Of a stretch of DNA of 64,000 nt, positions 1 to 64,000 are shown piece by piece. The translations under genes and the position numbers were made by a program. The stretch's first letter is position 1; the number at the start of each line of letters is the position of its first letter. The notes beneath the pieces were generated by a model. It had not been told where the DNA came from and did no database searches. It worked only from the letters and a program-made list of their open reading frames with translations. The DNA comes from Krasilnikoviella flava (GTDB lineage: Bacteria; Actinomycetota; Actinomycetes; Actinomycetales; Cellulomonadaceae). The stretch spans positions 496,001 to 560,000 of the forward strand of contig NZ_FUZQ01000001.1 in NCBI RefSeq assembly GCF_900167525.1, given 5' to 3'.

Positions 1-44
1 GCCGGCCCCCACCAGCACGCGAGCTCGCCGAGGCGACCGCTCAT
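1..44 (-). CDS. 5' end of next gene in the leftward polysaccharide operon (partial)
   Basis: An ATG at 44-42 overlaps the TGA of the upstream glycosyltransferase gene as ATGA, the same 4-bp arrangement used by most neighbours in this operon. Only about 14 codons (starting MSGRLGELAC) remain before the window ends, so no family can be assigned. The call rests on the conserved overlap pattern and an open frame, not on homology. Confidence 0.4.
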   Translation of the reverse strand, partial: MSGRLGELACWWGP

Positions 45-952
45 GCGGGTGTCGCATCCCGGAGCCCCCCTCGCGCCACCCTGATCAGGCTCCGCTTCAC
101 GTCGCTGCCGAGGGACCGCGCGTCGGGCACCGTCCAGTGCCGGACGACCGCGAGGGCGGCTCGGGCACGCTCGGCCGCCGGCGCCGGGGCGCGGGCCGCC
201 TCCGCCAGCATCCGGGCGTTCATGTACCACTGAGGGAAGGCGACCGGGCGGCGGAAGCCCGGCCGGTAGGCCCGTGTCTGCTGCACCGGGTCGCGGGCCT
301 GCAGGTTCGTCATCTGCCCCGGGTGCCGGCGCGCGAGGTACCCGATCTCGGGCACCTGGACCCACGGCGCCCGCATCGCCATCGCGACCCCGAGCCCGAA
401 GTCGCCGCCCCAGTAGTCGGGCAGCCCGCCGCGCTCCCGCAGCGCCGCCGTGCGGAAGACCCCGCCCCAGCCGACCGCCTGCCACACCCCGCGGCCGAGG
501 AACAGGCCGACGCGGTCCGCGGGCCCGAGCGGGAGGAAGTCGAGGCCCTCGTCGTTCATCGCGTCCACCACGTGGTCGTCCGGGTCGCACCACTGGACGC
601 GGGAGAACGCGATCGTCGCCCGGGGGCAGCTCTCGAGCGCGTCGACGCAGGCCGTCAGGTGCCGGGGGCGGACCATGTCGTCGGCGGCGTTCCACATGAA
701 GTACGGCGCGCGGGCGCGGGCGAGCGTCCGGTTCCAGTTCCAGGGGATGCCGCCGTTCGCCTCGGCGGGCAGGTAGGTGAACCGCGGGTCCTCCTCGGCC
801 ACCGCCTCGGCGACCTTCCGGGTGCCGTCGGTGGACGCGTTGTCCGCGACGATCACCTCGATGTCCGCCAGGTCCTGCTCCTGAAGGGCGCGCAGCGTGC
901 GCTCGAGGAACTCCTCCCCGTTGCGCACCGGCACCCCCACGGTCACCGTCAC
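41..952 (-). CDS. Family 2 glycosyltransferase
   Basis: A 303-residue GT-A fold glycosyltransferase, expected to be cytosolic or membrane-associated and to add one sugar to a lipid-linked repeat unit. The N-terminus (TVGVPVRNGEEFLERTL) and VADNASTDGT at about 35-44 are the nucleotide-binding start of GT2 enzymes. NAADDM near residues 88-93 fits the DXD-type metal site. There are no membrane segments. I chose the GTG at 952 because it overlaps the TGA of the PIG-L gene as GTGA; a GTG one codon upstream is equally possible. It is the last complete gene of the leftward operon that begins at 5093. The sugar donor and acceptor cannot be told from sequence. Confidence 0.85.
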   Translation of the reverse strand: MTVTVGVPVRNGEEFLERTLRALQEQDLADIEVIVADNASTDGTRKVAEAVAEEDPRFTYLPAEANGGIPWNWNRTLARARAPYFMWNAADDMVRPRHLTACVDALESCPRATIAFSRVQWCDPDDHVVDAMNDEGLDFLPLGPADRVGLFLGRGVWQAVGWGGVFRTAALRERGGLPDYWGGDFGLGVAMAMRAPWVQVPEIGYLARRHPGQMTNLQARDPVQQTRAYRPGFRRPVAFPQWYMNARMLAEAARAPAPAAERARAALAVVRHWTVPDARSLGSDVKRSLIRVARGGLRDATPA

Positions 953-1584
953 CACCGGACCACGGCCTTTCGCACCGTGTACGCCTCCGCGTACCGCTCC
1001 CGGCACTCCATGCCCCGCAGCCGCATCAGGCCGAGGAACACCTCTGGGTCCCACCAGTCGTGGCCGCGCTGGGACGGGTAGCTCCGGTCGAGCAGCTCGA
1101 CCTTGCGCCGCGCCAGCTCCTCCCGCACGGGCACGTAGGCGGCGGGGCGTCCCATGTCGCCGTCCCACTTCGGGATCTCGTAGTGCAGCACGAGGGCGTC
1201 CCGCCACACGGTGGCGGCCAGCTCCCCCACCAGCCGGTGGTCCTGGTGGGCGTCGTCGGGACGCGGGGCCAGCACCACGTGCGGCGCGGGGTGGCGCTCG
1301 GCGTGCTCGTGGAGCGCACGCTTCGTCGCGCCCCAGTGCTCGGGAAGACGCCCGTCGGGCAGCCCCGCGAACACCGACGACGCGGCCGGGACGAACGCCT
1401 TCGCGGCGTCGGCCGCCTCGGCCTCGCGCAGGGGGTCGCCGGTGAGCGTGAGGAAGTCGGCCGTGGCGCCCGGCCGCTCCGCCAGCGCGAGGAGCGTGCC
1501 GCCGCAGGCGATCTCGACGTCGTCCGGGTGGGCCGCGAGGCACACGACCCGCAGCTCGGCGGAGTCCAGGCGCAGCGGGATCAT
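949..1584 (-). CDS. PIG-L family zinc deacetylase
   Basis: 211 residues with the two diagnostic metal motifs of the PIG-L/LmbE family: AHPDD at 18-22 and PDDAHQDH at 109-116. Family members hydrolyse N-acetyl groups from GlcNAc-type sugars (for example GlcNAc-PI or GlcNAc-Ins). Inside a polysaccharide cluster the likely substrate is an N-acylated sugar or nucleotide sugar of the repeat unit, which is inference. Its ATG overlaps the stop of the pyruvyl transferase gene as ATGA and its stop overlaps the next GT2 start, so translation is probably coupled. The length is typical for the family. Confidence 0.85.
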   Translation of the reverse strand: MIPLRLDSAELRVVCLAAHPDDVEIACGGTLLALAERPGATADFLTLTGDPLREAEAADAAKAFVPAASSVFAGLPDGRLPEHWGATKRALHEHAERHPAPHVVLAPRPDDAHQDHRLVGELAATVWRDALVLHYEIPKWDGDMGRPAAYVPVREELARRKVELLDRSYPSQRGHDWWDPEVFLGLMRLRGMECRERYAEAYTVRKAVVRW

Positions 1585-2828
1585 TCCGTCACCTCCGCGA
1601 GCGGGGCCGCCCCCACGTCCAGGTCCTCCGCGTCCAGGACCTCCGCGTCCAGGGCGGGCGCGACCGGCCCGGCGAGCCCCAGCAGCGCGGCCACCCGGCG
1701 CTCCTGGACGGCCAGCGTGGCCTGCGCCGCCGCCAGCGCCCGTGCGGTGCGCACCCCGTCGGCGTCGGCGTCCGCGACGGCGGCCAGCACCTGGCGGGCC
1801 ACGACCTGCGGGTCGAACCGGCGGACGTCGTGCGCCCGCCCCGGGTCGCCGAAGCGTTCCAGCAGCCACCGCTGCTTGGGGCCGTACCCGAGCGAGACGA
1901 CCGGGACGCGGGTGCGGATCGCGCCCACCAGGTTGTGGTAGCGGACGGCGACCATCGCGCGGCAGCCGACGAGACGACGTTCGAGCTCGGCGACCGAGCC
2001 GACGGCGGCGACGTGCACGTGGTCCGGGGCGTCGATCCGCGCCGCCACGTCCTGAGCCGTCGAGTCGTCGGCACCGTCACCCACGACGAGCACGACGTCG
2101 ACACCGCCGCGGACCAGCTCCCGGGTCAGGCGGGCCGTGCGGTCCGCGTAGTCGTCGCGCTCGTCGGCGGGCGCGTACCAGTCGTACCGGACGACGCCCA
2201 CGGCGACGAGGGGACGGTCTCCCGGCCCCGGGCCGTCGCCGGGCTCCGGCAGAGGCAGTCCGAGCACGAGGTCGGGCACCTCCGGTGGCCGGCGCGCGCC
2301 GGCCGCGAGCGCGTCCGCCGAGCCTGCGTCCCGGGCGCTCAGGTAGGTCGCGGTGCGCGCCACGGTGCGCTGCATGAGCCGGTGGGCGCGACCCCCGCGG
2401 CGGTCCGCGCCGACCGAGAGCACCAGGTACGGGCGCCGTCGCACCCGGGCGACGACGCCGTACAGGGCGATCTGGAACGGCGGACCGAACGGGGACACCG
2501 CGTGCCCCTCGAGGATCCCCGTCCCCGGCACGACCACGGCGTCGAGCCCTCCCACGACCCGCCAGGCGTGAGGGATGTCCGCGAGCTTGGCCGCCACGCG
2601 CCTCCAGCCGGTCCGCACGGCGCTCCGGTCGGACGCCGGCACGGCCTCGATCCCGCGCTCGGCCCGCACATGGTCGGGCGCGTCGGTGAGGACCACCGGC
2701 CGGACCGCGGGCCCGCCGTGGCGGTGCAGGAGGTCGAGGACGGCGTCGAGCGACGCCTCGTTCCCGAAGTTGCAGTATCCGAACTGGCCGAGCAGGCCGA
2801 CTCGCACGGCGCCCTCACGCACGGGCAC
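1581..2828 (-). CDS. Polysaccharide pyruvyl transferase family protein
   Basis: 415 residues resembling the CsaB/WcaK family, which moves pyruvate from phosphoenolpyruvate onto sugar hydroxyls to form ketals. The N-terminus (VGLLGQFGYCNFGNEASL) matches the family's opening strand plus GNxGDE-like loop, and AVRYHNLVGAIRTRVPVV near residues 295-315 matches the C-terminal RxH segment. Pyruvylation would give the polymer negative charge. The GTG at 2828 lies 14 bp inside the preceding cytidylyltransferase gene; a GTG two codons later is an alternative start. Confidence 0.82.
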   Translation of the reverse strand: MPVREGAVRVGLLGQFGYCNFGNEASLDAVLDLLHRHGGPAVRPVVLTDAPDHVRAERGIEAVPASDRSAVRTGWRRVAAKLADIPHAWRVVGGLDAVVVPGTGILEGHAVSPFGPPFQIALYGVVARVRRRPYLVLSVGADRRGGRAHRLMQRTVARTATYLSARDAGSADALAAGARRPPEVPDLVLGLPLPEPGDGPGPGDRPLVAVGVVRYDWYAPADERDDYADRTARLTRELVRGGVDVVLVVGDGADDSTAQDVAARIDAPDHVHVAAVGSVAELERRLVGCRAMVAVRYHNLVGAIRTRVPVVSLGYGPKQRWLLERFGDPGRAHDVRRFDPQVVARQVLAAVADADADGVRTARALAAAQATLAVQERRVAALLGLAGPVAPALDAEVLDAEDLDVGAAPLAEVTE

Positions 2829-3666
2829 GCGCCCGACCCACGACCTCGCCGACCTCGACCACCGGCACGCGCCGCGGCTCGCGCGCCGCGGCGCGGTCCC
2901 AGACCGCCCACGGCCGGTCGCCCGTGCGGTTCATCTCCTCCAGCGCGGACCGTTCCTTGAGCGTGTCCATCGGCGCCCAGAACCCGGTGTGCGGGTGCAC
3001 CCGGAACCGGCCGGCACGGGCGGCGCGGACGCAGGCGTCCATGACGAGGTCCTCGCCCTCGCCGAGGTAGTCGAAGATGCCCTGGCGCAGCACGAAGTAG
3101 CCGCCGTTGATGCACATGCTCATGTCGGCCACCGGCTCGAGGTCGCGCATCGTGCCGTCGGGGTCGAAGCGCACCACGTGGAACGAGTCCTGCGGGGAGA
3201 CGGCCATCAGCGAGCCGACGGCGTCCGTGGCCAGGAAGTCGTCGACGATGCGGTCCATCGGCGCGTCGGTGAGCACGTCGCCGTAGTTGGCGAGGAAGAC
3301 CTCGTCGTCGTCGAGGTAGCGCCGCACGCGCCGCAGCCGTTCCCCGATCGCCGTGTCCATCCCGGTGTCGACGAAGGTGATGCGCCACTCGCTGATGTCG
3401 CTGCTCAGCAGCTCCACCTGCTCGCCGCCCTTGGTGAGGACGAAGTCGTTGGAGTGCGTCTCGGAGTAGCTCAGGAAGTAGTCCTTGACGGCGTTCGCGC
3501 CGTAACCGAGGGCGAGCACGAACTCCGTGTGCCCGTAGTGCGCGTAGTACTTCATGATGTGCCACAGGACGGGCCGGGACCCGATCGGCATCATCGGCTT
3601 GGGCAGCGAGTCGGGGCCGGACCGCATCCGCATCCCCAGTCCGCCGCAGAACAGCACGACCTTCAT
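2815..3666 (-). CDS. rfbF: Glucose-1-phosphate cytidylyltransferase
   Basis: 283 residues, cytosolic. It should make CDP-glucose from CTP and glucose-1-phosphate. The nucleotidyltransferase signature lies in the first 35 residues (GGLGMRMRSGP, then LPKPMMPIG with Lys23), and NYGDVLTD at about 127-134 supplies the metal-binding Asp. The C-terminal part (CINGGYFVLRQGIFDYL, TGFWAPMDTLKER) is typical of RfbF/DdhA rather than RmlA or GlmU. It is somewhat longer than the usual 255-260 residues owing to a C-terminal tail. It overlaps the aminotransferase gene as ATGA. The usual partner, CDP-glucose 4,6-dehydratase, is not recognisable in this window. Confidence 0.9.
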   Translation of the reverse strand: MKVVLFCGGLGMRMRSGPDSLPKPMMPIGSRPVLWHIMKYYAHYGHTEFVLALGYGANAVKDYFLSYSETHSNDFVLTKGGEQVELLSSDISEWRITFVDTGMDTAIGERLRRVRRYLDDDEVFLANYGDVLTDAPMDRIVDDFLATDAVGSLMAVSPQDSFHVVRFDPDGTMRDLEPVADMSMCINGGYFVLRQGIFDYLGEGEDLVMDACVRAARAGRFRVHPHTGFWAPMDTLKERSALEEMNRTGDRPWAVWDRAAAREPRRVPVVEVGEVVGRARARA

Positions 3667-5093
3667 GACGTCCCTCCCTGGGCCTGCCCGTCGTCGGGCG
3701 TGTGATGGATGCGGCGGGGCGCGGCCCGCTCCCGCAGCGCGGGGGCCACGGGCCTCCCGTCGAGGAACCCGTCGGTACCGCCCGCGTCGAGCGCGGCGGC
3801 GTAGACCGGCAGCACTCCCGCGACGGCCTCGACCGTCCGGTCGACGTCGGCGTCGGTGTGCGCGGCCGAGATCACGAACGACTGCGCCAGCACGCCGCGG
3901 CGCAGCAGCTCGGCGAGGAAGAGCGTGCGGTACGGCTGCGAGGGCTCGCCGGCGTGGTCGCGGGTGCCGAAGACCAGGCACGCGGGGTGCCCCGAGACCG
4001 TCACCCAGCCGGTCAGCCCGGCGGCGTCCACCACCTGCTGCACGCCGTCGCGCAGCCGCTCCCCCTGGGCGGCCATCACGGCGGGCACGTCGCGGGCCGC
4101 GTACTCGCGGTGCACCGCCAGCCACGCCGCGAGGCCCGCCGTCTCCGCGCCGTGCGTCGTGGAGAGCAGGAAGACGCGGCGCGCGTCGGTCGCGAGGCCG
4201 CCGAGCTCCATCAGCTCCCGGCGGCCCGCGAGCGCCGAGACGGCGAACCCGTTGCCGAGCGCCTTGCCCCAGGTCGACAGGTCGGGCACGACGCCGTACA
4301 CGGTCTGCGCGCCGCCGGCGGACCAGCGCATCCCGGTGATGATCTCGTCGAACACGAGCACCGTGCCGGTGCTGTCGCACAGGGCGCGCAGCCCTTCCAG
4401 GTACCCGGGCGGGGGGCTCGCGTGCGCGGTCGCGGCCTCGAGGACGACGGCGGCGACCCGGCCCTCGTGAGCGGCGAGCAGGGCCGCCACGGCAGCCAGG
4501 TCGCCGTAGGGGAAGCGGACCGTGAGGTCGGTGATCGCGCGCGGGACGCCCGCGTCCATCGGGGTGGTGCCGATGAACCAGTCGTCGGTGGAGAAGAACG
4601 GGTGGTCGGCGCAGACGGCGACCAGGTCGCGCCCGGTGGCGGCGCGGGCCAGGCGGACGGCAGCGGTGGTGACGTCGGAGCCGTTCTTCGCGAACTTCAC
4701 CATGTCGGCGCCGGGGACCTGCGCGCAGAACGCCTCGGCCGCCTCCAGCTCCCACGTGCTGGGCCGGGAGAAGCTCACGCCGTCGGCGGCCGCCGACGCG
4801 ACGGCGTCGACCACGGGCCGGAAGCCGTGGCCGAGCGTGACGCTGCGCAGCCCCATCCCGTACTCGACGTACTCGTTGCCGTCCACGTCCCACACGTGCG
4901 CACCCCTGCCGCGGACCAGCACCGGGGCCATGTGCTCGGGGTACTGGTCGGCGCCGCGGGCGTACGTGTGCGCCCCGCCCGGCACGAGTCGGTGCAGGCG
5001 GGCCTGCGCGGCCGTCGACCGGTCGAAGGACCGGACGGGCTCGGCGGGCTGCATCGGGTCGGGCTGTGGAGCCTGCTGCGTCAGCTGCGTCAT
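3663..5093 (-). CDS. Class III PLP aminotransferase, GSA-aminomutase-like
   Basis: 476 residues, fold-type I PLP enzyme. DEIITG at 249-254 holds the pyridine-N-binding Asp, and the Schiff-base lysine is Lys277 in STWGKALGNG. The N-terminal VPGGAHTYARGADQYPE segment is characteristic of glutamate-1-semialdehyde 2,1-aminomutase-like proteins found in sugar clusters. True HemL belongs to tetrapyrrole genes and is not expected here. The likely role is transamination of a keto-sugar or an attached side chain, which is inference. The ATG at 5093 is chosen because a GGGGG ribosome site lies about 8 nt upstream and the family alignment begins just after it. First gene of the leftward operon 5093-41. 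Confidence 0.8.
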   Translation of the reverse strand: MTQLTQQAPQPDPMQPAEPVRSFDRSTAAQARLHRLVPGGAHTYARGADQYPEHMAPVLVRGRGAHVWDVDGNEYVEYGMGLRSVTLGHGFRPVVDAVASAAADGVSFSRPSTWELEAAEAFCAQVPGADMVKFAKNGSDVTTAAVRLARAATGRDLVAVCADHPFFSTDDWFIGTTPMDAGVPRAITDLTVRFPYGDLAAVAALLAAHEGRVAAVVLEAATAHASPPPGYLEGLRALCDSTGTVLVFDEIITGMRWSAGGAQTVYGVVPDLSTWGKALGNGFAVSALAGRRELMELGGLATDARRVFLLSTTHGAETAGLAAWLAVHREYAARDVPAVMAAQGERLRDGVQQVVDAAGLTGWVTVSGHPACLVFGTRDHAGEPSQPYRTLFLAELLRRGVLAQSFVISAAHTDADVDRTVEAVAGVLPVYAAALDAGGTDGFLDGRPVAPALRERAAPRRIHHTPDDGQAQGGTS

Positions 5094-5205
5094 GGTGCCC
5101 CCGGATGCGGGTGGGGAGGTGGGTCGTGAAGCCTGGTGGGGCCGGCAGGGGGCCGGCCCCGCCGCCAGTCTGCGGCGAAGGCCCGGCGGCGTTGAAGGGC
5201 CCGAG

Positions 5206-5220
5206 GGCCTTTTCATCCGG
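5206..5220 (-). promoter_or_regulatory. Shared polysaccharide-cluster motif, copy A
   Basis: On the minus strand this reads CCGGATGAAAAGGCC, 113 nt upstream of the aminotransferase start at 5093, in the 181-bp gap between divergent starts (5093 and 5275). Close copies lie upstream of 9549 and of 19300 in the same orientation relative to their genes. It is probably a regulator-binding site or promoter element; function is inferred only from recurrence and position. Confidence 0.5.
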
Positions 5221-5274
5221 CGCCCGGGACGACTTCACCCGTCCGCTCCCGCGGCCCGTCCGTACGGTGTGGAC

Positions 5275-5841
5275 ATGCAGGTGCTGCCCACCACCCTCGA
5301 CGGGGTGCTGATCCTCGCCCCCACCCCGCACCGCGACGAGCGGGGCCTGTTCACGCGCACGTTCGACACCGCCACCGCGGCGCGCGCCGGTCTCGACCCG
5401 GCGGCCTTCGTGCAGGACAGCCAGTCCCGCTCGCGCCGCGGCGTGGTGCGCGGGCTGCACGGCCGCGTGGGCGGCGGGGAGGCCAAGCTGGTGCGCGTCG
5501 CGCACGGCGCCGTGCACGACGTCGTCGTCGACGCGCGGCCCGGCTCCCCCACGTTCGGGCGGTGGGAGGCGTTCCGGCTCGACGACGTCGACTTCCACGT
5601 CCTGTCCGTGCCGCGCGGCTGCCTGCACGGCCATCAGACCCTCACCGACACGGCCGACGTCTGCTACCGCATCGACGCCGAGCACGACCCGGCGGAGGAC
5701 GTCGCCGTGCACCACCTCGACCCCGACCTGGGGGTGGGGTGGCCCCTGCCGGTCTCGCTCGTCAGCGACCGCGACGCCGCCGCCGGGTCGTGGGCGGCGC
5801 TGGTCGCGACGCTCACCGGCGACGGCCCCGGTCGCGGCTGA
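5275..5841 (+). CDS. RmlC-like nucleotide-sugar 3,5-epimerase
   Basis: 188 residues, a cupin of the dTDP-4-dehydrorhamnose 3,5-epimerase family. Expected catalytic residues are visible: His62 in RGLH (59-62), Asp86 in VVVD, and Tyr131 in VCYRID; KLVRVAHGAVHDVVVDAR is the family's core strand pair. In CDP-sugar clusters homologues epimerise 4-keto-6-deoxy intermediates, so the true substrate may be a CDP- rather than dTDP-sugar. It is a single gene transcribed towards, and overlapping by 29 bp, the end of the leftward methyltransferase gene. Confidence 0.85.
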   Translation: MQVLPTTLDGVLILAPTPHRDERGLFTRTFDTATAARAGLDPAAFVQDSQSRSRRGVVRGLHGRVGGGEAKLVRVAHGAVHDVVVDARPGSPTFGRWEAFRLDDVDFHVLSVPRGCLHGHQTLTDTADVCYRIDAEHDPAEDVAVHHLDPDLGVGWPLPVSLVSDRDAAAGSWAALVATLTGDGPGRG

Positions 5842-7012
5842 GCGGCTCGACCTCGACGGGCTCGGGCTCCGCGACCACCCAGCGGCCCCCGAGCCCCTCG
5901 ACCTCGGGGTGCGCGGAGCGCACCTCGTCGAGCAGGTCCGGCACCAGCAGGAGCACCTTGTCGGGGCGGACCTCGGCGAGGATGTCCGCCCCGAGCACCG
6001 GCACGCGCGGCCCGGGCCCGCCGGGCATGGCACGGCCCCGCTTGGCGGGGGACGCGTCCACCACGGCGAGGACGTCGTCGGCGGTGACGCCCGCGAGCGC
6101 GAACAGCGCGACCGCCCGCGACGCCGCGCCGTAGGCGACGACCTTCCCCGTGCTCTCGTCGAGCCAGTCCCGCAGCGCCGCCGCCGACCGGGCCACCTGC
6201 CGCTGGAGCACCGCCACCGCGCGCGGCTCCGTCGCCCCTGCCGCGGCCTCGGCGGCCAGCTCGGTCGCGACGAGCTCCCCCGCGGACCCGGCGTGCGCCC
6301 GGGCGGGCTCCGAGCCCTCCCGCGCCAGCGCGAGCAGGCGCGTGCCGCCGTAGAGCGGGTACCGCCACAGCCCCACCGGGACGAGGCCGGTGCTGCGCGC
6401 CATCTCCACGAGCACCGTGAGCGAGTAGTACGCGAAGTGCCCGTGCCGCAGCGCGTTCCAGGTGCCGTCGCGCACGATCACCGACAGCGGGTGCACGTGC
6501 AGCGCCAGCACGCCGTCCGGGGCGAGGGAGTCGAGCCGCAGGTCCCACGCCGCCCGCTGGTCGGCCTCGTGCATGAGGCCGAGCGAGTCGACGACGAGGT
6601 CGGCCGCGAGCCCCGGCACCGTGCCATGGCCGTCCAGCAGCACCGCGTCGGGCACGATCTCCTGCACGCGCTCCAGCCAGGAGCCCCCGTGCGGGCTGCG
6701 CATCTCCGCCGCCCAGGTGCCGGGGCCCAGGAGCCCGCCCGCGACGAGGTCGGCCACTCCCGCCCGTGCCTGGGCGACCAGGGCGGCGGGCTCCACGCCG
6801 CGGGGCACCTCCGGGCCGGTCGGGTCCTCCTCGAGCTGGGCGAGGCGGCACCGGTCGCACATCACCATCCGCAGGGGGTGCACCGGGTCGGGGGCGGGCG
6901 CCTCCGGCTCCGGGAACAGGTCGGACGCGGGCTGGGCGCCCAGGTCGAGCACGACCGTGCCCCGGTCGGAACGGCACCACCGGCAGCGCCACCCGGGAAC
7001 GACGGCGCTCAC
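5813..7012 (-). CDS. Degenerate C-methyltransferase family protein
   Basis: 399 residues with the architecture of sugar C-methyltransferases: an N-terminal zinc-binding domain (Cys10, Cys13, Cys52, Cys55), a middle SAM-type domain and a C-terminal Rossmann-like domain (VVAYGAASRAVALFA). The SAM motif I that is clear in its neighbour (EVASNDG) is replaced here by WAAEMRSPHGG (100-110). The catalytic YHEH box is replaced by RHGH (189-192), so the Tyr and Glu are gone. It starts with GTG overlapping the neighbour's stop as GTGA, implying coupled synthesis. It may be an inactive partner subunit, or may do different chemistry. Last gene of operon 9353-5813. Confidence 0.75.
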   Translation of the reverse strand: MSAVVPGWRCRWCRSDRGTVVLDLGAQPASDLFPEPEAPAPDPVHPLRMVMCDRCRLAQLEEDPTGPEVPRGVEPAALVAQARAGVADLVAGGLLGPGTWAAEMRSPHGGSWLERVQEIVPDAVLLDGHGTVPGLAADLVVDSLGLMHEADQRAAWDLRLDSLAPDGVLALHVHPLSVIVRDGTWNALRHGHFAYYSLTVLVEMARSTGLVPVGLWRYPLYGGTRLLALAREGSEPARAHAGSAGELVATELAAEAAAGATEPRAVAVLQRQVARSAAALRDWLDESTGKVVAYGAASRAVALFALAGVTADDVLAVVDASPAKRGRAMPGGPGPRVPVLGADILAEVRPDKVLLLVPDLLDEVRSAHPEVEGLGGRWVVAEPEPVEVEPLSRDRGRRR

Positions 7013-8322
7013 GTGCCCGGCTCGAAGACCTCGAGGCGCGGCAGGAACGTCACCAGGCGGCCACCCCAGTCGGCGACGTGCGCGAGCTGGGCGGAGATCT
7101 CCCGCCGCAGGTTCCACGGCATGACGACGACGTAGTCCGGCCGCGCGGCGTCGAGCTCCTCCGGCGGGCGGATCGGCAGGTGCATGCCCGGCGTGAACCG
7201 GCCGTGCTTGTACGGGTTGCGGTCGACGGCGAACTCGACGAGGTCGGAGCGCACCCCGCAGTGGTTGAGCAGCGTGTTCCCCTTGCCGGGCGCCCCGTAC
7301 GCGACCACCCGCTTGCCCTCGCGGCGTGCGGTGAGCAGGAAGCGCAGCACGTCGTCGCGCACTGCGGCGACCTGCTCGGCGAAGCCTGCGTGCCCCTCCA
7401 CGGTGTGCAGCCCGGCGGCGGCCTCGGCGGCGAGCACGCGCGCGACGGCGTCCGACGGCTCCGGCGCCCCGGCGTCGGGCGTCGGCACCGACCAGGTGCG
7501 CAGCGACCCGCCGTGGCTGGGCAGCTCGTCCACGTCCACCACGGTGAGGCCGGCGGCGGCCAGCACCCGCTGCGTCGTGAGCAGCGACAGGTAGCTGTAG
7601 TGCTCGTGGTAGATCGTGTCGTACTCGTTGCCCTCCACCAGCCTCAGCAGGTGCGGGATCTCGATGGACACACGGCCGTCGTCGGCGACGAGCTGCCGCA
7701 GTCCGCGCGCGAAGTCGAGGATGTCCGGCACGTGCGCGAACACGTTGTTGGCCACGACGAGGTCGGCCGGGCCGTGCTCGTCCCGTACGCGCCGCCCCGT
7801 CTCCTCGCCGAGGAACTCGACGACCGTGGGGATGCCGCGCTCGACGGCGGCGGCGGCCACGTTCCCGGACGGCTCGATGCCCAGGCAGCGGATCCCGCGG
7901 CCGGTGACGTGCTGCAGCAGGTAGCCGTCGTTGCTCGCGACCTCGACCACGAACGACCGCTCGGGCGTGAGGCCGAGCCGCTCGACCGCGTCGTCGACGT
8001 ACCGGCGAGCGTGCTCCACCCACGACGCGGAGTAGGACGAGAAGTAGGCGTAGTCGTCGAAGATGTCCTCCGCCGGCACGTAGGCGGGCAGCTGCACCAG
8101 CAGGCACCGCTCGCAGACGCGCACGTGCAGGGGGTAGAACACCTCGGGCCCGTCGACCTGCTCGGCCGTCGGGTAGCTCTCGCACGGCGGCGACATCCCG
8201 AGGTCCACGAACGTGCGGGTCAGCGGCGCGCCGCACAGCCGGCACGACGGCGCGGACACGGCGGAACCCTCGGACGCGGACCCCGCGGGCGCGGCGTGGC
8301 GGGCCGCCGACACGGCGGTCAT
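7009..8322 (-). CDS. NDP-sugar C-methyltransferase
   Basis: 437 residues. Zinc-binding N-terminal domain (Cys27, Cys30, Cys70, Cys73), SAM-binding motif EVASNDG at 127-133, catalytic-type box YHEH at 238-241, and a C-terminal domain beginning near VVAYGAPGKGN. The family includes TylCIII, NovU and TcaB9, which put a methyl group on C3 (or C5) of 4-keto-NDP-sugars. The product is therefore probably a branched sugar of the surface polysaccharide. ATGA overlap with the SDR gene upstream and GTGA overlap with the degenerate paralogue downstream. The start at 8322 is preferred for the overlap. Confidence 0.88.
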   Translation of the reverse strand: MTAVSAARHAAPAGSASEGSAVSAPSCRLCGAPLTRTFVDLGMSPPCESYPTAEQVDGPEVFYPLHVRVCERCLLVQLPAYVPAEDIFDDYAYFSSYSASWVEHARRYVDDAVERLGLTPERSFVVEVASNDGYLLQHVTGRGIRCLGIEPSGNVAAAAVERGIPTVVEFLGEETGRRVRDEHGPADLVVANNVFAHVPDILDFARGLRQLVADDGRVSIEIPHLLRLVEGNEYDTIYHEHYSYLSLLTTQRVLAAAGLTVVDVDELPSHGGSLRTWSVPTPDAGAPEPSDAVARVLAAEAAAGLHTVEGHAGFAEQVAAVRDDVLRFLLTARREGKRVVAYGAPGKGNTLLNHCGVRSDLVEFAVDRNPYKHGRFTPGMHLPIRPPEELDAARPDYVVVMPWNLRREISAQLAHVADWGGRLVTFLPRLEVFEPGT

Positions 8323-9353
8323 GCCGGCACCGCCGTCGTGCGCAGGTTCTCGAGGTCGAGGGCGCCGGTGCCGGCCAGCTCGCTCACCCGGTGCAGGCGC
8401 ACGAAGCGGGGGCCCTCGAAGTCGTCGGCCGTGAGGCCGAACCGGTGGACGTCCTCCCAGATCTGCCGGATCCCGTCCGGCACCGTCCAGTGCGGCGCGG
8501 CGGCCGGCAGCTCGGCGCGGACGCGGGTGAAGTCCACCCGGTAGTTGCGGGTGTCGGCGCCCGCCCCGGCGGCGAACGTCACGGGGGCGCCGGTGATCTC
8601 GCTGACCTGCTCGGCGACCGTGCGGATCTGCACGACGTCTTCGTCCCGGCCCACGTTGAAGGCCCGGTCGTGCACCACCTCGCGGGGCGCCTCGAGCGCG
8701 GCGAGGAAGGCCCGCGCGATGTCCTCGACGTGCACGAGGGGCCGCCACGGCGTGCCGTCGGACGCGAGCCGCACCTCCCCGCGCGTGTACGCCGTGCCGG
8801 TGAGGTTGTTGACCACGATGTCGGCCCGCAGCCGCGGCGACGAGCCGTACGCCGTGGCGTTGCGCAGGAACGTGGGCGAGAAGTCGTCGTCCGCGAGCGC
8901 GGAGAGCCCGCGCTCCGCCTGGATCTTCGACTCCCCGTAGGGGGTGACGGGGTGGAACTCGGCGCCCTCGTCCACGGGCGCGTCGCCCGCCGCCCCGTAG
9001 AGGGAGCACGACGACGAGAACAGGAACCGGGTCACCCCCGCCGCCTTCGCCGCGCGGGCCATGCGCACGGCGCCGTCGGTGTTCACGGAGAACGTCGCCT
9101 GCGGGTTGAGGTGGCCCAGCGGATCGTTGGAGATGGCCGCGAGATGGATCACGGCGTCGAACCCGGCGAGGTCCTCGGGCCGCGCGTCCCGGACGTCGCC
9201 GGTGCGCTGCTCGTACCCCGTCACCGGCGGCCCGAAGTCGCAGCCGTCGTACCACCCGGCGTCCAGGCCCACCACCTCGTGGCCTGCCGCCTGCAGGAAC
9301 GGCACCAGCACCGCGCCCACGTACCCTCGGTCGCCATCGACGAGCACTCGCAT
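8319..9353 (-). CDS. NAD-dependent epimerase/dehydratase (extended SDR)
   Basis: 344 residues. The N-terminal Rossmann motif is GDRGYVG (Gly7, Gly10, Gly13), followed by the catalytic pair Tyr139-xxx-Lys143 in PYGESK and an upstream serine-rich strand SSSCSLYG. Extended SDRs of this kind act on nucleotide sugars as 4,6-dehydratases, 4-epimerases or 4-reductases. With a C-methyltransferase directly downstream, reduction of the 4-keto group after methylation is the most likely job, as in branched deoxysugar pathways; a dehydratase role is less likely because a DE catalytic pair is not evident. First gene of operon 9353-5813. Confidence 0.82.
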   Translation of the reverse strand: MRVLVDGDRGYVGAVLVPFLQAAGHEVVGLDAGWYDGCDFGPPVTGYEQRTGDVRDARPEDLAGFDAVIHLAAISNDPLGHLNPQATFSVNTDGAVRMARAAKAAGVTRFLFSSSCSLYGAAGDAPVDEGAEFHPVTPYGESKIQAERGLSALADDDFSPTFLRNATAYGSSPRLRADIVVNNLTGTAYTRGEVRLASDGTPWRPLVHVEDIARAFLAALEAPREVVHDRAFNVGRDEDVVQIRTVAEQVSEITGAPVTFAAGAGADTRNYRVDFTRVRAELPAAAPHWTVPDGIRQIWEDVHRFGLTADDFEGPRFVRLHRVSELAGTGALDLENLRTTAVPA

Positions 9354-9466
9354 GGTCCGTCCCCCGTCGTCGTCCGGCCGGCCCGACGGGCTGGGGAGCC
9401 CCGAGCCGGTGGCTTCTCAGCCGCCTCGACGCTAACCAGCGGGCGCCTCCCACCGTGAGGGTTGCC

Positions 9467-9495
9467 CGGGGTGAAAAGCCTCGTCACCCGGGTGA
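9467..9495 (+). promoter_or_regulatory. Shared polysaccharide-cluster motif, copy B, plus palindrome
   Basis: At 9467-9481 the plus strand reads CGGGGTGAAAAGCCT, a 12/15 match to the motif upstream of 5093 and 19300. It is followed at 9484-9495 by the perfect palindrome TCACCCGGGTGA. The pair sits 54-82 nt upstream of the ATG at 9549, in the 195-bp gap separating the divergent operons. Likely operator or promoter for the rightward operon. Confidence 0.5.
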
Positions 9496-9548
9496 TTCCG
9501 CGCCTGCGGCGTTCCGCGCCCGCACCCCGGCGGCGAGGATCGGGAACC

Positions 9549-11576
9549 ATGAGGGTCCTGCGCATCTCCCACAGCGCGGTGGTCGACGCCTGGCGCGGCC
9601 GCGAGGTCGAGCTGCGCCGGCACGGCGATCACGTCCGCGTCCTCACGGCCGCCGTCTGGGACGAGGGCGGCCGGGACGTCCGCCCCTCGCCGGCGCCCGA
9701 CGAGGAGCTCGAGACCGCACGGACCCTCGGCCGCCACCCCGCCCTCTTCCTCTACGACCCGCGGGCGCTGTGGCGGGTGCTCGGCGAGCCGTGGGACGTG
9801 CTCGACATCCACGAGGAGCCGGTCGCGCTCGCCACCGCCGAGATCCTGGGCCTGCGCGCGGTGCGGCGGTTCGTCGACGCCGCGCGCGGGCGCCGCGCCC
9901 GCCCCGCGCCCTACCTGCTCTACTCCGCGCAGAACCTGCTCAAGCGGTACCCGTGGCCGTTCCGCGCGCTCGAGGCCGCCGCGCTGCGCGGCGCCGCCGC
10001 CGTCGTCACGTGCAACCACGACGCCGCCCGCATCGTGCGCTACAAGGGGGCCCGGGGCCTGGTGCAGCGCATCCCCCTCGGCCTGGACACGACGCGCTTC
10101 ACGCCGTCGACGGCGCGGGCCGACGACCCGGCACCGGGCCGGGTGCGCGTCGGGTACGCGGGGCGCCTCACCACCCAGAAGGGGGTGGACGTGCTGCTCG
10201 CGGCCGTCGCCCGGGACGAGTCCCTGGGGCTCGTGGTGGCGGGCGCCGGCCCGGAGGAGGTACGGCTGCGGCGGGCCGCCGCCCCGCTGGGCGACCGGGT
10301 GACCTTCCTCGGCCCGCTGGACACCGACGACCTCCCCGCGTTCTACCGCGGGCTGGACGTGCTCGTCGTGCCGTCGGTGGAGACGCCCGGGCTCGCCGAG
10401 CAGTTCGGCCGGGTCGTGGTGGAGGCGATGGCGTGCGGCACGCCCGTGGTGGCGACCCGGGTCGGCTCCGTCCCGGACGTCGTCGCCGGCGCCGGCGTCC
10501 TCGTGGCGCCGGGCGACCCGGCGGCGCTGCTGGACGGCATCCGGCAGGCGACGCGGCCGCAGACCGCGCGCGTGCTGCGCCTGGCCGGGCTCGACCGGGC
10601 CCGGGAGTGCTCGTGGCCGGAGGTCGCCGGGCGGTACCGCGCGGTCTACGCGGCGTGCCGCGGCACGACGACGGACGACCACGGCGTCACCGCGCGCGGT
10701 GGCGCGGACCACCGGCCGGCGCCCCGCATCGAGGTCGTCGTCGTCGCCTACGGCCGCCCGGAGCTGCTGCGCGCCGCGCTCGAGCCGCTGGCCGGCACGT
10801 TCCCTCTGACGGTCGTCGACAACTCGTCCGACCCGCGGCACCGCGCGATCACCGAGGCCTGCGGCGGCGTCTACCACGACCCGGGGCGCAACCTCGGGTT
10901 CGCCGCGGCGGTCAACATGGCGCTCGCGCACCGGCAGGACCCGGGGGCCGACGTGTTCCTGCTCAACCCGGACGCCGTCGTCGGGCCGGACGCCGTCGCG
11001 GCGCTCCACGACGCCCTGCACGCGGACCCCGGCCTCGCGAGCGTCGGCCCGGCCCAGGTCGACGGCGACGGACGGCCCGGCCGCGTGGTCTGGCCGTTCC
11101 CCTCCCCCGCCCGGGCCTGGCTCGAGGCCGCCGGCCTGGGCCGGTTCCGGATCCCGGGGGAACGCTCCTTCGTGATCGGGTCGGCCCTGCTGGTCCGCGC
11201 CGAGGCGCTGCGCAGCGTGGGCGCCCTCGACGAGCGGTTCTTCCTCTACGCCGAGGAGACCGACTGGGCCTACCGGGCCGACCGGCGCGGCTGGCGGCAC
11301 GCCGTCGTGGAGACCACGAAGGTCCTGCACGAGGGCGCCGGCACGAGCACCGACGACCGGGTGCGGGAGCTGCACTTCCACGCCTCGCAGGAGCGGTACC
11401 TGCGCAAGCACTACGGTGCGGCGGGGTGGGCCGCCGCCCGCGCCGCGCTCGTCGCGGGCGCGGCGCTGCGGTCCGCCGCGCTCCGCGGCCCTGGCCGGCG
11501 GCACGCGCAGCGCCGGCTGCGCACCTACCTCGGCGGGCCCACGGCGCTGGAGGGCCGCGAGGTGGCGGCCTCGTGA
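9549..11576 (+). CDS. Bifunctional glycosyltransferase, GT4-GT2 fusion
   Basis: 675 residues with two transferase domains. Residues about 1-375 form a GT4-type (GT-B) domain with GYAGRLTTQKGVDVLL and the EQFGRVVVEAMACGTPVV loop. Residues from about 392 form a GT2-type (GT-A) domain of the rhamnosyltransferase/GlfT-like branch, with VVVAYGRPELLRAAL, LLNPDAVV and EETDWAYRADRRGW. A linker near 370-390 separates them. One polypeptide could add two consecutive sugars. The ATG at 9549 is preferred over upstream starts because GT4 homology begins immediately (MRVLRISHSAV) and a purine-rich GAGGATCGGGAA precedes it. First gene of the rightward operon. Confidence 0.85.
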   Translation: MRVLRISHSAVVDAWRGREVELRRHGDHVRVLTAAVWDEGGRDVRPSPAPDEELETARTLGRHPALFLYDPRALWRVLGEPWDVLDIHEEPVALATAEILGLRAVRRFVDAARGRRARPAPYLLYSAQNLLKRYPWPFRALEAAALRGAAAVVTCNHDAARIVRYKGARGLVQRIPLGLDTTRFTPSTARADDPAPGRVRVGYAGRLTTQKGVDVLLAAVARDESLGLVVAGAGPEEVRLRRAAAPLGDRVTFLGPLDTDDLPAFYRGLDVLVVPSVETPGLAEQFGRVVVEAMACGTPVVATRVGSVPDVVAGAGVLVAPGDPAALLDGIRQATRPQTARVLRLAGLDRARECSWPEVAGRYRAVYAACRGTTTDDHGVTARGGADHRPAPRIEVVVVAYGRPELLRAALEPLAGTFPLTVVDNSSDPRHRAITEACGGVYHDPGRNLGFAAAVNMALAHRQDPGADVFLLNPDAVVGPDAVAALHDALHADPGLASVGPAQVDGDGRPGRVVWPFPSPARAWLEAAGLGRFRIPGERSFVIGSALLVRAEALRSVGALDERFFLYAEETDWAYRADRRGWRHAVVETTKVLHEGAGTSTDDRVRELHFHASQERYLRKHYGAAGWAAARAALVAGAALRSAALRGPGRRHAQRRLRTYLGGPTALEGREVAAS

Positions 11577-12976
11577 GCGCCGCCGGGCGCCGGGTCGCCC
11601 TCCCCACCGGCCTCCGCGCCGGCCTGTGGACGACGACCCGCGCCACCACCTGGGCGGCCGTCCTCGTGGTCGCCGTCCTCGGTGTCACGTACGTGCTCGC
11701 CCACGACCTCACGCTCGGGGTGGCCGCCGCGACCCTCGTCGCCCTCGCCGGTGTCACCCTCTACGACCCGTCGCTCGTGCCGGTGGTCGCGATGCCCGCG
11801 TTCGTCGTCTCCGACCGGATCGGCGGCGACAGCCTGAACATGACGCTCAGCGACGTGGCGCTGTTCGGCGCGTTCTGGGTGGCCCTCCTCTTCTCGCCAC
11901 GCCCCTTCACCCCCGCGCTGCGGTCGATGCTGTGGCTCTCGGCGATCTATCAGCTCGCCTCCCTGTTCGCCGTCGTCGCCACGCCCTTCCGCCAGAACAC
12001 GGTCGAGTGGTTCCACGCCTGGGTCCTAGTCGGTGGAGCGCTCGTCGTCGGCTGGGCGGTGGGCCGGTCCGGGCGCGCGACGCTCGGGCTGACGCTCCTC
12101 ACCCTCGCCACCCTGGTGGTCGCGCTGAACGCCTGCGCGCTGGCCGCGGTGCAGCTCGCCCAGGGCGACGTGTCGCCGGTCTACCCGAACTGGCCGCTCG
12201 CGATGCACAAGAACCTCGCGGGCCCGATCTTCATGTCGGTCGCGCTCGTCGCGTTCGTCCGGCAGCCCTGGCTGCACTGGCCGGCGTGGTTCCGCATCCC
12301 CGCGTTCTACGTGCTCGTGCTCGGCCTGATGGCCGTGCAGTCCCGGCAGGCGATCGTCGGCCTCGGCGTCGGCCTGATCGTCCTCGCGCTGCGCGCGGGC
12401 CACGGCCGCCACTGGTCCCCGATCCTCATGCTGCTCACCATGGCCCCGGCGGCGATCTTCGTCGCGAGCCGGGTCCAGGACGACCTCTCCGGCGACGACC
12501 CGTTCAACTCCACGGCGTTCCGCGTCGCGGGGATCGCGGGCGGCTTCGACGTCTGGCGGGAGAACCCGTGGTTCGGCGCCGGCCTGCGGTGGTGGAGCTC
12601 CGGGCCCGTGGCCGGGTTCCAGCCGCCCAACGCGGTCGCGGAGGTGCTGTCCTCCGTCGGCGTCGTCGGCCTCGCGGGGTTCGCGGTCCTCATGCTGGGC
12701 ACCCTGGTGGTCGCGTGGCGGATGGACCGCCGGTTCGGCACGCTCGCCGTCGCGCTGCTCGCGTCCCGCCTCGTCGCGAGCCAGTTCGACCAGTTCTGGG
12801 TCTCGATCATCGTGTCCCTGCCGTTCCTGCTGGTGGGCGTGTGCCTGGGGGCGGAGGGACTCGACAGGCAGTCGGGCACCCGCGACGTCCGGCACGGACA
12901 GGTCGGCGGGGACGCGCCGCCGCCGAACGTGCCGAGCCCCCGCTCGGACGCGGCGCTGCAGACGGAGGCGTCATGA
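11573..12976 (+). CDS. Wzy-like polysaccharide polymerase / O-antigen ligase family membrane protein
   Basis: 467 residues with roughly ten to twelve hydrophobic segments. The periplasm-facing loop around residues 300-370 (FRVAGIAGGFDVWRENPWFG followed by GLRWW) carries the Wzy_C-like WxxxPxxGxG pattern of O-antigen ligases and polymerases. Such proteins polymerise or transfer lipid-linked repeat units on the outer face of the membrane. The C-terminal 50 residues are hydrophilic and low in complexity. GTGA overlap with the GT fusion upstream and ATGA overlap with the GT4 downstream. Confidence 0.8.
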   Translation: MSAAGRRVALPTGLRAGLWTTTRATTWAAVLVVAVLGVTYVLAHDLTLGVAAATLVALAGVTLYDPSLVPVVAMPAFVVSDRIGGDSLNMTLSDVALFGAFWVALLFSPRPFTPALRSMLWLSAIYQLASLFAVVATPFRQNTVEWFHAWVLVGGALVVGWAVGRSGRATLGLTLLTLATLVVALNACALAAVQLAQGDVSPVYPNWPLAMHKNLAGPIFMSVALVAFVRQPWLHWPAWFRIPAFYVLVLGLMAVQSRQAIVGLGVGLIVLALRAGHGRHWSPILMLLTMAPAAIFVASRVQDDLSGDDPFNSTAFRVAGIAGGFDVWRENPWFGAGLRWWSSGPVAGFQPPNAVAEVLSSVGVVGLAGFAVLMLGTLVVAWRMDRRFGTLAVALLASRLVASQFDQFWVSIIVSLPFLLVGVCLGAEGLDRQSGTRDVRHGQVGGDAPPPNVPSPRSDAALQTEAS

Positions 12977-13998
12977 GGATCACCCACGTCGTCGTGACCG
13001 ACGCGTTCGCCGGGGTCGAGGCCCACGTCGCCCGGCTCGCCAGGGCCCAGGCCGACGCGGGGCACGACGTCGCCGTGGTCGGCGGTGCCGCGGCCTCGAT
13101 GTCCGGTGCCGCCGGTGACGCCGTCGAGCTCCGGCCGGGCACCACCGTGGCCGAGGCCCGCCGGTCGCTCGCCGAGGGAGCCCGGCCCGACGTCGTGCAC
13201 GCCCACATGACGGCGGCCGAGACCGCGGCCTGCCTCTGGGCACCGGTGCTCGCACGGCGTGTGCCGCTCGTCGTCACGCGGCACTTCGCCCTCGTCCGCG
13301 GCCGCAGCCTCGCCGGCCGAGCCGTCGCGCACGTCATCCGCCGGACGGTGGCCGCGCAGATCGCGATCAGCCGGTACACGAGGGAGCGGATCGACGGTCC
13401 CAGCGAGGTGATCGTCGCGGGCGTCGAGGAGCGGCCCCACCCGCGCGTCTCCGCGCTCAGGTCGCCCGTGGTGCTCGTCGCGTCCCGCCTCGAGCCGGAG
13501 AAGCACGTGGACGCCGGCGTCCGCGCCTTCGCCGCGTCGGGCCTCGCCATCGCCGGCTGGCGGCTTCGGATCGCCGGGTCGGGCTCGCTCGAGGTCGCGA
13601 CCAAGGAGCTGGTGGCCAGGTTCGGGCTCGACCGCGCCGTCGACCTGCTCGGGCACCGCAGCGACGTCGCCGCCCTGATGGCCGACGCGTCGATCTTCCT
13701 CGCCCCGACCCCCGGCGAGCACTTCGGGCTCAGCGTGCTCGAGGCGATGGCGAGCGGCGTCCCGGTGGTGGCGGACGGCTCCGGCGGGCACGTCGAGTCG
13801 CTCGGCCGCGCCGGGGGTCCCGGCCTGTACGCCACGGGCGACGCCGACGACGCGGGGCGGCGGCTGCGTGCCCTCGCCGAGGACCCCGCGCTGCGCGACC
13901 GCTACGGCGCCGCCCTGCAGGCCCGGCAGCGGGCCGAGTTCTCCCTCGCCCACCAGGCCGCCGCCACCGAACGCGTGTACCGGGACGTGCTGCCGTGA
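12973..13998 (+). CDS. Family 4 glycosyltransferase
   Basis: 341 residues, GT-B fold. The N-terminal domain opens with ITHVVVTDAFAGVEAHV (donor/acceptor cleft of GT4). The C-terminal domain holds VVLVASRLEPEKHVDAGV and the EHFGLSVLEAMASGVPVV loop near residues 247-264, whose two glutamates bind the nucleotide sugar in this family. No membrane segment; probably peripheral on the inner membrane face. Coupled to both neighbours by 4-bp overlaps. Donor specificity unknown. Confidence 0.87.
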   Translation: MRITHVVVTDAFAGVEAHVARLARAQADAGHDVAVVGGAAASMSGAAGDAVELRPGTTVAEARRSLAEGARPDVVHAHMTAAETAACLWAPVLARRVPLVVTRHFALVRGRSLAGRAVAHVIRRTVAAQIAISRYTRERIDGPSEVIVAGVEERPHPRVSALRSPVVLVASRLEPEKHVDAGVRAFAASGLAIAGWRLRIAGSGSLEVATKELVARFGLDRAVDLLGHRSDVAALMADASIFLAPTPGEHFGLSVLEAMASGVPVVADGSGGHVESLGRAGGPGLYATGDADDAGRRLRALAEDPALRDRYGAALQARQRAEFSLAHQAAATERVYRDVLP

Positions 13999-15179
13999 AC
14001 CCGGCCCGGGAGACCGTCGTCGGCCCCGACCTCGTCGTCGTGTCGCTCGAGCCGTGGGACCACGTCTGGCGGCGCAACCAGCACCTCGTCGCGGGGCTCC
14101 TGCGCGAGCGCCCGTCGGCGCGGGTGCTCTTCGTCGAGCCGGTCGGCGACCCCCTGCACGCGATCACCCGCGGCGCGTGGCCGCGGCCCGGGCGGGGGCT
14201 GCGGCCCGCCCCCGACGTCGAGGGGGTCGGCCCCCGCCGGCTGTGGCTCCTCGAGCCGACCAAGCTGCTCCCCCGGCGGGTCGCCCCGCACGGCGACGAG
14301 CGGCGCGCGGCCGTCGTCGTCCGCGCCGCGCGCCGCCTCGGGCTGGCGCGGCCGGTGCTGTGGGTCAACGACCCCTACGGCGCCACCCTGGCCCGCGTCA
14401 GCGGCTGGCCGACCCTGTACGACGTCACCGACGACTGGACCGCCGCGTCGCGCGGCTCGGCCGAGTCGCGACGCGTCCTGGACGGCGACCGGTACCTCGT
14501 GGAGCACGCCGCCACCGTCACCGTCTGCTCGCCCACCCTGGCGGCCCGCAAGGCCGACGCCCGCTCGGTCGTGCTCGTGACCAACGGCGTCGACGTCGAG
14601 CGGTACCGGCGCCCCGTCCCCCGCCCGGCGGACCTGCCGGCCGGCGGCACGGCCGTCTACGTCGGCACGCTGCACGCCGACCGGCTCGACGTCGCGCTGT
14701 GCGAGGAGACCGCCCGCGCGCTCGACGGCGTCGGCACGCTGGTGCTCGTCGGCCCGGTCGCGCTGGAGCGCCCCGACGTCGACCGGCTGCGCCGCGCGGG
14801 CGTGGCGGTGCTCGGCGCCCGGCCGTTCGACGAGGTGCCCGCGTACCTGCAGCACGCCGAGGCGCTCGTCGTCCCGCACGTCGTCGACGAGTTCACCGAC
14901 AGCCTCGACCCGCTCAAGCTCTACGAGTACCGGGCGGTGGGGCGGCCCGTCGTGTCGACCCCGGTGGCGGGCTTCCGCGACACGAGCGACCCGCGCGTCG
15001 CCGTCGCCGGGCGGGAGGACTTCGCCGCCGCCGTGCGCGACGCGCTCACCGTCCCCGCGCCCGCCCCGGCCACCGCGGAGGACGCCGGCGCCGAGCCGAT
15101 CCCCAGCTGGACGCGCCAGGTCGCCCTCATGTCCGACGTCGTCGACGCCGTCCTGCCACCCGCTCCCACACCTCGGTGA
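13995..15179 (+). CDS. Glycosyltransferase, GT4-like (TuaH type)
   Basis: 394 residues. The N-terminus (LVVVSLEPWDHVWRRNQHLV) and the middle PTLYDVTDDW segment are typical of the TuaH/GT-B proteins seen in teichuronic acid and exopolysaccharide loci. The C-terminal motif SLDPLKLYEYRAVGRPVVST (about 297-316) is the family's equivalent of the E-x7-E loop. It starts with GTG overlapping the upstream stop as GTGA. Its 3' end overlaps by 53 bp the convergent glycosyltransferase gene, so the two operons terminate into each other without a spacer. Confidence 0.82.
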   Translation: MNPARETVVGPDLVVVSLEPWDHVWRRNQHLVAGLLRERPSARVLFVEPVGDPLHAITRGAWPRPGRGLRPAPDVEGVGPRRLWLLEPTKLLPRRVAPHGDERRAAVVVRAARRLGLARPVLWVNDPYGATLARVSGWPTLYDVTDDWTAASRGSAESRRVLDGDRYLVEHAATVTVCSPTLAARKADARSVVLVTNGVDVERYRRPVPRPADLPAGGTAVYVGTLHADRLDVALCEETARALDGVGTLVLVGPVALERPDVDRLRRAGVAVLGARPFDEVPAYLQHAEALVVPHVVDEFTDSLDPLKLYEYRAVGRPVVSTPVAGFRDTSDPRVAVAGREDFAAAVRDALTVPAPAPATAEDAGAEPIPSWTRQVALMSDVVDAVLPPAPTPR

Positions 15180-16332
15180 CGGCCCGCGCGGTCTCGCGGG
15201 CGGGAAACCGGCGGGTCGCGTCGTCGTATGCCGCCCGGGCCCGCCGCTCGGCGCCGCCCGGGTCGTCCAGCACGGTCAGGAGCCCGGCGGCGAGCGCCTC
15301 CGGGTCGCCCGGCGGCACGAGCACGCCCAGGTCCCGGCCCAGCGGCCGGACGATCTCCGGGACCCCGCCGGCGTCGGTCGCCACCACGGGGACCCCGCGC
15401 ACCATCGCCTCGACGACCACCTGGCCGAACGGCTCCGGGACGGGCGAGGCGTGCACGCACACCGACAACCGGTCGAGCTCGGCGGCCGGGTCGTCGCTGA
15501 ACCCGACCACGTCCACGGCGCCGCGCAGCCCGAGCCGGCCGATCTCCGCGTCGACGGCCACCGCGTAGTCGTCGGCGCCGAAGAGCGCTCCCCCGACCAG
15601 GCGGAAGCGCACGTCGGGGCGGCGGTCGAGCACCGTGCGCGCCGCGCGGACCAGCTCCAGCTGGCCCTTGGTGGGGCTGATCCGGCCGACCAGGCCCACC
15701 ACCGGGAGCTCCGGCGGCACCCGCGCCTCGAAGGTGGCGACCGCCTGCTCGGGCGCGTAGCCGGGGTGGACGACGGTCAGGTCGCGCACCCCCGGCAGCG
15801 TCCCGGCGGTCGCCCGCGAGTTCGCGACGACGGCCCGTGGGCCGCGGCGGGCCAGCGCGCGCAGCAGCCGGACGGCGGTCGAGGGAAGGTAGTCGGGGGC
15901 GACCCGGTCGTGCACGTGCCACACCACCGGCACCCGGCACCACCGGGCCGCGAGGAGCCCCACGACGTCGGCGCGCAGCGAGTTGGTGTGCACCACGTCG
16001 GCGTCCGCGCGACGGAGCACGCCGGCCACCCGGACCACGAGCCGCACGGTCTCACCCACCGCGAGCACGGCTCGCCAGGAGCCGGCGAGCGCGTGCCGGT
16101 CCATGACGCGCGACCGCGCCCCCGCCCGGACCACCACGGTCCGCACGCCCGCCGCCCGCAGCCTGGCCACGAACGGGCCGTCGTCCAGCACGATCGCCCG
16201 GAGCTCGACGCGTCGCGGGTCGAGCTCCGCGGCGAGCCGGAGCAGCGCCAGCTCCCCGCCGCCCAGCGCCGCGGTGTGGTCGACGACGACCACGCGCAGG
16301 GGCCCCTCCCTGCCGCCCCGGCGGGCGGTCAC
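15127..16332 (-). CDS. Family 4 glycosyltransferase
   Basis: 401 residues, GT-B fold. The N-terminal VVVVDHTAALGGGELALLRL is the glycine-rich donor loop, VVGLVGRISPTKGQLELV starts the C-terminal domain, and EPFGQVVVEAMVRGVPVV near residue 300 is the nucleotide-sugar loop. GTG start overlapping the stop of the Wzz-like gene as GTGA. Last gene of the operon 19300-15127, so it probably builds the same polymer as the chain-length regulator upstream. Acceptor and donor unknown. Confidence 0.87.
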   Translation of the reverse strand: MTARRGGREGPLRVVVVDHTAALGGGELALLRLAAELDPRRVELRAIVLDDGPFVARLRAAGVRTVVVRAGARSRVMDRHALAGSWRAVLAVGETVRLVVRVAGVLRRADADVVHTNSLRADVVGLLAARWCRVPVVWHVHDRVAPDYLPSTAVRLLRALARRGPRAVVANSRATAGTLPGVRDLTVVHPGYAPEQAVATFEARVPPELPVVGLVGRISPTKGQLELVRAARTVLDRRPDVRFRLVGGALFGADDYAVAVDAEIGRLGLRGAVDVVGFSDDPAAELDRLSVCVHASPVPEPFGQVVVEAMVRGVPVVATDAGGVPEIVRPLGRDLGVLVPPGDPEALAAGLLTVLDDPGGAERRARAAYDDATRRFPARETARAVTEVWERVAGRRRRRRT

Positions 16333-18146
16333 GGCCGGCGCGCGGTGCGCAGGAGCCGGCCGATCGTGGGCGCGACCTGCGCGGGCGTCGGCGGCTCGTC
16401 CTGCGCGGCCGTCGGGACGGGCGACGCGACGGTCCCCACCCGGACCCCCGTGGGCGGGAACACCGGCGGCCGGGCCGGGGTCGTGCCCTCCCGCGCAGGG
16501 GTGACGCGCTCGGGGGCGGCGTCGCCCTCCGGGGCACCCGGGCGCTCCGGGGACGCGTCGTCGTCCACCTTGCTCGCGGCGGACGGGTCGACGTCGGAGG
16601 GGTCGGTGTCGGCAGGAGCGGTGTCGGACGGGTGGGTGTCGGACGGGTGGGTGTCGGACGGGTCGCCCTCGTGGGGCTCGCCGTAGGTCGAGGCGTAGAC
16701 CATCCGGCTGTCGCCCTTCACGCCGGCGAGCGCGACGCCGGTGAGCGGCACGCCGTTGATCCGCAGCCGCTCCGCGGCCTCGGCCAGGACGCTGCGCGCG
16801 GTCCGGCCCGCGGTCGTGACGAGCACGACGCAGTCCGCGAAGGCACCGAGGATCGTGGCGTCCGCGGCCGCGAGCACCGGCGGCGCGTCGATGACGAGCA
16901 CCTCGGCCGCGTCCCGGGCCGCCTCGACCGTCGCGCGGACCCGGTCCGTCGCCAGGTAGTCCGCGGGGTCCATCGTCGGGTCGTAGAGCGCGAGGAAGCG
17001 CAGGTTGGGCACCTGCGTGGGGCGCAGCCCGTCCGGGTCGGTCCCCGGGCCGTTCGTGCGCGGCAGCAGGCCCTCCAGGTCCGGCCGGCGCAGGTCGCCC
17101 GACACCGCGACGGTGGCCCGCCCGCTCATCGCCCACGACGCCGCGAGGTTGGCGGCGATGAACGACCGCGGTGCGTGCGGGTCGGTGGCGGTCACGACGA
17201 CCACGGCGTGCTCGCGGTCCTGCATCGCCACGTGCAGGGCGGTGCGCAGCTCCCGGATCGACTCGGTGAACGGCGAGGCCACCCGGCTCGAGATCGGCAG
17301 CACCGGCGTGCGGCGGTACGACCTGGCGGCCTTGGTCACCCCGTAGAGCTCGGCGAGCACGGGCACGCCCGCGGCGACGGCGGCGTCGGACCGGCCACGC
17401 AGCCGGGAGTCCAGCGCGCGCCGTGCCAGGGCGAGCCCGATGCCGATCGCGAGCCCGGCGAGCGCACCCAGGAGGACGATGCTGGCCCGGGGCAGCCCGA
17501 CGACCACGGCCGACGAGCCCGTCGCCGGGACGAGCACCTGCGCGGGGGTCACGATCGACTCCAGGGTGCTCCGGCTCGCCGACAGGGTCTGGTACTGGTC
17601 GATGATCGTGGAGCGCTCCGCGCCCGCCAGGGGGTCCTTCGGCGCGTCCTTCACCTGCTTGTCCACGGTGTCGAGCTGGTCGCGCAGGGCGTCGCGCCGG
17701 GCGTCGATCTCGGTGATCTGGTCGTCGATGACGCCGGGCAGGCTGTCGACGTACGCGGACGCGACCCCGTTGGCCAGCTCGACCGCGCCGCCCGGGGTGC
17801 CCGCCGTGGTGGTGACGGTCATGATCCCGGTGGTGGCGTCGAACACTCCCGACACCTGGGCGGCGAGCGCCTTCGGGTCCGCCCCGGCGGCCACGGCCTT
17901 GCCGGCCGTCTGGAGCACGCCGGGGGCCTCGACGAGGCCGGGGTCGGTGTCGACGCTGGTCGTGGTGGCCGCCGGGGTCGTGCTGTCGCCCAGGTCGACC
18001 GAGTTGATCTGGACGGTGGCGGTCGCCTCGAACACCTCGGGCTTGCGGTCCGCGTAGACGGTCGCCGCCGCCAGGGCGAGCACGATCGAGGCGACGAGGA
18101 AGTACTTGCCCTCCCACATCACCCGCAGGAACTCTCGAACGGTCAT
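16329..18146 (-). CDS. Wzz-type chain-length protein fused to a degenerate BY-kinase domain
   Basis: 605 residues. Membrane segments at about 14-32 and 210-232 flank a Wzz-like extracytoplasmic domain (about 35-205). The cytosolic half matches bacterial tyrosine kinases in order but not in key residues: the P-loop region reads TATDPHAPRSFIAAN (about 314-328) with no GKT/S, and the Walker A' VDADLRRP is VSGDLRRP. Walker B (VLVIDAPPV, about 413) is intact. The tail has no tyrosine cluster, only Asp/Ser/Thr/Pro repeats. The protein probably still sets chain length or scaffolds polymerisation but is unlikely to bind ATP normally. ATGA overlap with the upstream GT4. Confidence 0.83.
   Translation of the reverse strand: MTVREFLRVMWEGKYFLVASIVLALAAATVYADRKPEVFEATATVQINSVDLGDSTTPAATTTSVDTDPGLVEAPGVLQTAGKAVAAGADPKALAAQVSGVFDATTGIMTVTTTAGTPGGAVELANGVASAYVDSLPGVIDDQITEIDARRDALRDQLDTVDKQVKDAPKDPLAGAERSTIIDQYQTLSASRSTLESIVTPAQVLVPATGSSAVVVGLPRASIVLLGALAGLAIGIGLALARRALDSRLRGRSDAAVAAGVPVLAELYGVTKAARSYRRTPVLPISSRVASPFTESIRELRTALHVAMQDREHAVVVVTATDPHAPRSFIAANLAASWAMSGRATVAVSGDLRRPDLEGLLPRTNGPGTDPDGLRPTQVPNLRFLALYDPTMDPADYLATDRVRATVEAARDAAEVLVIDAPPVLAAADATILGAFADCVVLVTTAGRTARSVLAEAAERLRINGVPLTGVALAGVKGDSRMVYASTYGEPHEGDPSDTHPSDTHPSDTAPADTDPSDVDPSAASKVDDDASPERPGAPEGDAAPERVTPAREGTTPARPPVFPPTGVRVGTVASPVPTAAQDEPPTPAQVAPTIGRLLRTARRP
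16621..16664 (-). repeat. 15-bp in-frame minisatellite in the Wzz/BY-kinase-like gene
   Basis: Three near-identical copies of GTGTCGGACGGGTGG (plus strand) at 16621, 16636 and 16651 encode repeated DTHPS-type pentapeptides in the cytosolic tail, followed by diverged DTDPSDVDPS units. Copy number could change by slippage without breaking the frame. Confidence 0.75.
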
Positions 18147-19300
18147 CGGCCCTCGATCTCCCTGTGCGTGCCCGACACCCCGGCGACCGCGACCTCCTGC
18201 GCCACCACGGCCTGGAGCCGGGCGACGAACGCGTCCCGGGAGAACCCCTTCACGTGCACCCCGATGGCCTCCTGGTCCCAGGAGCGCGCCAGCGCGGCCT
18301 CGATCCCCTCGGCGACGGGCGCCGCCTCGGGGCTCTCCACGTACAGGCCCGTCACGCCGTCGACGACGGTGTCGAGGTAGCCGCCCGTGCCGAGCGTCAC
18401 CGCGGGCACGCCGAACGCCGCAGCCTCCAGCGGCGTCAGGCCGTAGTCCTCGTAGGACGTCGCCACGAGCAGCGACGCGTGGGCGTACAGCCAGCGCAGC
18501 TGCGCGTCGTCGACCTTGCCGACGAACCGCACGCCGTTCCCCGCCAGCCGCTCGAGCCGCTCGCGGTCGGGGCCGACGCCGACGACCACCAGGGGCAGGC
18601 GCAGGCGCCGGGCGGCCGCGACGACGACGTCGACGTTCTTGTACGGCAGGAGCCGCGCCACGCAGAGCAGGTAGCCCGGGGCCAGACCGGGCACGGCGGC
18701 GGCAGGGCCGTCGGGATCCATCGCGGGCGGGGGCGGGACCACCTCGGCCTCGATGCCGTACACCTCCTGGACGGCCCGTCGGGCCACCGTGGAGACGGCG
18801 AGGTACACGTCCGCTCGTGCGGCGGCGTCCGCGTCGGACCTCCGCAGGCCGGGGCCGAGGAGGTCGAGCGCCGACCCGGCGAGCCCCGTGCGCCACAGGT
18901 CCTTCCACGTCCGGCCGGACGCCCCGGAGAGGTACCTGTCCCGCTGGTACAACCAGCGGGCGGGCGCGTAGCAGTACACGACGGTGCGCCGGGCGCCGCG
19001 GTAGCGGTGCGCCCAGCCGCTCGAGCTGGCGAGCAGCACGTCGGCGTCGACGGGCTGGCTCTCGACCGCACCCCGCAGCAGCGGCAGGGCCAGCCGGTGG
19101 TTGCGCCGCAGCGGCCCGACCCGGTCCAGTCGCGACGGACGCACGTCCACCTCGGCGAACTCGGGGAACGTCCCGTCCGGGTGGTACAGCGTCGTGTAGA
19201 GCGGCGCCGACGGGAAGGCCTGGGCCATCGTCAGCGCCACCCGCTCGGCGCCGCCGCGCTGGGTCAGGTAGTCGTGCGCCAGTGCCACCGTCGGGCCCAT
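18143..19300 (-). CDS. Family 4 glycosyltransferase
   Basis: 385 residues, GT-B fold. The N-terminal VALAHDYLTQRGGAERVAL is the classic WbaZ/mannosyltransferase-type opening. YLLCVARLLPYKNVDVVV begins the C-terminal domain, and EDYGLTPLEAAAFGVPAV near residue 288 is the sugar-nucleotide loop. The ATG at 19300 has a strong GAGGAGGA ribosome site 5 nt upstream. First gene of the leftward operon 19300-15127, with motif copy C 75 nt upstream of the start. Mannosyltransferase activity is a guess from the opening motif. Confidence 0.87.
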   Translation of the reverse strand: MGPTVALAHDYLTQRGGAERVALTMAQAFPSAPLYTTLYHPDGTFPEFAEVDVRPSRLDRVGPLRRNHRLALPLLRGAVESQPVDADVLLASSSGWAHRYRGARRTVVYCYAPARWLYQRDRYLSGASGRTWKDLWRTGLAGSALDLLGPGLRRSDADAAARADVYLAVSTVARRAVQEVYGIEAEVVPPPPAMDPDGPAAAVPGLAPGYLLCVARLLPYKNVDVVVAAARRLRLPLVVVGVGPDRERLERLAGNGVRFVGKVDDAQLRWLYAHASLLVATSYEDYGLTPLEAAAFGVPAVTLGTGGYLDTVVDGVTGLYVESPEAAPVAEGIEAALARSWDQEAIGVHVKGFSRDAFVARLQAVVAQEVAVAGVSGTHREIEGR

Positions 19301-19375
19301 GGTTCCTCCTCGTGCGGACGGTCGAGACCGCCCGTCGAGCGTAAGGAGACCAGGGCACGGAATGGGCCCTGTGGA

Positions 19376-19393
19376 GGCCTTTCCACCCGGGTG
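19376..19393 (-). promoter_or_regulatory. Shared polysaccharide-cluster motif, copy C
   Basis: On the minus strand 19390-19376 reads CCGGGTGGAAAGGCC, 75 nt upstream of the ATG at 19300. It overlaps the palindrome CACCCGGGTG (19384-19393), the same palindrome core seen beside copy B. The 114-bp gap otherwise separates the polysaccharide operon from pth. Confidence 0.5.
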
Positions 19394-19414
19394 AAGAGCC
19401 CGGTCAGGCCCCGT

Positions 19415-20017
19415 TCACACCCTGGTGTGGAACTTGCCCTGCGCGGCGAGGAGCCCCTCGACGAGCACCATCTCGACGGCGTCGGCGGCGTCGTCGACGA
19501 GGATCGGGAGGTCCTTCCGCTCGGTGGCGGAGAAGTCCTTGAGGACGTGGTCGGCGGTGTCCGTACGACCCGGAGGCCGGCCGACGCCGACGCGGACGCG
19601 GACGTAGTCCTTGGTGCCGAGGGCCTTGGTGATGTCGCGCAGGCCGTTGTGCCCGCCCTCGCCGCCGCCGGACTTGAGCTTGACGGTGTCGAACGGGATG
19701 TCGACCTCGTCGTGCACCACGACCACCTGGGCCGGGTCCACGCCGTAGTACTTGACGAGGCCGGCGACCGGCCCGCCGGAGGTGTTCATGTACGTGGTGG
19801 GCTTGGCCAGCACGACCCGCGGGCCGGGGCGGCCGCCGGGCAGCACCCCGAGCCGCGTCTCGGCGACGACGGCCTGGGCGCGCGCGTGCCGGGAGAACCG
19901 GGCGCCGGTGCGCTCGGCCAGCAGGTCGAGCACCATCTGCCCGACGTTGTGCCGGTTGGCCGCATACTTCGGCCCGGGGTTGCCCAGCCCCACGACGAGC
20001 CACGGGGTGTCGGTCAT
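19415..20017 (-). CDS. pth: Peptidyl-tRNA hydrolase
   Basis: 200 residues, cytosolic; it releases tRNA from prematurely dropped peptidyl-tRNA. All catalytic positions of the Pth family are present: Asn13 (GLGNPG), His23 (NRHNVG), Asn78 (TTYMNTSG) and Asp103 (VHDEVD), at spacings matching the E. coli enzyme with small insertions. ATG at 20017. It follows rplY on the same strand, the usual actinobacterial order, with a long hairpin in the 109-bp gap. It forms the boundary of the polysaccharide cluster. Confidence 0.96.
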
Positions 20018-20052
20018 CGGGTGTCGGTTCCTCTCCTGCGCCTGCCCGGGAT

Positions 20053-20116
20053 CGCTGTGAGCATGATTTTGGCCCACCTCCTCGCGGGGAAGTGGGCCAA
20101 AATCGCGCTCACGGCG
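20053..20116 (-). terminator. 25-bp near-perfect inverted repeat between rplY and pth
   Basis: Arms at 20053-20077 and 20092-20116 pair at 22 of 25 positions, with a 14-nt loop; the uninterrupted inner core is GATTTTGGCCCAC against its complement. It begins 11 nt after the rplY stop. There is no U-tract, so it may be a terminator, an RNA processing or stability hairpin, or a repeat insertion. It lies 36-99 nt upstream of the pth start. Confidence 0.6.
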
Positions 20117-20126
20117 GGGGGTGTGG

Positions 20127-20738
20127 TCAGCCCTCGGTGGACTCGGCGGCCTCGGCGGTCTCCTCGGCGGCCTCGCCCTCCTCGGCCTCCTCGGCGACCT
20201 CGCCGCGCGGCTCGGCGACGGCGACGACGGCGGCGTCCGGGTCGGTGAGCAGCGTGGCGCCCTCGGGCAGGGCGATCTCGCCGGCGGTGACGTGCTGGCC
20301 GGCCTCGAGGCCCTCGATCGAGACATCGACGGACTCGGGCAGGTTCGTGGCGAGGGCCTCGACCGACAGGGTCTGCGCCTCGACGAAGTGGATGGTGCCG
20401 GGGGCCGACTCGCCCACGACGTTCACGGTGACGTCGACGGCGATCTTCTCGCCGCGCTTCACCAGCAGCAGGTCGATGTGCTCGATGGTGCCGCGGACGG
20501 CGTCGCGCTGGATGTCCTTGATGACGGCCATCTCGGACTTGTCGTCCAGCTCGATGGTGAACAGCGCGTTGGAGTGGCGCGTGGCGAGCATCGTCTGGTG
20601 ACCCGGCAGGGTGATGTGCAGCGGGTCGGTGCCGTGCCCGTACAGGACGGCGGGGATCTTGTTCTCGCGACGGATGCGGCGGGCGGCGCCCTTGCCGAAC
20701 TCGGTGCGGGCCTCGGCGGCGAGCTTGATGTCGGACAC
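20127..20738 (-). CDS. rplY: 50S ribosomal protein L25/general stress protein Ctc
   Basis: 203 residues: an N-terminal 5S-rRNA-binding L25 domain (about 1-95, with [17 protein letters not shown]), a C-terminal TL5/Ctc domain (about 100-180) and a Glu/Ala-rich acidic tail ([19 protein letters not shown]), as usual for actinobacterial L25. The GTG at 20738 is chosen because AGGAG lies 9-10 nt upstream and the L25 alignment begins at [10 protein letters not shown]. Upstream of it is a 308-bp non-coding stretch with a leader hairpin. Confidence 0.94.
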
Positions 20739-21046
20739 GTGGATCACTCCTGGGATGTCTGTGCGTGCCGACGGCCAGAGGGAGCCGTCGGCTGTCCACG
20801 AGGAGTGTGGTCCCCGCGAACTTGCGGTTGCGTCGGCGTGGGACACGTGACGGACGCGATCGTGAGCGCGCCGTGGGGGCACCCGCAGAACGCGGTGCAC
20901 CGACAGCCGCCCAGTCGATCACGGAAATCCGACGGATCCTGCGCTGAGGGTGGCGGCCAGGTCGCAGGTGCTGGACCTGCACGACCCTGGTGACCGGCGC
21001 CCGTCAGACGTCCCTCGCCGAGGCAACCGGACGAGTATAGCCTCAC
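20739..21046 (-). promoter_or_regulatory. rplY upstream region with leader hairpin
   Basis: 308 bp without a gene. An 8-bp perfect inverted repeat GCCGACGG/CCGTCGGC lies at 20767-20774 and 20785-20792 with a 10-nt loop, 28-55 nt before the rplY start. It is a candidate autoregulatory or attenuation hairpin in the leader. I see no convincing -10/-35 pair and nothing else in the remainder, which also holds the 3' end region of the leftward GT2-GtrA gene. Confidence 0.4.
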
Positions 21047-22201
21047 TCAGGGCTGGGCGTGCTCGCCGGGGCGGTCCCCTGTGCGGCCCCGGGCCCGCGA
21101 GGTGCCCCGCGGGCGGTACACGACCTGCGCCTGGAAGACGAACCGCACGACGAACGCGACGAGGATGAGCACCGCCTGCACGAGCTCGGGGTGCGGCACG
21201 GCGCGCTCGACGATCCACCACAGCAGCAGCGTGCGCACGGCCGCCTCGGTGCCGTTGAACGCGAACGACCGCACGAACCGGCCCCAGAAGCCGTGCGCGC
21301 CCTCCCGCAGGTCGGCGAAGACGAACCGCTCCTGCAGCAGGAAGTTGATGACGATCGTCACGACGTTGGCCCAGACCACCGCGGGCAGGTAGTGCACCCC
21401 GAGCGCCTGGAGCCCGGCGAGGATCGCGAGGTTCAGCACGGCGCCGAGCGCGCCGATCAGCGCGAACGGGGACAGGCGGCCGAACCGCAGCAGCGTGAGC
21501 TGCTGCACGTAGCGCAGCCCGTTGGCGACGGTGGCCTTCGACCGGCCGGCGAACCGCTCCCCGAAGACGAACGGCTCCTCGACCACCACGAGCCGCTGCC
21601 GGGCGAGGATCTCGAGCAGGATCTTGAAGCCGCGCGGGCGCAGCGCGGCGAGGTCGACGGCGGCCCGGCGCACGACGAAGAACCCGGTCATGGGGTCGGA
21701 GACGTCGCGCAGCTTGACAGGGAACATCGACCGGGCGAGCAGCCCGGACGCCTTGGACACCCAGCGCCGGTAGCGGCCGTCGAGGCCGCCGGCGTCGCCG
21801 CGGCCGGTGTACCGGGAGGCAACGACGACGTCCGCCCCGGTCTCGCGGGCGGTGGCGAGGAGCACGGGCACCATCTCGGGCGGGTGCTGCAGGTCGCCGT
21901 CCATGACGACCACCCGCTCGCCGGTCGCGGCCCGCAGGCCGGCGACGACCGCCCCCGAGAGCCCGCCGTCGGGCACCTCGCGGTGGATCATCCGCACGGG
22001 CAGCGCGGACCGGGCGGCGACCTGCTCGATGACGGCGGGGGTGTCGTCGCGGGAGTCGTCGACGAACAGCACCTCGACGCCCCCGGGCACGACCTGCCCG
22101 CCGCCGTCGGGCCCGAGCGCGGCGGCCAGGCGGCGGACCAGCTCCGCGACGTTCGGCCCCTCGTTGTAGGTGGGGACCACCACGGTCACGTCCACCGTCA
22201 T
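21047..22201 (-). CDS. Polyprenol-phosphate glycosyltransferase with GtrA domain
   Basis: 384 residues. The N-terminal GT2 domain (1 to about 235) has VVVPTYNEGPNVAELV, the DGDLQHPPEM metal motif and SDPMTGFFVVRR, typical of dolichol/polyprenol-phosphate sugar synthases. The C-terminal GtrA-like domain (about 245-365) has four membrane segments (FALIGALGAVLNLAIL, then AVVWANVVTIVINFLL and two more). Such proteins load a sugar from a nucleotide donor onto a polyprenyl phosphate and may help flip it, for wall or surface glycan modification. ATG at 22201 with GGAGGGAC directly upstream. The gene is probably transcribed separately from prs, since a strong hairpin lies between them. Confidence 0.87.
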   Translation of the reverse strand: MTVDVTVVVPTYNEGPNVAELVRRLAAALGPDGGGQVVPGGVEVLFVDDSRDDTPAVIEQVAARSALPVRMIHREVPDGGLSGAVVAGLRAATGERVVVMDGDLQHPPEMVPVLLATARETGADVVVASRYTGRGDAGGLDGRYRRWVSKASGLLARSMFPVKLRDVSDPMTGFFVVRRAAVDLAALRPRGFKILLEILARQRLVVVEEPFVFGERFAGRSKATVANGLRYVQQLTLLRFGRLSPFALIGALGAVLNLAILAGLQALGVHYLPAVVWANVVTIVINFLLQERFVFADLREGAHGFWGRFVRSFAFNGTEAAVRTLLLWWIVERAVPHPELVQAVLILVAFVVRFVFQAQVVYRPRGTSRARGRTGDRPGEHAQP

Positions 22202-22222
22202 GTCCCTCCCCTCGGCGGACGA

Positions 22223-22256
22223 CGCGGCCCGGGGCGACGTGTCACCCCGGGCCGCG
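22223..22256 (-). terminator. Hairpin terminator after prs
   Basis: Perfect 12-bp arms CGCGGCCCGGGG and CCCCGGGCCGCG with a 10-nt loop lie 7-40 nt after the prs stop and before the GT2-GtrA start. No U-tract, as is common in high-GC actinobacteria. Confidence 0.7.
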
Positions 22257-22263
22257 ACGTCGC

Positions 22264-23247
22264 TCAGGCGTTGCCGTCGAACAGGCTCGTGACGGAGCCG
22301 TCGTCGAAGACCTCGCGGATGGCGCGAGCGACGAGCGGGGCGATGGACAGCACGGTGAGCTTGTCGAACCGCTTGTCGGCCGTGATCGGCAGCGTGTCGG
22401 TGACGACGACCTCGGTGGCGCCGCACTCCTGCAGGCGCTGCGCGGCGGGGTCCGACAGGACGCCGTGCGTGGCGGCCACGGTGACGGAGCGGGCCCCGGC
22501 GTCCATGACCACCTTGACGGCCTCGGCGATGGTGCCGCCGGTGTCGATGAGGTCGTCGACGAGCACGCAGTCGCGGCCCTCGACCTCGCCGACGACGCGG
22601 TTGGCGACGGCCTGGTTGGGGCGGGTGACGTCGCGCGTCTTGTGCACGAAGGCGAGCGGGCAGCCGCCCAGCTTGGCGGCCCACTGCTCGGCGACGCGGA
22701 TGCGGCCGGCGTCGGGCGAGACGACGGCGACGTTGGACAGGTCCACGCGGGTGCGCACGTAGTCGACCAGCACGGGCATGGCCCACAGGTGGTCCACGGG
22801 GCCGTCGAAGAAGCCCTGGATCTGCGGGGTGTGCAGGTCGACGCTGAGGACGCGGTCCGCGCCCGCGGTCTTCAGCATGTCGGCGACGAGCCGGGCCGAG
22901 ATCGGCTCGCGGCCGCGGCTCTTCTTGTCCTGGCGCGCGTACGCGTAGAACGGGGCCACCGCGGTGATCGAGCGCGCCGAGCCCCGCTTGGCGGCGTCGA
23001 CCATGAGCAGCTGCTCCATGAGCCACTGGTTCACCGGGGCGGTGTGGCTCTGCAGCAGGAAGATGTCCGAGCCGCGCACCGACTCGCTGAACCGCACGTA
23101 CGTCTCGCTGTTCGCGAAGTCGTAGGCCGAGACGGGCAGCAGCTCGATGCCGAGCTCCTTCGCCACGGCCTCCGCGAGCTCCGGGTGCGCCCGGCCGGTG
23201 GCGAGGACGAGCGTGCGCTCACCGGTTCCGGGGATGAAGTTGTTCAT
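22264..23247 (-). CDS. prs: Ribose-phosphate diphosphokinase (PRPP synthase)
   Basis: 327 residues, cytosolic; it makes PRPP from ribose-5-phosphate and ATP for nucleotides, His, Trp and the cell-wall arabinan precursor. Visible hallmarks are FANSETYVRFSESVRG, the YARQDKKSRGREPISA flexible ATP loop, VDLHTPQIQGFFDGPVDHL, VSPDAGRIR, and the PRPP loop DCVLVDDLIDTGGTI. The length is normal. Its ATG overlaps the glmU stop as ATGA, the conserved actinobacterial glmU-prs pairing that links envelope and nucleotide precursor supply. Confidence 0.97.
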   Translation of the reverse strand: MNNFIPGTGERTLVLATGRAHPELAEAVAKELGIELLPVSAYDFANSETYVRFSESVRGSDIFLLQSHTAPVNQWLMEQLLMVDAAKRGSARSITAVAPFYAYARQDKKSRGREPISARLVADMLKTAGADRVLSVDLHTPQIQGFFDGPVDHLWAMPVLVDYVRTRVDLSNVAVVSPDAGRIRVAEQWAAKLGGCPLAFVHKTRDVTRPNQAVANRVVGEVEGRDCVLVDDLIDTGGTIAEAVKVVMDAGARSVTVAATHGVLSDPAAQRLQECGATEVVVTDTLPITADKRFDKLTVLSIAPLVARAIREVFDDGSVTSLFDGNA

Positions 23248-24920
23248 CGCTGCGTGCTTCCTTCGGTCGGGTCGGAACTGCCGGCGGAGTCGGTGGAGGC
23301 CTGGTCGGCGGGCGGCACCACCGGGATGGCGCCGGTGAGGGCATTGTGCGCGGCGAGCTGCTGCTGCGCCTGGGCGCCGAGCCGGCCGGCCGACGCCTCG
23401 GCGCGGGAGCGCTCGGCCGCCTCGGCCGCCGGCGTCCCGGGCCAGCGGCGCTCCACCCAGTCCTCGATGTTGCGCTGCTGCGCACGGGCGACGCCCAGCG
23501 CGCCCGCCGGCACGTCCTTGACGATGATCGAGCCCGCGGCCGTGTAGGCGCCGTCGCCCACGGTCACCGGCGCGACGAACATGTTGTCGGCGCCCGTCTT
23601 CGCGAACGAGCCGATCACCGTGCGGTGCTTCTTCTGGCCGTCGTAGTTCACCGTGACCGACGCGGCACCGATGTTGGTGTGCTCGCCGATCGTCGCGTCG
23701 CCGACGTACGACAGGTGCGGCACCTTCGAGCCCTCGCCGATCTGCGCGTTCTTCGTCTCGACGAAGGTGCCGATCTTGCCCTTGGTACCCAGCTCGGTGC
23801 CGGGGCGCAGGTAGGCGAACGGGCCGACCGACGCGTCCGCTCCGATCACCGACAGCGAGCCGTGCGTGCGCACCACGGTGGCGCCCGGGCCCACCTCGAC
23901 GTCGGTCAGCGTGGTGTCCGGGCCGATCGTCGCGCCCGAGGACACCTGGGTGGCCCCGTGCAGCTGGGTGCCGGGCAGCAGCGTCACGTCCTCGGCGAGC
24001 TCGACGTCGACGTCCACCCAGGTGGTCGCGGGGTCGACGACGGTGACGCCGGCCTGCATCCACTCGAGCAGCACGCGGCGGTTGAGCTCGGCGCCGAGGG
24101 TGGCGAGCGCCACGCGGTCGTTGACGCCCTCAACGAGCATCGGGTCGTCGCTGAGCACGGCCCGCACGGCACCGCCCTCGGCCCGCGCGGAGGCGACGAC
24201 GTCGGTGAGGTAGACCTCGCCCTGCGCGTTGTCCCGGCCCAGGCCGGCGAGGCCACGGCGCAGCACCGCGGCGTCGAAGACGAAGACGGAGCTGTTGATC
24301 TCGCGGATCTCGCGCTGCGCGGGCGTCGCGTCCTTGTGCTCGACGATCGCCAGCACGTCGCCGGTGCCGTCCTCGCGCACGATGCGGCCGTAGCCGGTGG
24401 CGTCCGCGACCTCGGTCGTGAGGATCGTGACGGCGTTGCCGTCGGCGTGGTGCGCGGCCAGCAGCTGGCCCAGCGTGGCGCCGTCCAGCAGCGGGATGTC
24501 GCCGGCGAGGACGACGACGGCGCCGTCCAGGCCGTCGCCCAGCGGGTGGTCGCCGCCGTTGGCGTGGTCGACGTGCAGCTCGTCGTCGACGGCGTCGTCG
24601 TGCACCAGCTGCGCGGCCCGCCCGGCGTGCGCGCGGGCGTCGAGCGCGTCGAGCGCGCACTGCACGGCGCGGCCGGTGCCGGGGATGTCGTCCTGGTCGA
24701 CGACGAACACGTCGGGGTCCACCTCGAGGGCCGCCGCCGCGACGAGCTCCCGTTCGTGCCGCACGACGACGGCCACGCTGAGCGGCTCCAGCTCGCGCGC
24801 CGCCGTCATGACGTGCCCGAGCAGGGTGCGCCCGCCGATGCCGTGAAGCATCTTCGGCGTCGCGGACCTCATCCGCGTCCCCTGCCCGGCGGCGAGGACG
24901 ACGACGGCCGCCGGCCTCAC
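23244..24920 (-). CDS. glmU: Bifunctional GlcNAc-1-P uridyltransferase / GlcN-1-P acetyltransferase
   Basis: 558 residues. The N-terminal uridyltransferase domain starts VVVLAAGQGTRMRSATPKML (Lys23) and the C-terminal left-handed beta-helix acetyltransferase domain starts near residue 270 (hexapeptide repeats, YLRPGTELGTKGKIG, HLSYVGDATIGEHTNIGA). It makes UDP-GlcNAc for peptidoglycan. It is longer than the typical 455-490 residues through an insertion around 95-130 (VDHANGGDHPLGDG) and a low-complexity tail of about 60 residues. The GTG at 24920 fits the family start with AGGA 9-12 nt upstream; an earlier start would read through a dispersed repeat. Confidence 0.94.
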   Translation of the reverse strand: MRPAAVVVLAAGQGTRMRSATPKMLHGIGGRTLLGHVMTAARELEPLSVAVVVRHERELVAAAALEVDPDVFVVDQDDIPGTGRAVQCALDALDARAHAGRAAQLVHDDAVDDELHVDHANGGDHPLGDGLDGAVVVLAGDIPLLDGATLGQLLAAHHADGNAVTILTTEVADATGYGRIVREDGTGDVLAIVEHKDATPAQREIREINSSVFVFDAAVLRRGLAGLGRDNAQGEVYLTDVVASARAEGGAVRAVLSDDPMLVEGVNDRVALATLGAELNRRVLLEWMQAGVTVVDPATTWVDVDVELAEDVTLLPGTQLHGATQVSSGATIGPDTTLTDVEVGPGATVVRTHGSLSVIGADASVGPFAYLRPGTELGTKGKIGTFVETKNAQIGEGSKVPHLSYVGDATIGEHTNIGAASVTVNYDGQKKHRTVIGSFAKTGADNMFVAPVTVGDGAYTAAGSIIVKDVPAGALGVARAQQRNIEDWVERRWPGTPAAEAAERSRAEASAGRLGAQAQQQLAAHNALTGAIPVVPPADQASTDSAGSSDPTEGSTQR

Positions 24921-24930
24921 GGTGGCGTTG

Positions 24931-24958
24931 TCCTGAGCCTGTCGAAGGGTCGAGACCA
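24931..24958 (-). repeat. Dispersed CTTCGACAGGCTCAG element
   Basis: The minus strand reads CCTTCGACAGGCTCAGGA between tRNA-Gln and glmU, ending at the glmU ribosome site. Related non-coding words occur at 45012-45052 and 51907-51949. It looks like a short intergenic repeat family. Confidence 0.5.
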
Positions 24959-25004
24959 CGAGTGCTCCGTCTCTCTCGGGTGTGCTCTGTCGATGGTGCA
25001 CGAG

Positions 25005-25076
25005 CTCCGCCCCCAGGACTCGAACCTGGACCAAAGGCACCAAAAACCTCTGTGCTGCCGATTACACCAAGGCGGA
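25005..25076 (-). tRNA. tRNA-Gln (anticodon UUG)
   Basis: 72 nt on the minus strand. Acceptor TCCGCCT pairs with GGGCGGA, the D-stem is GTG/CAC, the anticodon stem GAGGT/GCCTT surrounds the loop TTTTGGT with anticodon TTG at positions 34-36, and the T-arm is CCAGG-TTCGAGT-CCTGG. The discriminator is G and CCA is not encoded. It precedes glmU, as in many actinobacteria. I see no clear promoter in the 143 bp upstream (25077-25219). Confidence 0.96.
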
Positions 25077-25219
25077 TCGGTCCCCCGGGCCGGGTTCACG
25101 CCCCAGCGGGCGCGGCACCGTCGGGCGTCCGTCCTCAGTCTGCCAGGTCCGACAGACCGCCTCGGCACGCGTCCCGGCCCTCGGCGACCGCTGGCGCCGT
25201 GGCGCGCGCCACACCCGGG

Positions 25220-26425
25220 TCAGGAGCGGGCTGCGGCGGGCGCCCGGCCGCGCGGCAGCATCACGGCGAGCTCGAAGCCGTCGGGGACGTGCGCGGCGGC
25301 GACCTCGCCGCCGTGGGCCTCGACGATGCCGCGCACGATCGCGAGGCCGAGCCCGGCGCCGTGCCCGGTGCTCGGGCCGGCGTCGGGGCCGGTGTCGGGT
25401 GGGGGCTCGGTGGTGCGGGCGTCGTTGGCGCGCCAGCCGACGTCGAAGAGGTGGCCGAGGTCGGTGACGTCGACGCCGCTGCCGTGGTCGAGGACGCTGA
25501 TCACGAGGTGGTCGTCGTCGCGGGTGTGTGCGGAGACGAGGATGTCGGTGCCGGCTGGGGCATGGCGGACGGCGTTGGCGAGGAGGTTGCCGATCGCGCG
25601 GGTCAGCTCGCGCGGGTCGGCCCACAGCAGGTGGCCCTCGACCCCGGACTGGACGATCCGCACGCCGCGGCGGGTCGCGGCGGCGCGGACGTCGACGACG
25701 GCGTCGGAGACCAGGTCCAGCAGGACGACGAGCTCGCGCTCCAGGCGCAGGGTGCCGCTCTGCAGGGTGGACAGCTCGAAGAGGTCGTCCACGAGCGCGG
25801 TCACCGTGTCGACCTTGGCGCGGATGGTGCGCACGTAGGCGTCCCGGTCGGGGGCGACGTCGTCGTCGAGCGCCTCGGTCATGGCGCGGATGCCGGCCAG
25901 CGGGGTGCGCAGGTCGTGGGAGATCCAGGCGAAGAACTGGCGGCGTGCGGCGTCGAGCTTGTCGATCTCGAGGCGGGTGGCGGCGAGGCGCTCCGAGGTG
26001 TCGACGAGCTGGGTGTGCAGGTCGTCGAACTCCCTCCAGCCGGCCGCCGTGGGCGCGACGACGCCGCCGTCCGCGATCCGCTGCGCGGAGCGGGTGAGGG
26101 TCCCGACCGACCGGCGGACCGCGCGGGCGGTGGTCAGCCAGGCCGCGGCCAGGCTCATGACCGTGGACACGACGATCACCGTGCTCAGCACGACCAGGTC
26201 GTGGGCGGAGATGAACATCTCGACCATGACCGCCACGACCGAGGCGACGATCGAGGCGACCGCCGCGGCCACGACGACGGCGACCTGGGACGCGACCGGC
26301 CCGCGCCGGTTCCAGCGCAGCACGGCCAGGGCGAGCCCCGTGACCACGGCCGTGCAGGCCGTCGTGGTCAGCACGATCAGGCCGACGTCCCCGGCGTCCA
26401 GCATCCCGTCGAACATCCCGGTCAT
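25220..26425 (-). CDS. Sensor histidine kinase
   Basis: 401 residues. Hydrophobic segments at about 15-36, 46-70 and 76-98 anchor it in the membrane with little extracellular loop, followed by a HAMP-like linker (about 100-150). The dimerisation/phosphoacceptor helix holds FAWISHDLRTPLAG with His170. The ATPase domain has the N-box (LTRAIGNLLANAVRHA), DHGSGVDVTDLGHLF and GAGLGLAIVRGIVEAHGG. Its ATG overlaps the regulator stop as TGATG, so it is co-translated with the response regulator. The signal is unknown; the lack of a large sensor domain suggests it senses the membrane or a partner. Confidence 0.93.
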   Translation of the reverse strand: MTGMFDGMLDAGDVGLIVLTTTACTAVVTGLALAVLRWNRRGPVASQVAVVVAAAVASIVASVVAVMVEMFISAHDLVVLSTVIVVSTVMSLAAAWLTTARAVRRSVGTLTRSAQRIADGGVVAPTAAGWREFDDLHTQLVDTSERLAATRLEIDKLDAARRQFFAWISHDLRTPLAGIRAMTEALDDDVAPDRDAYVRTIRAKVDTVTALVDDLFELSTLQSGTLRLERELVVLLDLVSDAVVDVRAAATRRGVRIVQSGVEGHLLWADPRELTRAIGNLLANAVRHAPAGTDILVSAHTRDDDHLVISVLDHGSGVDVTDLGHLFDVGWRANDARTTEPPPDTGPDAGPSTGHGAGLGLAIVRGIVEAHGGEVAAAHVPDGFELAVMLPRGRAPAAARS

Positions 26426-27120
26426 CAGGCGTCTCCTCGCGGCGTGAACCGGTAGCCCACGCCCCACTCGGTGCGCAGGTAGACCGGGTAGCGGGGCTCG
26501 GGCTCGACCTTCTCCCGCAGGCGGCGCACGTGCACCGTGACGGTGGAGGTGTCCCCGAAGCTCCACCCCCACACCTCGCCCAGGAGGTCGTCGCGGGCCA
26601 GCACCTGGTCGGGGTGCTGCACGCAGTACAGCAGCAGCTCGTACTCGCGGCTCGTGAGCGCGATCTCCTCGCCGCCGCGCCACGCGCGCCGGCGGCCCGG
26701 GTCGATGCGGAAGTCCCCCACGGTGAACGCGTCCGCCGGGGAGGCCGGCGTGCGCCGCCGCAGCTGGGCGTCGACCCGCAGGCGCAGCTCCTTGAGCGCG
26801 AACGGTTTCGTGACGTAGTCGTCCGCACCGCGCTCCAGGCCACGGATGCGCTGCTCCACGGCCCCGAGGGCGGTGAGCATGATGACCGGCAGGTCCGAGG
26901 ACCGGCGCACCTCGCGGCACAGGTCGTCCCCGGTGACGCCGGGCAGCATCCGGTCCACGACCAGCACGTCGGGCAGGTCGGCCCGCAGCGCCTCCCGGGC
27001 GCTGACGCCCTCGCTGTACAGGGAGACGTCGTACCCCGCCGCTCGCAGGTAGTCGCCCACCACCGTGCGCACCGCCGCGTCGTCCTCCACGACCATCACC
27101 CGCGCCCGTCCGCCGCCCAT
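26425..27120 (-). CDS. OmpR-family response regulator
   Basis: 231 residues. Receiver domain 1 to about 115 with acidic pocket EDD (12-14), phosphoacceptor Asp56 (VVDRMLP) and Lys105 (TKPF). The winged-helix DNA-binding domain covers about 130-228, with LTSREYELLLYC and TVTVHVRRLREKV. The ATG at 27120 is preferred over a GTG at 27129 because a -10-like TACTGT lies exactly 7 nt upstream, which would give a leaderless mRNA. Co-transcribed with the kinase; the target may include the divergent DM13 lipoprotein gene, which is inference. Confidence 0.93.
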   Translation of the reverse strand: MGGGRARVMVVEDDAAVRTVVGDYLRAAGYDVSLYSEGVSAREALRADLPDVLVVDRMLPGVTGDDLCREVRRSSDLPVIMLTALGAVEQRIRGLERGADDYVTKPFALKELRLRVDAQLRRRTPASPADAFTVGDFRIDPGRRRAWRGGEEIALTSREYELLLYCVQHPDQVLARDDLLGEVWGWSFGDTSTVTVHVRRLREKVEPEPRYPVYLRTEWGVGYRFTPRGDA

Positions 27121-27127
27121 GCCGAGC

Positions 27128-27133
27128 ACAGTA
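27128..27133 (-). promoter_or_regulatory. Candidate leaderless -10 for the two-component operon
   Basis: TACTGT on the minus strand, spaced 7 nt from the ATG at 27120, fits the actinobacterial TANNNT leaderless pattern. The 156-bp gap to 27277 is shared with the divergent DM13 gene. Confidence 0.4.
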
Positions 27134-27276
27134 CGCAGCCGCCGCGGGAGTGCCGGCGCTCCTTACGGGACTGAAAGAACGGCCCCGGACCCGGCGGCGC
27201 GGTGCTTGCCTCGTCGTCGTATCAGCCATCGGGTCGCCCCTGGGAGGGCCGGCCCCGGACGAACAGGACGTCTCAC

Positions 27277-27765
27277 ATGCGTGCGAAGGCACTCGCCACC
27301 ACCGGGCTCGTCGCCCTGGCACTGACCCTGTCCGCGTGCGGCGCGGACGACGGCTCCGGCTCCGGCTCCGGCGACATGGCCCCCACCGCCACGGAGTCCA
27401 TGTCCTCCGACGACATGGGCTCCGACGACATGGAGTCCGACGACATGGCCTCGGCGGAGCCCATGGCCCAGCACGGCACGTTCGCCGGCCTGAACGACAA
27501 GAGCGTCGAGGGCACGGTCACGGTCGAGGGCGACACGGTCACCCTCTCCGGGTTCTCCTCCGACGAGGGTCGCGACCTGCACCTCTACCTCGCGAAGGGC
27601 ACGGACGAGGCGGCCGTCTCCGCCGGCACGGAGCTGGGGACGGTCGCCTTCGACGAGGAGTCCCAGACGTTCACCCTCGACGACATGGACGTCGACGGCT
27701 ACACCGACGTCGTCGTGCACTGCGACAAGGCCGAGGCCGTCTTCGGCGCGGCCACCCTGATGTGA
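27277..27765 (+). CDS. DM13-domain lipoprotein
   Basis: 162 residues. A lipoprotein signal peptide ends in LSAC with the lipidated Cys21. A Ser/Asp/Met-rich linker (about 25-60, repeating SDDM) follows, then a DM13 domain (about 62-160: HGTFAGLNDKSVEGTVTVEG, LHLYLAKG, VVVHCDKAEAVFGAATL). DM13 is proposed to be a redox or electron-transfer module at the cell surface. CAGGACG lies 7 nt before the ATG. The stop overlaps the remnant of a DoxX-like membrane gene, the usual companion of thiol or electron-transfer lipoproteins. Confidence 0.85.
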   Translation: MRAKALATTGLVALALTLSACGADDGSGSGSGDMAPTATESMSSDDMGSDDMESDDMASAEPMAQHGTFAGLNDKSVEGTVTVEGDTVTLSGFSSDEGRDLHLYLAKGTDEAAVSAGTELGTVAFDEESQTFTLDDMDVDGYTDVVVHCDKAEAVFGAATLM

Positions 27766-28041
27766 CGGCTGCCGTGCCCCGCACCGCCACCACCTCCGCG
27801 CGCGTCGCCCCGGTCCTCGCCGGGGCGACCCGCGTGGCCCTCGGCCTGCTGTGGCTGCACGAGGGGTCGCGTCGACCTTGACCCGGCGACGTACCGGCTC
27901 GCCGACCAGCTCGTCTGGCAGCACCCCGCCATAGCGGTCCTGGCTGCCGCCGTCCTTGCTGCCCGCTTCGCCGCGGGCACCTGGTCGCTGCCGGCCGTCC
28001 TCCGGCGGCGGGCCGCCCGGGCCCGCGTCGTCGCGCCCTGA
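27762..28041 (+). pseudogene. Remnant of a DoxX-family membrane protein
   Basis: A GTG at 27762 overlaps the DM13 stop (GTGA) and opens TRVALGLLWLHEG, the DoxX first helix, then stops at 27881. In a different frame from about 27872 the sequence continues RVDLDPATYRLADQLVWQHP and AIAVLAAAVLAARF to a stop at 28041, matching the DoxX last helix. The two middle helices are missing. An internal deletion plus a frame change therefore seems to have destroyed the gene, leaving DM13 without its partner here. Confidence 0.7.
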
Positions 28042-28054
28042 CCACGGGCCCGGG

Positions 28055-28060
28055 CACAAT
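28055..28060 (+). promoter_or_regulatory. Candidate leaderless -10 for the 28068 TetR gene
   Basis: CACAAT ends 7 nt before the ATG at 28068. This spacing favours that ATG over the one at 28059, for which no ribosome site is seen either. Confidence 0.35.
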
Positions 28061-28067
28061 GGGCTCC

Positions 28068-28712
28068 ATGCCCTCCGACTCCCGAGCGCCCAAGCGACCG
28101 CCGCGCGCCCGGATGACGGCCAGCCAGCGACGCGAGCAGCTGCTCGAGGTCAGCCGCGGCCTGTTCGCCGAGAAGGGCTTCGACGGCACCAGCGTCGAGG
28201 AGATCGCCGCGCGCGCGGAGGTGTCCAAGCCGGTGGTCTACGAGCACTTCGGCGGCAAGGAGGGCATCTACGCCGTGGTGGTGGACCGCGAGGTGCGCGC
28301 GCTGACCTCCGCGCTGACCGGCGCCCTCGAGCAGGGCGGCCACCCGAAGGTGCTGGTGGAGCGCACGGCGCTGGCCCTGCTGGGGTACATCGAGGCGTCG
28401 GAGGACGGCTTCCGCATCCTGGTGCGCGACTCCCCCGTCGCCCAGGCCACGGGCACGTTCTCCAGCCTCATCGGCGACGTCGCCACCCAGGTCGAGCACA
28501 TCCTCGGCGACCAGTTCAAGGCGAACGGCCTGGACCGCAGAGCGGCGCCGCTCTACGCGCAGATGCTCGTGGGCATGGTCGCGCTCACCGGGCAGTACTG
28601 GCTCGACGCCCGCAGCCCGCAGAAGGCCGAGGTGGCCGCGCACCTCACCAACCTCGCGTGGAACGGCCTGTCCGGGATGGTCAAGAAGCCGGAGCTCACG
28701 AAGTCCCGCTGA
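28068..28712 (+). CDS. TetR-family transcriptional regulator
   Basis: 214 residues. An N-terminal TetR helix-turn-helix covers about 15-65: RREQLLEVSRGLFAEKGFDG, then VEEIAARAEVSKPVVYEHFG. The rest is a helical ligand/dimer domain. No metabolic neighbour on the same strand is intact, so the target is unknown. The 3' end overlaps the convergent TetR gene by 17 bp. ATG 28059 would add three residues. Confidence 0.9.
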   Translation: MPSDSRAPKRPPRARMTASQRREQLLEVSRGLFAEKGFDGTSVEEIAARAEVSKPVVYEHFGGKEGIYAVVVDREVRALTSALTGALEQGGHPKVLVERTALALLGYIEASEDGFRILVRDSPVAQATGTFSSLIGDVATQVEHILGDQFKANGLDRRAAPLYAQMLVGMVALTGQYWLDARSPQKAEVAAHLTNLAWNGLSGMVKKPELTKSR

Positions 28713-29316
28713 CTCCCGGCGCCGCCCCGACGAGCTGGTCGAGAAGGCGGTCCACGACGGCGAGCGCCGTCTCGCCGGTGAGGTGCCCGGCGACGATCCC
28801 CTGGGTCAGCCCTGCCGCCGCCGCGAGCACGAGCTCCGCGTCCAGGCGGACCGTGCCGGCCCCGCCCGCACCGTCGTCGCCCCGCGCGCGCAGCACCTGC
28901 GCGGCGACGACGTCGACGAGCACCCGCGGGGCGCCGCGCAGCTCCTCCGGCTCGACCGCCTCGTTCGTCAGCGCCGCGGCGTGGAACGCCGCGAGCACGA
29001 CGGCGTCCGCACGGCGGGCGTCGTCGAGCGGCAGCAGGGCCGCCAGGACGGCGCGCAGGACCGCGCGGGGCGGGGGCGGTGCGGCGGGCTCCCCGCCACC
29101 GAACCGGCCGGCCGCGTCCTCGATCACCGCACGGTGGGTCGCCATGAGCAGCCCGTGCTTGTGACCGAAGTAGTACTGCACGAGCCGCACGGAGACCCCG
29201 GCCTCGGCGGCGACGGCCTGGAACGTGGCCGCCTCCAGCCCGTCGCGCGCGACGACGCGGCGGCACGCGTCGGTGATCTGGCGGCGGCGTTCCTCGTGGT
29301 CGACCCGTCGCGGCAC
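28696..29316 (-). CDS. TetR-family repressor of the adjacent hydrolase
   Basis: 206 residues. The TetR DNA-binding domain at about 8-58 contains RRQITDACRRVVARDGLEAA and VSVRLVQYYFGHKHGLL. The GTG at 29316 has GAAGGGAG about 7 nt upstream. It is divergent from an alpha/beta hydrolase gene, and a perfect 26-bp palindrome plus a second half-conserved copy lie in the 98-bp gap. Autorepression and repression of the hydrolase are therefore likely. The ligand is probably a small hydrophobic substrate of the hydrolase (inference). Confidence 0.9.
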   Translation of the reverse strand: MPRRVDHEERRRQITDACRRVVARDGLEAATFQAVAAEAGVSVRLVQYYFGHKHGLLMATHRAVIEDAAGRFGGGEPAAPPPPRAVLRAVLAALLPLDDARRADAVVLAAFHAAALTNEAVEPEELRGAPRVLVDVVAAQVLRARGDDGAGGAGTVRLDAELVLAAAAGLTQGIVAGHLTGETALAVVDRLLDQLVGAAPGVSGTS

Positions 29317-29348
29317 GGGCGCTCCCTTCGTCGGTGCTGGTCGGTGGC

Positions 29349-29396
29349 GTTGATGGTATGACCGTACCACGTTGATGGTATGGTCATACCATCAAC
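29349..29396. promoter_or_regulatory. Double TetR operator
   Basis: 29371-29396 is a perfect palindrome: 12-bp arms GTTGATGGTATG and CATACCATCAAC with a 2-nt centre. The left half-site GTTGATGGTATG is repeated exactly at 29349-29360 with an imperfect right half, giving two sites 22 bp apart, about two helical turns. It lies between the divergent TetR (29316) and hydrolase (29415) starts. Confidence 0.85.
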
Positions 29397-29414
29397 CGCG
29401 CACCAGGAGGTCCG

Positions 29415-30284
29415 ATGCCGTCGACAGGCCGATTCACCAGCGAGGCCGCACGCACCGCGTACGAGGCGGCGTACCGCGATCTCGAGGAGCGCTGGCCGCT
29501 GCCGTCGACCGACGTCCGGGTCGAGACCACCTACGGCCCCACCCAGGTGCGCCGGAGCGGCGACGGCCCCCGCACCCCCCTGGTGCTGCTGCACGGCCTC
29601 AACGGCACCGGCCTGAGCTGGCACGGCGTCGTGCCCGCCCTGGCCGCGGGCCGCGTCGTCTACGCGCCCGACGTCGTCGGCACGGCCGGCCGGAGCGAAC
29701 AGACCGCGCCGCTGACCACGCCCGAGGCCTACGGCTCCTGGGGTGCAGAGCTGCTCGAGGGCCTCGGGCTCGAGCGCGCGCACGTCCTCGGGTACTCCGA
29801 GGGCGCCTGGTTCGCCGCGCTGCTGGGGGGCGCCTCCGACCGCGTCGCAGGCCTCGTCCTGGGCGAGGGCATCTCCGCCTTGGTCAAGCCGTCGCGGAAG
29901 GTCCTGACCCGCATGGTCCGGGCCGCCGCGTTCCCGACCGCGCGCAACCTCGCACGGCTCGACGACTGGCTCATGCCCGGCGTGCCCGCGTCGGAGGAGG
30001 ACCGCGCCCTCGCCCTCGCCGCGATGCGCTACCGCCGTCGCACCCCGTGGCCGAGCCCGCTGACCGACGACCGGCTGCGGGCGATCGCCGCCCCCACCCT
30101 GGCGTTCTTCGGCGCGGACACGAGGATCGGCGACCCCGTCGCCGCCGGTCGGCGCATCACGGAGCACGTACGCCGCTCCCGCGTCGAGCTCGTGCCCGGC
30201 GGCGGGCACGGCGTCCTGTGGCAGCTGCCCGACCAGGTGCTCCCGCTGGTCGACGGGTTCCTCCAGGCGCACGACGACGCCTGA
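29415..30284 (+). CDS. Alpha/beta hydrolase
   Basis: 289 residues. The fold is marked by the oxyanion HG at 60-61 (LVLLHGLNGTG), the nucleophile elbow GYSEG with Ser128, an acid after TLAFFGADTRIGD and the catalytic His in PGGGHGVLW near 264. No signal peptide, so cytosolic. Family members include esterases, haloperoxidase-like enzymes and C-C hydrolases; the substrate cannot be inferred. GGAGG lies about 7 nt before the ATG. Controlled by the divergent TetR and its double operator. Confidence 0.88.
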   Translation: MPSTGRFTSEAARTAYEAAYRDLEERWPLPSTDVRVETTYGPTQVRRSGDGPRTPLVLLHGLNGTGLSWHGVVPALAAGRVVYAPDVVGTAGRSEQTAPLTTPEAYGSWGAELLEGLGLERAHVLGYSEGAWFAALLGGASDRVAGLVLGEGISALVKPSRKVLTRMVRAAAFPTARNLARLDDWLMPGVPASEEDRALALAAMRYRRRTPWPSPLTDDRLRAIAAPTLAFFGADTRIGDPVAAGRRITEHVRRSRVELVPGGGHGVLWQLPDQVLPLVDGFLQAHDDA

Positions 30285-30291
30285 CACGGCA

Positions 30292-30326
30292 CCGCCGTCG
30301 CGTCGAGCGGCTCGATGCGACGGCGG
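30292..30326. terminator. Bidirectional hairpin terminator
   Basis: A 16-bp stem with one G-T pair and a 3-nt loop (outer arms CCGCCGTCGC/GCGACGGCGG, inner TCGAG/CTCGA) lies between the convergent hydrolase (ends 30284) and formaldehyde dehydrogenase (ends 30333) genes. Confidence 0.75.
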
Positions 30327-30332
30327 CGGCCG

Positions 30333-31556
30333 TCACTTCCCGTCGAGGTAGCCGTTCGCGTTGATGACGTACTTCGTCGCGGCGCCGGCGTCGAACTCGG
30401 CGTACCCGCGCGGAGCCTCGTCGAGCGTGATGGCCTTCGCGTTGACGTTCTTCGCGATCTGCACGCGGTCGTGCAGGATCGCCTGCATCAGGCCGCGGTG
30501 GTACTTCATCACCGGGCACTGGCCGGTGGTGAACGCCAGCGACTTCGCCCACCCCGTGCCGAGGCTGAGCGACAGCGACCCCTTCTTCGCCGCCTCGTCG
30601 ATCCCGCCCGGGTCCCCGGTGACGTACAGCCCCGGGATGCCGAGCGCCCCGCCCGCCGCCGTGATGTCCATCAGCGAGTTGAGCACGGTGGCCGGTGCCT
30701 CGTGGCCGGAGTCCGCGCCGTGCCCCTTGGCCTCGAAGCCGACGGCGTCGATCGCGCAGTCGACCTCGGGCACGCCGAGGATCTGCTCGATCTGCTCCCC
30801 GGGGTCGCCCTTCGTGAGGTCGACCGTCTCGCAGCCGAACGTGCGGGCCTGCGCCAGCCGGTCGGCGTTCATGTCCCCGACGATCACGACGGCGGCGCCG
30901 AGCAGCAGCGCCCCGGTCGCGGCGGCGAGCCCGACCGGGCCCGCCCCGGCCACGTACACCGTGGAGCCGACGCCCACCCCGGCGGTCACGGCGCCGTGGA
31001 ACCCCGTCGGGAAGATGTCCGACAGCATCGTCAGGTCCATGATCTTCTCGAGCGCCTGGTCGCGGTCCGGGAACCGCAGCAGGTTCCAGTCGGCGTACGG
31101 CACCAGCACGTAGTTGGCCTGCCCGCCGACCCAGCCCCCCATGTCGACGTACCCGTACGCGCTGCCCGGCCGGTCCGGGTTCACGTTCAGGCAGATGCCG
31201 GTCTTGCGTTCCTTGCAGTTCCTGCAGCGCCCGCACGCGATGTTGAACGGCACCGAGACGATGTCGCCCACCTTGACGAACTCCACGTCCCGGCCGGTCT
31301 CCACCACCTCGCCGGTGATCTCGTGACCGAGCACGAGGTCGGCCGGCGCCGTCGTGCGCCCCCGCACCATGTGCTGGTCCGACCCGCAGATGTTGGTCGC
31401 GATTGTCTTGACGATGACGCCGTGCGGCACCTGTCTGCCGACGTTCGCCGGGTTCACCCCGGGGCCGTCCTTGAGCTCGAACGTCGGGAAGTCGATGTCG
31501 ATGACCGCGACCTCGCCCGGCCCCTGGTACGCGACCGCGCGGTTGGTGTCTGCCAT
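30333..31556 (-). CDS. fdhA: Glutathione-independent formaldehyde dehydrogenase
   Basis: 407 residues, zinc-dependent medium-chain dehydrogenase. Catalytic zinc ligands include Cys57 (NICGSDQH) and His78-Glu79 (LGHEITGE). The structural zinc cluster is Cys108, Cys111, Cys114 and Cys122 (CGRCRNCKERKTGIC). The NAD site is VAGAGPVGLAAA near 203. The overall pattern matches the Pseudomonas putida-type enzyme with tightly bound NAD, which oxidises formaldehyde to formate. GAGGAGGAG lies 5 nt before the ATG. Divergent from fdhD and the FdhF-like gene, suggesting a formaldehyde-to-formate-to-CO2 detoxification block. Confidence 0.9.
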   Translation of the reverse strand: MADTNRAVAYQGPGEVAVIDIDFPTFELKDGPGVNPANVGRQVPHGVIVKTIATNICGSDQHMVRGRTTAPADLVLGHEITGEVVETGRDVEFVKVGDIVSVPFNIACGRCRNCKERKTGICLNVNPDRPGSAYGYVDMGGWVGGQANYVLVPYADWNLLRFPDRDQALEKIMDLTMLSDIFPTGFHGAVTAGVGVGSTVYVAGAGPVGLAAATGALLLGAAVVIVGDMNADRLAQARTFGCETVDLTKGDPGEQIEQILGVPEVDCAIDAVGFEAKGHGADSGHEAPATVLNSLMDITAAGGALGIPGLYVTGDPGGIDEAAKKGSLSLSLGTGWAKSLAFTTGQCPVMKYHRGLMQAILHDRVQIAKNVNAKAITLDEAPRGYAEFDAGAATKYVINANGYLDGK

Positions 31557-31667
31557 GGTGCTCCTCCTCGAACACGTCCGGCCCGGTCTGAGCCGGTCTC
31601 CCGACCGTAGACGTCCCGCGCGGCACAAGCAGGTCGGGCGCGGGTGACCTTGCGACGAGGGCTGCCG

Positions 31668-31696
31668 TTGTGCCCGGCGCGAGGGTCTGCTAGGCC
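31668..31696 (+). promoter_or_regulatory. Candidate leaderless fdhD promoter
   Basis: TTGTGC (31668-31673), a 17-nt spacer and TAGGCC (31691-31696) end 6 nt before the fdhD ATG at 31703. No ribosome site precedes that ATG, which supports leaderless transcription. Confidence 0.4.
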
Positions 31697-31702
31697 TGCG
31701 GT

Positions 31703-32620
31703 ATGACCCGCGTCACCGTCCGACGCCGCGTCAGGCGCGTCACGATCGGCGGGCGCACCGCGCGCCGCGAGGACCTGCTCGCGGGCGAGGAGCCCCTCGA
31801 GGTCCGTGTGAACGGCCGCTCGCTGGCGGTCACCATGCGCACCCCCGGGCACGACGTCGAGCTCGCCACCGGCTTCCTCGTCTCGGAGGGCGTCGTGACC
31901 GACGGCGCGCAGGTGGCCGGCGCCCGGTACTGCGCCGGCTCGCCCGGGGGCCCGGGCACCGAGAACCCCTACAACGTGCTCGACGTCACCCTCGCCGCCG
32001 GCGTGCGGCCGCCGGACCCGGCGCTCGCCCGGGAGTTCTTCACCTCCAGCGCGTGCGGGCTGTGCGGCAAGGCGTCGATCGACGCGGTGTTCACGCGCAG
32101 CGCGTTCGAGGTGGCGGGCGACCCGGTCCGGGTGGACGCCGCGGTGCTCGCCTCCCTCCCCGACCGGCTCCGCGACGCGCAGGACGTGTTCGCCCGCACG
32201 GGCGGGCTGCACGCGGCGGGCCTGTTCGACGCCGGCACCGGCGAGGCCCTCGTGGTCCGGGAGGACGTGGGCCGGCACAACGCCGTCGACAAGGTGGTCG
32301 GGTGGGCCGCGGCGGCCGGGCGGCTGCCGCTGCGCGGCACCGTGCTCATGGTGTCCGGGCGGGCCAGCTTCGAGCTCACGCAGAAGGCGGTGATGGCGGG
32401 CGTGCCGGTGCTCGCCGCGGTCTCCGCGCCGTCGTCCCTGGCGGCGGAGCTCGCCGACGAGGCCGGGCTGACGCTGGTCGGCTTCGTGCGCGACCCGTCG
32501 CTCGTCGTCTACGCCGGGGACCACCGCGTCGTGGAGGAGCGTCGTCCCGCAGCGCCGGAGCACGAGGGCCGCGGACACGAGGGCGACAGGCACCGCGACC
32601 GCAGAGGGGACGCCGCATGA
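31703..32620 (+). CDS. fdhD: Formate dehydrogenase accessory sulfurtransferase FdhD
   Basis: 305 residues. FdhD transfers sulfur from a cysteine desulfurase to the molybdenum cofactor of formate dehydrogenases. The essential CxxC loop is SACGLCG with Cys118 and Cys121; REDVGRHNAVDKVVG and SGRASFELTQKAVMAG are other family blocks. A charged His/Arg-rich tail of about 25 residues is extra. Its stop overlaps the ATG of the FdhF-like gene as ATGA. Confidence 0.94.
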   Translation: MTRVTVRRRVRRVTIGGRTARREDLLAGEEPLEVRVNGRSLAVTMRTPGHDVELATGFLVSEGVVTDGAQVAGARYCAGSPGGPGTENPYNVLDVTLAAGVRPPDPALAREFFTSSACGLCGKASIDAVFTRSAFEVAGDPVRVDAAVLASLPDRLRDAQDVFARTGGLHAAGLFDAGTGEALVVREDVGRHNAVDKVVGWAAAAGRLPLRGTVLMVSGRASFELTQKAVMAGVPVLAAVSAPSSLAAELADEAGLTLVGFVRDPSLVVYAGDHRVVEERRPAAPEHEGRGHEGDRHRDRRGDAA

Positions 32621-34932
32621 CCACGCAGCAGCCGGAAGGGACGCGGCCGGGCGACCCCGCGGACACGCAGCCCGACGAGGTCCGCCCACCGAAGGACTGG
32701 GCGGCCGGCGTACCCGGCATCGTCCACGCGCTCGTGCCGGCGCTGCGCGACATGGGGCCGGCCCGCACCGCGCGCCTGCTGCTCGCGATGAACCACCGCG
32801 AGGGCTTCGACTGCATGAGCTGCGCCTGGCCGGACCCGGACCGGCGCAAGCCCGCGGAGTTCTGCGAGAACGGCGCGAAGGCGGTCACGTGGGAGGCGAC
32901 GCCGCTCGTCGTGAGGCCCGAGTTCTGGGCGGAGCACCCGGTCTCCGACCTGGCGACGCGCACGGAGCACTGGCTGGGGCAGCAGGGGCGGCTCGCCGCA
33001 CCGGTGCACAAGCCCGCCGGCTCCGACCACTACGTGCCGGTCTCCTGGGACGAGGCGTTCGCGATCCTCGCCGACCGGCTCGGCGGCCTCGACTCGCCCG
33101 ACCAGGCGTCGTTCTACACGAGCGGCCGCACGTCCAACGAGGCCGCGTTCGTCTACCAGCTGTTCGTGCGCGCCTTCGGCACGAACAACCTGCCCGACTG
33201 CTCCAACATGTGCCACGAGTCCACCGGCGCCGCCCTGGGCGAGACGATCGGCGTCGGGAAGGCGACGATCACCTACGACGACTTCGCCCTGGCCGACCTC
33301 ATCGTGATCATGGGCCAGAACCCCGGCACCAACCACCCCCGCATGCTCACGGCCCTGGAGGAGGCGAAACGGAACGGGGCGAGCATCGTCGCCGTGAACC
33401 CTCTGCCCGAGGCCGGGCTCAAGCGCTACAAGAACCCGCAGACGGCGCGCGGGCTGGCCGGGCGGGGCACGGAGCTCGCCGACCAGTTCCTGCAGATCCG
33501 CCTCGGGGGCGACATGGCGCTGCTGCAGGCGGTGTCGAAGCGGGTGCTCGACGCCGAGGCCGCGGCGCCCGGCACGGTGCTGGACCACGCGTTCCTCGCC
33601 GAGCACGCGTCGGGGCTCGAGGCGCTCGCCGCCCACCTGGCGGACCTCGACGAGGACGCCGTGCTCGCCGCCACGGGGCTCACGAGCGCCGAGATCGACG
33701 AGCTCGCCGACCGCTACGTCCGGGCCGAGCGCGTCATCGTCACCTGGGCGATGGGGCTGACACAGCACACCAAGGCCGTCCCCACCATCAAGGAGATCGT
33801 CAACCTGCTGCTCCTGCGCGGGAACATCGGCCGGCCCGGCGCGGGCGCCTCGCCGATCCGCGGCCACTCCAACGTGCAGGGCGACCGCACGATGGGCATC
33901 TGGGAGCAGATGCCCGACAGCTTCCTCGACGCGCTCGACGCCGAGTTCGGCATCACGTCGCCCCGCGAGCACGGCCTCGACGCGGTCGGCACGGTCGAGG
34001 CGATGGCCGCCGGCCGGGTCCGGGTCCTCGTGGCCCTGGGCGGCAACCTGGTCGGGGCGATCTCCGACACGGGCGCCGCGGAGGAGGCGGTGCGCCGCGC
34101 CGACCTCACCGTGCAGATCTCCACGAAGCTCAACCGCTCGCACGCCGTCGTCGGCCGCGAGGCGCTCATCCTGCCCACGCTCGGGCGCACCGACGTCGAC
34201 CGGCAGGCGTCGGGCGAGCAGATGGTCTCCGTGGAGGACACCGTGTGCGCCGTGCACGCGTCGCACGGGAAGGTCGAGCCGGTGGCGAAGGGGCTGCTGT
34301 CCGAGGTCTCGATCGTCACGCGGATGGCGCGCGCCGTGCTCGGTGCCCGGCCCGGCGGTCCCGGCCCCGTGGACTGGGCGGCGATGGAGCGCGACTACGA
34401 CGTCATCCGCGAGCACGTCGCGCGGGTGGTGCCGGGCTGCGAGGACTACAACGCCAAGCTGCGGCGGCCGAACGGGTTCCGGCTGCCGCACGGACCGCGC
34501 GACTCGCGCACCTTCCCCACCGACGACGGCCGCGCGCACCTCACCGTCAACGAGCTCGCGCACGTCGAGTGCCCGCCCGGTCGCCTGCTGCTGCAGACCG
34601 TCCGCGCGCACGACCAGTTCAACACGACGATCTACCGCCGCGACGACCGGTACCGCGGCATCAAGGGCGGCCGCGCCGTCGTGCTCGTCAACCCCGACGA
34701 CCTCGCGGAGCTCGGCATCGCGGACGGCACCACCGTCGACGTGCACGGCGAGTACCACGACGGCGTCGACCGGGTGCTGCGCGGGCAGCGCGTGGTCGCG
34801 TACCCCACGGCGCGCGGGTGTGCCGCGGCCTACTTCCCCGAGGCGAACGTGCTCGTGCCCCTCGGCGCCACCGCCGAGACGAGCCGGACGCCCGTGTCCA
34901 AGGCCGTCGTCGTCCGCCTCGAGCCGGCCTGA
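32617..34932 (+). CDS. FdhF-like molybdopterin oxidoreductase
   Basis: 771 residues of the FdhA/YdeP-like branch of the DMSO-reductase superfamily. Cys66, Cys69 and Cys83 near the N-terminus (DCMSCAWP) are the reduced iron-sulfur-type region of this branch; Cys199 in SNMCHESTG sits where FDHs place their Mo ligand. Molybdopterin-binding blocks include IVIMGQNPGTNHPRML, RGHSNVQGDRTMGI and the C-terminal domain from about 620. There is no Tat signal, so it is cytosolic. Formate oxidation is plausible from the coupling with fdhD and the nearby formaldehyde dehydrogenase, but YdeP-type members have unclear substrates. Confidence 0.87.
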   Translation: MTTQQPEGTRPGDPADTQPDEVRPPKDWAAGVPGIVHALVPALRDMGPARTARLLLAMNHREGFDCMSCAWPDPDRRKPAEFCENGAKAVTWEATPLVVRPEFWAEHPVSDLATRTEHWLGQQGRLAAPVHKPAGSDHYVPVSWDEAFAILADRLGGLDSPDQASFYTSGRTSNEAAFVYQLFVRAFGTNNLPDCSNMCHESTGAALGETIGVGKATITYDDFALADLIVIMGQNPGTNHPRMLTALEEAKRNGASIVAVNPLPEAGLKRYKNPQTARGLAGRGTELADQFLQIRLGGDMALLQAVSKRVLDAEAAAPGTVLDHAFLAEHASGLEALAAHLADLDEDAVLAATGLTSAEIDELADRYVRAERVIVTWAMGLTQHTKAVPTIKEIVNLLLLRGNIGRPGAGASPIRGHSNVQGDRTMGIWEQMPDSFLDALDAEFGITSPREHGLDAVGTVEAMAAGRVRVLVALGGNLVGAISDTGAAEEAVRRADLTVQISTKLNRSHAVVGREALILPTLGRTDVDRQASGEQMVSVEDTVCAVHASHGKVEPVAKGLLSEVSIVTRMARAVLGARPGGPGPVDWAAMERDYDVIREHVARVVPGCEDYNAKLRRPNGFRLPHGPRDSRTFPTDDGRAHLTVNELAHVECPPGRLLLQTVRAHDQFNTTIYRRDDRYRGIKGGRAVVLVNPDDLAELGIADGTTVDVHGEYHDGVDRVLRGQRVVAYPTARGCAAAYFPEANVLVPLGATAETSRTPVSKAVVVRLEPA

Positions 34933-35030
34933 CCGCGGTACTCCGATCCGTGCCGAGGTAGTTCGAACCGTGCCGAGGTAGTTCAGGTCTCGGCGAGGTA
35001 GTTCAGATTCCCGCGAGGTAGTTCAGGCGT
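34931..35030. repeat. Five-copy 20-bp tandem repeat
   Basis: Units start at 34931, 34951, 34971, 34991 and 35011, exactly 20 bp apart. The conserved core is CGAGGTAGTTC; the first unit is degenerate. The array fills the whole gap between the convergent FdhF-like and MarR genes and includes the MarR stop codon and the last two bases of the FdhF-like stop. It is not palindromic. Confidence 0.85.
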
Positions 35031-35517
35031 CCTGCGCGCGGGGCCCGACGAGGGCCTCCGCGAGCGCCGCGAGTGCCGGAAGGGCGTCGAGCGCCGCGTC
35101 ACGCACGTCGTCGGGCACGCCGCCCAGCCGGCGGCCCCAGAACTCGTGGATGCGGGCGAGGTGCTCGTCCGCCAGCGAGGTCGCGACGAGCCGGACGGTC
35201 CGCCGGTCCCCGTCGGCGTGCTCGCGCACGACGAGCCCGCGCGCCTCGAGGGTGCGCAGCGCGGTGCTGACGTTGCTGCGGGCGAGGCCGGTCGCGGTAG
35301 CGATGCGCGACGGCGTCGGGCGGGCGGACCGGTGGACCTCGCGGATCACGGCCACCTCCGTCCCGGTCAGCGGCACGATGTCGCGCAGCTCCGGGGAGCG
35401 GACGTCCAGGTGGCGGGCCAGCTCGACGACGACGTCGGCGAGGTCGGCGAGGTCGCAGGCGCCGGGCGGACGGCGGTCGGGGCCCGGGCCGGGCGTGACG
35501 ATCGTCTCGTCGGGCAT
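35023..35517 (-). CDS. MarR-family regulator of the divergent MFS exporter
   Basis: 164 residues. A MarR winged helix covers about 50-125: LTGTEVAVIREVHR, SRIATATGLARSNVSTALRT, then GLVVREHADGDRRTVRLV for the wing. It is divergent from a DHA2-type MFS exporter with an AT-rich 124-bp gap, so it probably represses that exporter and itself. The start at 35517 is the only ATG near the domain. The 3' end lies inside the 20-bp tandem array. Confidence 0.9.
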   Translation of the reverse strand: MPDETIVTPGPGPDRRPPGACDLADLADVVVELARHLDVRSPELRDIVPLTGTEVAVIREVHRSARPTPSRIATATGLARSNVSTALRTLEARGLVVREHADGDRRTVRLVATSLADEHLARIHEFWGRRLGGVPDDVRDAALDALPALAALAEALVGPRAQDA

Positions 35518-35536
35518 GGCCCGATCCTAGGCGCTC

Positions 35537-35565
35537 ATTATCGTTATAGTTTCATAATCATTCAT
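35537..35565. promoter_or_regulatory. AT-rich divergent promoter/operator
   Basis: A strikingly AT-rich patch in GC-rich DNA. TATAGT (35545-35550) is a good -10 for the rightward MFS gene and GATAAT on the minus strand (35542-35537) a good -10 for the MarR gene. ATTAT/ATAAT arms (35537 and 35554) give partial dyad symmetry, so MarR probably binds over both promoters. Confidence 0.55.
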
Positions 35566-35641
35566 GCTCGGGGTTCCACCCCGGGCATTCCTCTGCCGGC
35601 GGCGCCGTCTTCCGCCCCGCAGCCCGATCCCGAGGAGCCCC

Positions 35642-37174
35642 GTGAGCACCGCCACCATCCCCGCCCCTGACGAGACCTCGCATCCGCCCGCGCGCCTCCC
35701 GCTGCGCGGACGTCCCGCCCTGACGCTCGTCGGCGTCGCCTTCGGGCTCTTCCTCGTGGGCCTCGACGCCACCGTCGTCTCGATCGTCAACCCCGCGATC
35801 GCCGCCGACGTCGGCACCACGTTCGTGCAGCTGCAGTGGGTGACGCACAGCTACCTGCTCGGGCTGGCCGTCACACTCATCCTGGCGGGCAAGCTCGGCG
35901 ACCGGTACGGCCACCGCACGCTGTACCTGGGCGGGCTCGTGCTGTTCACCCTCGCGTCGGTCGCCATCGGGCTGTCGACCACCGCCACCGGGCTCATCGC
36001 GTTCCGCGTGGTCCAGGGCGTCGCGGCGGGCATCCTCATGCCGCAGACGCTCGCGATGCTGCGCGCCACCTTCCCGCGCGAGAAGTTCGGCATGGCCGTC
36101 GGGATCTGGGGCGGCGTGTCCTCGATCGCGATCGCCGTCGGCCCCACGCTGGCCGGTGCCCTCGAGGCGTCGTCCGGCTGGCAGTCGGTGTTCTTCGTCA
36201 ACGTTCCCGTCGCCGTCGTCGGCCTCGCGTACGGGCTCTGCCTGCTCCCCCGCACCAGCTTCCCGGCCGCGGGCCGTTTCGACCTGCGCGGCGTCGTCGT
36301 GCTGGCGCTCGGGCTGGTGGCCACCGTGTTCGCCATCGTGCAGTCCGAGACCTGGGGCTGGGGCGACGCGCGCACCCTCGGCCTGCTCGCGCTCGGCATC
36401 CTCGTGATCGTCGGTTTCGTGGCCCTGGAGGCCCGCACCGAGGCGCGGACGGGCGACGCCCTGCTGCCGCTGTCGCTGTTCCGCGGCACGACGGTCGGCA
36501 TCGGCGGGCTGATGATCGCCGCCAACTTCTTCGTGCTGATGGGCGCCACGTTCGTGCTGCCCATGTTCTTCATCAACCTGCGCGGGGCCACCGCGCTGGA
36601 CGCGGGCCTCATGCTGCTGCCGATGTCCGCCGTCTCGATCGTGTCGGCCCCGGTGGGCGCGCTGCTCGTCGCGCGGATCGGCACCCGCGCCACCGGAACG
36701 CTGAGCCTCGGCCTGACCGCCGCGGGCCTGCTGGTGCTGCTGACCTCGTCGACCACCTCGCCGTACGGGGTCATGGCGGTCGCGTTCGTCGTCCTGGCGA
36801 TGGGCACCGGCATGACCATCACCGCGGGCGCCGAGGCGATCGTCGGCTCCGCGCCCGTGCATCTGGCGGGGGTCGCCGGCGGGTTCCAGTCCACCTGCAT
36901 CCAGATCGGCGGCGCGCTCGGCACCGCCGTCATGTCCGTTCTCGTCGCCGCCCAGGTGCGCTCCGGCACCGGTGGCCTCGGCCTCGACGACGGCGAGCTC
37001 CAGGGCCTCGCGCAGGGCTCCGTGCCGGCCGGGCTCGACGCCGTCGCCGCGCGCACCGCCGAGGACGCCTACGTCTCCGGCGTGCACGCCGCCTACCTGG
37101 TCGCCGCGGCGCTCGCCCTCGTCGTCGCCGTCGTCGCGGCCATCACCCTGCGCCCGAAGCCTCAGCCGAGGTAG
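35642..37174 (+). CDS. MFS multidrug exporter, DHA2 family (14 helices)
   Basis: 510 residues with about 14 hydrophobic segments. Motif A-like GKLGDRYGHRTLYLGG follows helix 2, the first helix carries FLVGLDATVVSIVNPAI and motif C-like GPTLAGAL lies in helix 5; all are QacA/EmrB features. It exports hydrophobic or cationic compounds using the proton gradient. The GTG at 35642 is chosen for the GAGGAG ribosome site 4 nt upstream and because the family alignment starts soon after. Regulated by the divergent MarR. Confidence 0.9.
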   Translation: MSTATIPAPDETSHPPARLPLRGRPALTLVGVAFGLFLVGLDATVVSIVNPAIAADVGTTFVQLQWVTHSYLLGLAVTLILAGKLGDRYGHRTLYLGGLVLFTLASVAIGLSTTATGLIAFRVVQGVAAGILMPQTLAMLRATFPREKFGMAVGIWGGVSSIAIAVGPTLAGALEASSGWQSVFFVNVPVAVVGLAYGLCLLPRTSFPAAGRFDLRGVVVLALGLVATVFAIVQSETWGWGDARTLGLLALGILVIVGFVALEARTEARTGDALLPLSLFRGTTVGIGGLMIAANFFVLMGATFVLPMFFINLRGATALDAGLMLLPMSAVSIVSAPVGALLVARIGTRATGTLSLGLTAAGLLVLLTSSTTSPYGVMAVAFVVLAMGTGMTITAGAEAIVGSAPVHLAGVAGGFQSTCIQIGGALGTAVMSVLVAAQVRSGTGGLGLDDGELQGLAQGSVPAGLDAVAARTAEDAYVSGVHAAYLVAAALALVVAVVAAITLRPKPQPR

Positions 37175-37188
37175 TGCGAGATCACACT

Positions 37189-37226
37189 CGTCAAGATTCT
37201 TGACGTCGAGAGACCGGGAGTAGTCT
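37189..37226 (+). promoter_or_regulatory. MarR autoregulatory operator and leaderless promoter
   Basis: 37189-37205 is a perfect odd palindrome CGTCAAGATTCTTGACG overlapping a -35-like TTGACG. A -10-like TAGTCT at 37221-37226 ends 6 nt before the ATG at 37233, with no ribosome site. The MarR protein probably blocks its own promoter here. Confidence 0.6.
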
Positions 37227-37232
37227 CGGCGC

Positions 37233-37736
37233 ATGGATGTGGAGGCACGGTCCGACGAGGTCGACCGGATCGTCGACGCGTGGCGCCGCGAGCGCCCGGA
37301 CCTGGACGTCGAGCCGCTGACGGTGTTCTCTCGCGTCAGCCGGCTCGCACGGCACCTGGACCGCGCACGGCGCGGCGCGTTCGCACGGCACGACCTGGAG
37401 ACCTGGGAGTTCGACGTGCTGTCCGCGCTGCGCCGCGCCGGCGATCCGTACCGCCTGTCCCCCGGCGTCCTCGTGGCGCAGACGCTCGTCACGAGCGGCA
37501 CCATGACCAACCGCATCGACCGGCTCGAGGAGCGCGGGCTGGTGGAGCGCCACCGCGCGCCGTCCGACCGGCGCGGCGTGCTCGTCCAGCTCACCGCCGC
37601 CGGCCGGCAGCGCGTCGACGCGGCGATGAGCGACCTGCTCGACGTCGAGGCGCGCGTGCTCGACGCGCTCCCCGCCGCGGTGCGCCCCCAGCTCGCGGCG
37701 CTGCTGCGCACCGTCGTCGCGCAGTTCGACGAGTGA
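37233..37736 (+). CDS. MarR-family regulator
   Basis: 167 residues. The winged-helix domain (about 30-135) contains FSRVSRLARHLDRARRGAFA, TSGTMTNRIDRLEERGLVER and the wing RAPSDRRGVLVQLTAAGRQR, closest to the multiple-antibiotic/HucR-like MarR branch. It is followed by an MFS transporter gene starting 20 bp later on the same strand. The palindrome on its own promoter implies ligand-controlled expression of the pair. Confidence 0.9.
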   Translation: MDVEARSDEVDRIVDAWRRERPDLDVEPLTVFSRVSRLARHLDRARRGAFARHDLETWEFDVLSALRRAGDPYRLSPGVLVAQTLVTSGTMTNRIDRLEERGLVERHRAPSDRRGVLVQLTAAGRQRVDAAMSDLLDVEARVLDALPAAVRPQLAALLRTVVAQFDE

Positions 37737-37755
37737 CGACGGAGATGCCCGCCGC

Positions 37756-39003
37756 GTGACGTCCTACCCCTCCCCCTCCGCCCGGGACGACGGCGCGCGC
37801 GCCGGCCTGCTCCTGGCGGCCCTGCTGCTCGTCGCGCTCAACCTGCGCGCCCCGATCACGTCGCTGCCGCCGGTCGTGGACGAGGTCGCCGCCGCCCTTG
37901 CCCTCACCCCCACGGGGGCCGGCCTGCTCACCTCCGTCCCGGTGCTGTGCTTCGCGCTGTGCACGCCGCTCGCGTCAGTGCTGGTGGCACGGGCCGGGCC
38001 GGAGCTCGCCCTCGGCGCCTCGATGGCGGGGATCCTCGCCGGCACGCTGCTGCGCTCGGCGGGCTCGGTCCCCGCGGCGCTGGCCGGCAGCGCCGTGCTC
38101 GGCGTCGCGATCACGATCGGCAACGTGGCGGTGCCGGTGGTCATCACCCGCGACTTCCGCCGCCGCGCCGCAGCCGTGACGGGCGCGTACAGCGCGACGA
38201 TGAACCTCGGGTCGACGTTCACCACGATGCTCACCGTGCCCCTCGCGACCGCGTTCGGGTGGCAGTGGGCGCTGGCCGGCTGGGGCGTGCTCGCGGTGGT
38301 CGCGCTCGCGGCGTGGGTCCCGGCGGGCCGCCGTCTGGCGGCCCGCGGCCGCGCCCAGGCGCCCCGCGGGGCCGGCGGCGCCCGCGTCCGGCCGCCGTCG
38401 GCCCGGGCGGAGCTGGACGCCCTCGACCCGCAGGCCCGGGGTGCCGTGCGTCGGCTGGTCGTGCTGCTGTCGGTGGCTTTCGCGGGCCAGGCCTTCGGGT
38501 ACTACGCGGTGACCGCGTGGCTGCCCGAGATCTTGCACGACCGGCTCGGAATGAGCGCCGCCGGAGCGGGCAGCGCGGCGGCGCCGTTCCAGCTGTGCGC
38601 GGTGCTGGGGTCGTTCCTGGTGCCGGCGGCGTTCTCGCGCGGGCTGTCGGCGCGCGCGGTCGCGGCCCTCATGGCGGCGATGTGGATCTCCCTGCCGCTG
38701 GGGCTGCTCCTCGCGCCCGGGCTGTGGTGGCTGTGGGTGGGCCTCGCGGGCGCCGCGCAGGGCGGCAACTTCACGGTGATCTTCACGCTCGTGGCCCAGC
38801 GCAGCCCGGGCGTCGCGGTGGCGCGGCGATCGTCGGCCGTGGTGCAGACGGCAGGCTACGGGTGCGCGGTGCTCGCGCCGACCGTGATGGGCGCCGTGCA
38901 CGAGGCGTCCCACGGGTGGACGACGCCGCTGGCCCTCGTCGCGGGCGTGCTCGCCACGATGGCCACGGCGATGTGGGTGGCGTCGGCCCGGCCCGCCTCC
39001 TAA
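37756..39003 (+). CDS. MFS transporter, CynX/NimT family
   Basis: 415 residues with about 12 membrane segments. The opening LLVALNLRAPITSLPPVVDE is the signature of the cyanate permease (CynX)/NimT-type MFS subfamily; substrates of characterised members include cyanate and nitroimidazoles. The GTG at 37756 follows the MarR stop by 19 nt. The 3' end overlaps the convergent hydrolase gene by 4 bp. The substrate is unknown and export is as likely as import. Confidence 0.86.
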   Translation: MTSYPSPSARDDGARAGLLLAALLLVALNLRAPITSLPPVVDEVAAALALTPTGAGLLTSVPVLCFALCTPLASVLVARAGPELALGASMAGILAGTLLRSAGSVPAALAGSAVLGVAITIGNVAVPVVITRDFRRRAAAVTGAYSATMNLGSTFTTMLTVPLATAFGWQWALAGWGVLAVVALAAWVPAGRRLAARGRAQAPRGAGGARVRPPSARAELDALDPQARGAVRRLVVLLSVAFAGQAFGYYAVTAWLPEILHDRLGMSAAGAGSAAAPFQLCAVLGSFLVPAAFSRGLSARAVAALMAAMWISLPLGLLLAPGLWWLWVGLAGAAQGGNFTVIFTLVAQRSPGVAVARRSSAVVQTAGYGCAVLAPTVMGAVHEASHGWTTPLALVAGVLATMATAMWVASARPAS

Positions 39004-39797
39004 CGGATCCCGGCAAGCGTGACCGCGAGGGAGCCCAGCGCCCGCAGCGCCTCCTCCGCGTGCGCCTCGTCGTAGCCGCGGGTGCACACTGCGACGACGA
39101 GCGCGTCCGGGCCGGGCGTGCCGACGAACGCGACGTCGTGCCGGATGCCGTCCACCCACCCCGACTTGGAGCCGTACGGCACACCCTCGGGCACGGCGGC
39201 GGTGAGCTGCCGGTCGCTCTGGCGGGCGAGCAGGTCGATCATCCAGAGCGTGCGCTCCGGCCCGGCGAGCTCCCCGGTGACGACGGCGGACATCAGCGCC
39301 GCCAGGTCTGCCGCCGTGGTCCGGTGCGAGTCGCCGCGCGCCTCGGCGGCGAGGTCGCTGTACTTGCGCCCGACGACGCTCGCGCCCGCGCCGGCGTCGG
39401 CGAGCGCCCGGTTGCAGGCGTCGAGGCCCACGAGGTCGATCACCATGTTCGTGGCCTCGTTGGAGGACACGACGATCATCCGCTCGATCACCAGCCCCAC
39501 GGGCAGCACCGTGCCCGGGGGCGGCATGCCGGGGTCGAGGTCGTCGGGCTCGATGCGGTAGTCGGGCGCGCCCGGCACCTGGGAGCGGAAGGTGTCGGTG
39601 CTGGCCACCTCCTGGTCGAGCGTCAGCGCGCCCGCGTCGAGGGCGCGGGCCGCCGCCACGAGCACGGCCAGCTTGACCGTCGACGCCGCGTAGAACGGGG
39701 CGTCCGCGTCGCGCGCCGCGAGCACCTCGCCGCCCGCGCGGCGCACCTGGTACGCGACGACGGGGACGCCGTCGGAGTGCGTGCCCGTGGCCGGCAT
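39000..39797 (-). CDS. Class A beta-lactamase-fold serine hydrolase, cytosolic
   Basis: 265 residues. Penicilloyl-serine motifs are complete: Ser39-Thr-Val-Lys42 (SxxK), Ser111-Ser-Asn113 (SxN) with the SSNEATN helix, and KSG in YGSKSGW. The omega loop reads KYSDLAAEARGD where class A enzymes have the Glu166/Asn170 pair, so both deacylation residues are absent and efficient beta-lactam hydrolysis is unlikely. There is no signal peptide. The ATG overlaps the amidotransferase stop (TGATG). As the last gene of an oligopeptide importer operon, it may trim imported wall peptides inside the cell (inference). Confidence 0.8.
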   Translation of the reverse strand: MPATGTHSDGVPVVAYQVRRAGGEVLAARDADAPFYAASTVKLAVLVAAARALDAGALTLDQEVASTDTFRSQVPGAPDYRIEPDDLDPGMPPPGTVLPVGLVIERMIVVSSNEATNMVIDLVGLDACNRALADAGAGASVVGRKYSDLAAEARGDSHRTTAADLAALMSAVVTGELAGPERTLWMIDLLARQSDRQLTAAVPEGVPYGSKSGWVDGIRHDVAFVGTPGPDALVVAVCTRGYDEAHAEEALRALGSLAVTLAGIR

Positions 39798-40633
39798 CAG
39801 CGCGCCCCCGCGTCGTCGTGGGCGCGATCCTGGCCCGGCGCACCGGCGTGTCGAGGGCGCGTCTCGCGCCCACGGCGGTCGTGGACGACTGCGGCGAAAG
39901 CGGACGCGAGCGCGCGGGCCTGCCGCTCGTTCTCGGGGGCGCGCTCGAGGGCGGCGGCGAGCAGCTCGTCCCGGTCGAAGCCCAGCTCGGCGAGCTCGTC
40001 GGCGTCCCAGGTGCCGATCCGCTCGGGCTCCGCCTCCGGGTGGAACTGCAGCCCCCACGCGACCTCGCCGACGCGGAACGCCTGCACGCCGCACGCGTCG
40101 CTCGTCGCGAGCAGCACGGCCCGGGGCGGCAGTCCGGTGATCGAGTCGACGTGGCTCTCGACCATGCGGACCTCGCCGCCGACGGCGAGCTCCCCGACCG
40201 GGCCGAGCAGAGCGTCGTCGGCCGCGTCGTCGAGCAGCCGCACGGGGCACAGGCCCTTCTCCGTCTCGCCCGACCGGCCCGTCACCGTGCCGCCGGTGAC
40301 GTGCGCGAGCACCTGGCCGCCCAGGCAGATGCCCAGCACGGGGACGCCCGCGTCCAGGGCCTCGGCCACCAGCGCCCGCTCGTGGGCCAGCCAGGGCGCC
40401 CTCTCGTCCTCGTCCGGCAGCAGCCCGCCGCCCAGCAGGACGAGCCCGTCGACGGGTCCGTCGGGCAGGTCGGACCACGCCCCGCCCACGAGGGCCGGGA
40501 CGCGGGAGTCGAGGTCGGCGCCCTGGACGACGACGGCGGTGGCACCGTCCGCGTCCAGCCAGTCGGGCAGGCGGCCCGGCCCGCTGTGCGGCGAGTTCTG
40601 CACGAGGACGACGGTCGGTCGGCGGTCGGGCAC
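39797..40633 (-). CDS. Class I glutamine amidotransferase-like protein
   Basis: 278 residues. The catalytic triad of class I amidotransferases is visible: Cys103 (GICLGGQVLA), His198 and Glu200 (LQFHPEAEP). The oxyanion glycine strand LVLLGGGLLPDED precedes. It stands alone without a synthase domain, like GMP-synthase-like or gamma-glutamyl-peptide hydrolase (PuuD-like) proteins. Two bases separate its GTG from the OppF stop, with GGGAG upstream. Context suggests hydrolysis of a gamma-glutamyl bond in an imported compound, which is inference. The Arg/His-rich tail is low in complexity. Confidence 0.82.
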   Translation of the reverse strand: MPDRRPTVVLVQNSPHSGPGRLPDWLDADGATAVVVQGADLDSRVPALVGGAWSDLPDGPVDGLVLLGGGLLPDEDERAPWLAHERALVAEALDAGVPVLGICLGGQVLAHVTGGTVTGRSGETEKGLCPVRLLDDAADDALLGPVGELAVGGEVRMVESHVDSITGLPPRAVLLATSDACGVQAFRVGEVAWGLQFHPEAEPERIGTWDADELAELGFDRDELLAAALERAPENERQARALASAFAAVVHDRRGRETRPRHAGAPGQDRAHDDAGAR

Positions 40634-40635
40634 GG

Positions 40636-41958
40636 TCAGCGCTCCCTGCTCTCGAGGACGGCGGGGTCGGGCACGGTCTCGGTCACATGGTCGGGCCGGG
40701 TGGGGCGCAGGACGGCGCGCCCGGTCGCGGGGTCGAGGGTCGCCTCGGGGTCGAAGTCGGCGTCGAGACCGGCGTCGAGACCGGCGTCGGGCTCGATGTC
40801 GGGCTCGATGTCGGGCCCCACGTCGGGACCGGCGTCCTCCGGGACCACCGCCGCCGGACGCCCGTCGAACGCGGCCGCCCGGTGGGCGAAGTGGCACGCG
40901 GCGGCGTGCGGCACGGCCGCGCCGCGGGCGCCGTCGCCCCGCCCGAGCGGCACGAGCACCGGGTCCTCGGTGCGGCACCGTTCGGGCACGTCGTCGGGGC
41001 CGTCGCCGGCCAGGCCCTGTTCCGCGGCGAGCCGCCGGGCGAGCCAGCAGCGGGTGTGGAAGCGGCAGCCGGACGGAGGGTCGGCGGGCGACGGCGGGTC
41101 GCCCTCGAGCAGCAGCTCGGTGCCGGCGGACCGGGCGGCCGGGTCGGGCACGGGCACCGCGGACAGCAGCGCCCGCGTGTACGGGTGGTGCGCGCATTTA
41201 TACACCGCGGGCCGGTCACCCTCCTCGACGACCCGGCCGAGGTACATCACCGCGACCTCGTCGGCGATGTGCTGCACCACGGCCAGGTCGTGCGCGATGA
41301 ACAGGTACGACAGGCCCAGCTCGTCCTGCAGGTCCTCGAGCAGGTTGATGACCTGCCCCTGCACGGACACGTCCAGGGCGGAGACCGGCTCGTCGCACAC
41401 GAGGACCCGCGGCTTGACGGCGAGCGCCCGCGCGATGCCGATGCGCTGCCGCTGACCGCCGGAGAACTGGTGCGGGTACCGGTGCACGTGGTCGGGGTCG
41501 AGGCCGACCAGCGCGAGCAGCTCCGCCACGGCCTTGCGGCGCCCGGTCCGCGGGACGGCGTCGGGGTGGATGCGGTACGGCTCCGCGACGATCTCGCCCA
41601 CCGACATCCGGGGGTTCAGCGACGTGTACGGGTCCTGGAACACCATCTGGACGTTCCGGCGCAGCTCGCGGCGGGCGCCGCGCGACATCGTCGACACGTC
41701 CTCGCCGTCCACGAGCACCTGCCCGCGCGTCGGCTTCTCGATCCCGACCAGCACGCGCGCCAGCGTGGACTTCCCGGAGCCGGACTCCCCCACCAGCCCG
41801 AGCGTGCGGCCGCGCCGCAGCGCGAGCGACACGCCGTCGACCGCCTGCACGTGACCGGTCGTGCGCTTGAGCACGAGCCCCTGCCGCACCGGGTACGACT
41901 TGGCCAGGTCGCGCACCTCGAGGACGGCGTCGTCGGACGTCGCAGGGTTCTCAGGCAC
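40636..41958 (-). CDS. Oligopeptide ABC transporter ATPase, OppF type
   Basis: 440 residues. Walker A GESGSGKST at 57-65, signature FSGGQRQR, Walker B VLVCDEP, then the Opp/Dpp C-terminal cysteine region (SGCRFHTRC, ERC, ACHFAHR) that holds an iron-sulfur cluster in homologues. It is about 80 residues longer than usual: the tail is Asp/Pro/Glu-rich with repeated DIEPDIEPD and LDAGLDA units. GTG start overlapping the OppD stop by 8 bp. With OppD it drives the permease pair below. Confidence 0.92.
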   Translation of the reverse strand: MPENPATSDDAVLEVRDLAKSYPVRQGLVLKRTTGHVQAVDGVSLALRRGRTLGLVGESGSGKSTLARVLVGIEKPTRGQVLVDGEDVSTMSRGARRELRRNVQMVFQDPYTSLNPRMSVGEIVAEPYRIHPDAVPRTGRRKAVAELLALVGLDPDHVHRYPHQFSGGQRQRIGIARALAVKPRVLVCDEPVSALDVSVQGQVINLLEDLQDELGLSYLFIAHDLAVVQHIADEVAVMYLGRVVEEGDRPAVYKCAHHPYTRALLSAVPVPDPAARSAGTELLLEGDPPSPADPPSGCRFHTRCWLARRLAAEQGLAGDGPDDVPERCRTEDPVLVPLGRGDGARGAAVPHAAACHFAHRAAAFDGRPAAVVPEDAGPDVGPDIEPDIEPDAGLDAGLDADFDPEATLDPATGRAVLRPTRPDHVTETVPDPAVLESRER

Positions 41959-43036
41959 GGGCGCCTCCCAGGAGCTCGGCGGCGAAGAAGCAGGCGGACG
42001 ACCGCTCCGGGGCGGCGTCCGCGAGCGGCGGGACGTCGGTGCGGCAGACGTCGCGGGCCATGTCGCACCGCGGGTGGAAGGGGCAGCCCGAGGGCACCCG
42101 GCCCGGCACGGGCGGGCGCCCCGGGACGACGGGGAGCCGGTCGCCGTCGGCTCCGGCGTCCAGTCGCGGTACCGAGCGCAGCAGCGCGCGCGTGTACGGG
42201 TGGGCCGGGGCGGCGTACAGGTCGCGCACGGGGGCGTGCTCCACGGCCCGCCCGGCGTACATCACGGTGACGTCGTCGGCGACCCCGGCCACGACGCCGA
42301 GGTCGTGCGTGATGAGCACCAGCCCCATCTGCCGCTCCGCCTGGATCTCCGCGAGCAGGCGCAGCACCTGTGCCTGGACGGTGACGTCCAGGGCCGTCGT
42401 CGGCTCGTCCGCGATGAGCACGTCCGGGTCGAGGGCCAGCGCGGACGCGATCATCACGCGCTGACGCATGCCGCCGGAGAACTGGTGCGGGTACTCGTCC
42501 ACGCGTCCCGCGGCGTTCGGCACCTTGACGAGGTCGAGCAGCTCGATCGCCCGCCTCCGGGCCTCGCGCCGGGACAGGCCGGACCGCGCCCGCAGGGCCT
42601 CGGTGAGCTGGTAGCCCACCGTGTGCACCGGGTTGAGCGCCGCCAGCGCGTCCTGGAACACCATCGCGACGTGCGTCCCCGCGTGCGCGCGGTGCTTGGC
42701 CGGCGACAGCGCCAGCAGGTCCGTGCCGCGGTAGCGCGCGCTCCCCCGCACGACGCGCGCCGTCGGCGGCAGCAGCCCCATCACCGCGAGCGAGCTCACG
42801 GACTTGCCGCAGCCGGACTCACCGACCAGGGCCAGCGTCCTCCCGGCCTCGACCCGGTAGCTGAGGCCGTCGACGGCGCGCACCGCGCCGTCGTCGGACC
42901 GGAACTCGACCGCCAGGTCGTCCACCTCGAGCAGGGTGGCTCCGGCCGTCCGCTCGGTCGGCACCTGCCCCTGCGCGTCGTCGTCGGGCCCGGCCGGGTC
43001 GAACGCTCCGCTGATGTCGATCTCCATCCCCGTCAT
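41951..43036 (-). CDS. Oligopeptide ABC transporter ATPase, OppD type
   Basis: 361 residues. Walker A GESGCGKS at 72-79, signature FSGGMRQR, Walker B VLIADEP and the Opp-type C-terminal cysteine motif (SGCPFHPRC, DVC). An acidic N-terminal extension of about 35 residues precedes the ATPase core. The ATG at 43036 gives MTGMEID; a GGTGAGGGGG stretch directly abuts it, so the in-frame ATG at 43027, with GGGGGA 8 nt upstream, may be the true start. Confidence 0.92.
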   Translation of the reverse strand: MTGMEIDISGAFDPAGPDDDAQGQVPTERTAGATLLEVDDLAVEFRSDDGAVRAVDGLSYRVEAGRTLALVGESGCGKSVSSLAVMGLLPPTARVVRGSARYRGTDLLALSPAKHRAHAGTHVAMVFQDALAALNPVHTVGYQLTEALRARSGLSRREARRRAIELLDLVKVPNAAGRVDEYPHQFSGGMRQRVMIASALALDPDVLIADEPTTALDVTVQAQVLRLLAEIQAERQMGLVLITHDLGVVAGVADDVTVMYAGRAVEHAPVRDLYAAPAHPYTRALLRSVPRLDAGADGDRLPVVPGRPPVPGRVPSGCPFHPRCDMARDVCRTDVPPLADAAPERSSACFFAAELLGGARA

Positions 43037-43041
43037 CCCCC

Positions 43042-43974
43042 TCACCGGAGCCTCGGGTCGAGGGCGTCGCGCAGGGCGTCTCCGAGGACGACGAGCGCCA
43101 GGACCGTGAGGATCAGGCACCCGAGCGGGATGAGCAGCAGGTACGGGTAGCCGCCGGTCACCCATTCGGCGCCGTTCGTGATCATGATCCCCCAGCTGAT
43201 CGCGGGCGGGCGGACGCCGATGCCGAGGAAGGCCAGCACCGCCTCCGCGCTGATCACGCCGGCGATCGCCGTCGGCACCAGCGCCGTGACGGGGCCGATC
43301 GCGTTGGGCAGCACGTGCCGCACCATGATCCGCAGGTCGGAAGCGCCCAGCGCGCGGGCCGCCGTGACGTAGTCGAGATTCTTCGCCTCCAGCGTGCTCG
43401 CCCGCACGTACCGCGAGTACCCCATCCACCCGAACAGGGTGAGCACGAGCGCAGGCAGCAGGATGACGTCGAAGGCCCCGCTCCCCACGCTCACGTTCCG
43501 GAAGAGGGACAGCAGCAGCAGGGCCGCGAGCAGCAACGGGATCACGAGGAACACCTCGATCGTCCGCGACACCACCGTGTCCACCCAGCCGAGGTAGTAC
43601 CCGGCGAGCAGGCCCAGCACCACGCCGATGACGACGGACGCGCCGACGACGACGAACGCCAGCAGCAGCGACGGGCGGGCGCCGTGCACCAGCTGCGCGA
43701 GCATGTCGCACCCGTGCACGTCGGTGCCGAGCGGGTGGGTGGCGCCGAGGCCCTGGGGGCGGGTCTTCGAGTCCCCGATGATGCAGCGCTGCGGGTCGGT
43801 GCTGGTGAACAGCGTCGGGAACGCCGCCATCACCGTGAAGAAGACGACGACGAGCGCGGACACGATGACGTCCGGTCGGCGACGCAGCCGGCGCCAGGCG
43901 TCCCCGCCGAGCGACGCCGACACGCCCGTGCCCGGCGCGTCCGGGGTGGCGGTTGCCGCTGTGGGCTCAGGCAT
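43042..43974 (-). CDS. Oligopeptide ABC transporter permease, OppC type
   Basis: 310 residues with about six membrane segments and the ABC-permease EAA loop (AARALGASDLRIMVRHVLPN) that docks on the ATPases. The extracytoplasmic loop (DPQRCIIGDSKTRPQGLGA) and HPLGTDVHGCDMLAQLV are typical OppC features. It overlaps the OppB gene by 8 bp. It forms the membrane channel with OppB. Confidence 0.92.
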   Translation of the reverse strand: MPEPTAATATPDAPGTGVSASLGGDAWRRLRRRPDVIVSALVVVFFTVMAAFPTLFTSTDPQRCIIGDSKTRPQGLGATHPLGTDVHGCDMLAQLVHGARPSLLLAFVVVGASVVIGVVLGLLAGYYLGWVDTVVSRTIEVFLVIPLLLAALLLLSLFRNVSVGSGAFDVILLPALVLTLFGWMGYSRYVRASTLEAKNLDYVTAARALGASDLRIMVRHVLPNAIGPVTALVPTAIAGVISAEAVLAFLGIGVRPPAISWGIMITNGAEWVTGGYPYLLLIPLGCLILTVLALVVLGDALRDALDPRLR

Positions 43975-44971
43975 AACGGATCCTCGGGTCGAGGGCGGCG
44001 TAGGCGATGTCGACCACCAGCATCACCGCCACGGTCACGGCCGCGAGGATCGTGACGACGCCGAGGACGAGCGCCACGTCCGTGCCGCGGACCGCCTCCC
44101 ACAGCACCCCGCCCATGCCGTAGATGTTCATCATCCCCTCGGTGATGACGGCGCCCGCGAGCGCCTCCGTGAAGGTCAGGCCCACCGCCGTCACGACGGG
44201 TACGGCCGAGTTGCGCATCACGTGGTGCAGCACGACGTGCCGCTCGTGCAGCCCGCGCGAGCGCGCCGTACGGACGTGGTCCCCCGCATAGGACTCGAGC
44301 TGGCTCGCCCGCACGAGGCGGATGAACGCCGCCGACCCCGCGAGGCCCAGCAGGATGCCGGGCACCAGCAGCGTCGCCCAGGAATGGTCGTCGTCGAACG
44401 ACGGCCGGAACCACAGCGCGGGCAGGCTGTCGGCCCCGAAGGTCTCCGTCGCCCAGGCGTTCAGCGGCACCGCGAACACGTACCGGTACACCAGCAGCAG
44501 CACGAAGATGGGGAACGCGTCGATCAGCACCGACGTCAGCCGGATGCCGTGGTCGGCCGAGCGCCCGCGCCACCGCGCCGCCACCGTGCCGAGCCCCATG
44601 CCGAGCAGGAACCACACGATCGTCACGACGAGGAACAGCTTGAGGGTGTTCGGAGCCGCGGTCGCGACGATGTCGGTCACCTCGCGCCCGCGCAGGTTGG
44701 TGCCGAAGTCGCCCTGCGCGTAGGCGCCCAGGCGTTCCACGAACGGCCCCAGGCACGGGTTGCCGGTCTGGTCGTAGCAGGGGTCGTCGAGGCCGAACCG
44801 CGTCTCGACGGCCGCGAGCTGCGCCGCGGTCGGCACCCGCTCGCCGAAGAAGGCGAGCGCGGGGTTGCCGTTGATCTGGATCGCGAACGTGGTGAGCAGG
44901 TGCAGCACGAACATCACGAGCAGCAGGGTGGCCACTCCCAGCAGAGAGCGGCGGAGGATGTAGCGGCCCAT
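43967..44971 (-). CDS. Oligopeptide ABC transporter permease, OppB type
   Basis: 334 residues with about six membrane segments. N-terminal MGRYILRRSLLGVATLLLVM and the EAA loop TARSRGLHERHVVLHHVMRN mark OppB. A longer-than-usual first extracytoplasmic loop (about 30-100, with two cysteines) is present, as in many actinobacterial Opp systems. AGAAAG lies 8-13 nt before the ATG. The 92-bp gap to the binding-protein gene contains a hairpin repeat that may tune relative expression. Confidence 0.92.
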   Translation of the reverse strand: MGRYILRRSLLGVATLLLVMFVLHLLTTFAIQINGNPALAFFGERVPTAAQLAAVETRFGLDDPCYDQTGNPCLGPFVERLGAYAQGDFGTNLRGREVTDIVATAAPNTLKLFLVVTIVWFLLGMGLGTVAARWRGRSADHGIRLTSVLIDAFPIFVLLLVYRYVFAVPLNAWATETFGADSLPALWFRPSFDDDHSWATLLVPGILLGLAGSAAFIRLVRASQLESYAGDHVRTARSRGLHERHVVLHHVMRNSAVPVVTAVGLTFTEALAGAVITEGMMNIYGMGGVLWEAVRGTDVALVLGVVTILAAVTVAVMLVVDIAYAALDPRIRYA

Positions 44972-45011
44972 TCACAGTCTTTCTGGGTGGTGCTGGGAAG
45001 GAACGCTGGTC

Positions 45012-45052
45012 GAGCTTGTCGAGACCGCTGCGGCGATGGTCTCGACAAGCTC
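45012..45052 (-). repeat. Hairpin of the TCGACAAGCTC repeat family
   Basis: Perfect 15-bp arms GAGCTTGTCGAGACC (45012-45026) and GGTCTCGACAAGCTC (45038-45052) with an 11-nt loop, located between the binding-protein stop and oppB. A partial terminator or mRNA-stabilising hairpin after a binding-protein gene is common in ABC operons. The words also match the dispersed repeat at 24931 and 51907. Confidence 0.65.
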
Positions 45053-45063
45053 AATCAGCGAGG

Positions 45064-46737
45064 TCACATGCCGTTCGTGACCTCGAGGAGGCGCAGCTTG
45101 GGCTCGCCGCTGAACGGGTCGAGGACGACGTTCGAGACGTTCTCGCTGTAGTAGTACGAGTTCACGGAGAAGACGACGGGCACGGTCGGGAAGTCCTCGG
45201 CCAGCACGGCCTCGGCCTCCTGGTAGTGCGTCACCGCCTCCTCGAGCGTGGCTGCCTCGTCGCCCGCCGCGATGGCGGCCTCGAAGTCCTCGCTGTAGTA
45301 CCCGAACTCGGTGTTGCCGTTCTTCGCGTCGCCGCTGGCGTACACCGGGGCCAGGTAGTTCTCGTTCAGCGGGTAGTCCGGGAACCAGTTCGCGCGGAAC
45401 GGACCCGAGAAGTCGCGGGCCGAGCGGCGGTCGAAGTAGTCCGGCGTCGGGTCCAGCTCGTACGGGATGCCGAGGTTCTCCTGGATGGAGTCGCCGATCG
45501 CCTTGAAGAGGGCCTGCTCCGTCTCGTCCTGGCCGAGGTGGATGGTCATCTTCTCGCCGTCGGGCCAGCCGCCGGCCTTCTCCAGCGCCGCCTTCGCGGC
45601 CGCGGGGTCGAACTCGCACCACTGGCACGTGCCCGCTTCGCCGCCGGGGACGCCGTCCGGCACCACCCAGCTGTCCGCCGGCACCCGCTCACCGGGCAGG
45701 AGCGCGTCGATGATGCCCTGCCGGTCGATGGCCAGCGAGATCGCCTTGCGGAACTCGATGTCCGTCCACGGGCCGTCCTCGTAGAGCGGGAACGCCAGGT
45801 AGGTGAGCGCCGCGCCCGGCCCCTCGACGAACCGCTCCTGCAGGTCGGGGTCGTTCTGCGCGGTCGCCAGCTCGGCGGGCGGCGGGACGGCGAAGTCCAG
45901 GTTGCCCGCCTGGAAGTCGGGCCAGTTCTCGGTGCCCGCGTACTCGGTCCACTCGATGGTGCCGTAGGTGGGCGTCTCCTCCAGCGAGTAGTCCTCCCAC
46001 CGGGTGGCCGTGAGGCTGACGCCCTGGTCCCACTGCTCGACCTGGAAGGGCCCGTTGCCGATGGGCTTGACCGCGCACGCCTCGACGTCGTCGAGGCAGG
46101 CCTGGGCGACCGGGTAGAAGCCGGTGTAGCCGAGCATCGTGGCGAACCCGGCGAACGGGCCGTTCAGGGTGACCTCGAGCGTCTGCGGGTCCACCACCTC
46201 GAGGCCCGACAGCGTGTCGGCGGCGGGCTCCTCGGTCACGTTCCCGTCGTCGTCGGTCTCGCCCTGCATCTCGTCGTAGCCGGCGATCCGCTCGAAGAAG
46301 TAGTTGTTCGCCATCGCGTTCGGGCCGTAGGCGGCGTAGTTCCACGCCCGCGCGAACGCTTCCGCATCGACCGGCTCCCCGTTCTGGAACGTCAGGTCGT
46401 GCTTGAGCTTGATGGTCCAGACCGTGTTGTCGTCGCTCTCGATGCTCTCGGCGACGTAGTTGTACGGCTCCGTGGTCTCCGGGTCGTACCGGACCAGCCC
46501 GTCGTACACGACGTCCAGCACCGAGATGTTGTCCCCCACGTTCGAGTCCATCGGCAGCAGCGTCTCGACGTCCTGCGCGAGCGCCAGCCGGAGCGTCGCG
46601 TCCGCGTCGCTCCCCCCGCCGCCGTCCGCACCGTCGCCGCCCTCGTCGTCACCGCCACCGCCGCCCGAACAGCTCGCCAGCACCAGCGTCACCGCTGTCG
46701 CCGCGGCCGCCAGCGCGGCCCTTCGCCCCATCGTCAC
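45064..46737 (-). CDS. Oligopeptide ABC transporter substrate-binding lipoprotein
   Basis: 557 residues. Signal peptide with lipobox LASC (Cys23), a Gly/Asp linker, then an SBP_bac_5 fold: TLRLALAQDVETLLPMDSNV, then WTIKLKHDLTFQNGEPVDAE, ending VLAEDFPTVPVVFSVNSYYY. It captures peptides outside the membrane for OppBC. The GTG at 46737 has GGGGAG 6 nt upstream; the ATG two codons later is an alternative. The 297-bp gap upstream (46738-47034) holds the promoter region for this operon and the divergent PadR operon; its segment 46850-46910 is relatively AT-rich. Confidence 0.93.
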   Translation of the reverse strand: MTMGRRAALAAAATAVTLVLASCSGGGGGDDEGGDGADGGGGSDADATLRLALAQDVETLLPMDSNVGDNISVLDVVYDGLVRYDPETTEPYNYVAESIESDDNTVWTIKLKHDLTFQNGEPVDAEAFARAWNYAAYGPNAMANNYFFERIAGYDEMQGETDDDGNVTEEPAADTLSGLEVVDPQTLEVTLNGPFAGFATMLGYTGFYPVAQACLDDVEACAVKPIGNGPFQVEQWDQGVSLTATRWEDYSLEETPTYGTIEWTEYAGTENWPDFQAGNLDFAVPPPAELATAQNDPDLQERFVEGPGAALTYLAFPLYEDGPWTDIEFRKAISLAIDRQGIIDALLPGERVPADSWVVPDGVPGGEAGTCQWCEFDPAAAKAALEKAGGWPDGEKMTIHLGQDETEQALFKAIGDSIQENLGIPYELDPTPDYFDRRSARDFSGPFRANWFPDYPLNENYLAPVYASGDAKNGNTEFGYYSEDFEAAIAAGDEAATLEEAVTHYQEAEAVLAEDFPTVPVVFSVNSYYYSENVSNVVLDPFSGEPKLRLLEVTNGM

Positions 46738-46977
46738 CGGCTTCTCCCCACGTCGTGGTCGCTCCAGGCGCCCTTGCCATGCCGTGTTCACGTCGTCGTG
46801 CCCGTCGACCGCGACCCGCTCCTGGGGCACACGACGACGTTGCCGTGGAACATATCGCCATCATGGCCGTCCGTGGTGAAAATCACTGTTAAGGATCAGT
46901 AACGATCGATCGCGTGTCGCGTGGCGCGCTGTCACGGCTTGGTCACGACTGCGGGTCGCGCCCTTGACGCCCTCTAG

Positions 46978-47025
46978 TTACTCGGCAAGCATGCCGCCAG
47001 ACGAGTTGCTTACTCGGTAATCATG
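46978..47025 (+). promoter_or_regulatory. Direct repeats upstream of PadR gene
   Basis: TTACTCGGCAAGCATG (46978-46993) and TTACTCGGTAATCATG (47010-47025) match at 14 of 16 positions and lie 32 bp apart, about three helical turns. TTGACG at 46964-46969 is a -35 candidate just upstream. A probable autoregulatory PadR site. Confidence 0.55.
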
Positions 47026-47034
47026 GAGGTCAGG

Positions 47035-47673
47035 ATGTCCGTCAGGCAGGGATTCCTCGCGCTGCTGTCCGAGCGCCCCATGCACGGCTATCAGCTCCGG
47101 CAGGAGTTCGAGGCGCGCACGGGCGGCACGTGGCCGCTCAACATCGGCCAGGCGTACACCACGCTGCAGCGACTGCAGCGCGACGGGCTCGTCGCGCCCG
47201 TGCCCGACGACGACGAGGGACCGGAGCGCTTCCGACTCACCGACGCCGGTCGCGCCGAGGCCGACGCCTGGTGGCTGCGCCCGGTGGAGCGCAGGGCACC
47301 GGCCCGCGACGAGCTCGCGATCAAGCTCGCGCTCGCCGTCACCGTGCAGCCGGAGGGCCACGGCGTCGACGTCGCCGCCGTCGTCCAGCACCAGCGCACC
47401 GAGTCGCTGCGCGCGCTGCGCGACTACACGCTGCTCAAGCGCGACGCCGGCGACGACCCCGACGGTCTCGCCTGGTCCCTGGTGCTCGACTCGCTGGTCT
47501 TCGCCGTCGAGGCGGAGGTGCGGTGGCTGGACCACGTCGAGTCGACCGTCGCCCAGGCCGCTGCACGACGCGACACCCCTCCGGTGACCGAGCCCGTCGA
47601 GCCTGCCCCCTCCGACGCCCGCAGGTCCGGTCCCGACCAGCTCGCCCGGCGGGTCCGGGGCGGTGCGCGATGA
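47035..47673 (+). CDS. PadR-family regulator
   Basis: 212 residues. The N-terminal winged helix (about 1-85) reads VRQGFLALLSERPMHGYQLR, TWPLNIGQAYTTLQRLQRDG and ERFRLTDAGRAEADAW, as in PadR subfamily 2. A C-terminal helical dimerisation domain follows. The ATG at 47035 is preferred to the one at 47023 because GGAGG lies 5 nt upstream of it. Its stop overlaps the ABC ATPase start (ATGA), so it probably controls the exporter it is translated with, as in LmrR- or antimicrobial-peptide-responsive systems. Confidence 0.9.
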   Translation: MSVRQGFLALLSERPMHGYQLRQEFEARTGGTWPLNIGQAYTTLQRLQRDGLVAPVPDDDEGPERFRLTDAGRAEADAWWLRPVERRAPARDELAIKLALAVTVQPEGHGVDVAAVVQHQRTESLRALRDYTLLKRDAGDDPDGLAWSLVLDSLVFAVEAEVRWLDHVESTVAQAAARRDTPPVTEPVEPAPSDARRSGPDQLARRVRGGAR

Positions 47674-48401
47674 ATGCCCCGGTGATGCTCCGGATGACGT
47701 CGGTGACCCGGGTGCACGGGCAGGGGGCCGCCGAGGTGCACGCGCTGCGCGGCGTCGACCTCGAGGTGCGTATGGGCGAGCTCGTCGCCGTCATGGGGCC
47801 GTCGGGATCCGGCAAGTCGACGCTGCTCAACCTCGCCGGCGGGCTCGACACCCCGACGTCCGGCACGGTCACGGTGGGGCGCGACGACGTCGGCACCCTC
47901 GACGCGAAGGCGCGCGCCCGGCTGCGCCGCAAGCACGTGGGCTACGTGTTCCAGGACCTCAACCTCGTCCCCGCGCTCACCGCGCTGGAGAACGTCACGC
48001 TGCCGCTCGAGCTGGACGGGTCGTCCGCCCGCCGCGCCCGCGCGAAGGCCACCGCCGCGCTCGCGACCGTCGGGCTCGACGACCTCGCCGACCGCTTCCC
48101 CGACGACATGTCCGGCGGCCAGGCGCAACGCGTCGCCATCGCCCGCGCCCTCGTCGGCCCGCGCCGCCTGGTGCTCGCCGACGAGCCCACGGGCGCGCTC
48201 GACTCCGTCACCGGCGAGGCCGTGATGCGCGTGCTGCGCCAGCGCGTCGACGCCGGGGCTGCCGGCCTGCTCGTCACGCACGACGCGCGGCACGCCGCCT
48301 GGGCGGACCGCATCGTCTTCCTGCGCGACGGCGTCGTCATCGACTCCACCGGCGCCGCAGCCGGCCCGGACTCGCTGCTGCACCGCGCGGTGCGCGCGTG
48401 A
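47670..48401 (+). CDS. ABC transporter ATPase, LolD/MacB type
   Basis: 243 residues. Walker A GPSGSGKST at 43-51, Q-loop FQDLNLVPALTALENV, signature MSGGQAQR, Walker B LVLADEPTGALD, with the LDxxT D-loop typical of MacB/LolD/BceA ATPases. GTGA overlap with the FtsX-type permease. Together with that permease it should form a mechanotransmission-type exporter or defence transporter. Confidence 0.94.
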   Translation: MNAPVMLRMTSVTRVHGQGAAEVHALRGVDLEVRMGELVAVMGPSGSGKSTLLNLAGGLDTPTSGTVTVGRDDVGTLDAKARARLRRKHVGYVFQDLNLVPALTALENVTLPLELDGSSARRARAKATAALATVGLDDLADRFPDDMSGGQAQRVAIARALVGPRRLVLADEPTGALDSVTGEAVMRVLRQRVDAGAAGLLVTHDARHAAWADRIVFLRDGVVIDSTGAAAGPDSLLHRAVRA

Positions 48402-51124
48402 GCGGCCCCGTCGCGCGGTGGCGCGGACGGTGGCGCGTCGCGCTGCGCTACGGATGGCGCGACGCGCGCCGCCACCGCGGCCGGACGACGCTCGTCGCGA
48501 TCATGGTGGCGCTGCCCGTCGCGGCGGGGTCGTTCGCGACGACCGCGCTGTGGTCGGCGCGCGACACGCCGGAGACCGTCGCGCAGCGCGAGCTGGGCCC
48601 CGACTTCCAGGCGGCGCTGTCCGTGACGGGGATCCCGATGTCGCAGACGCCGGATGCGACCAGCCACGGCGGGACCGGCGGCGCGGTGATCGGGCCACGT
48701 CCCGTGGCGGCGGTCGAGGCCGACCTGGCCGCGGAGCTGCCCGACGGGGACCGGCTCGTCCGGTTCCTGCGGACCCAGGACGCCGGGTTCGACGTCCACG
48801 CCGGCGGCCTGCAGCTCTCGACTCCCGCCGTCCTGCAGGGCGACCTCACCGACCCCGACGTCCGACGCGCGTTCCGACTGCGGGAGGGCGCGCTCCCGTC
48901 CGAGGGCGAGGTCGCGCTGTCGGCGTCGAAGGCACGCGAGCTCGACGTCACCGTCGGAGATCGGGTCACGCTCGCGCGGGCGGAGGACGACGAGCTGCCG
49001 GCCACCGTGTCGGGCCTGCTCGACGACCCCGCGCCCCAGCAGACGGATCTCCTCTTCCCGGCGGCCGGCCCGCTCGCCCTGCCCGCCACCGCGCCGGGCG
49101 AGGACGGCTACGACGACGCCGACGGGCCGCTGTGGTTCGTCGCCGGCGACGTGCCCGTCACCTGGGACGACGTGCTCGCTCTCAACGAGCTCGGCGCGGT
49201 CGTCGTGAGCCGTGACGTGCTGTTCTCCCCGCCACCCGTCGAGGCCGTGGAGTTCTACGACGGCCGACCGCCGGAGAGCACGTCCGACCAGCTCCAGCAG
49301 TGGGCGCCGCTCGCGGCCGTCGTCGCGGTGGCGCTGCTCGAGGTGGTGCTGCTCATCGGGCCGGCGTTCGCGGTGGGCGCGCGCCGGTCGGCCCGCTCGC
49401 TGGCACTCATCGCGGCGGCCGGGGGCACCCGCCGGTCTCTGCGCGCCGTCGTGCTGGGCACCGGGGTCGTCATCGGCGTCGGCGCCTCGGCGGCGGGAAC
49501 CCTGGTGGGGGTCGGTGCCGCCGCGTTCGTCGTCGTGCGCTGGACGGACGCCGCCCTCGCCGTCCCGTGGGCGCCGATCACCTCGATCTTCGCCGTCGGC
49601 GTCGTCCTGGCCACGGGGGCCGCCTGGCTGCCGGCGCGGCGGGCGTCGCGGGCCGACGTGGTCGCGGTCCTGGCCGGGCGGCGCGGGGAGACGTCGTACC
49701 GGCGCTGGCCGGTGGTCGTCGGCACCGCACTGGGCGTCGTGGGCTTCGCGGGCGCGCTCGCGGCAGGTCTCGCGGGCCAGGCCATGGGCGTCGCGGCGGG
49801 GGTCGTGGTCGGCGAGCTCGGCCTGGTCTTCGCGTGCGGCGGGATCGTCGCCGCTCTCGGCCGTCTGGCGCGGCACCTGCCGCTGACCTGGCGCTTCGCG
49901 CTGCGCGACGCCGCGCGCCACCGCGGCCGCACCGCGCCCGCGCTGGCGGCGGTGCTGGTCGCCGTCGCCGGCGCCAGCGGCGGGCTGGTGTACTCGTCCT
50001 CCCAGACCGCGCACGACCAGCGCTCGCAGGCTCCCGTCGCGGCGCCCGACGTCCTGGTGATCGGCGCCGCGGACCCCGAGACCGACTCGCAGCTCACCCG
50101 CGAGCAGGGCGACCGGGTGCAGGACGTGGTGCACGACGTCCTGCCCGACGTCGGCCGGCTCTATCCCGTGACCGTGCTGCGCGGGCCGTACGACGGCTCG
50201 ACGGCGACGAGCGTCGGCGTCGCCGCGTCCGGCTCCCCCGAGGGCGGGTACCACGAGCTCACGACGGGGATCGTCGGGCCGGTCGTCGACGACGGCACCC
50301 TCGTCCCCCTGCTGGGCCTGCCGTCGCCCGACGTCGCCGCGGCCGCCCTCGCCGCGGGCCGGGCCGTCGTCCTGGCCGGGACGGAGGACGACGACGGCAC
50401 CGCCGCGCTCGACGTCGTCACGTGGGACACCGATGCGCAGGAGCCGACCGGTCACCGCTCCGTGCGTGTCCCGGCGACCGGCGTGGGCGACCCGCTCGGG
50501 CCCTCCAACGCCAACTTCCCCGTCGTTCCGGCGTCCGCGGCCCAGGCCACGGGCACCTCCCCCGCGCTGGGCGGGTTCGTCGCGATGCCGGGCACGCCGC
50601 CCGGGGAGGCCGAGCGCCAGACCCTCCAGGCCGCGCTGGACGAGGAGTTCCCCGGCACCGACGTGGGGAGCTGCACGGTGTGCGTGTCCGTCGGCGCGGA
50701 CCCGCAGCCGTACGGGTCCCCGCAGTGGCTCAGCACGCTGCTCATCCTCGGCAGTGCAGGCATCCTGGCCCTCGCGGCGGCGTGGATCGTGGCGGCGCTC
50801 GCGGCGACGGAGTCGCGCCCGGACCTGGCCACACTGGCCGCGGTGGGCGCCGCCCCGACCACGCGCAAACGGATCGTGGCCGCCCAGGCGGGCACGGTGG
50901 CGGTGATCGGCAGCGTGCTCGGCGGCGCGTCGGGCGTCGCGCTGGGGGCGGCGTTCGTCCTGTTCGAACGGTTCCGGTACGCCGAGCCGGACCCGCGCTG
51001 GACGGTCGAGGTGCCCTGGCCGGTGCTGGGCGCGACGCTGGTCGTGCTGCCCTCGCTCGCCGTGACGGCGGCGTGGCTGGTCACCCGTTCGCGGCTGGTG
51101 CTCACCCGTCGCCTGGCGAGCTGA
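48398..51124 (+). CDS. FtsX/MacB-type ABC permease, duplicated
   Basis: 908 residues. A first membrane segment near 30-54, a large extracytoplasmic domain (about 55-300), a three-helix FtsX domain (about 305-430), two central helices (about 440-490), a second extracytoplasmic domain (about 530-765) and a final three-helix FtsX domain (about 770-900). This two-FtsX layout is common in actinobacterial exporters. The second outer domain has a CTVC pair. The substrate is probably an antimicrobial peptide or lipid, by analogy with PadR-linked systems. Confidence 0.88.
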   Translation: MSGPVARWRGRWRVALRYGWRDARRHRGRTTLVAIMVALPVAAGSFATTALWSARDTPETVAQRELGPDFQAALSVTGIPMSQTPDATSHGGTGGAVIGPRPVAAVEADLAAELPDGDRLVRFLRTQDAGFDVHAGGLQLSTPAVLQGDLTDPDVRRAFRLREGALPSEGEVALSASKARELDVTVGDRVTLARAEDDELPATVSGLLDDPAPQQTDLLFPAAGPLALPATAPGEDGYDDADGPLWFVAGDVPVTWDDVLALNELGAVVVSRDVLFSPPPVEAVEFYDGRPPESTSDQLQQWAPLAAVVAVALLEVVLLIGPAFAVGARRSARSLALIAAAGGTRRSLRAVVLGTGVVIGVGASAAGTLVGVGAAAFVVVRWTDAALAVPWAPITSIFAVGVVLATGAAWLPARRASRADVVAVLAGRRGETSYRRWPVVVGTALGVVGFAGALAAGLAGQAMGVAAGVVVGELGLVFACGGIVAALGRLARHLPLTWRFALRDAARHRGRTAPALAAVLVAVAGASGGLVYSSSQTAHDQRSQAPVAAPDVLVIGAADPETDSQLTREQGDRVQDVVHDVLPDVGRLYPVTVLRGPYDGSTATSVGVAASGSPEGGYHELTTGIVGPVVDDGTLVPLLGLPSPDVAAAALAAGRAVVLAGTEDDDGTAALDVVTWDTDAQEPTGHRSVRVPATGVGDPLGPSNANFPVVPASAAQATGTSPALGGFVAMPGTPPGEAERQTLQAALDEEFPGTDVGSCTVCVSVGADPQPYGSPQWLSTLLILGSAGILALAAAWIVAALAATESRPDLATLAAVGAAPTTRKRIVAAQAGTVAVIGSVLGGASGVALGAAFVLFERFRYAEPDPRWTVEVPWPVLGATLVVLPSLAVTAAWLVTRSRLVLTRRLAS

Positions 51125-51147
51125 CACCCGTCGGACTGCCGCCGTGG

Positions 51148-51744
51148 TCAGTCGCGGCCCGCGTGCAGCTCACGGGCGAGGTCGACGACGGCGGCCGTCA
51201 CGTCGTCGAGCACCCGCGCCGTGCGCTCGGGGTCGCCGTCGACCTCCAGGGAGTGGTCGCCGCCGTCCACCTCGAGGACCCGCGCGCCGGACGTCGCGGC
51301 CAGACCGCCGTCCCAGAGCGCGTCGGCCGTGCCGCCGGCCAGGAGAGCCGGTGCGCCCGTGGCCCCGAGCCCGGCCACGGCGGCACGCACCTCCGGCGCC
51401 CGGTCCGCGGTGAGCAGCGGCGTCAGCCACGCGCCGGGCAGCCCCAGCTCGACGGCGACGGGCAGCGCCAGCGTGCCGAGCGACTTCGCCAGCACCAGGT
51501 GCACGGCCGGTGCCGGTGCGGCAGCGACGCCGTCTCGCAGCACGTCGGCGTACACCCGCCGCGCGTCGTCGAAGTCCGGGCGCCCGCCGTCCCAGACGAC
51601 GGTCCGCACCGTCCAGCCGGCGGCACGCAGGGCAGCGGCCGGCTGCGCCAGCACCGGCCCCTGCGCCGTGTACCCGACGCCCGGAAGCACGGTCAGCACC
51701 AGCCCCTGGTCGCCGGCGTCCAGCACCACACGATGATCAGTCAC
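51148..51744 (-). CDS. Small alpha/beta hydrolase (KANL3/Tex30-like)
   Basis: 198 residues. A compact alpha/beta hydrolase core: TVLPGVGYTAQGP near the oxyanion site, nucleophile elbow AKSLGT with Ser88, an acid in GTADALWD and the catalytic His in GGDHSLEV (about 165). Length and the KSLG elbow fit the KANL3/Tex30-like family of uncharacterised cytosolic hydrolases. GTG start. Single gene with a large palindrome upstream. No function can be proposed beyond a hydrolase fold. Confidence 0.75.
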   Translation of the reverse strand: MTDHRVVLDAGDQGLVLTVLPGVGYTAQGPVLAQPAAALRAAGWTVRTVVWDGGRPDFDDARRVYADVLRDGVAAAPAPAVHLVLAKSLGTLALPVAVELGLPGAWLTPLLTADRAPEVRAAVAGLGATGAPALLAGGTADALWDGGLAATSGARVLEVDGGDHSLEVDGDPERTARVLDDVTAAVVDLARELHAGRD

Positions 51745-51800
51745 CGGTCGAGCCTGTCACGACCCGACCCACCACGGCCGGAAGGCAAGAAGCGGCAGGT

Positions 51801-51883
51801 CGGGGAATCGCGCGCACGGTAGTCAAACCCGAAGTGGAGGGCGCCCTGGCGCCCGAGAACGCTACCGTGCGCGCGATTCCCCG
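51801..51883. repeat. Nested palindromic element
   Basis: Outer perfect arms of 22 bp lie at 51801-51822 and 51862-51883 (beginning CGGGGAATCGCGCGCACGG). Inside the 39-nt loop is a second hairpin GGGCGCC/GGCGCCC at 51839-51854. It sits in the 199-bp gap between lat and the small hydrolase and may terminate lat transcription, but it is much larger than needed for that; it could be a REP-like element. Confidence 0.8.
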
Positions 51884-51906
51884 TCCCGCCGTCCACCGTG
51901 ACCGGG

Positions 51907-51949
51907 TTTCGACAGGCTCAACCGGCGGATCGGCGGGACAGGCTCACCC
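51907..51949 (-). repeat. Dispersed GACAGGCTCA repeat, two copies
   Basis: TTTCGACAGGCTCAACC at 51907-51923 and GGGACAGGCTCACCC at 51935-51949. The lat stop codon (51944-51946) lies within the second copy. Same word family as at 24931 and 45012. Confidence 0.5.
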
Positions 51950-53308
51950 AGCGACCCGCGCCACCACCCGGTCCAGCGCGGCGACGGCGTCGTCCAGCAC
52001 GGACTCGTCGACCGTCAGCGCCGGCCGGAACCGCACGGACCGCTCCCCGCACCCGAGGATCAGGAACCCCTCGGCGTGCAGCCCGGCGAGGACGGCGTCG
52101 CGCGCCGCGCGGGAGGGCAGGGACACGGCGCACATCAGCCCGCGTCCGCGCGGGTCGGTGACGACGGCGGGGTGGGCGACGGCCAGCGTCTCGAGCCGGG
52201 CGAGCAGACCGGCCCCGACGCTCGCGGCACGCTCGATCAGCCCTTCGGCCTCGATCACCTCGAGGATGCGGCGGGAGCGCACCATGTCGGCGAGGTTTCC
52301 GCCCCAGGTGGAGTTGATGCGGGAGGAGACGCGGAAGACGTTGTCGTCGATCTCGTCGACGCGTCCGCCGGCCATCACGCCGCACACCTGGGCCTTCTTG
52401 CCGAACGCGACGACGTCGGGCTGGACGCCGAGCTGCTGGTAGGCCCAGGCGGTGCCGGTCATGCCGACGCCGGTCTGCACCTCGTCGAGCACGAACAGGG
52501 CGTCGTGCTCGTGGCACAGCGCCTGCATGGCCTGGAGGAACTCCGGACGCAGGTGATGGTCGCCGCCCTCGCCCTGGATCGGTTCGGCGACGAAGCACGC
52601 GATGTCGTGCGGGTGCGCCTCGAAGGCGGCGCGCGCCTCGGCGAGCGCCTGCGCCTCGAGCGCCTCGACGTCGTGCGGCGTGCCGTCGGCGTCGCGCCCG
52701 GGGTAGGGCGCGCTGATGCGCGGCCAGTCGAACTTGGGGAAGCGGGCGACCTTGCCCGGCTCGGTGTTGGTGAGGGACATCGTGTAGCCGGAGCGGCCGT
52801 GGAACGCGTGCTGCAGGTGCAGCACCTTCGTGCCCAGCTCGGGCGAGCGGCCGTGCGCCTCGTTGTGCCGCGACTTCCAGTCGAACGCGACCTTGAGCGC
52901 GTTCTCGACGGCGAGGGCGCCGCCGTCGACGAAGAAGAGGTGCGGCAGGGCGGGGTCGCCGAGCACGCGGGCGAAGGCGTCGACGAACCGGGCGAGCTCG
53001 ACCGTGTAGACGTCGGAGTTGGACGGCTTGTTGATCGCGGCGCGCGTGAGCTCTTCGCGGAACAGCGGGTCGCGGAACAGGGCCGGGTGGTTCATGCCCA
53101 GGGGGTTGGAGGCGAAGAAGGTGAACAGGTCGGTCCACTCGCGGCCGTCGCGGGCGTCGACGAGGGTCGAGCCGTGCGAGCGTTCGAGGTCGAGGACGAG
53201 GTCGAAGCCGTCCACGAGCAGGTGCTCGCGCAGCGACTCGAGGACGGCGGTGGCCTCGATCGAGCCGCCGACGCTGGGGGCCGTGCGCTGAGAGATTGTC
53301 TCGGTCAT
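51944..53308 (-). CDS. lat: L-lysine 6-transaminase
   Basis: 454 residues, class III PLP aminotransferase. The pattern FGKKAQVCGVMAGGR with Schiff-base Lys304, LDEVQTGVGMTGT (the PLP Asp), HAFHGRSGYTMSLTNT and INSTWGGNLADMVR are specific to lysine epsilon-aminotransferases such as Mycobacterium Rv3290c. It converts L-lysine and 2-oxoglutarate to alpha-aminoadipate semialdehyde (cyclising to piperideine-6-carboxylate) and glutamate. No ribosome site, but TACCTT 6 nt upstream suggests a leaderless mRNA. Paired with an Lrp-type regulator immediately upstream. Confidence 0.93.
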   Translation of the reverse strand: MTETISQRTAPSVGGSIEATAVLESLREHLLVDGFDLVLDLERSHGSTLVDARDGREWTDLFTFFASNPLGMNHPALFRDPLFREELTRAAINKPSNSDVYTVELARFVDAFARVLGDPALPHLFFVDGGALAVENALKVAFDWKSRHNEAHGRSPELGTKVLHLQHAFHGRSGYTMSLTNTEPGKVARFPKFDWPRISAPYPGRDADGTPHDVEALEAQALAEARAAFEAHPHDIACFVAEPIQGEGGDHHLRPEFLQAMQALCHEHDALFVLDEVQTGVGMTGTAWAYQQLGVQPDVVAFGKKAQVCGVMAGGRVDEIDDNVFRVSSRINSTWGGNLADMVRSRRILEVIEAEGLIERAASVGAGLLARLETLAVAHPAVVTDPRGRGLMCAVSLPSRAARDAVLAGLHAEGFLILGCGERSVRFRPALTVDESVLDDAVAALDRVVARVAG

Positions 53309-53366
53309 ACCCCGAAGGTAGAGGAGAACTTCCTGCGCAACCAGAGTTCAGCCGGAAGAAGTTTGG
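53309..53366 (-). promoter_or_regulatory. lat promoter with inverted AACTTC/GAAGTT arms
   Basis: On the minus strand -10-like TACCTT (53320-53315) lies 6 nt before the lat ATG; TTGCGC is a weak -35 candidate. Arms AACTTC (53327-53332) and GAAGTT (53358-53363) flank the promoter and could be an Lrp site. Confidence 0.45.
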
Positions 53367-53822
53367 TCATCGGGCGAGCGGGCGCCCTTCGAAGTATGTC
53401 CGGAGTACCACGGTGGACCGGGTGGACACGCTCGCCTCGCGGCGGATCACCCCGAGCAGGTCCTCCAGCGCGCTCGGCGACGCGACGCGCACCAGCAGCA
53501 TGTAGTTCGCGTTGCCGGCCACCGACCAGCACGACTCGATGCCGGGCACGTCACGCAGGCGCTCGGGGGCGTCGTCGGCCTGCGACTGGTCCAGCGGCGT
53601 GATCTCGACGTATGCCGCGATCGGCAGCCCGACGGCGTCGGGGTCGACGACGGCGCGGTACCCGGTGATCACCGCGCGCGCCTCGAGCTTGCGCACCCGC
53701 GCCTGCACGGCGGACTGCGACAGCCCCGTCACCCCGGCCAGGGCCGCCAGGGTCGCGCGGCCGTCCTCGCGCAGCGCGCGCACGAGGGCGCGGTCGACGT
53801 CGTCCAGCACGTTGTCGGTCAT
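53367..53822 (-). CDS. Lrp/AsnC-family regulator
   Basis: 151 residues. N-terminal winged HTH (LDDVDRALVRALREDGRATL, then GLSQSAVQARVRKLEARAVI) and a C-terminal RAM effector domain (YVEITPL, VAGNANYMLLVRVAS). It lies 58 bp upstream of lat in the same orientation, with an inverted-repeat promoter between, so it probably controls lysine aminotransferase in response to lysine, as Lrp homologues do in mycobacteria. Seven bases separate it from the ABC-F stop. Confidence 0.92.
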   Translation of the reverse strand: MTDNVLDDVDRALVRALREDGRATLAALAGVTGLSQSAVQARVRKLEARAVITGYRAVVDPDAVGLPIAAYVEITPLDQSQADDAPERLRDVPGIESCWSVAGNANYMLLVRVASPSALEDLLGVIRREASVSTRSTVVLRTYFEGRPLAR

Positions 53823-53829
53823 GTGTCGC

Positions 53830-55686
<1,857 letters not shown>

Positions 55687-55718
55687 TCCACGAGGGTAGT
55701 CACTGTCGGGGACCCCTC

Positions 55719-55762
55719 CGGTCGGGCCGGTCGGGACCCGGTGGTCCCGACCGGCCCGGCCG
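55719..55762 (-). terminator. 20-bp hairpin terminator after the GH76 gene
   Basis: Arms at 55719-55738 and 55743-55762 pair fully, with one G-T, around a 4-nt CGGT loop, starting 10 nt after the GH76 stop. No U-tract. It ends the mannan-locus transcript before the ABC-F gene. Confidence 0.85.
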
Positions 55763-55771
55763 AGGGAGTGC

Positions 55772-56965
55772 TCAGTAGAGGATCGACGCCTTCTCGCGCG
55801 GCCACGCGAGGGTGGCGTAGATCTGCACCATGGCCGCCTGCTCCAGCAGCTCGGTGTGCTCGTCGCCGGCGTTGAAGAGCCCGGTCCCGGCGTCCCGCGC
55901 CTCGCGCCACTGCGTGTCCGCGTAGTCGGCCATCGCGTCGCGGTAGGTGTGCCCGCCCGTCACCGACTCCAGGAGCAGGAGGTTCTTGAACCAGATGGAG
56001 TTGAAGAACATCGGCTGTCCGGCGAGCCGGCCCTCGGTCACGTAGAAGCGGTACGAGGCCGCCGCGATCGCCTCGGCCTTCTCCAGGTACCGCTCCTGGC
56101 CCGTCGCCTCGTACAGCAGCGTGTACGTGCCCAGCGGGACGCCCTGGTTGTACGACCACTGCGTCCGGTCGATCGACCCGTCGAGCTTGACGTTGTCCCA
56201 GTACAGGCCGTTCGGCGCGAGCAGGTGCTCGTCCGTCCAGCCGACCATCCGCTCGGCCCAGTCGAGGTAGCGCTCCTCGCCGGTGAGCATGTACAGGCGC
56301 GTGGCGAGCTGCGCCCCGGGCATGGTGGACACGGTGTTGCGGTCGGTGCTCCACGGCGCCTGCGTCCAGAAGACGCCGCCCGGCGCCGGGTGACCCGGGT
56401 CGGTGTCCCAGCCGGAGACGACGAGCTCGAAGATCTCCTCGGCCCGCTCGAGCGCCGCCCGGTCGCCCGTGGCCAGGTGCTGCTGCACCTTGGCCAGCGC
56501 GACCCACTCGTTGTCGTCGTAGAAGATGTCGCCTCCGTCCCCGTACGGCGCGCGCGCGTAGGAGTCGTACGCCGGGAGCCCGGTGGTGCCGCCGCCGGCG
56601 TTCCAGAACCGCTCCTGGCCCGCCGCCCTGTCGGCGAGGTCGTCGACGAACGACCGGCCCGCGGCCCCGGGCAGCCCCGTGAGGTCGAGCGTCGCGACGT
56701 GCGCCTGGGAGAACGGCCACTCGTACGAGTAGGGGCGGTCCTCGGCGCCGGACGGGTAGCGCTCGCGGTAGAGCCCCGACCCGTCGCCGGTGTACAGGTG
56801 CTCCTGCATCGCCTCGTAGCTGGCCACGGCCCGGGCCTGCTGCGTGCGCGGCGACGTGCCGCTCCCGCCCTCCGCCGCGGACGCGGGCACTGCCGCGCCC
56901 AGGACGCACGCCAGCGCGGCGACCGTCCCGACCGCTCTCGCCCCGGCTGCTCTGGTGAACCTCAT
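55772..56965 (-). CDS. Secreted GH76 endo-alpha-1,6-mannanase
   Basis: 397 residues. A signal peptide ends at PASA-A (about residue 30). The mature protein is an (alpha/alpha)6 barrel with repeated tyrosine-rich helices; the catalytic Asp150-Asp151 pair lies in FYDDNEWVALAKV, the GH76 signature. Other blocks are PYSYEWPFSQAHVATLDL and TQWSYNQGVPLGTYTLLYEA. GH76 enzymes cut the alpha-1,6-mannan backbone of yeast cell walls or related glycans. No carbohydrate-binding module or anchor is seen. Last gene of the mannan locus, separated from GH38 by a large hairpin. Confidence 0.9.
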   Translation of the reverse strand: MRFTRAAGARAVGTVAALACVLGAAVPASAAEGGSGTSPRTQQARAVASYEAMQEHLYTGDGSGLYRERYPSGAEDRPYSYEWPFSQAHVATLDLTGLPGAAGRSFVDDLADRAAGQERFWNAGGGTTGLPAYDSYARAPYGDGGDIFYDDNEWVALAKVQQHLATGDRAALERAEEIFELVVSGWDTDPGHPAPGGVFWTQAPWSTDRNTVSTMPGAQLATRLYMLTGEERYLDWAERMVGWTDEHLLAPNGLYWDNVKLDGSIDRTQWSYNQGVPLGTYTLLYEATGQERYLEKAEAIAAASYRFYVTEGRLAGQPMFFNSIWFKNLLLLESVTGGHTYRDAMADYADTQWREARDAGTGLFNAGDEHTELLEQAAMVQIYATLAWPREKASILY

Positions 56966-56997
56966 CGTTCTCTCCTTTGCTCGGTGGTGCTCGGGCC

Positions 56998-57055
56998 TCG
57001 CGAGGGAGTGCGAGTCTCCGCGGACTACCTCGCGGAGACTCGCACTCCTTCGCGG
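56998..57055 (-). terminator. Very long hairpin between GH38 and GH76 genes
   Basis: 25-bp arms (56998-57022 and 57031-57055; the inner 18 bp perfect, including GTGCGAGTCTCCGCG) with the 8-nt loop GACTACCT. It starts 10 nt after the GH38 stop. It could end or attenuate the operon before GH76. Its loop region on the minus strand reads CGCGAGGTAGTCCGCGG, resembling the 34931-35030 tandem unit. Confidence 0.8.
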
Positions 57056-57064
57056 TGGATGACT

Positions 57065-60000
57065 TCAGCGGCGCACGCGCAGCGTGACCACCTGGAACGG
57101 CGTCAGCTCGAGGAGCACGTCGCCACCGTCACGCTCCGGGGTGGCGACCGGCCGCTCGAGCAGGTCGGTCACCTCGACGTCCGTGTGCGCGAACGCCGGG
57201 GTGACACGGGCGCGCGCCCGGCCGCCGAGGCTCTCGTACAGCCGCACGACGACGTCGCCGCTGCCGTCCTCGGCGAGCTTGACCGCCTCAACCACCACCG
57301 CGTCGTCGTCGACGACGACCAGCGGCTCGACGCCGTGGTCCCCCGCGACGACCCGCTCGGGCAGGTTGAGCGCGTAGCCCGCGTGGACGGCGTCGTCGAT
57401 GCCGGCACCCACCACGAGCTCGCAGGTCAGCTCGTGCTCGCCCTGGTCGGCGTCGGGATCGGGGAACATCGGCGCGCGCAGCAGGGAGAGGCGCACGGTG
57501 GTGCCGCGCGCGCCCTGGGCGTCCGTCGCGTCGTCGGCGCGGGTGCGCGTGATGTCGTGCCCGTAGGTCGAGTCGTTCGCGACGGCGACGCCGAAGCCGG
57601 GCTCGCCGACGTGCACCCAGCGGTGCGCGACGGTCTCGAACCGCGCGTGGTCCCACGACGTGTTGACGTGCGTGGGCCGGTGCACGTGCCCGAACTGGAT
57701 CTCGGACGTGGCGCGATCGGCGCGGACGTCGAGCGGGAACGCGAGCTTGAGCAGCTTCTGCCGCTCGTGCCAGTCGACGCGGGTCCTGATGCGCAGCCCG
57801 CGGCCGTCGGCCGCGAGCGCGAGGTCCTGCTCGACGCGCGAGGACCCGAACTCCCGCAGCACGCGCAGCGCGGGGCCGGACGCGCCGTCCACGACCTCGA
57901 CCTTCGCGGCGTCGGCCAGGTCGGTGGTGCTGTGCCTGTAGTGCTCGTCGATGTCCCACGCCTCCCACTCGTTGGGGACGTCGCGGTGCAGCTGCAGCAG
58001 GTTGGCGCGGGTGCCCGGCAGGATCGCCTCGCGGCCGCTCGCGCGGTCGACGGCGGACACGACGTGGCCGCCGCCGTCCACGACGACGCGCACCAGGTCG
58101 TTCTCCAGCACCCAGCCGTCGCCGTCCGGCCCGGGAACCGGGGCCACCGTCGCCGCGCCGCGCGCCGCGTCGAGGGCCGTCGCGCCGAGCGCCGCGACGC
58201 CGTCGCGCGCGAACGGCCCGGCGTTGACGGCGACCGGTCGGTCGCCGTCGCCGACCAGCGCGCGCAGCGCCTCGTCGATGATCTCCTCGAGCTCGCGCGC
58301 CACGTCGGCGTAGTTGCGCTCCGCCTCGCGGTGCACCCAGGCGATGGACGACCCGGGCAGGATGTCGTGGAACTGCTGCAGCAGCACGGTGCGCCACAGG
58401 CGCTGCAACCGCGCGGCCGGGTACTCGGCGCCGGTGCGCACCGCGGCGGTCGAGGCCCACAGCTCCGCCTCGCGCAGCAGGTGCTCGCTGCGGCGGTTGC
58501 CCCGCTTGGTGCGGGCCTGCGAGGTGTACGTGCCGCGGTGGTACTCCAGGTACATCTCCCCGGTCCACGTGGCGGGCGCGGCGTACTCGGCGCGCGCGGC
58601 GTCGAAGAACGACTGCGAGTCGGACAGCTCCACCCGCGGCGAGCCCTCGAGGTCGTGGGTGCGCCGCGCGGCCGCGACCATCTCACGGGTGGGGCCGCCG
58701 CCGCCGTCGCCGTAGCCGAAGGGCACGAGCGACGTGTTGGCGCGGCCCTTCTCGGCGTACTGCCGCTCGGCGCGGGCGAGCTCCTCGGCGGACAGGTCCG
58801 AGTTGTAGGTGTCCACGGGCGGGAAGTGCGTGAAGACGCGGCTGCCGTCGATGCCCTCCCACCAGAACGTGTGGTGCGGCATCCGGTTGGTGTCGTTCCA
58901 CGAGATCTTCTGGGTGAGGAAGTTGTCGCTGCCCGCCAGCCGGGCGAGCTGCGGCAGTGCGGCCGTGTACCCGAAGGAGTCGGGCAGCCACACCTCCTGG
59001 GGCTCCACGCCGAGCTCCTCCATGAAGTACCGCTTGCCGGCCACGAGCTGGCGCGCCAGCGCCTCGCCGCCCGGCATGTTGGTGTCGGACTCGACCCACA
59101 TGCCGCCCACCGGCACGAACCGGCCCTCGGCCACCCGCTCGCGGATCCGCTCGAACAGCTCGGGGTAGTGCTCCTGCACCCACGAGTACTGCTGCGCCGA
59201 GGAGCAGGCGAACTTCACGTCCGGGTCCTCGTCCATGAGCGACAGCACGTTGGAGAACGTCCGGGCGCACTTGCGCACCGTCTCCCGGGTGGGCCACAGC
59301 CACGCGGAGTCGATGTGGGCGTGCCCGACGGCATGCACCCGGTGGGCCGACGTCGTGGCCGGGGCGGCGAGCGCGGTCGCGACCGCCGCGCGCCCCGCCG
59401 CGGCGGTACCGGCCACGTCGTCGGGGTCGACGGCGTCGAGCATGTCCTCGAGCGCCCGCAGCACCTCGGCGGCGCGCGGGCTGGTGGCGGGCAGCACCCG
59501 CACCAGGCCGTGCAGGGCGCGCACGTCCTGCAGCAGCTCCCACGCGGTCTGGTCGACGAGGGCCACGTGCATGGTGCGCAGCGCGTAGATCGGTGCGGGC
59601 CCCGAGGTCTCCCAGGCGCCCATCGGCGTGGGCCGCGTCCACGCACCGCCCGGCACGTCGGGGTTGGCGGCGGCCTCGACGTAGAGGTCGACGCGGCCGG
59701 CGGCGTCGAGCGCCTGCCCGGCGACGAGCGGCACGTGCTGGTTGCGCGGCTCGACGGCCTTGACGATCCGGCCGTCGGGGGTCCACGCGGTGCCCTCGGC
59801 CTGGAAGCCGGGGCCGGCGCCGGTGAAGCCGAGGTCGACGACGAGCTCGACGCGGGTCCCGGCGGGAGCGGCGTCCCCGGCCCACTCCGCGGGGACGGTT
59901 CCGGTCACGTGGAACCACGTCGTGTCCCACGGGCGGCCCCACGGGGTACCGAGCGCGAAGGGCTCGTAGGTCGCCGCGACGGCCTCGGCGAACGGCACCG

Positions 60001-60124
60001 GCTCCCCGCCGACGGTCCACGCCTCGACGTCGAGCGGCCGGGTCTCGCGCAGGACGGCGGGCTCCAGCCAGTCCTTCACGAAGCGCTCGAGACGCATGGT
60101 GGTACGGGTGGTGGTGTCGTGCAT
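57065..60124 (-). CDS. GH38 alpha-mannosidase
   Basis: 1019 residues, cytosolic. A beta-rich N-terminal region (1-255) precedes the catalytic domain: zinc ligands in GHAHIDSAW (His268, His270, Asp272), the nucleophile Asp382 in WLPDSFGYT and a later zinc His in QQFHDILPGSS. The C-terminal half holds the Glyco_hydro_38C beta domains. It releases mannose from alpha-linked manno-oligosaccharides brought in by the adjacent importer. AGGAG lies 9-10 nt before the ATG at 60124; MRLERF at residue 10 is a possible internal start. Confidence 0.95.
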   Translation of the reverse strand: MHDTTTRTTMRLERFVKDWLEPAVLRETRPLDVEAWTVGGEPVPFAEAVAATYEPFALGTPWGRPWDTTWFHVTGTVPAEWAGDAAPAGTRVELVVDLGFTGAGPGFQAEGTAWTPDGRIVKAVEPRNQHVPLVAGQALDAAGRVDLYVEAAANPDVPGGAWTRPTPMGAWETSGPAPIYALRTMHVALVDQTAWELLQDVRALHGLVRVLPATSPRAAEVLRALEDMLDAVDPDDVAGTAAAGRAAVATALAAPATTSAHRVHAVGHAHIDSAWLWPTRETVRKCARTFSNVLSLMDEDPDVKFACSSAQQYSWVQEHYPELFERIRERVAEGRFVPVGGMWVESDTNMPGGEALARQLVAGKRYFMEELGVEPQEVWLPDSFGYTAALPQLARLAGSDNFLTQKISWNDTNRMPHHTFWWEGIDGSRVFTHFPPVDTYNSDLSAEELARAERQYAEKGRANTSLVPFGYGDGGGGPTREMVAAARRTHDLEGSPRVELSDSQSFFDAARAEYAAPATWTGEMYLEYHRGTYTSQARTKRGNRRSEHLLREAELWASTAAVRTGAEYPAARLQRLWRTVLLQQFHDILPGSSIAWVHREAERNYADVARELEEIIDEALRALVGDGDRPVAVNAGPFARDGVAALGATALDAARGAATVAPVPGPDGDGWVLENDLVRVVVDGGGHVVSAVDRASGREAILPGTRANLLQLHRDVPNEWEAWDIDEHYRHSTTDLADAAKVEVVDGASGPALRVLREFGSSRVEQDLALAADGRGLRIRTRVDWHERQKLLKLAFPLDVRADRATSEIQFGHVHRPTHVNTSWDHARFETVAHRWVHVGEPGFGVAVANDSTYGHDITRTRADDATDAQGARGTTVRLSLLRAPMFPDPDADQGEHELTCELVVGAGIDDAVHAGYALNLPERVVAGDHGVEPLVVVDDDAVVVEAVKLAEDGSGDVVVRLYESLGGRARARVTPAFAHTDVEVTDLLERPVATPERDGGDVLLELTPFQVVTLRVRR

Positions 60125-60172
60125 GGATCAGGCTCCTGGTGACGGGGTCGGGCAGATGGAACAGGGGGCGCG

Positions 60173-61084
60173 TCAGCCCTTGACGGCGCCGGCGAGCGCG
60201 AACGAGCCGCCGGACAGCCGGGAGACGAGCACGTACAGGGCGACGGCCGGCAGCGCGTAGAGCATCGAGTAGGCCGCGAGCTGGCCGTACGCCACCGAGC
60301 CGTACTGGCCGAAGAACGCGAAGATGCTCACGGCCGCCGGCTGCTTCTCCGGGGTCAGCAGCAGCACGAAGGGGACGAAGAAGTTCCCCCACGCCTGGAT
60401 GAACACGAAGATGAAGACGACGGCGATGCCGGGCCGCATGAGCGGCAGCACGATGGTGCGCAGCGTGGTCATGGCCGACGCGCCGTCGGTCCACGCCGCC
60501 TCCTCGAGGGAGATCGGCACGGAGTCCATGAAGTTCTTGGTCATCCAGATCGCCATCGGCAGCGACGTCGCGGCCATGAAGAACGTGGTGCCCGGCAGCG
60601 AGTCGAGCAGGTTGAGCCGCACGAACAGCGAGTAGACCGGCACCATCATGGCCGTGATCGGCAGGCAGGTGCCGAACAGCACGGCGTACAGGAACGGCTT
60701 GTTGAAGCGCATCCGGTAGCGCGACAGGGGGTACGCCGCCAGCACCGACGCGACCACGGTGATGAGGCCGGTGCCGGCGGACAGCAGGAACGAGTTCGCC
60801 AGCGGCACCCACGTCTGCTCGGGCGTCATGACGGCCGTGTAGTTCGCGAGGGTGAACTCGTCGGGGAGCCGGACGGCGAGGGTGGCGCTCGCGTCGAGCG
60901 ACGCGAGCACGATCCAGCCCAGCGGCAGCAGGAAGCACACGCCGACGACGACGAGCACGGCGTTCGACAGGACCCGCGCGGCGCGCGGCCCGGGGGCGGC
61001 GACGGACGGCGTGGGCCGTCGTCGTGCGGGCGGCGCGGCGGCGACGTCGGGCACGGGCGAGGGCGCGGGGACGGTCTGGGCCAT
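60173..61084 (-). CDS. CUT1 sugar ABC permease, MalG type
   Basis: 303 residues: a Pro/Ala-rich cytosolic N-terminus of about 35 residues, six membrane segments and the EAA loop LEEAAWTDGASAMTTLRTIVLPLMRPG (split here: EEAAWTDGASAMTT then LRTIVLPLMRPG). The ATG overlaps the MalF-type stop as TGATG. It forms the channel for the oligosaccharide importer of the mannan locus. No ATPase gene is present; actinobacterial CUT1 systems usually share an MsiK-type ATPase encoded elsewhere. Confidence 0.93.
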   Translation of the reverse strand: MAQTVPAPSPVPDVAAAPPARRRPTPSVAAPGPRAARVLSNAVLVVVGVCFLLPLGWIVLASLDASATLAVRLPDEFTLANYTAVMTPEQTWVPLANSFLLSAGTGLITVVASVLAAYPLSRYRMRFNKPFLYAVLFGTCLPITAMMVPVYSLFVRLNLLDSLPGTTFFMAATSLPMAIWMTKNFMDSVPISLEEAAWTDGASAMTTLRTIVLPLMRPGIAVVFIFVFIQAWGNFFVPFVLLLTPEKQPAAVSIFAFFGQYGSVAYGQLAAYSMLYALPAVALYVLVSRLSGGSFALAGAVKG

Positions 61085-62022
61085 CAGTCGACCTCCGGCT
61101 TCAGGCTGCGGATGTACACGACGGAGAAGACGGCGCCGATGACGAGCATCACCGTGGCGATCGCCGTGCCGTAGCCCACCTGCGCGAACTTGAACGCCTC
61201 CTGGTAGGCGAGGATCGGCAGCGTCGAGCTGTCGGTGCCGGGGCCGCCGCCGGTCATCACGTAGATGAGCGTGAACACGGACAGCGTCTGCAGGGTCGTG
61301 AGCATGAGGTTGGTCGAGATGCTGCGCCGGATGGTGGGCAGCGTGACCCACACCAGGCGCTGCACGGCGTTCGCGCCGTCCACCGTCGCGGCCTCGGTGA
61401 TCTCGGGCGGCACCTCCGCGATCGCTGCGGAGTAGACCATCATCGAGAACGCCGTGCCGCGCCAGATGTTGGCGAGGATGACAGCGAGCATCGGGTACTG
61501 GAACAGCCAGTCGGGGCCGGTGATCCCGACGCCCGCCAGCAGGGAGTTCAGGGTGCCCTCGGCGTGGAAGAACGCGTAGGCGGCGAACGCGGCCACGATC
61601 TCGGGCAGCACCCACGCCGTCACGACCAGCGTCGAGACGACGCTCCGCACGGGCCCCCGCGCGGAGCGCATGAGCATGGCCAGGCCGAGCCCGGCCACGT
61701 TCTGCCCGATCACGGCCGAGGCGATGACGAACAGGACCGTCAGCCACAGGGCCTTCGGGAAGTCGGGGTCGCTGAGCAGCGCGACGTAGTTGTCGAGCCC
61801 GACCCACTCGGGCGCGAGGGCGTTCGGGCCGGTGAGCGCGGCGTTGGTGAACGAGCCGTAGAACGACCACACCACGGGGCCGAGCATGAACAGCGCGAGC
61901 AGGACGACGGCGGGCAGCATCGGGACGAGGCGGCCGGCGGTGCGGCGCACGGGAGTGCGGCGCGCCGGCGACGGCCCCGCCCCCGGCCCCCCGGCGGGAG
62001 CGGGGGCGAGGGTGGTGGTCAT
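61084..62022 (-). CDS. CUT1 sugar ABC permease, MalF type
   Basis: 312 residues with about six membrane segments. The first helix is LPAVVLLALFMLGPVVWSF, and the EAA loop contains EITEAATVDGANAVQRLVWV followed by TLPTIRRS. Four bases separate it from the binding-protein stop, so these genes are co-expressed. Function as for its MalG-type partner: import of manno-oligosaccharides released by GH76, inferred from neighbours. Confidence 0.93.
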   Translation of the reverse strand: MTTTLAPAPAGGPGAGPSPARRTPVRRTAGRLVPMLPAVVLLALFMLGPVVWSFYGSFTNAALTGPNALAPEWVGLDNYVALLSDPDFPKALWLTVLFVIASAVIGQNVAGLGLAMLMRSARGPVRSVVSTLVVTAWVLPEIVAAFAAYAFFHAEGTLNSLLAGVGITGPDWLFQYPMLAVILANIWRGTAFSMMVYSAAIAEVPPEITEAATVDGANAVQRLVWVTLPTIRRSISTNLMLTTLQTLSVFTLIYVMTGGGPGTDSSTLPILAYQEAFKFAQVGYGTAIATVMLVIGAVFSVVYIRSLKPEVD

Positions 62023-62026
62023 GTCG

Positions 62027-63388
62027 TCAGCCGTTCGTCGTGTTCTCTTCGCCGACCTGGGCGATCACGGCCTTGTCGTAGACGGCGGCCGCCTCCTCGG
62101 GCGACTGCTGGCCGGTCATCACCGACTCCATCGCGACCTGGATCGCGTTGGAGATCTGGGCGTAGTCGGAGGTGGCGGGGCGGAAGTTCGTCACCTCGAC
62201 GAGGTCGGAGAAGAACGGCACCGTCGGGTTCGCCTCGGAGTACGACGGCTCCTCGGCGACGTCCGTGCGCACCGCGATCTGGCTGTTGTCGATCGCGAAC
62301 CGCAGCGAGTTCTCCTTGTCGAGCGCGTGCGTGAGGACGTCGAACGCCACGTCGGGGTTCTTCGACCCGGAACCGATCGCCATCGTCCACCCGCCCGACA
62401 TGCTCACCGCGCCGGGGGCCTGGCCCTCCTGGGTGGGCATCGCGGCCGTGCCCATGACGTCGGTCCACTCGGGCCAGGGCGCCGTGCCCGCCTCGAGCCA
62501 GGTGCCCGGCATCCACGAGCCGTCCAGGGAGATACCGAGCTTGCCCTGCGGCAGCCACTCGGCCGAGACCGTGTTGCCGACGTTCGGGTCGAGCGCCTGC
62601 TGCGGCGTCGGTGCGAGACCCTCGGTGTAGATGGTCTTGATGAAGTCGAGCGAGTCGACGAACTCCTGCGACCCGACGGTCCACTTCGACGACCCGGTGT
62701 CGTAGAGCGTGCCGCCCGTGCCGTACAGCAGCATCTCGAAGCCCTGCATCGTGGAGCCCTCGCCCATCGGCTTGCCGGAGTACACGTTGAGCGGGATGAC
62801 GTCCGGGTCGGCCTTCTTGATCGCGCGCGCGGCCTCCAGCAGCTCGTCCCAGGTCTTCGGCGCCCAGTCCTCGGGCAGGCCCGCCTTGGCGAGCACCTCC
62901 TTGTTGAACCACAGCCCGCGCGTGTCGGTGCCCATGGGGACGCCGTAGGTCTTGCCGTCGTCGCCCAGCCCGGCCTGCTTGGCCTGGTCGACGAACTGGC
63001 CCCAGTCCTCCCACTCGGCGAGGTAGTCGTCCATCGGCAGGAGGTACCCGGCCTCGACGTCCGACTTGATCATGAACGTGTCCTCGTACATGAGGTCGGG
63101 CGCCGTGCCGGGGGCCCGGTTCATGAGCGCGAGCTTGGTGAAGTAGTCGTTCTGGCTGGCCTCGATCGGCACGAGCTCGATGGTGACGTCCGGGTTCTCC
63201 TTCTCGTACTCGGCCTTGACGTCCTTGAACAGCTCGTCGGCCTGCGTGAAGTTCCCGAACTTCTGGTAGGCGATCTTGATCGTCGCGTCTCCGTCGGCGC
63301 CCTCGCCGCTCCCCGAGCCGCAGGCTCCGAGGGTGAGGACGAGCGCCGTGACCGCGGTGCTTGCGGCGAGGGGTCGTGCCAGTCGCAT
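62027..63388 (-). CDS. CUT1 sugar-binding lipoprotein
   Basis: 453 residues. Signal peptide with lipobox LGAC (Cys23), then an extracellular solute-binding fold of the MalE/SBP_bac_1 type: IKIAYQKFGNFTQADELFKD, then VPMGTDTRGLWFNKEVLAKA, ending WTMAIGSGSKNPDVAFDVL. Aromatic residues near the binding cleft (TRGLWFN, DGSWMPGTW) suit stacking with sugars. It is the first gene after the palindromic operator and probably binds alpha-manno-oligosaccharides. ATG at 63388 with AAAGGAGCACC upstream. Confidence 0.93.
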   Translation of the reverse strand: MRLARPLAASTAVTALVLTLGACGSGSGEGADGDATIKIAYQKFGNFTQADELFKDVKAEYEKENPDVTIELVPIEASQNDYFTKLALMNRAPGTAPDLMYEDTFMIKSDVEAGYLLPMDDYLAEWEDWGQFVDQAKQAGLGDDGKTYGVPMGTDTRGLWFNKEVLAKAGLPEDWAPKTWDELLEAARAIKKADPDVIPLNVYSGKPMGEGSTMQGFEMLLYGTGGTLYDTGSSKWTVGSQEFVDSLDFIKTIYTEGLAPTPQQALDPNVGNTVSAEWLPQGKLGISLDGSWMPGTWLEAGTAPWPEWTDVMGTAAMPTQEGQAPGAVSMSGGWTMAIGSGSKNPDVAFDVLTHALDKENSLRFAIDNSQIAVRTDVAEEPSYSEANPTVPFFSDLVEVTNFRPATSDYAQISNAIQVAMESVMTGQQSPEEAAAVYDKAVIAQVGEENTTNG

Positions 63389-63438
63389 GGTGCTCCTTTG
63401 CCCACATGAGTGGCCCGACGACGCCGGGCCGGCTGACG

Positions 63439-63472
63439 GAATAACTCAAGCGAATTGAGTTATTCGTGTCAA
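63439..63472 (-). promoter_or_regulatory. Palindromic operator and -35 of the mannan importer operon
   Basis: Perfect 11-bp arms GAATAACTCAA and TTGAGTTATTC with a 5-nt centre lie at 63439-63465. A consensus TTGACA (minus strand, 63472-63467) abuts it, so a bound repressor would cover the promoter. AT-rich in a GC-rich setting; best candidate ligand is the adjacent ROK protein. Confidence 0.8.
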
Positions 63473-63534
63473 GGGCCCGCGCGCGACGTCTCGAGGTCCG
63501 GTTCCCGGGTTGCTCCGGCCGGGCTACGTGTGGG

Positions 63535-64000
63535 CTACGGGTGGGCGACGGCGCGCGTCGCGACGCCACCGACGAGCCCCGACGGCCTCGGCGTGAACAG
63601 CCCGTCCAGCACCAGGCTCGCCGCGCCCACGGCACCGACGTGCTCGCCGACGGCGGAGCCCAGCACCTCGACGGCGTGCACCTCGCGCAGCGTCGCCTGC
63701 AGCGCGAGCTCGCGCCGCACCACGGGCAGGTAGTGCGGGGCGAGCCGTGCCCACGCCGGCCCGCCGAACACCACGACTCCCGCGTCGACGAGGTCGGCCA
63801 CCACCGTGATCCCCCGCGCCACCCGCCGCGCGGACACGGCGAGGATCCCCGAGGCGACCGCGTCCCCGTCGGCGGCGGCGCGGCACAGCTTCGTGAGGGC
63901 GGCGTCGAGCTCGCTCGGCGTCGACGCGGGCGTGCCCCGGGGCAGCACGCCTGCCGCGACGGCCTCCGCGACCAGGGTCGACGGCGCCGCGGAGATCCCG
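63535..64000 (-). CDS. ROK-family regulator, C-terminal part (partial)
   Basis: The last 154 or so residues of a ROK (NagC/XylR-type) protein whose start lies beyond the window. The visible part has the ROK C-terminal helices and glycine strand DLVDAGVVVFGGPAWARL, plus GEHVGAVGAASLVLDGLF near the end. The N-terminal HTH and sugar-binding cysteine motif are outside the window, so a sugar kinase cannot be ruled out. Position upstream of the mannan operon with a palindrome 70 nt after its stop supports the regulator reading. Confidence 0.8.
   Translation of the reverse strand, partial: GISAAPSTLVAEAVAAGVLPRGTPASTPSELDAALTKLCRAAADGDAVASGILAVSARRVARGITVVADLVDAGVVVFGGPAWARLAPHYLPVVRRELALQATLREVHAVEVLGSAVGEHVGAVGAASLVLDGLFTPRPSGLVGGVATRAVAHP

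Follow-up and report, generated by a model that had tools for sequence, protein, structure and literature searches.

How operons that are scattered over a polysaccharide cluster and read in opposing directions might be controlled together is the question raised by a 64,000-nt stretch of contig NZ_FUZQ01000001.1 of Krasilnikoviella flava (the whole stretch analysed, hereafter the window). An earlier note had drawn attention to a 15-bp motif upstream of three operons and had taken it for the site of a cluster-specific regulator or for an alternative sigma-factor promoter. The operons concerned begin with a class-III aminotransferase gene (operon A, 3663..5093, minus strand; PF00202), a two-domain glycosyltransferase gene (operon B, 9549..11576, plus strand; PF13692 and PF00535) and a gene assigned by family to the glycosyltransferases (operon C, 18143..19300, minus strand). 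In operon C, the first gene is followed by one for a Wzc/tyrosine-kinase-like protein (16329-18146; similarity below the cut-offs), and a further gene lies at 15127-16332. With a probability of about 0.8, this motif represents half of an operator to which a candidate transcription activator would bind, and outer-coat genes in related bacteria probably share it as an on-switch. The observations that bear on this reading are the pairing of half-sites, their conservation, a fixed distance to a -10-like hexamer and a downstream gene set rich in polysaccharide functions.

The motif does lie upstream of the three operons and is oriented towards their genes. Exact matches to CCGGRTGRAAAGGCC are present at A (5206-5220, minus) and C (19376-19390, minus), so the claim of a shared 15-mer stands for these two operons and fails for B, where the copy at 9466/9467 shows three mismatches in ungapped alignment and has in common with A and C only the 12-nt core GGGTGAAAAGCC (9469-9480). 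Within the window, the loose 15-mer (up to three mismatches) matched 12 times where shuffling predicts 7.04 and, since 8 of 100 shuffles reached 12, the loose consensus alone is not significant. Exact copies are rare, with three places in the 4.85-Mb genome; at the third (C7:148594), the first clear downstream ORF resembles a histidine phosphatase as judged by eye, and no polysaccharide gene was found among the ORFs called in the 3-kb locus. A genome-wide motif scan, the check proposed in the earlier note, returned 37 matches with up to two mismatches against 41 for a reversed control, and scanning of relatives with at most one mismatch gave no clear excess. In view of these scans, which did not rise above background, the 15-mer was rejected as the unit: it consists of one half-site and a species-specific flank, and relatives retain GGRTGA half-sites, not CCGGRTGRAAAGGCC.

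The conserved unit in the orthologous promoters of the genus is instead the half-site CGGRTGA(A/T), which is mostly paired, as direct repeats of 21-22 or 32 nt at A, as a 21-nt direct repeat at B and as a contiguous palindrome at C. At A, the proximal half-site GGATGAA (5212..5218, minus) lies inside the motif copy, and a second one overlooked earlier, GGGTGAA (5234..5240, minus), is located 22 nt upstream and forms part of the footprint across orthologues. At B, the distal half-site GGGTGAA (9469..9475, plus) corresponds to the motif copy and is followed 21 nt downstream by the proximal half-site GGGTGAT (9490..9496, plus), likewise a new addition, which emerges from both the half-site pair and the orthologue footprint; strict half-sites 21 nt apart occur in 8 of the 14 orthologous promoters of B. 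An extra inverted half-site at B (TCACCC on the plus strand; 9484..9489, minus), present in 2/14 orthologous promoters, forms TCACCCGGGTGA with the proximal one. At C, the proximal half-site GGGTGGA (19382..19388, minus) lies inside the motif copy and forms CACCCGGGTG with a distal inverted half-site, GGGTGAA (19389..19395, plus), identified from the local sequence and the half-site pair search. The palindrome described as joined to copies B and C was recovered, CACCCGGGTG being found at 9485-9494 and 19384-19393. The two direct-repeat pairs observed in the window (A and B) compare with none in every one of 100 dinucleotide shuffles, and direct-repeat pairing at A and B is beyond chance within the window.

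Upstream of orthologues, GGRTGA half-sites average 2.0 (A, n=13), 2.0 (B, n=14) and 2.1 (C, n=16) per 200 nt, as compared with 0.14-0.17 per 200 nt in coding sequence, and the reversed half-site pattern gave 2 matches in the 43 orthologous promoters of A, B and C. For B, 15 of the 16 loci were displayed, the partial match L148 being left out, and the half-site count (n=14) further leaves out L139, which has a misplaced start. Half-site spacings seen across the orthologues of the three operons are 6, 15, 17, 21-25, 32 and 41 nt. The direct-repeat pattern is present in 18/18 genomes of the genus, with 93 matches (16 of them representing three recurrent coding sequences) against 4 for the reversed control; the palindrome is present in 17/18, with 41 matches at 37 places, some inside coding sequence, against 0 in the reversed control. 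Outside the genus, the palindrome also occurs in 84 of 291 genomes of the order, hence the reversed control understates its background. The footprint of C was detected in 22 of 80 named loci, covering Isoptericola, Cellulosimicrobium, Oerskovia and one Promicromonosporaceae MAG; loci labelled Oerskovia flava and Cellulosimicrobium cellulans DE0111 are without it, and two genomes (G007 and G009) are without the palindrome at C. The proposal that a common cis-element ties the scattered, opposing operons is supported, and relatives carry the element at the corresponding promoters.

The -10-like hexamers CAGACT at A (5167..5172, minus), GAGGAT at B (9535..9540, plus) and TACGCT at C (19338..19343, minus), first chosen by eye, lie 46, 45 and 45 nt from the respective proximal half-sites. 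A distance of 45-46 nt from the start of the proximal half-site to the hexamer is found in 11/13 (A), 13/14 (B) and 12/16 (C) orthologous promoters, the last count being by a pattern that begins one base before the hexamer and whose own offset is one less. Further sites were taken from the loci examined, which hold 112 unique direct-repeat sites, by dropping 20 inside predicted ORFs, 36 with no same-strand start 40-320 nt downstream, seven with an A or B footprint and L002 (site A of the genome), which leaves 48. Their loci derive from search results and from regions picked, before the -10 distance was noticed, out of the lists for genus palindromes, genus direct repeats and the family repeat (among the matches listed). 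At these 48 sites, TAxxxT occurs seven times at offset 45 and five times at 46, the remaining offsets averaging 0.125, and xAxxxT nine and six times, with an average of 0.91 elsewhere; none of 2000 shuffles reached the xAxxxT sum for the two offsets, and with 42 non-redundant sites the counts at 45 and 46 are still 7 and 6. The remaining 33 sites have no xAxxxT at either offset, and some of them precede genes without evident cell-surface link as judged by eye. Sites inside ORFs show 4/20 at offset 45, some being A or B sites in wrong ORF calls, and do not form a clean control.

As to the genes served, 'cluster-specific' proved too narrow, for half-site pairs also lie before an initiating sugar transferase gene about 160-175 kb off on the same contig and before secreted-protein genes elsewhere in the genome, and a narrower repeat extends through the family, with 92 of 121 sampled genomes carrying it (among the matches listed, recurrent coding match included). 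The downstream gene set includes sugar transferases, exporters, glycosyltransferases and secreted LamG/PKD proteins. Fifteen of the 48 further sites carry the hexamer at 45/46, and 12 of their downstream proteins were scanned: six are of polysaccharide type (two PF02397 sugar transferases, WbsX, an ABC transporter, an acyltransferase and a glycosyltransferase), one is a LamG/PKD protein, two are asparagine-synthase-like and three are without family. By family assignment, targets with a matrix-polysaccharide or surface-protein role comprise A, B, C, the sugar transferase and 7/12 of the scanned proteins with a -10.

The distance to the hexamer bears on how the sites might act. Reading the 15-mer as part of an alternative sigma-factor promoter draws on its position upstream of genes and its orientation towards them; however, what is conserved is a half-site that recurs in one orientation or the other and is placed 45-46 nt before the -10-like hexamer. 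A hexamer at the spacing of a -35 box, which would have its -10 about 17 nt downstream, gives no peak, and xAxxxT at the other offsets from 8 to 67 never exceeds 4/48. The spacing is activator geometry (about -57), not that of a sigma -35 box, and a sigma-factor element is very improbable. Palindromes are common among repressor operators, and the palindromic arrangement would suit sites that are occupied by a repressor and derepressed by a signal. Nevertheless, the predicted core promoter is left uncovered by the sites, which lie upstream of it at a constant distance; this makes repressor operators unlikely and argues for activation rather than repression.

A variant of the activator reading would assign the sites to another class of regulator, the OmpR-type phosphate regulators PhoP/RegX3. 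Read on the opposite strand, their half-site GTTCACC becomes GGTGAAC, which resembles the half-site here, and the distances of 21-22 and 32 nt are phased nearly by helical turns. PHO boxes, though, are runs of 11-nt units, and no two GGRTGA half-sites at A, B or C show that spacing; such boxes would not be expected to form contiguous palindromes, and no phosphate-starvation gene was recognised by eye beside the inspected sites, so that this assignment appears quite improbable. Still less credit can be given to a BldD-like XRE protein. The BldD box TNACNC-W-GNGTNA agrees in its half-site letters with TCACCC/GGGTGA, but its half-sites flank one central base, whereas the palindrome here has zero spacer, and A and B carry direct repeats. 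The domain BldD-like_C (PF21179) had no match in the genome, a search in which control genomes were also silent.

The preferred reading is that of an activator, most likely a LuxR/NarL-type helix-turn-helix protein, which would recognise CGGRTGA(A/T) and bind two half-sites, either on one helix face, as direct repeats of about 21, 22 or 32 nt, or in an uninterrupted palindrome. The half-site nearer the gene would begin some 57 nt ahead of the point where transcription starts, with 45-46 nt from its first base to the -10 box, and the placement of the distal one would vary; from this position the bound activator would reach RNA polymerase on promoters whose -10 resembles TAxxxT, and scattered surface-polysaccharide and secreted-protein operons would be turned on together. 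Transcription starts are accordingly placed, as predictions from sequence, near 5160 (minus), 9547 (plus) and 19331 (minus). Such an operator grammar, with one half-site locked to the promoter and the other free in orientation and spacing, would amount to a concrete, testable code by which an actinobacterial family regulates its surface-polysaccharide and secreted-protein genes; with it, transcription starts are predicted to a few bases and candidate members of the regulon, some of them without a known function, can be read from sequence.

Among known systems, the LuxR-type master regulators of the biofilm matrix, CsgD of E. coli and VpsT of Vibrio cholerae, are similar in that their regulons for matrix polysaccharide and surface functions are likewise dispersed. 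The CsgD box CGGGKGAKNKA and the half-site have CGGGTGA in common. Both regulators belong to another phylum and, unlike them, the present system combines variable half-site pairing with one fixed distance to the -10, and its lead candidate is a helix-turn-helix domain alone. GerE, which acts in sporulation, and PedR, which acts in cyanobacterial redox control, are small LuxR-type helix-turn-helix proteins that are not known to have a polysaccharide link. In the matched passages of the respective sources, VpsT recognises a degenerate palindrome (PMC8754643), the PedR box is RWWTRGGYNNYY (PMC13421787), in which RGGY fits the GGGT core, and a NarL-family site is the heptamer TACYYMT (PMC4886647). 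The latter is as short as the 7-nt half-site, and its reverse complement AKRRGTA contains RRGT, which is compatible with GGGT; its flanking bases and target genes differ. No CsgD box occurs in the passages matched in PMC3535384, and literature searches on the CsgD-box string, the palindrome and half-site strings, CsgD and BldD sites, and Isoptericola/Cellulosimicrobium exopolysaccharide gave nothing on the element among the matches listed.

As for the protein itself, a 77-aa GerE-like protein (PF00196) is encoded in 18/18 genomes of the genus, next to the glycine-cleavage gene gcvH. Its best solved relative is GerE (1fse, E 1e-8), and it has no sensor or receiver domain. It is a tentative and, on balance, doubtful suggestion that this protein acts as the family's master activator for the surface matrix, reading paired CGGGTGAA half-sites as a CsgD/VpsT counterpart cut down to the DNA-binding domain; for such an activator, the second half-site could be turned round or displaced by full helical turns, with the first locked to the promoter. 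A 749-aa MalT-like LuxR protein (L385), encoded about 43-45 kb to the left of the window start, was set aside, as nothing ties it to the sites. In the own genus, the promoter of the 77-aa protein gene is without the repeat and shows only a recurrent GCGTCATGAA-like element. In a sister genus (g29), the promoter of this gene carries the repeat (locus L316), and near-identical repeats are found in four further genomes of that genus, as repeat matches irrespective of gene context.

The element shared by the operons that begin with an aminotransferase (A; 3663..5093, minus strand), a two-domain glycosyltransferase (B; 9549..11576, plus strand) and a glycosyltransferase (C; 18143..19300, minus strand) is real, as the earlier note had observed, though its boundaries had been misdrawn, and the unit retained here is the half-site CGGRTGA(A/T) instead of a 15-mer. 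The 15-mer is exact at A (5206-5220, minus) and C (19376-19390, minus), while the copy at B (9467-9481, plus) is inexact and has the core alone in common. In motif scans, loose matches to it occur at about chance level both in the window (C10:496001-560000) and in the genome (4.85 Mb, 10 contigs), and upstream DNA of the genus genomes revealed no conservation of the 15-mer in the orthologous A, B and C promoters.

Orthologues of each operon's first gene were sought in 18 sampled genus genomes, being present in 13 (A), 16 (B) and 16 (C), and their upstream DNA was then read; the nearest named relative found for the operon C glycosyltransferase was that of Isoptericola sp. QY 916 (90% identity), which suggests an Isoptericola-like actinobacterium as host. 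Across 83 sites the half-site reads C (89%), GGRTGA, then A (65%) or T (16%), of which the flanking letters alone are independent information, since the sites were picked by GGRTGA. At B, strict half-sites form a direct repeat with 21 nt spacing in 8 of 14 promoters, including those of this species and its nearest relative, both with an extra inverted copy between the half-sites; two further promoters carry GGGTGG as the distal (outer) copy at the same spacing. At A, the spacing is 21-22 nt in 5/13 promoters and 32 nt in 6/13, the remainder comprising one palindrome and one single half-site in range. The promoters of C carry TCACCCGGGTGA (10/16), TTCACCCGGGTGGA (4/16, this genome's included) or other arrangements (2/16).

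The range of the element is wider than in the earlier note, which had read it as probably cluster-specific. The direct repeat, searched as GGGTGAW-N13-15-GGRTGAW, gave 93 matches in 18/18 genus genomes against 4 for the reversed pattern; 16 of these belong to three recurrent coding sequences (representatives lie inside genes), leaving 77. Two repeats of this genome, C7:205412 and C9:113551, sit within coding sequence and are probably unrelated. The palindrome gave 41 matches at 37 places in 17/18 genus genomes (reversed control 0); in the order sample it occurs in 90/297 genomes, and since 84 of the 291 outside the genus also carry it, its signal is partly background hidden from the reversed control. 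A slightly narrower repeat is found in 92/121 family genomes, a figure that overstates the regulon because the matches listed include a recurrent coding match, GGGTGAACTG.CG.GAGTACTGGATGAA.

The arrangement of half-site and promoter bears on how the element might act. The start of the proximal (gene-side) half-site lies 45-46 nt upstream of a -10-like hexamer in 11/13 (A), 13/14 (B) and, by pattern, 12/16 (C) promoters, and printed sequences add two loci at C (L062 at 45 nt, L070 at 44 nt). As these hexamers were first found by eye, the rule was tested on other sites, namely 48 direct repeats that lie clear of predicted ORFs, have a gene downstream, come from this and other family genera and had been collected before the rule emerged. 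At offsets 45 and 46, TAxxxT is seen 7 and 5 times (mean of other offsets, 0.125) and xAxxxT 9 and 6 times (elsewhere mean 0.91, highest 4), a sum reached by the latter in 0 of 2000 shuffles; in 42 non-redundant sites xAxxxT scores 7 and 6, and 33 of the 48 sites are without the hexamer at 45/46. With the hexamer 45-46 nt downstream, the proximal half-site would start near -57, an activator position. The same geometry argues against an alternative sigma-factor promoter, which had also been proposed. As a kind, the element is thus read from its sequence as a putative activator regulon; as an instance, no account of it was found in the best literature matches.

The regulator is likely of the LuxR/NarL type, and the boxes of the related regulators PedR and NarL agree with the GGGT core of the half-site. 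A lead is offered by a stand-alone GerE-like HTH protein of 77/78 aa. In the sister genus, the 78-aa LuxR-type version (L316:3175-3411) is preceded by the direct repeat, whose proximal half-site is 77 nt from the start of the gene, and near-identical repeats occur in at least four further genomes of that genus among the matches listed. Each of the 18 genus genomes has one orthologue (69-84% identity, E below 1e-25), weaker matches being LuxR domains of larger proteins. The protein carries PF00196; among solved structures GerE, ChrA and VpsT are its closest relatives, and its NCBIfam matches include CsgD, far below cut-off. This genome's own 77-aa copy (L386:4991-5224, plus) follows gcvP, gcvT and gcvH, and elsewhere the DNA upstream of the small gene resembles the gcvH end (both by eye). 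Against the candidate counts the sister-genus site, which is without the hexamer at 45/46; within this genus, the gene is preceded by a recurrent GCGTCATGAA-like element but by no GGGTGA pair. A MalT-like LuxR protein of 749 aa (L385:5143-7392, plus) is encoded to the left of the polysaccharide region, some 43-45 kb before the window begins.

In this genome, a direct repeat precedes an initiating sugar transferase (PF02397) on the same contig, about 160-175 kb away. Another, left of the window, lies between GDP-sugar-dehydratase-like and PAP2-like genes, identified by eye for this copy (PF01569 is below cut-off in the similar protein at L296). A palindrome separates a DUF4012 gene from a secreted-looking protein, and sites precede two secreted-looking proteins. 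In the promoter of the initiating sugar transferase at L290:3966 and downstream (minus strand) and at L301:4140, about four half-sites follow one another, with spacings that differ from 21 nt.

In other genomes, 15 sites have the -10 at 45/46, and 12 of the proteins downstream of them were scanned for families. Six are of polysaccharide type (two initiating sugar transferases, WbsX, an ABC transporter, an acyltransferase and a glycosyltransferase); the others are one LamG/PKD protein, two asparagine-synthase-like proteins and three without a family. Seven hand-picked proteins behind the 33 hexamer-less sites comprised two glycosyltransferases, one phosphotyrosine phosphatase, one PqqD and one LamG protein, one that matched a glycerophosphotransferase weakly and one with no family, and others of the genes behind these 33 look unrelated by eye. 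An operon that looks like a conservon (HATPase, roadblock, DUF742, GTPase; domains tested in one genome) is preceded in three genomes (L310:4357, L311:4227, L312:12230) by a perfect dyad, TTCACCCGGGTGAA, which has a prolyl-oligopeptidase-like gene on its other flank. In genome G007, a 258-aa membrane protein, MHYT-like by eye, starts 66 nt from a direct repeat (L285:1529) that points away from it.

In several genomes (L177/L176 at window -24.7 to -19.6 kb, and likewise L292, L293, L298, L300 and L304), the polysaccharide cluster has as neighbours genes resembling those for asparagine synthase, PqqD and ABC transporters, together with small companion genes. They look like a lasso-peptide-like gene set, and several of the sets carry the same operator. 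Within the polysaccharide region, a stretch of L176 (window -15.2 to -9.7 kb) has a weaker coding signal and PadR- and TetR-like genes (by eye), and is a possible insertion.
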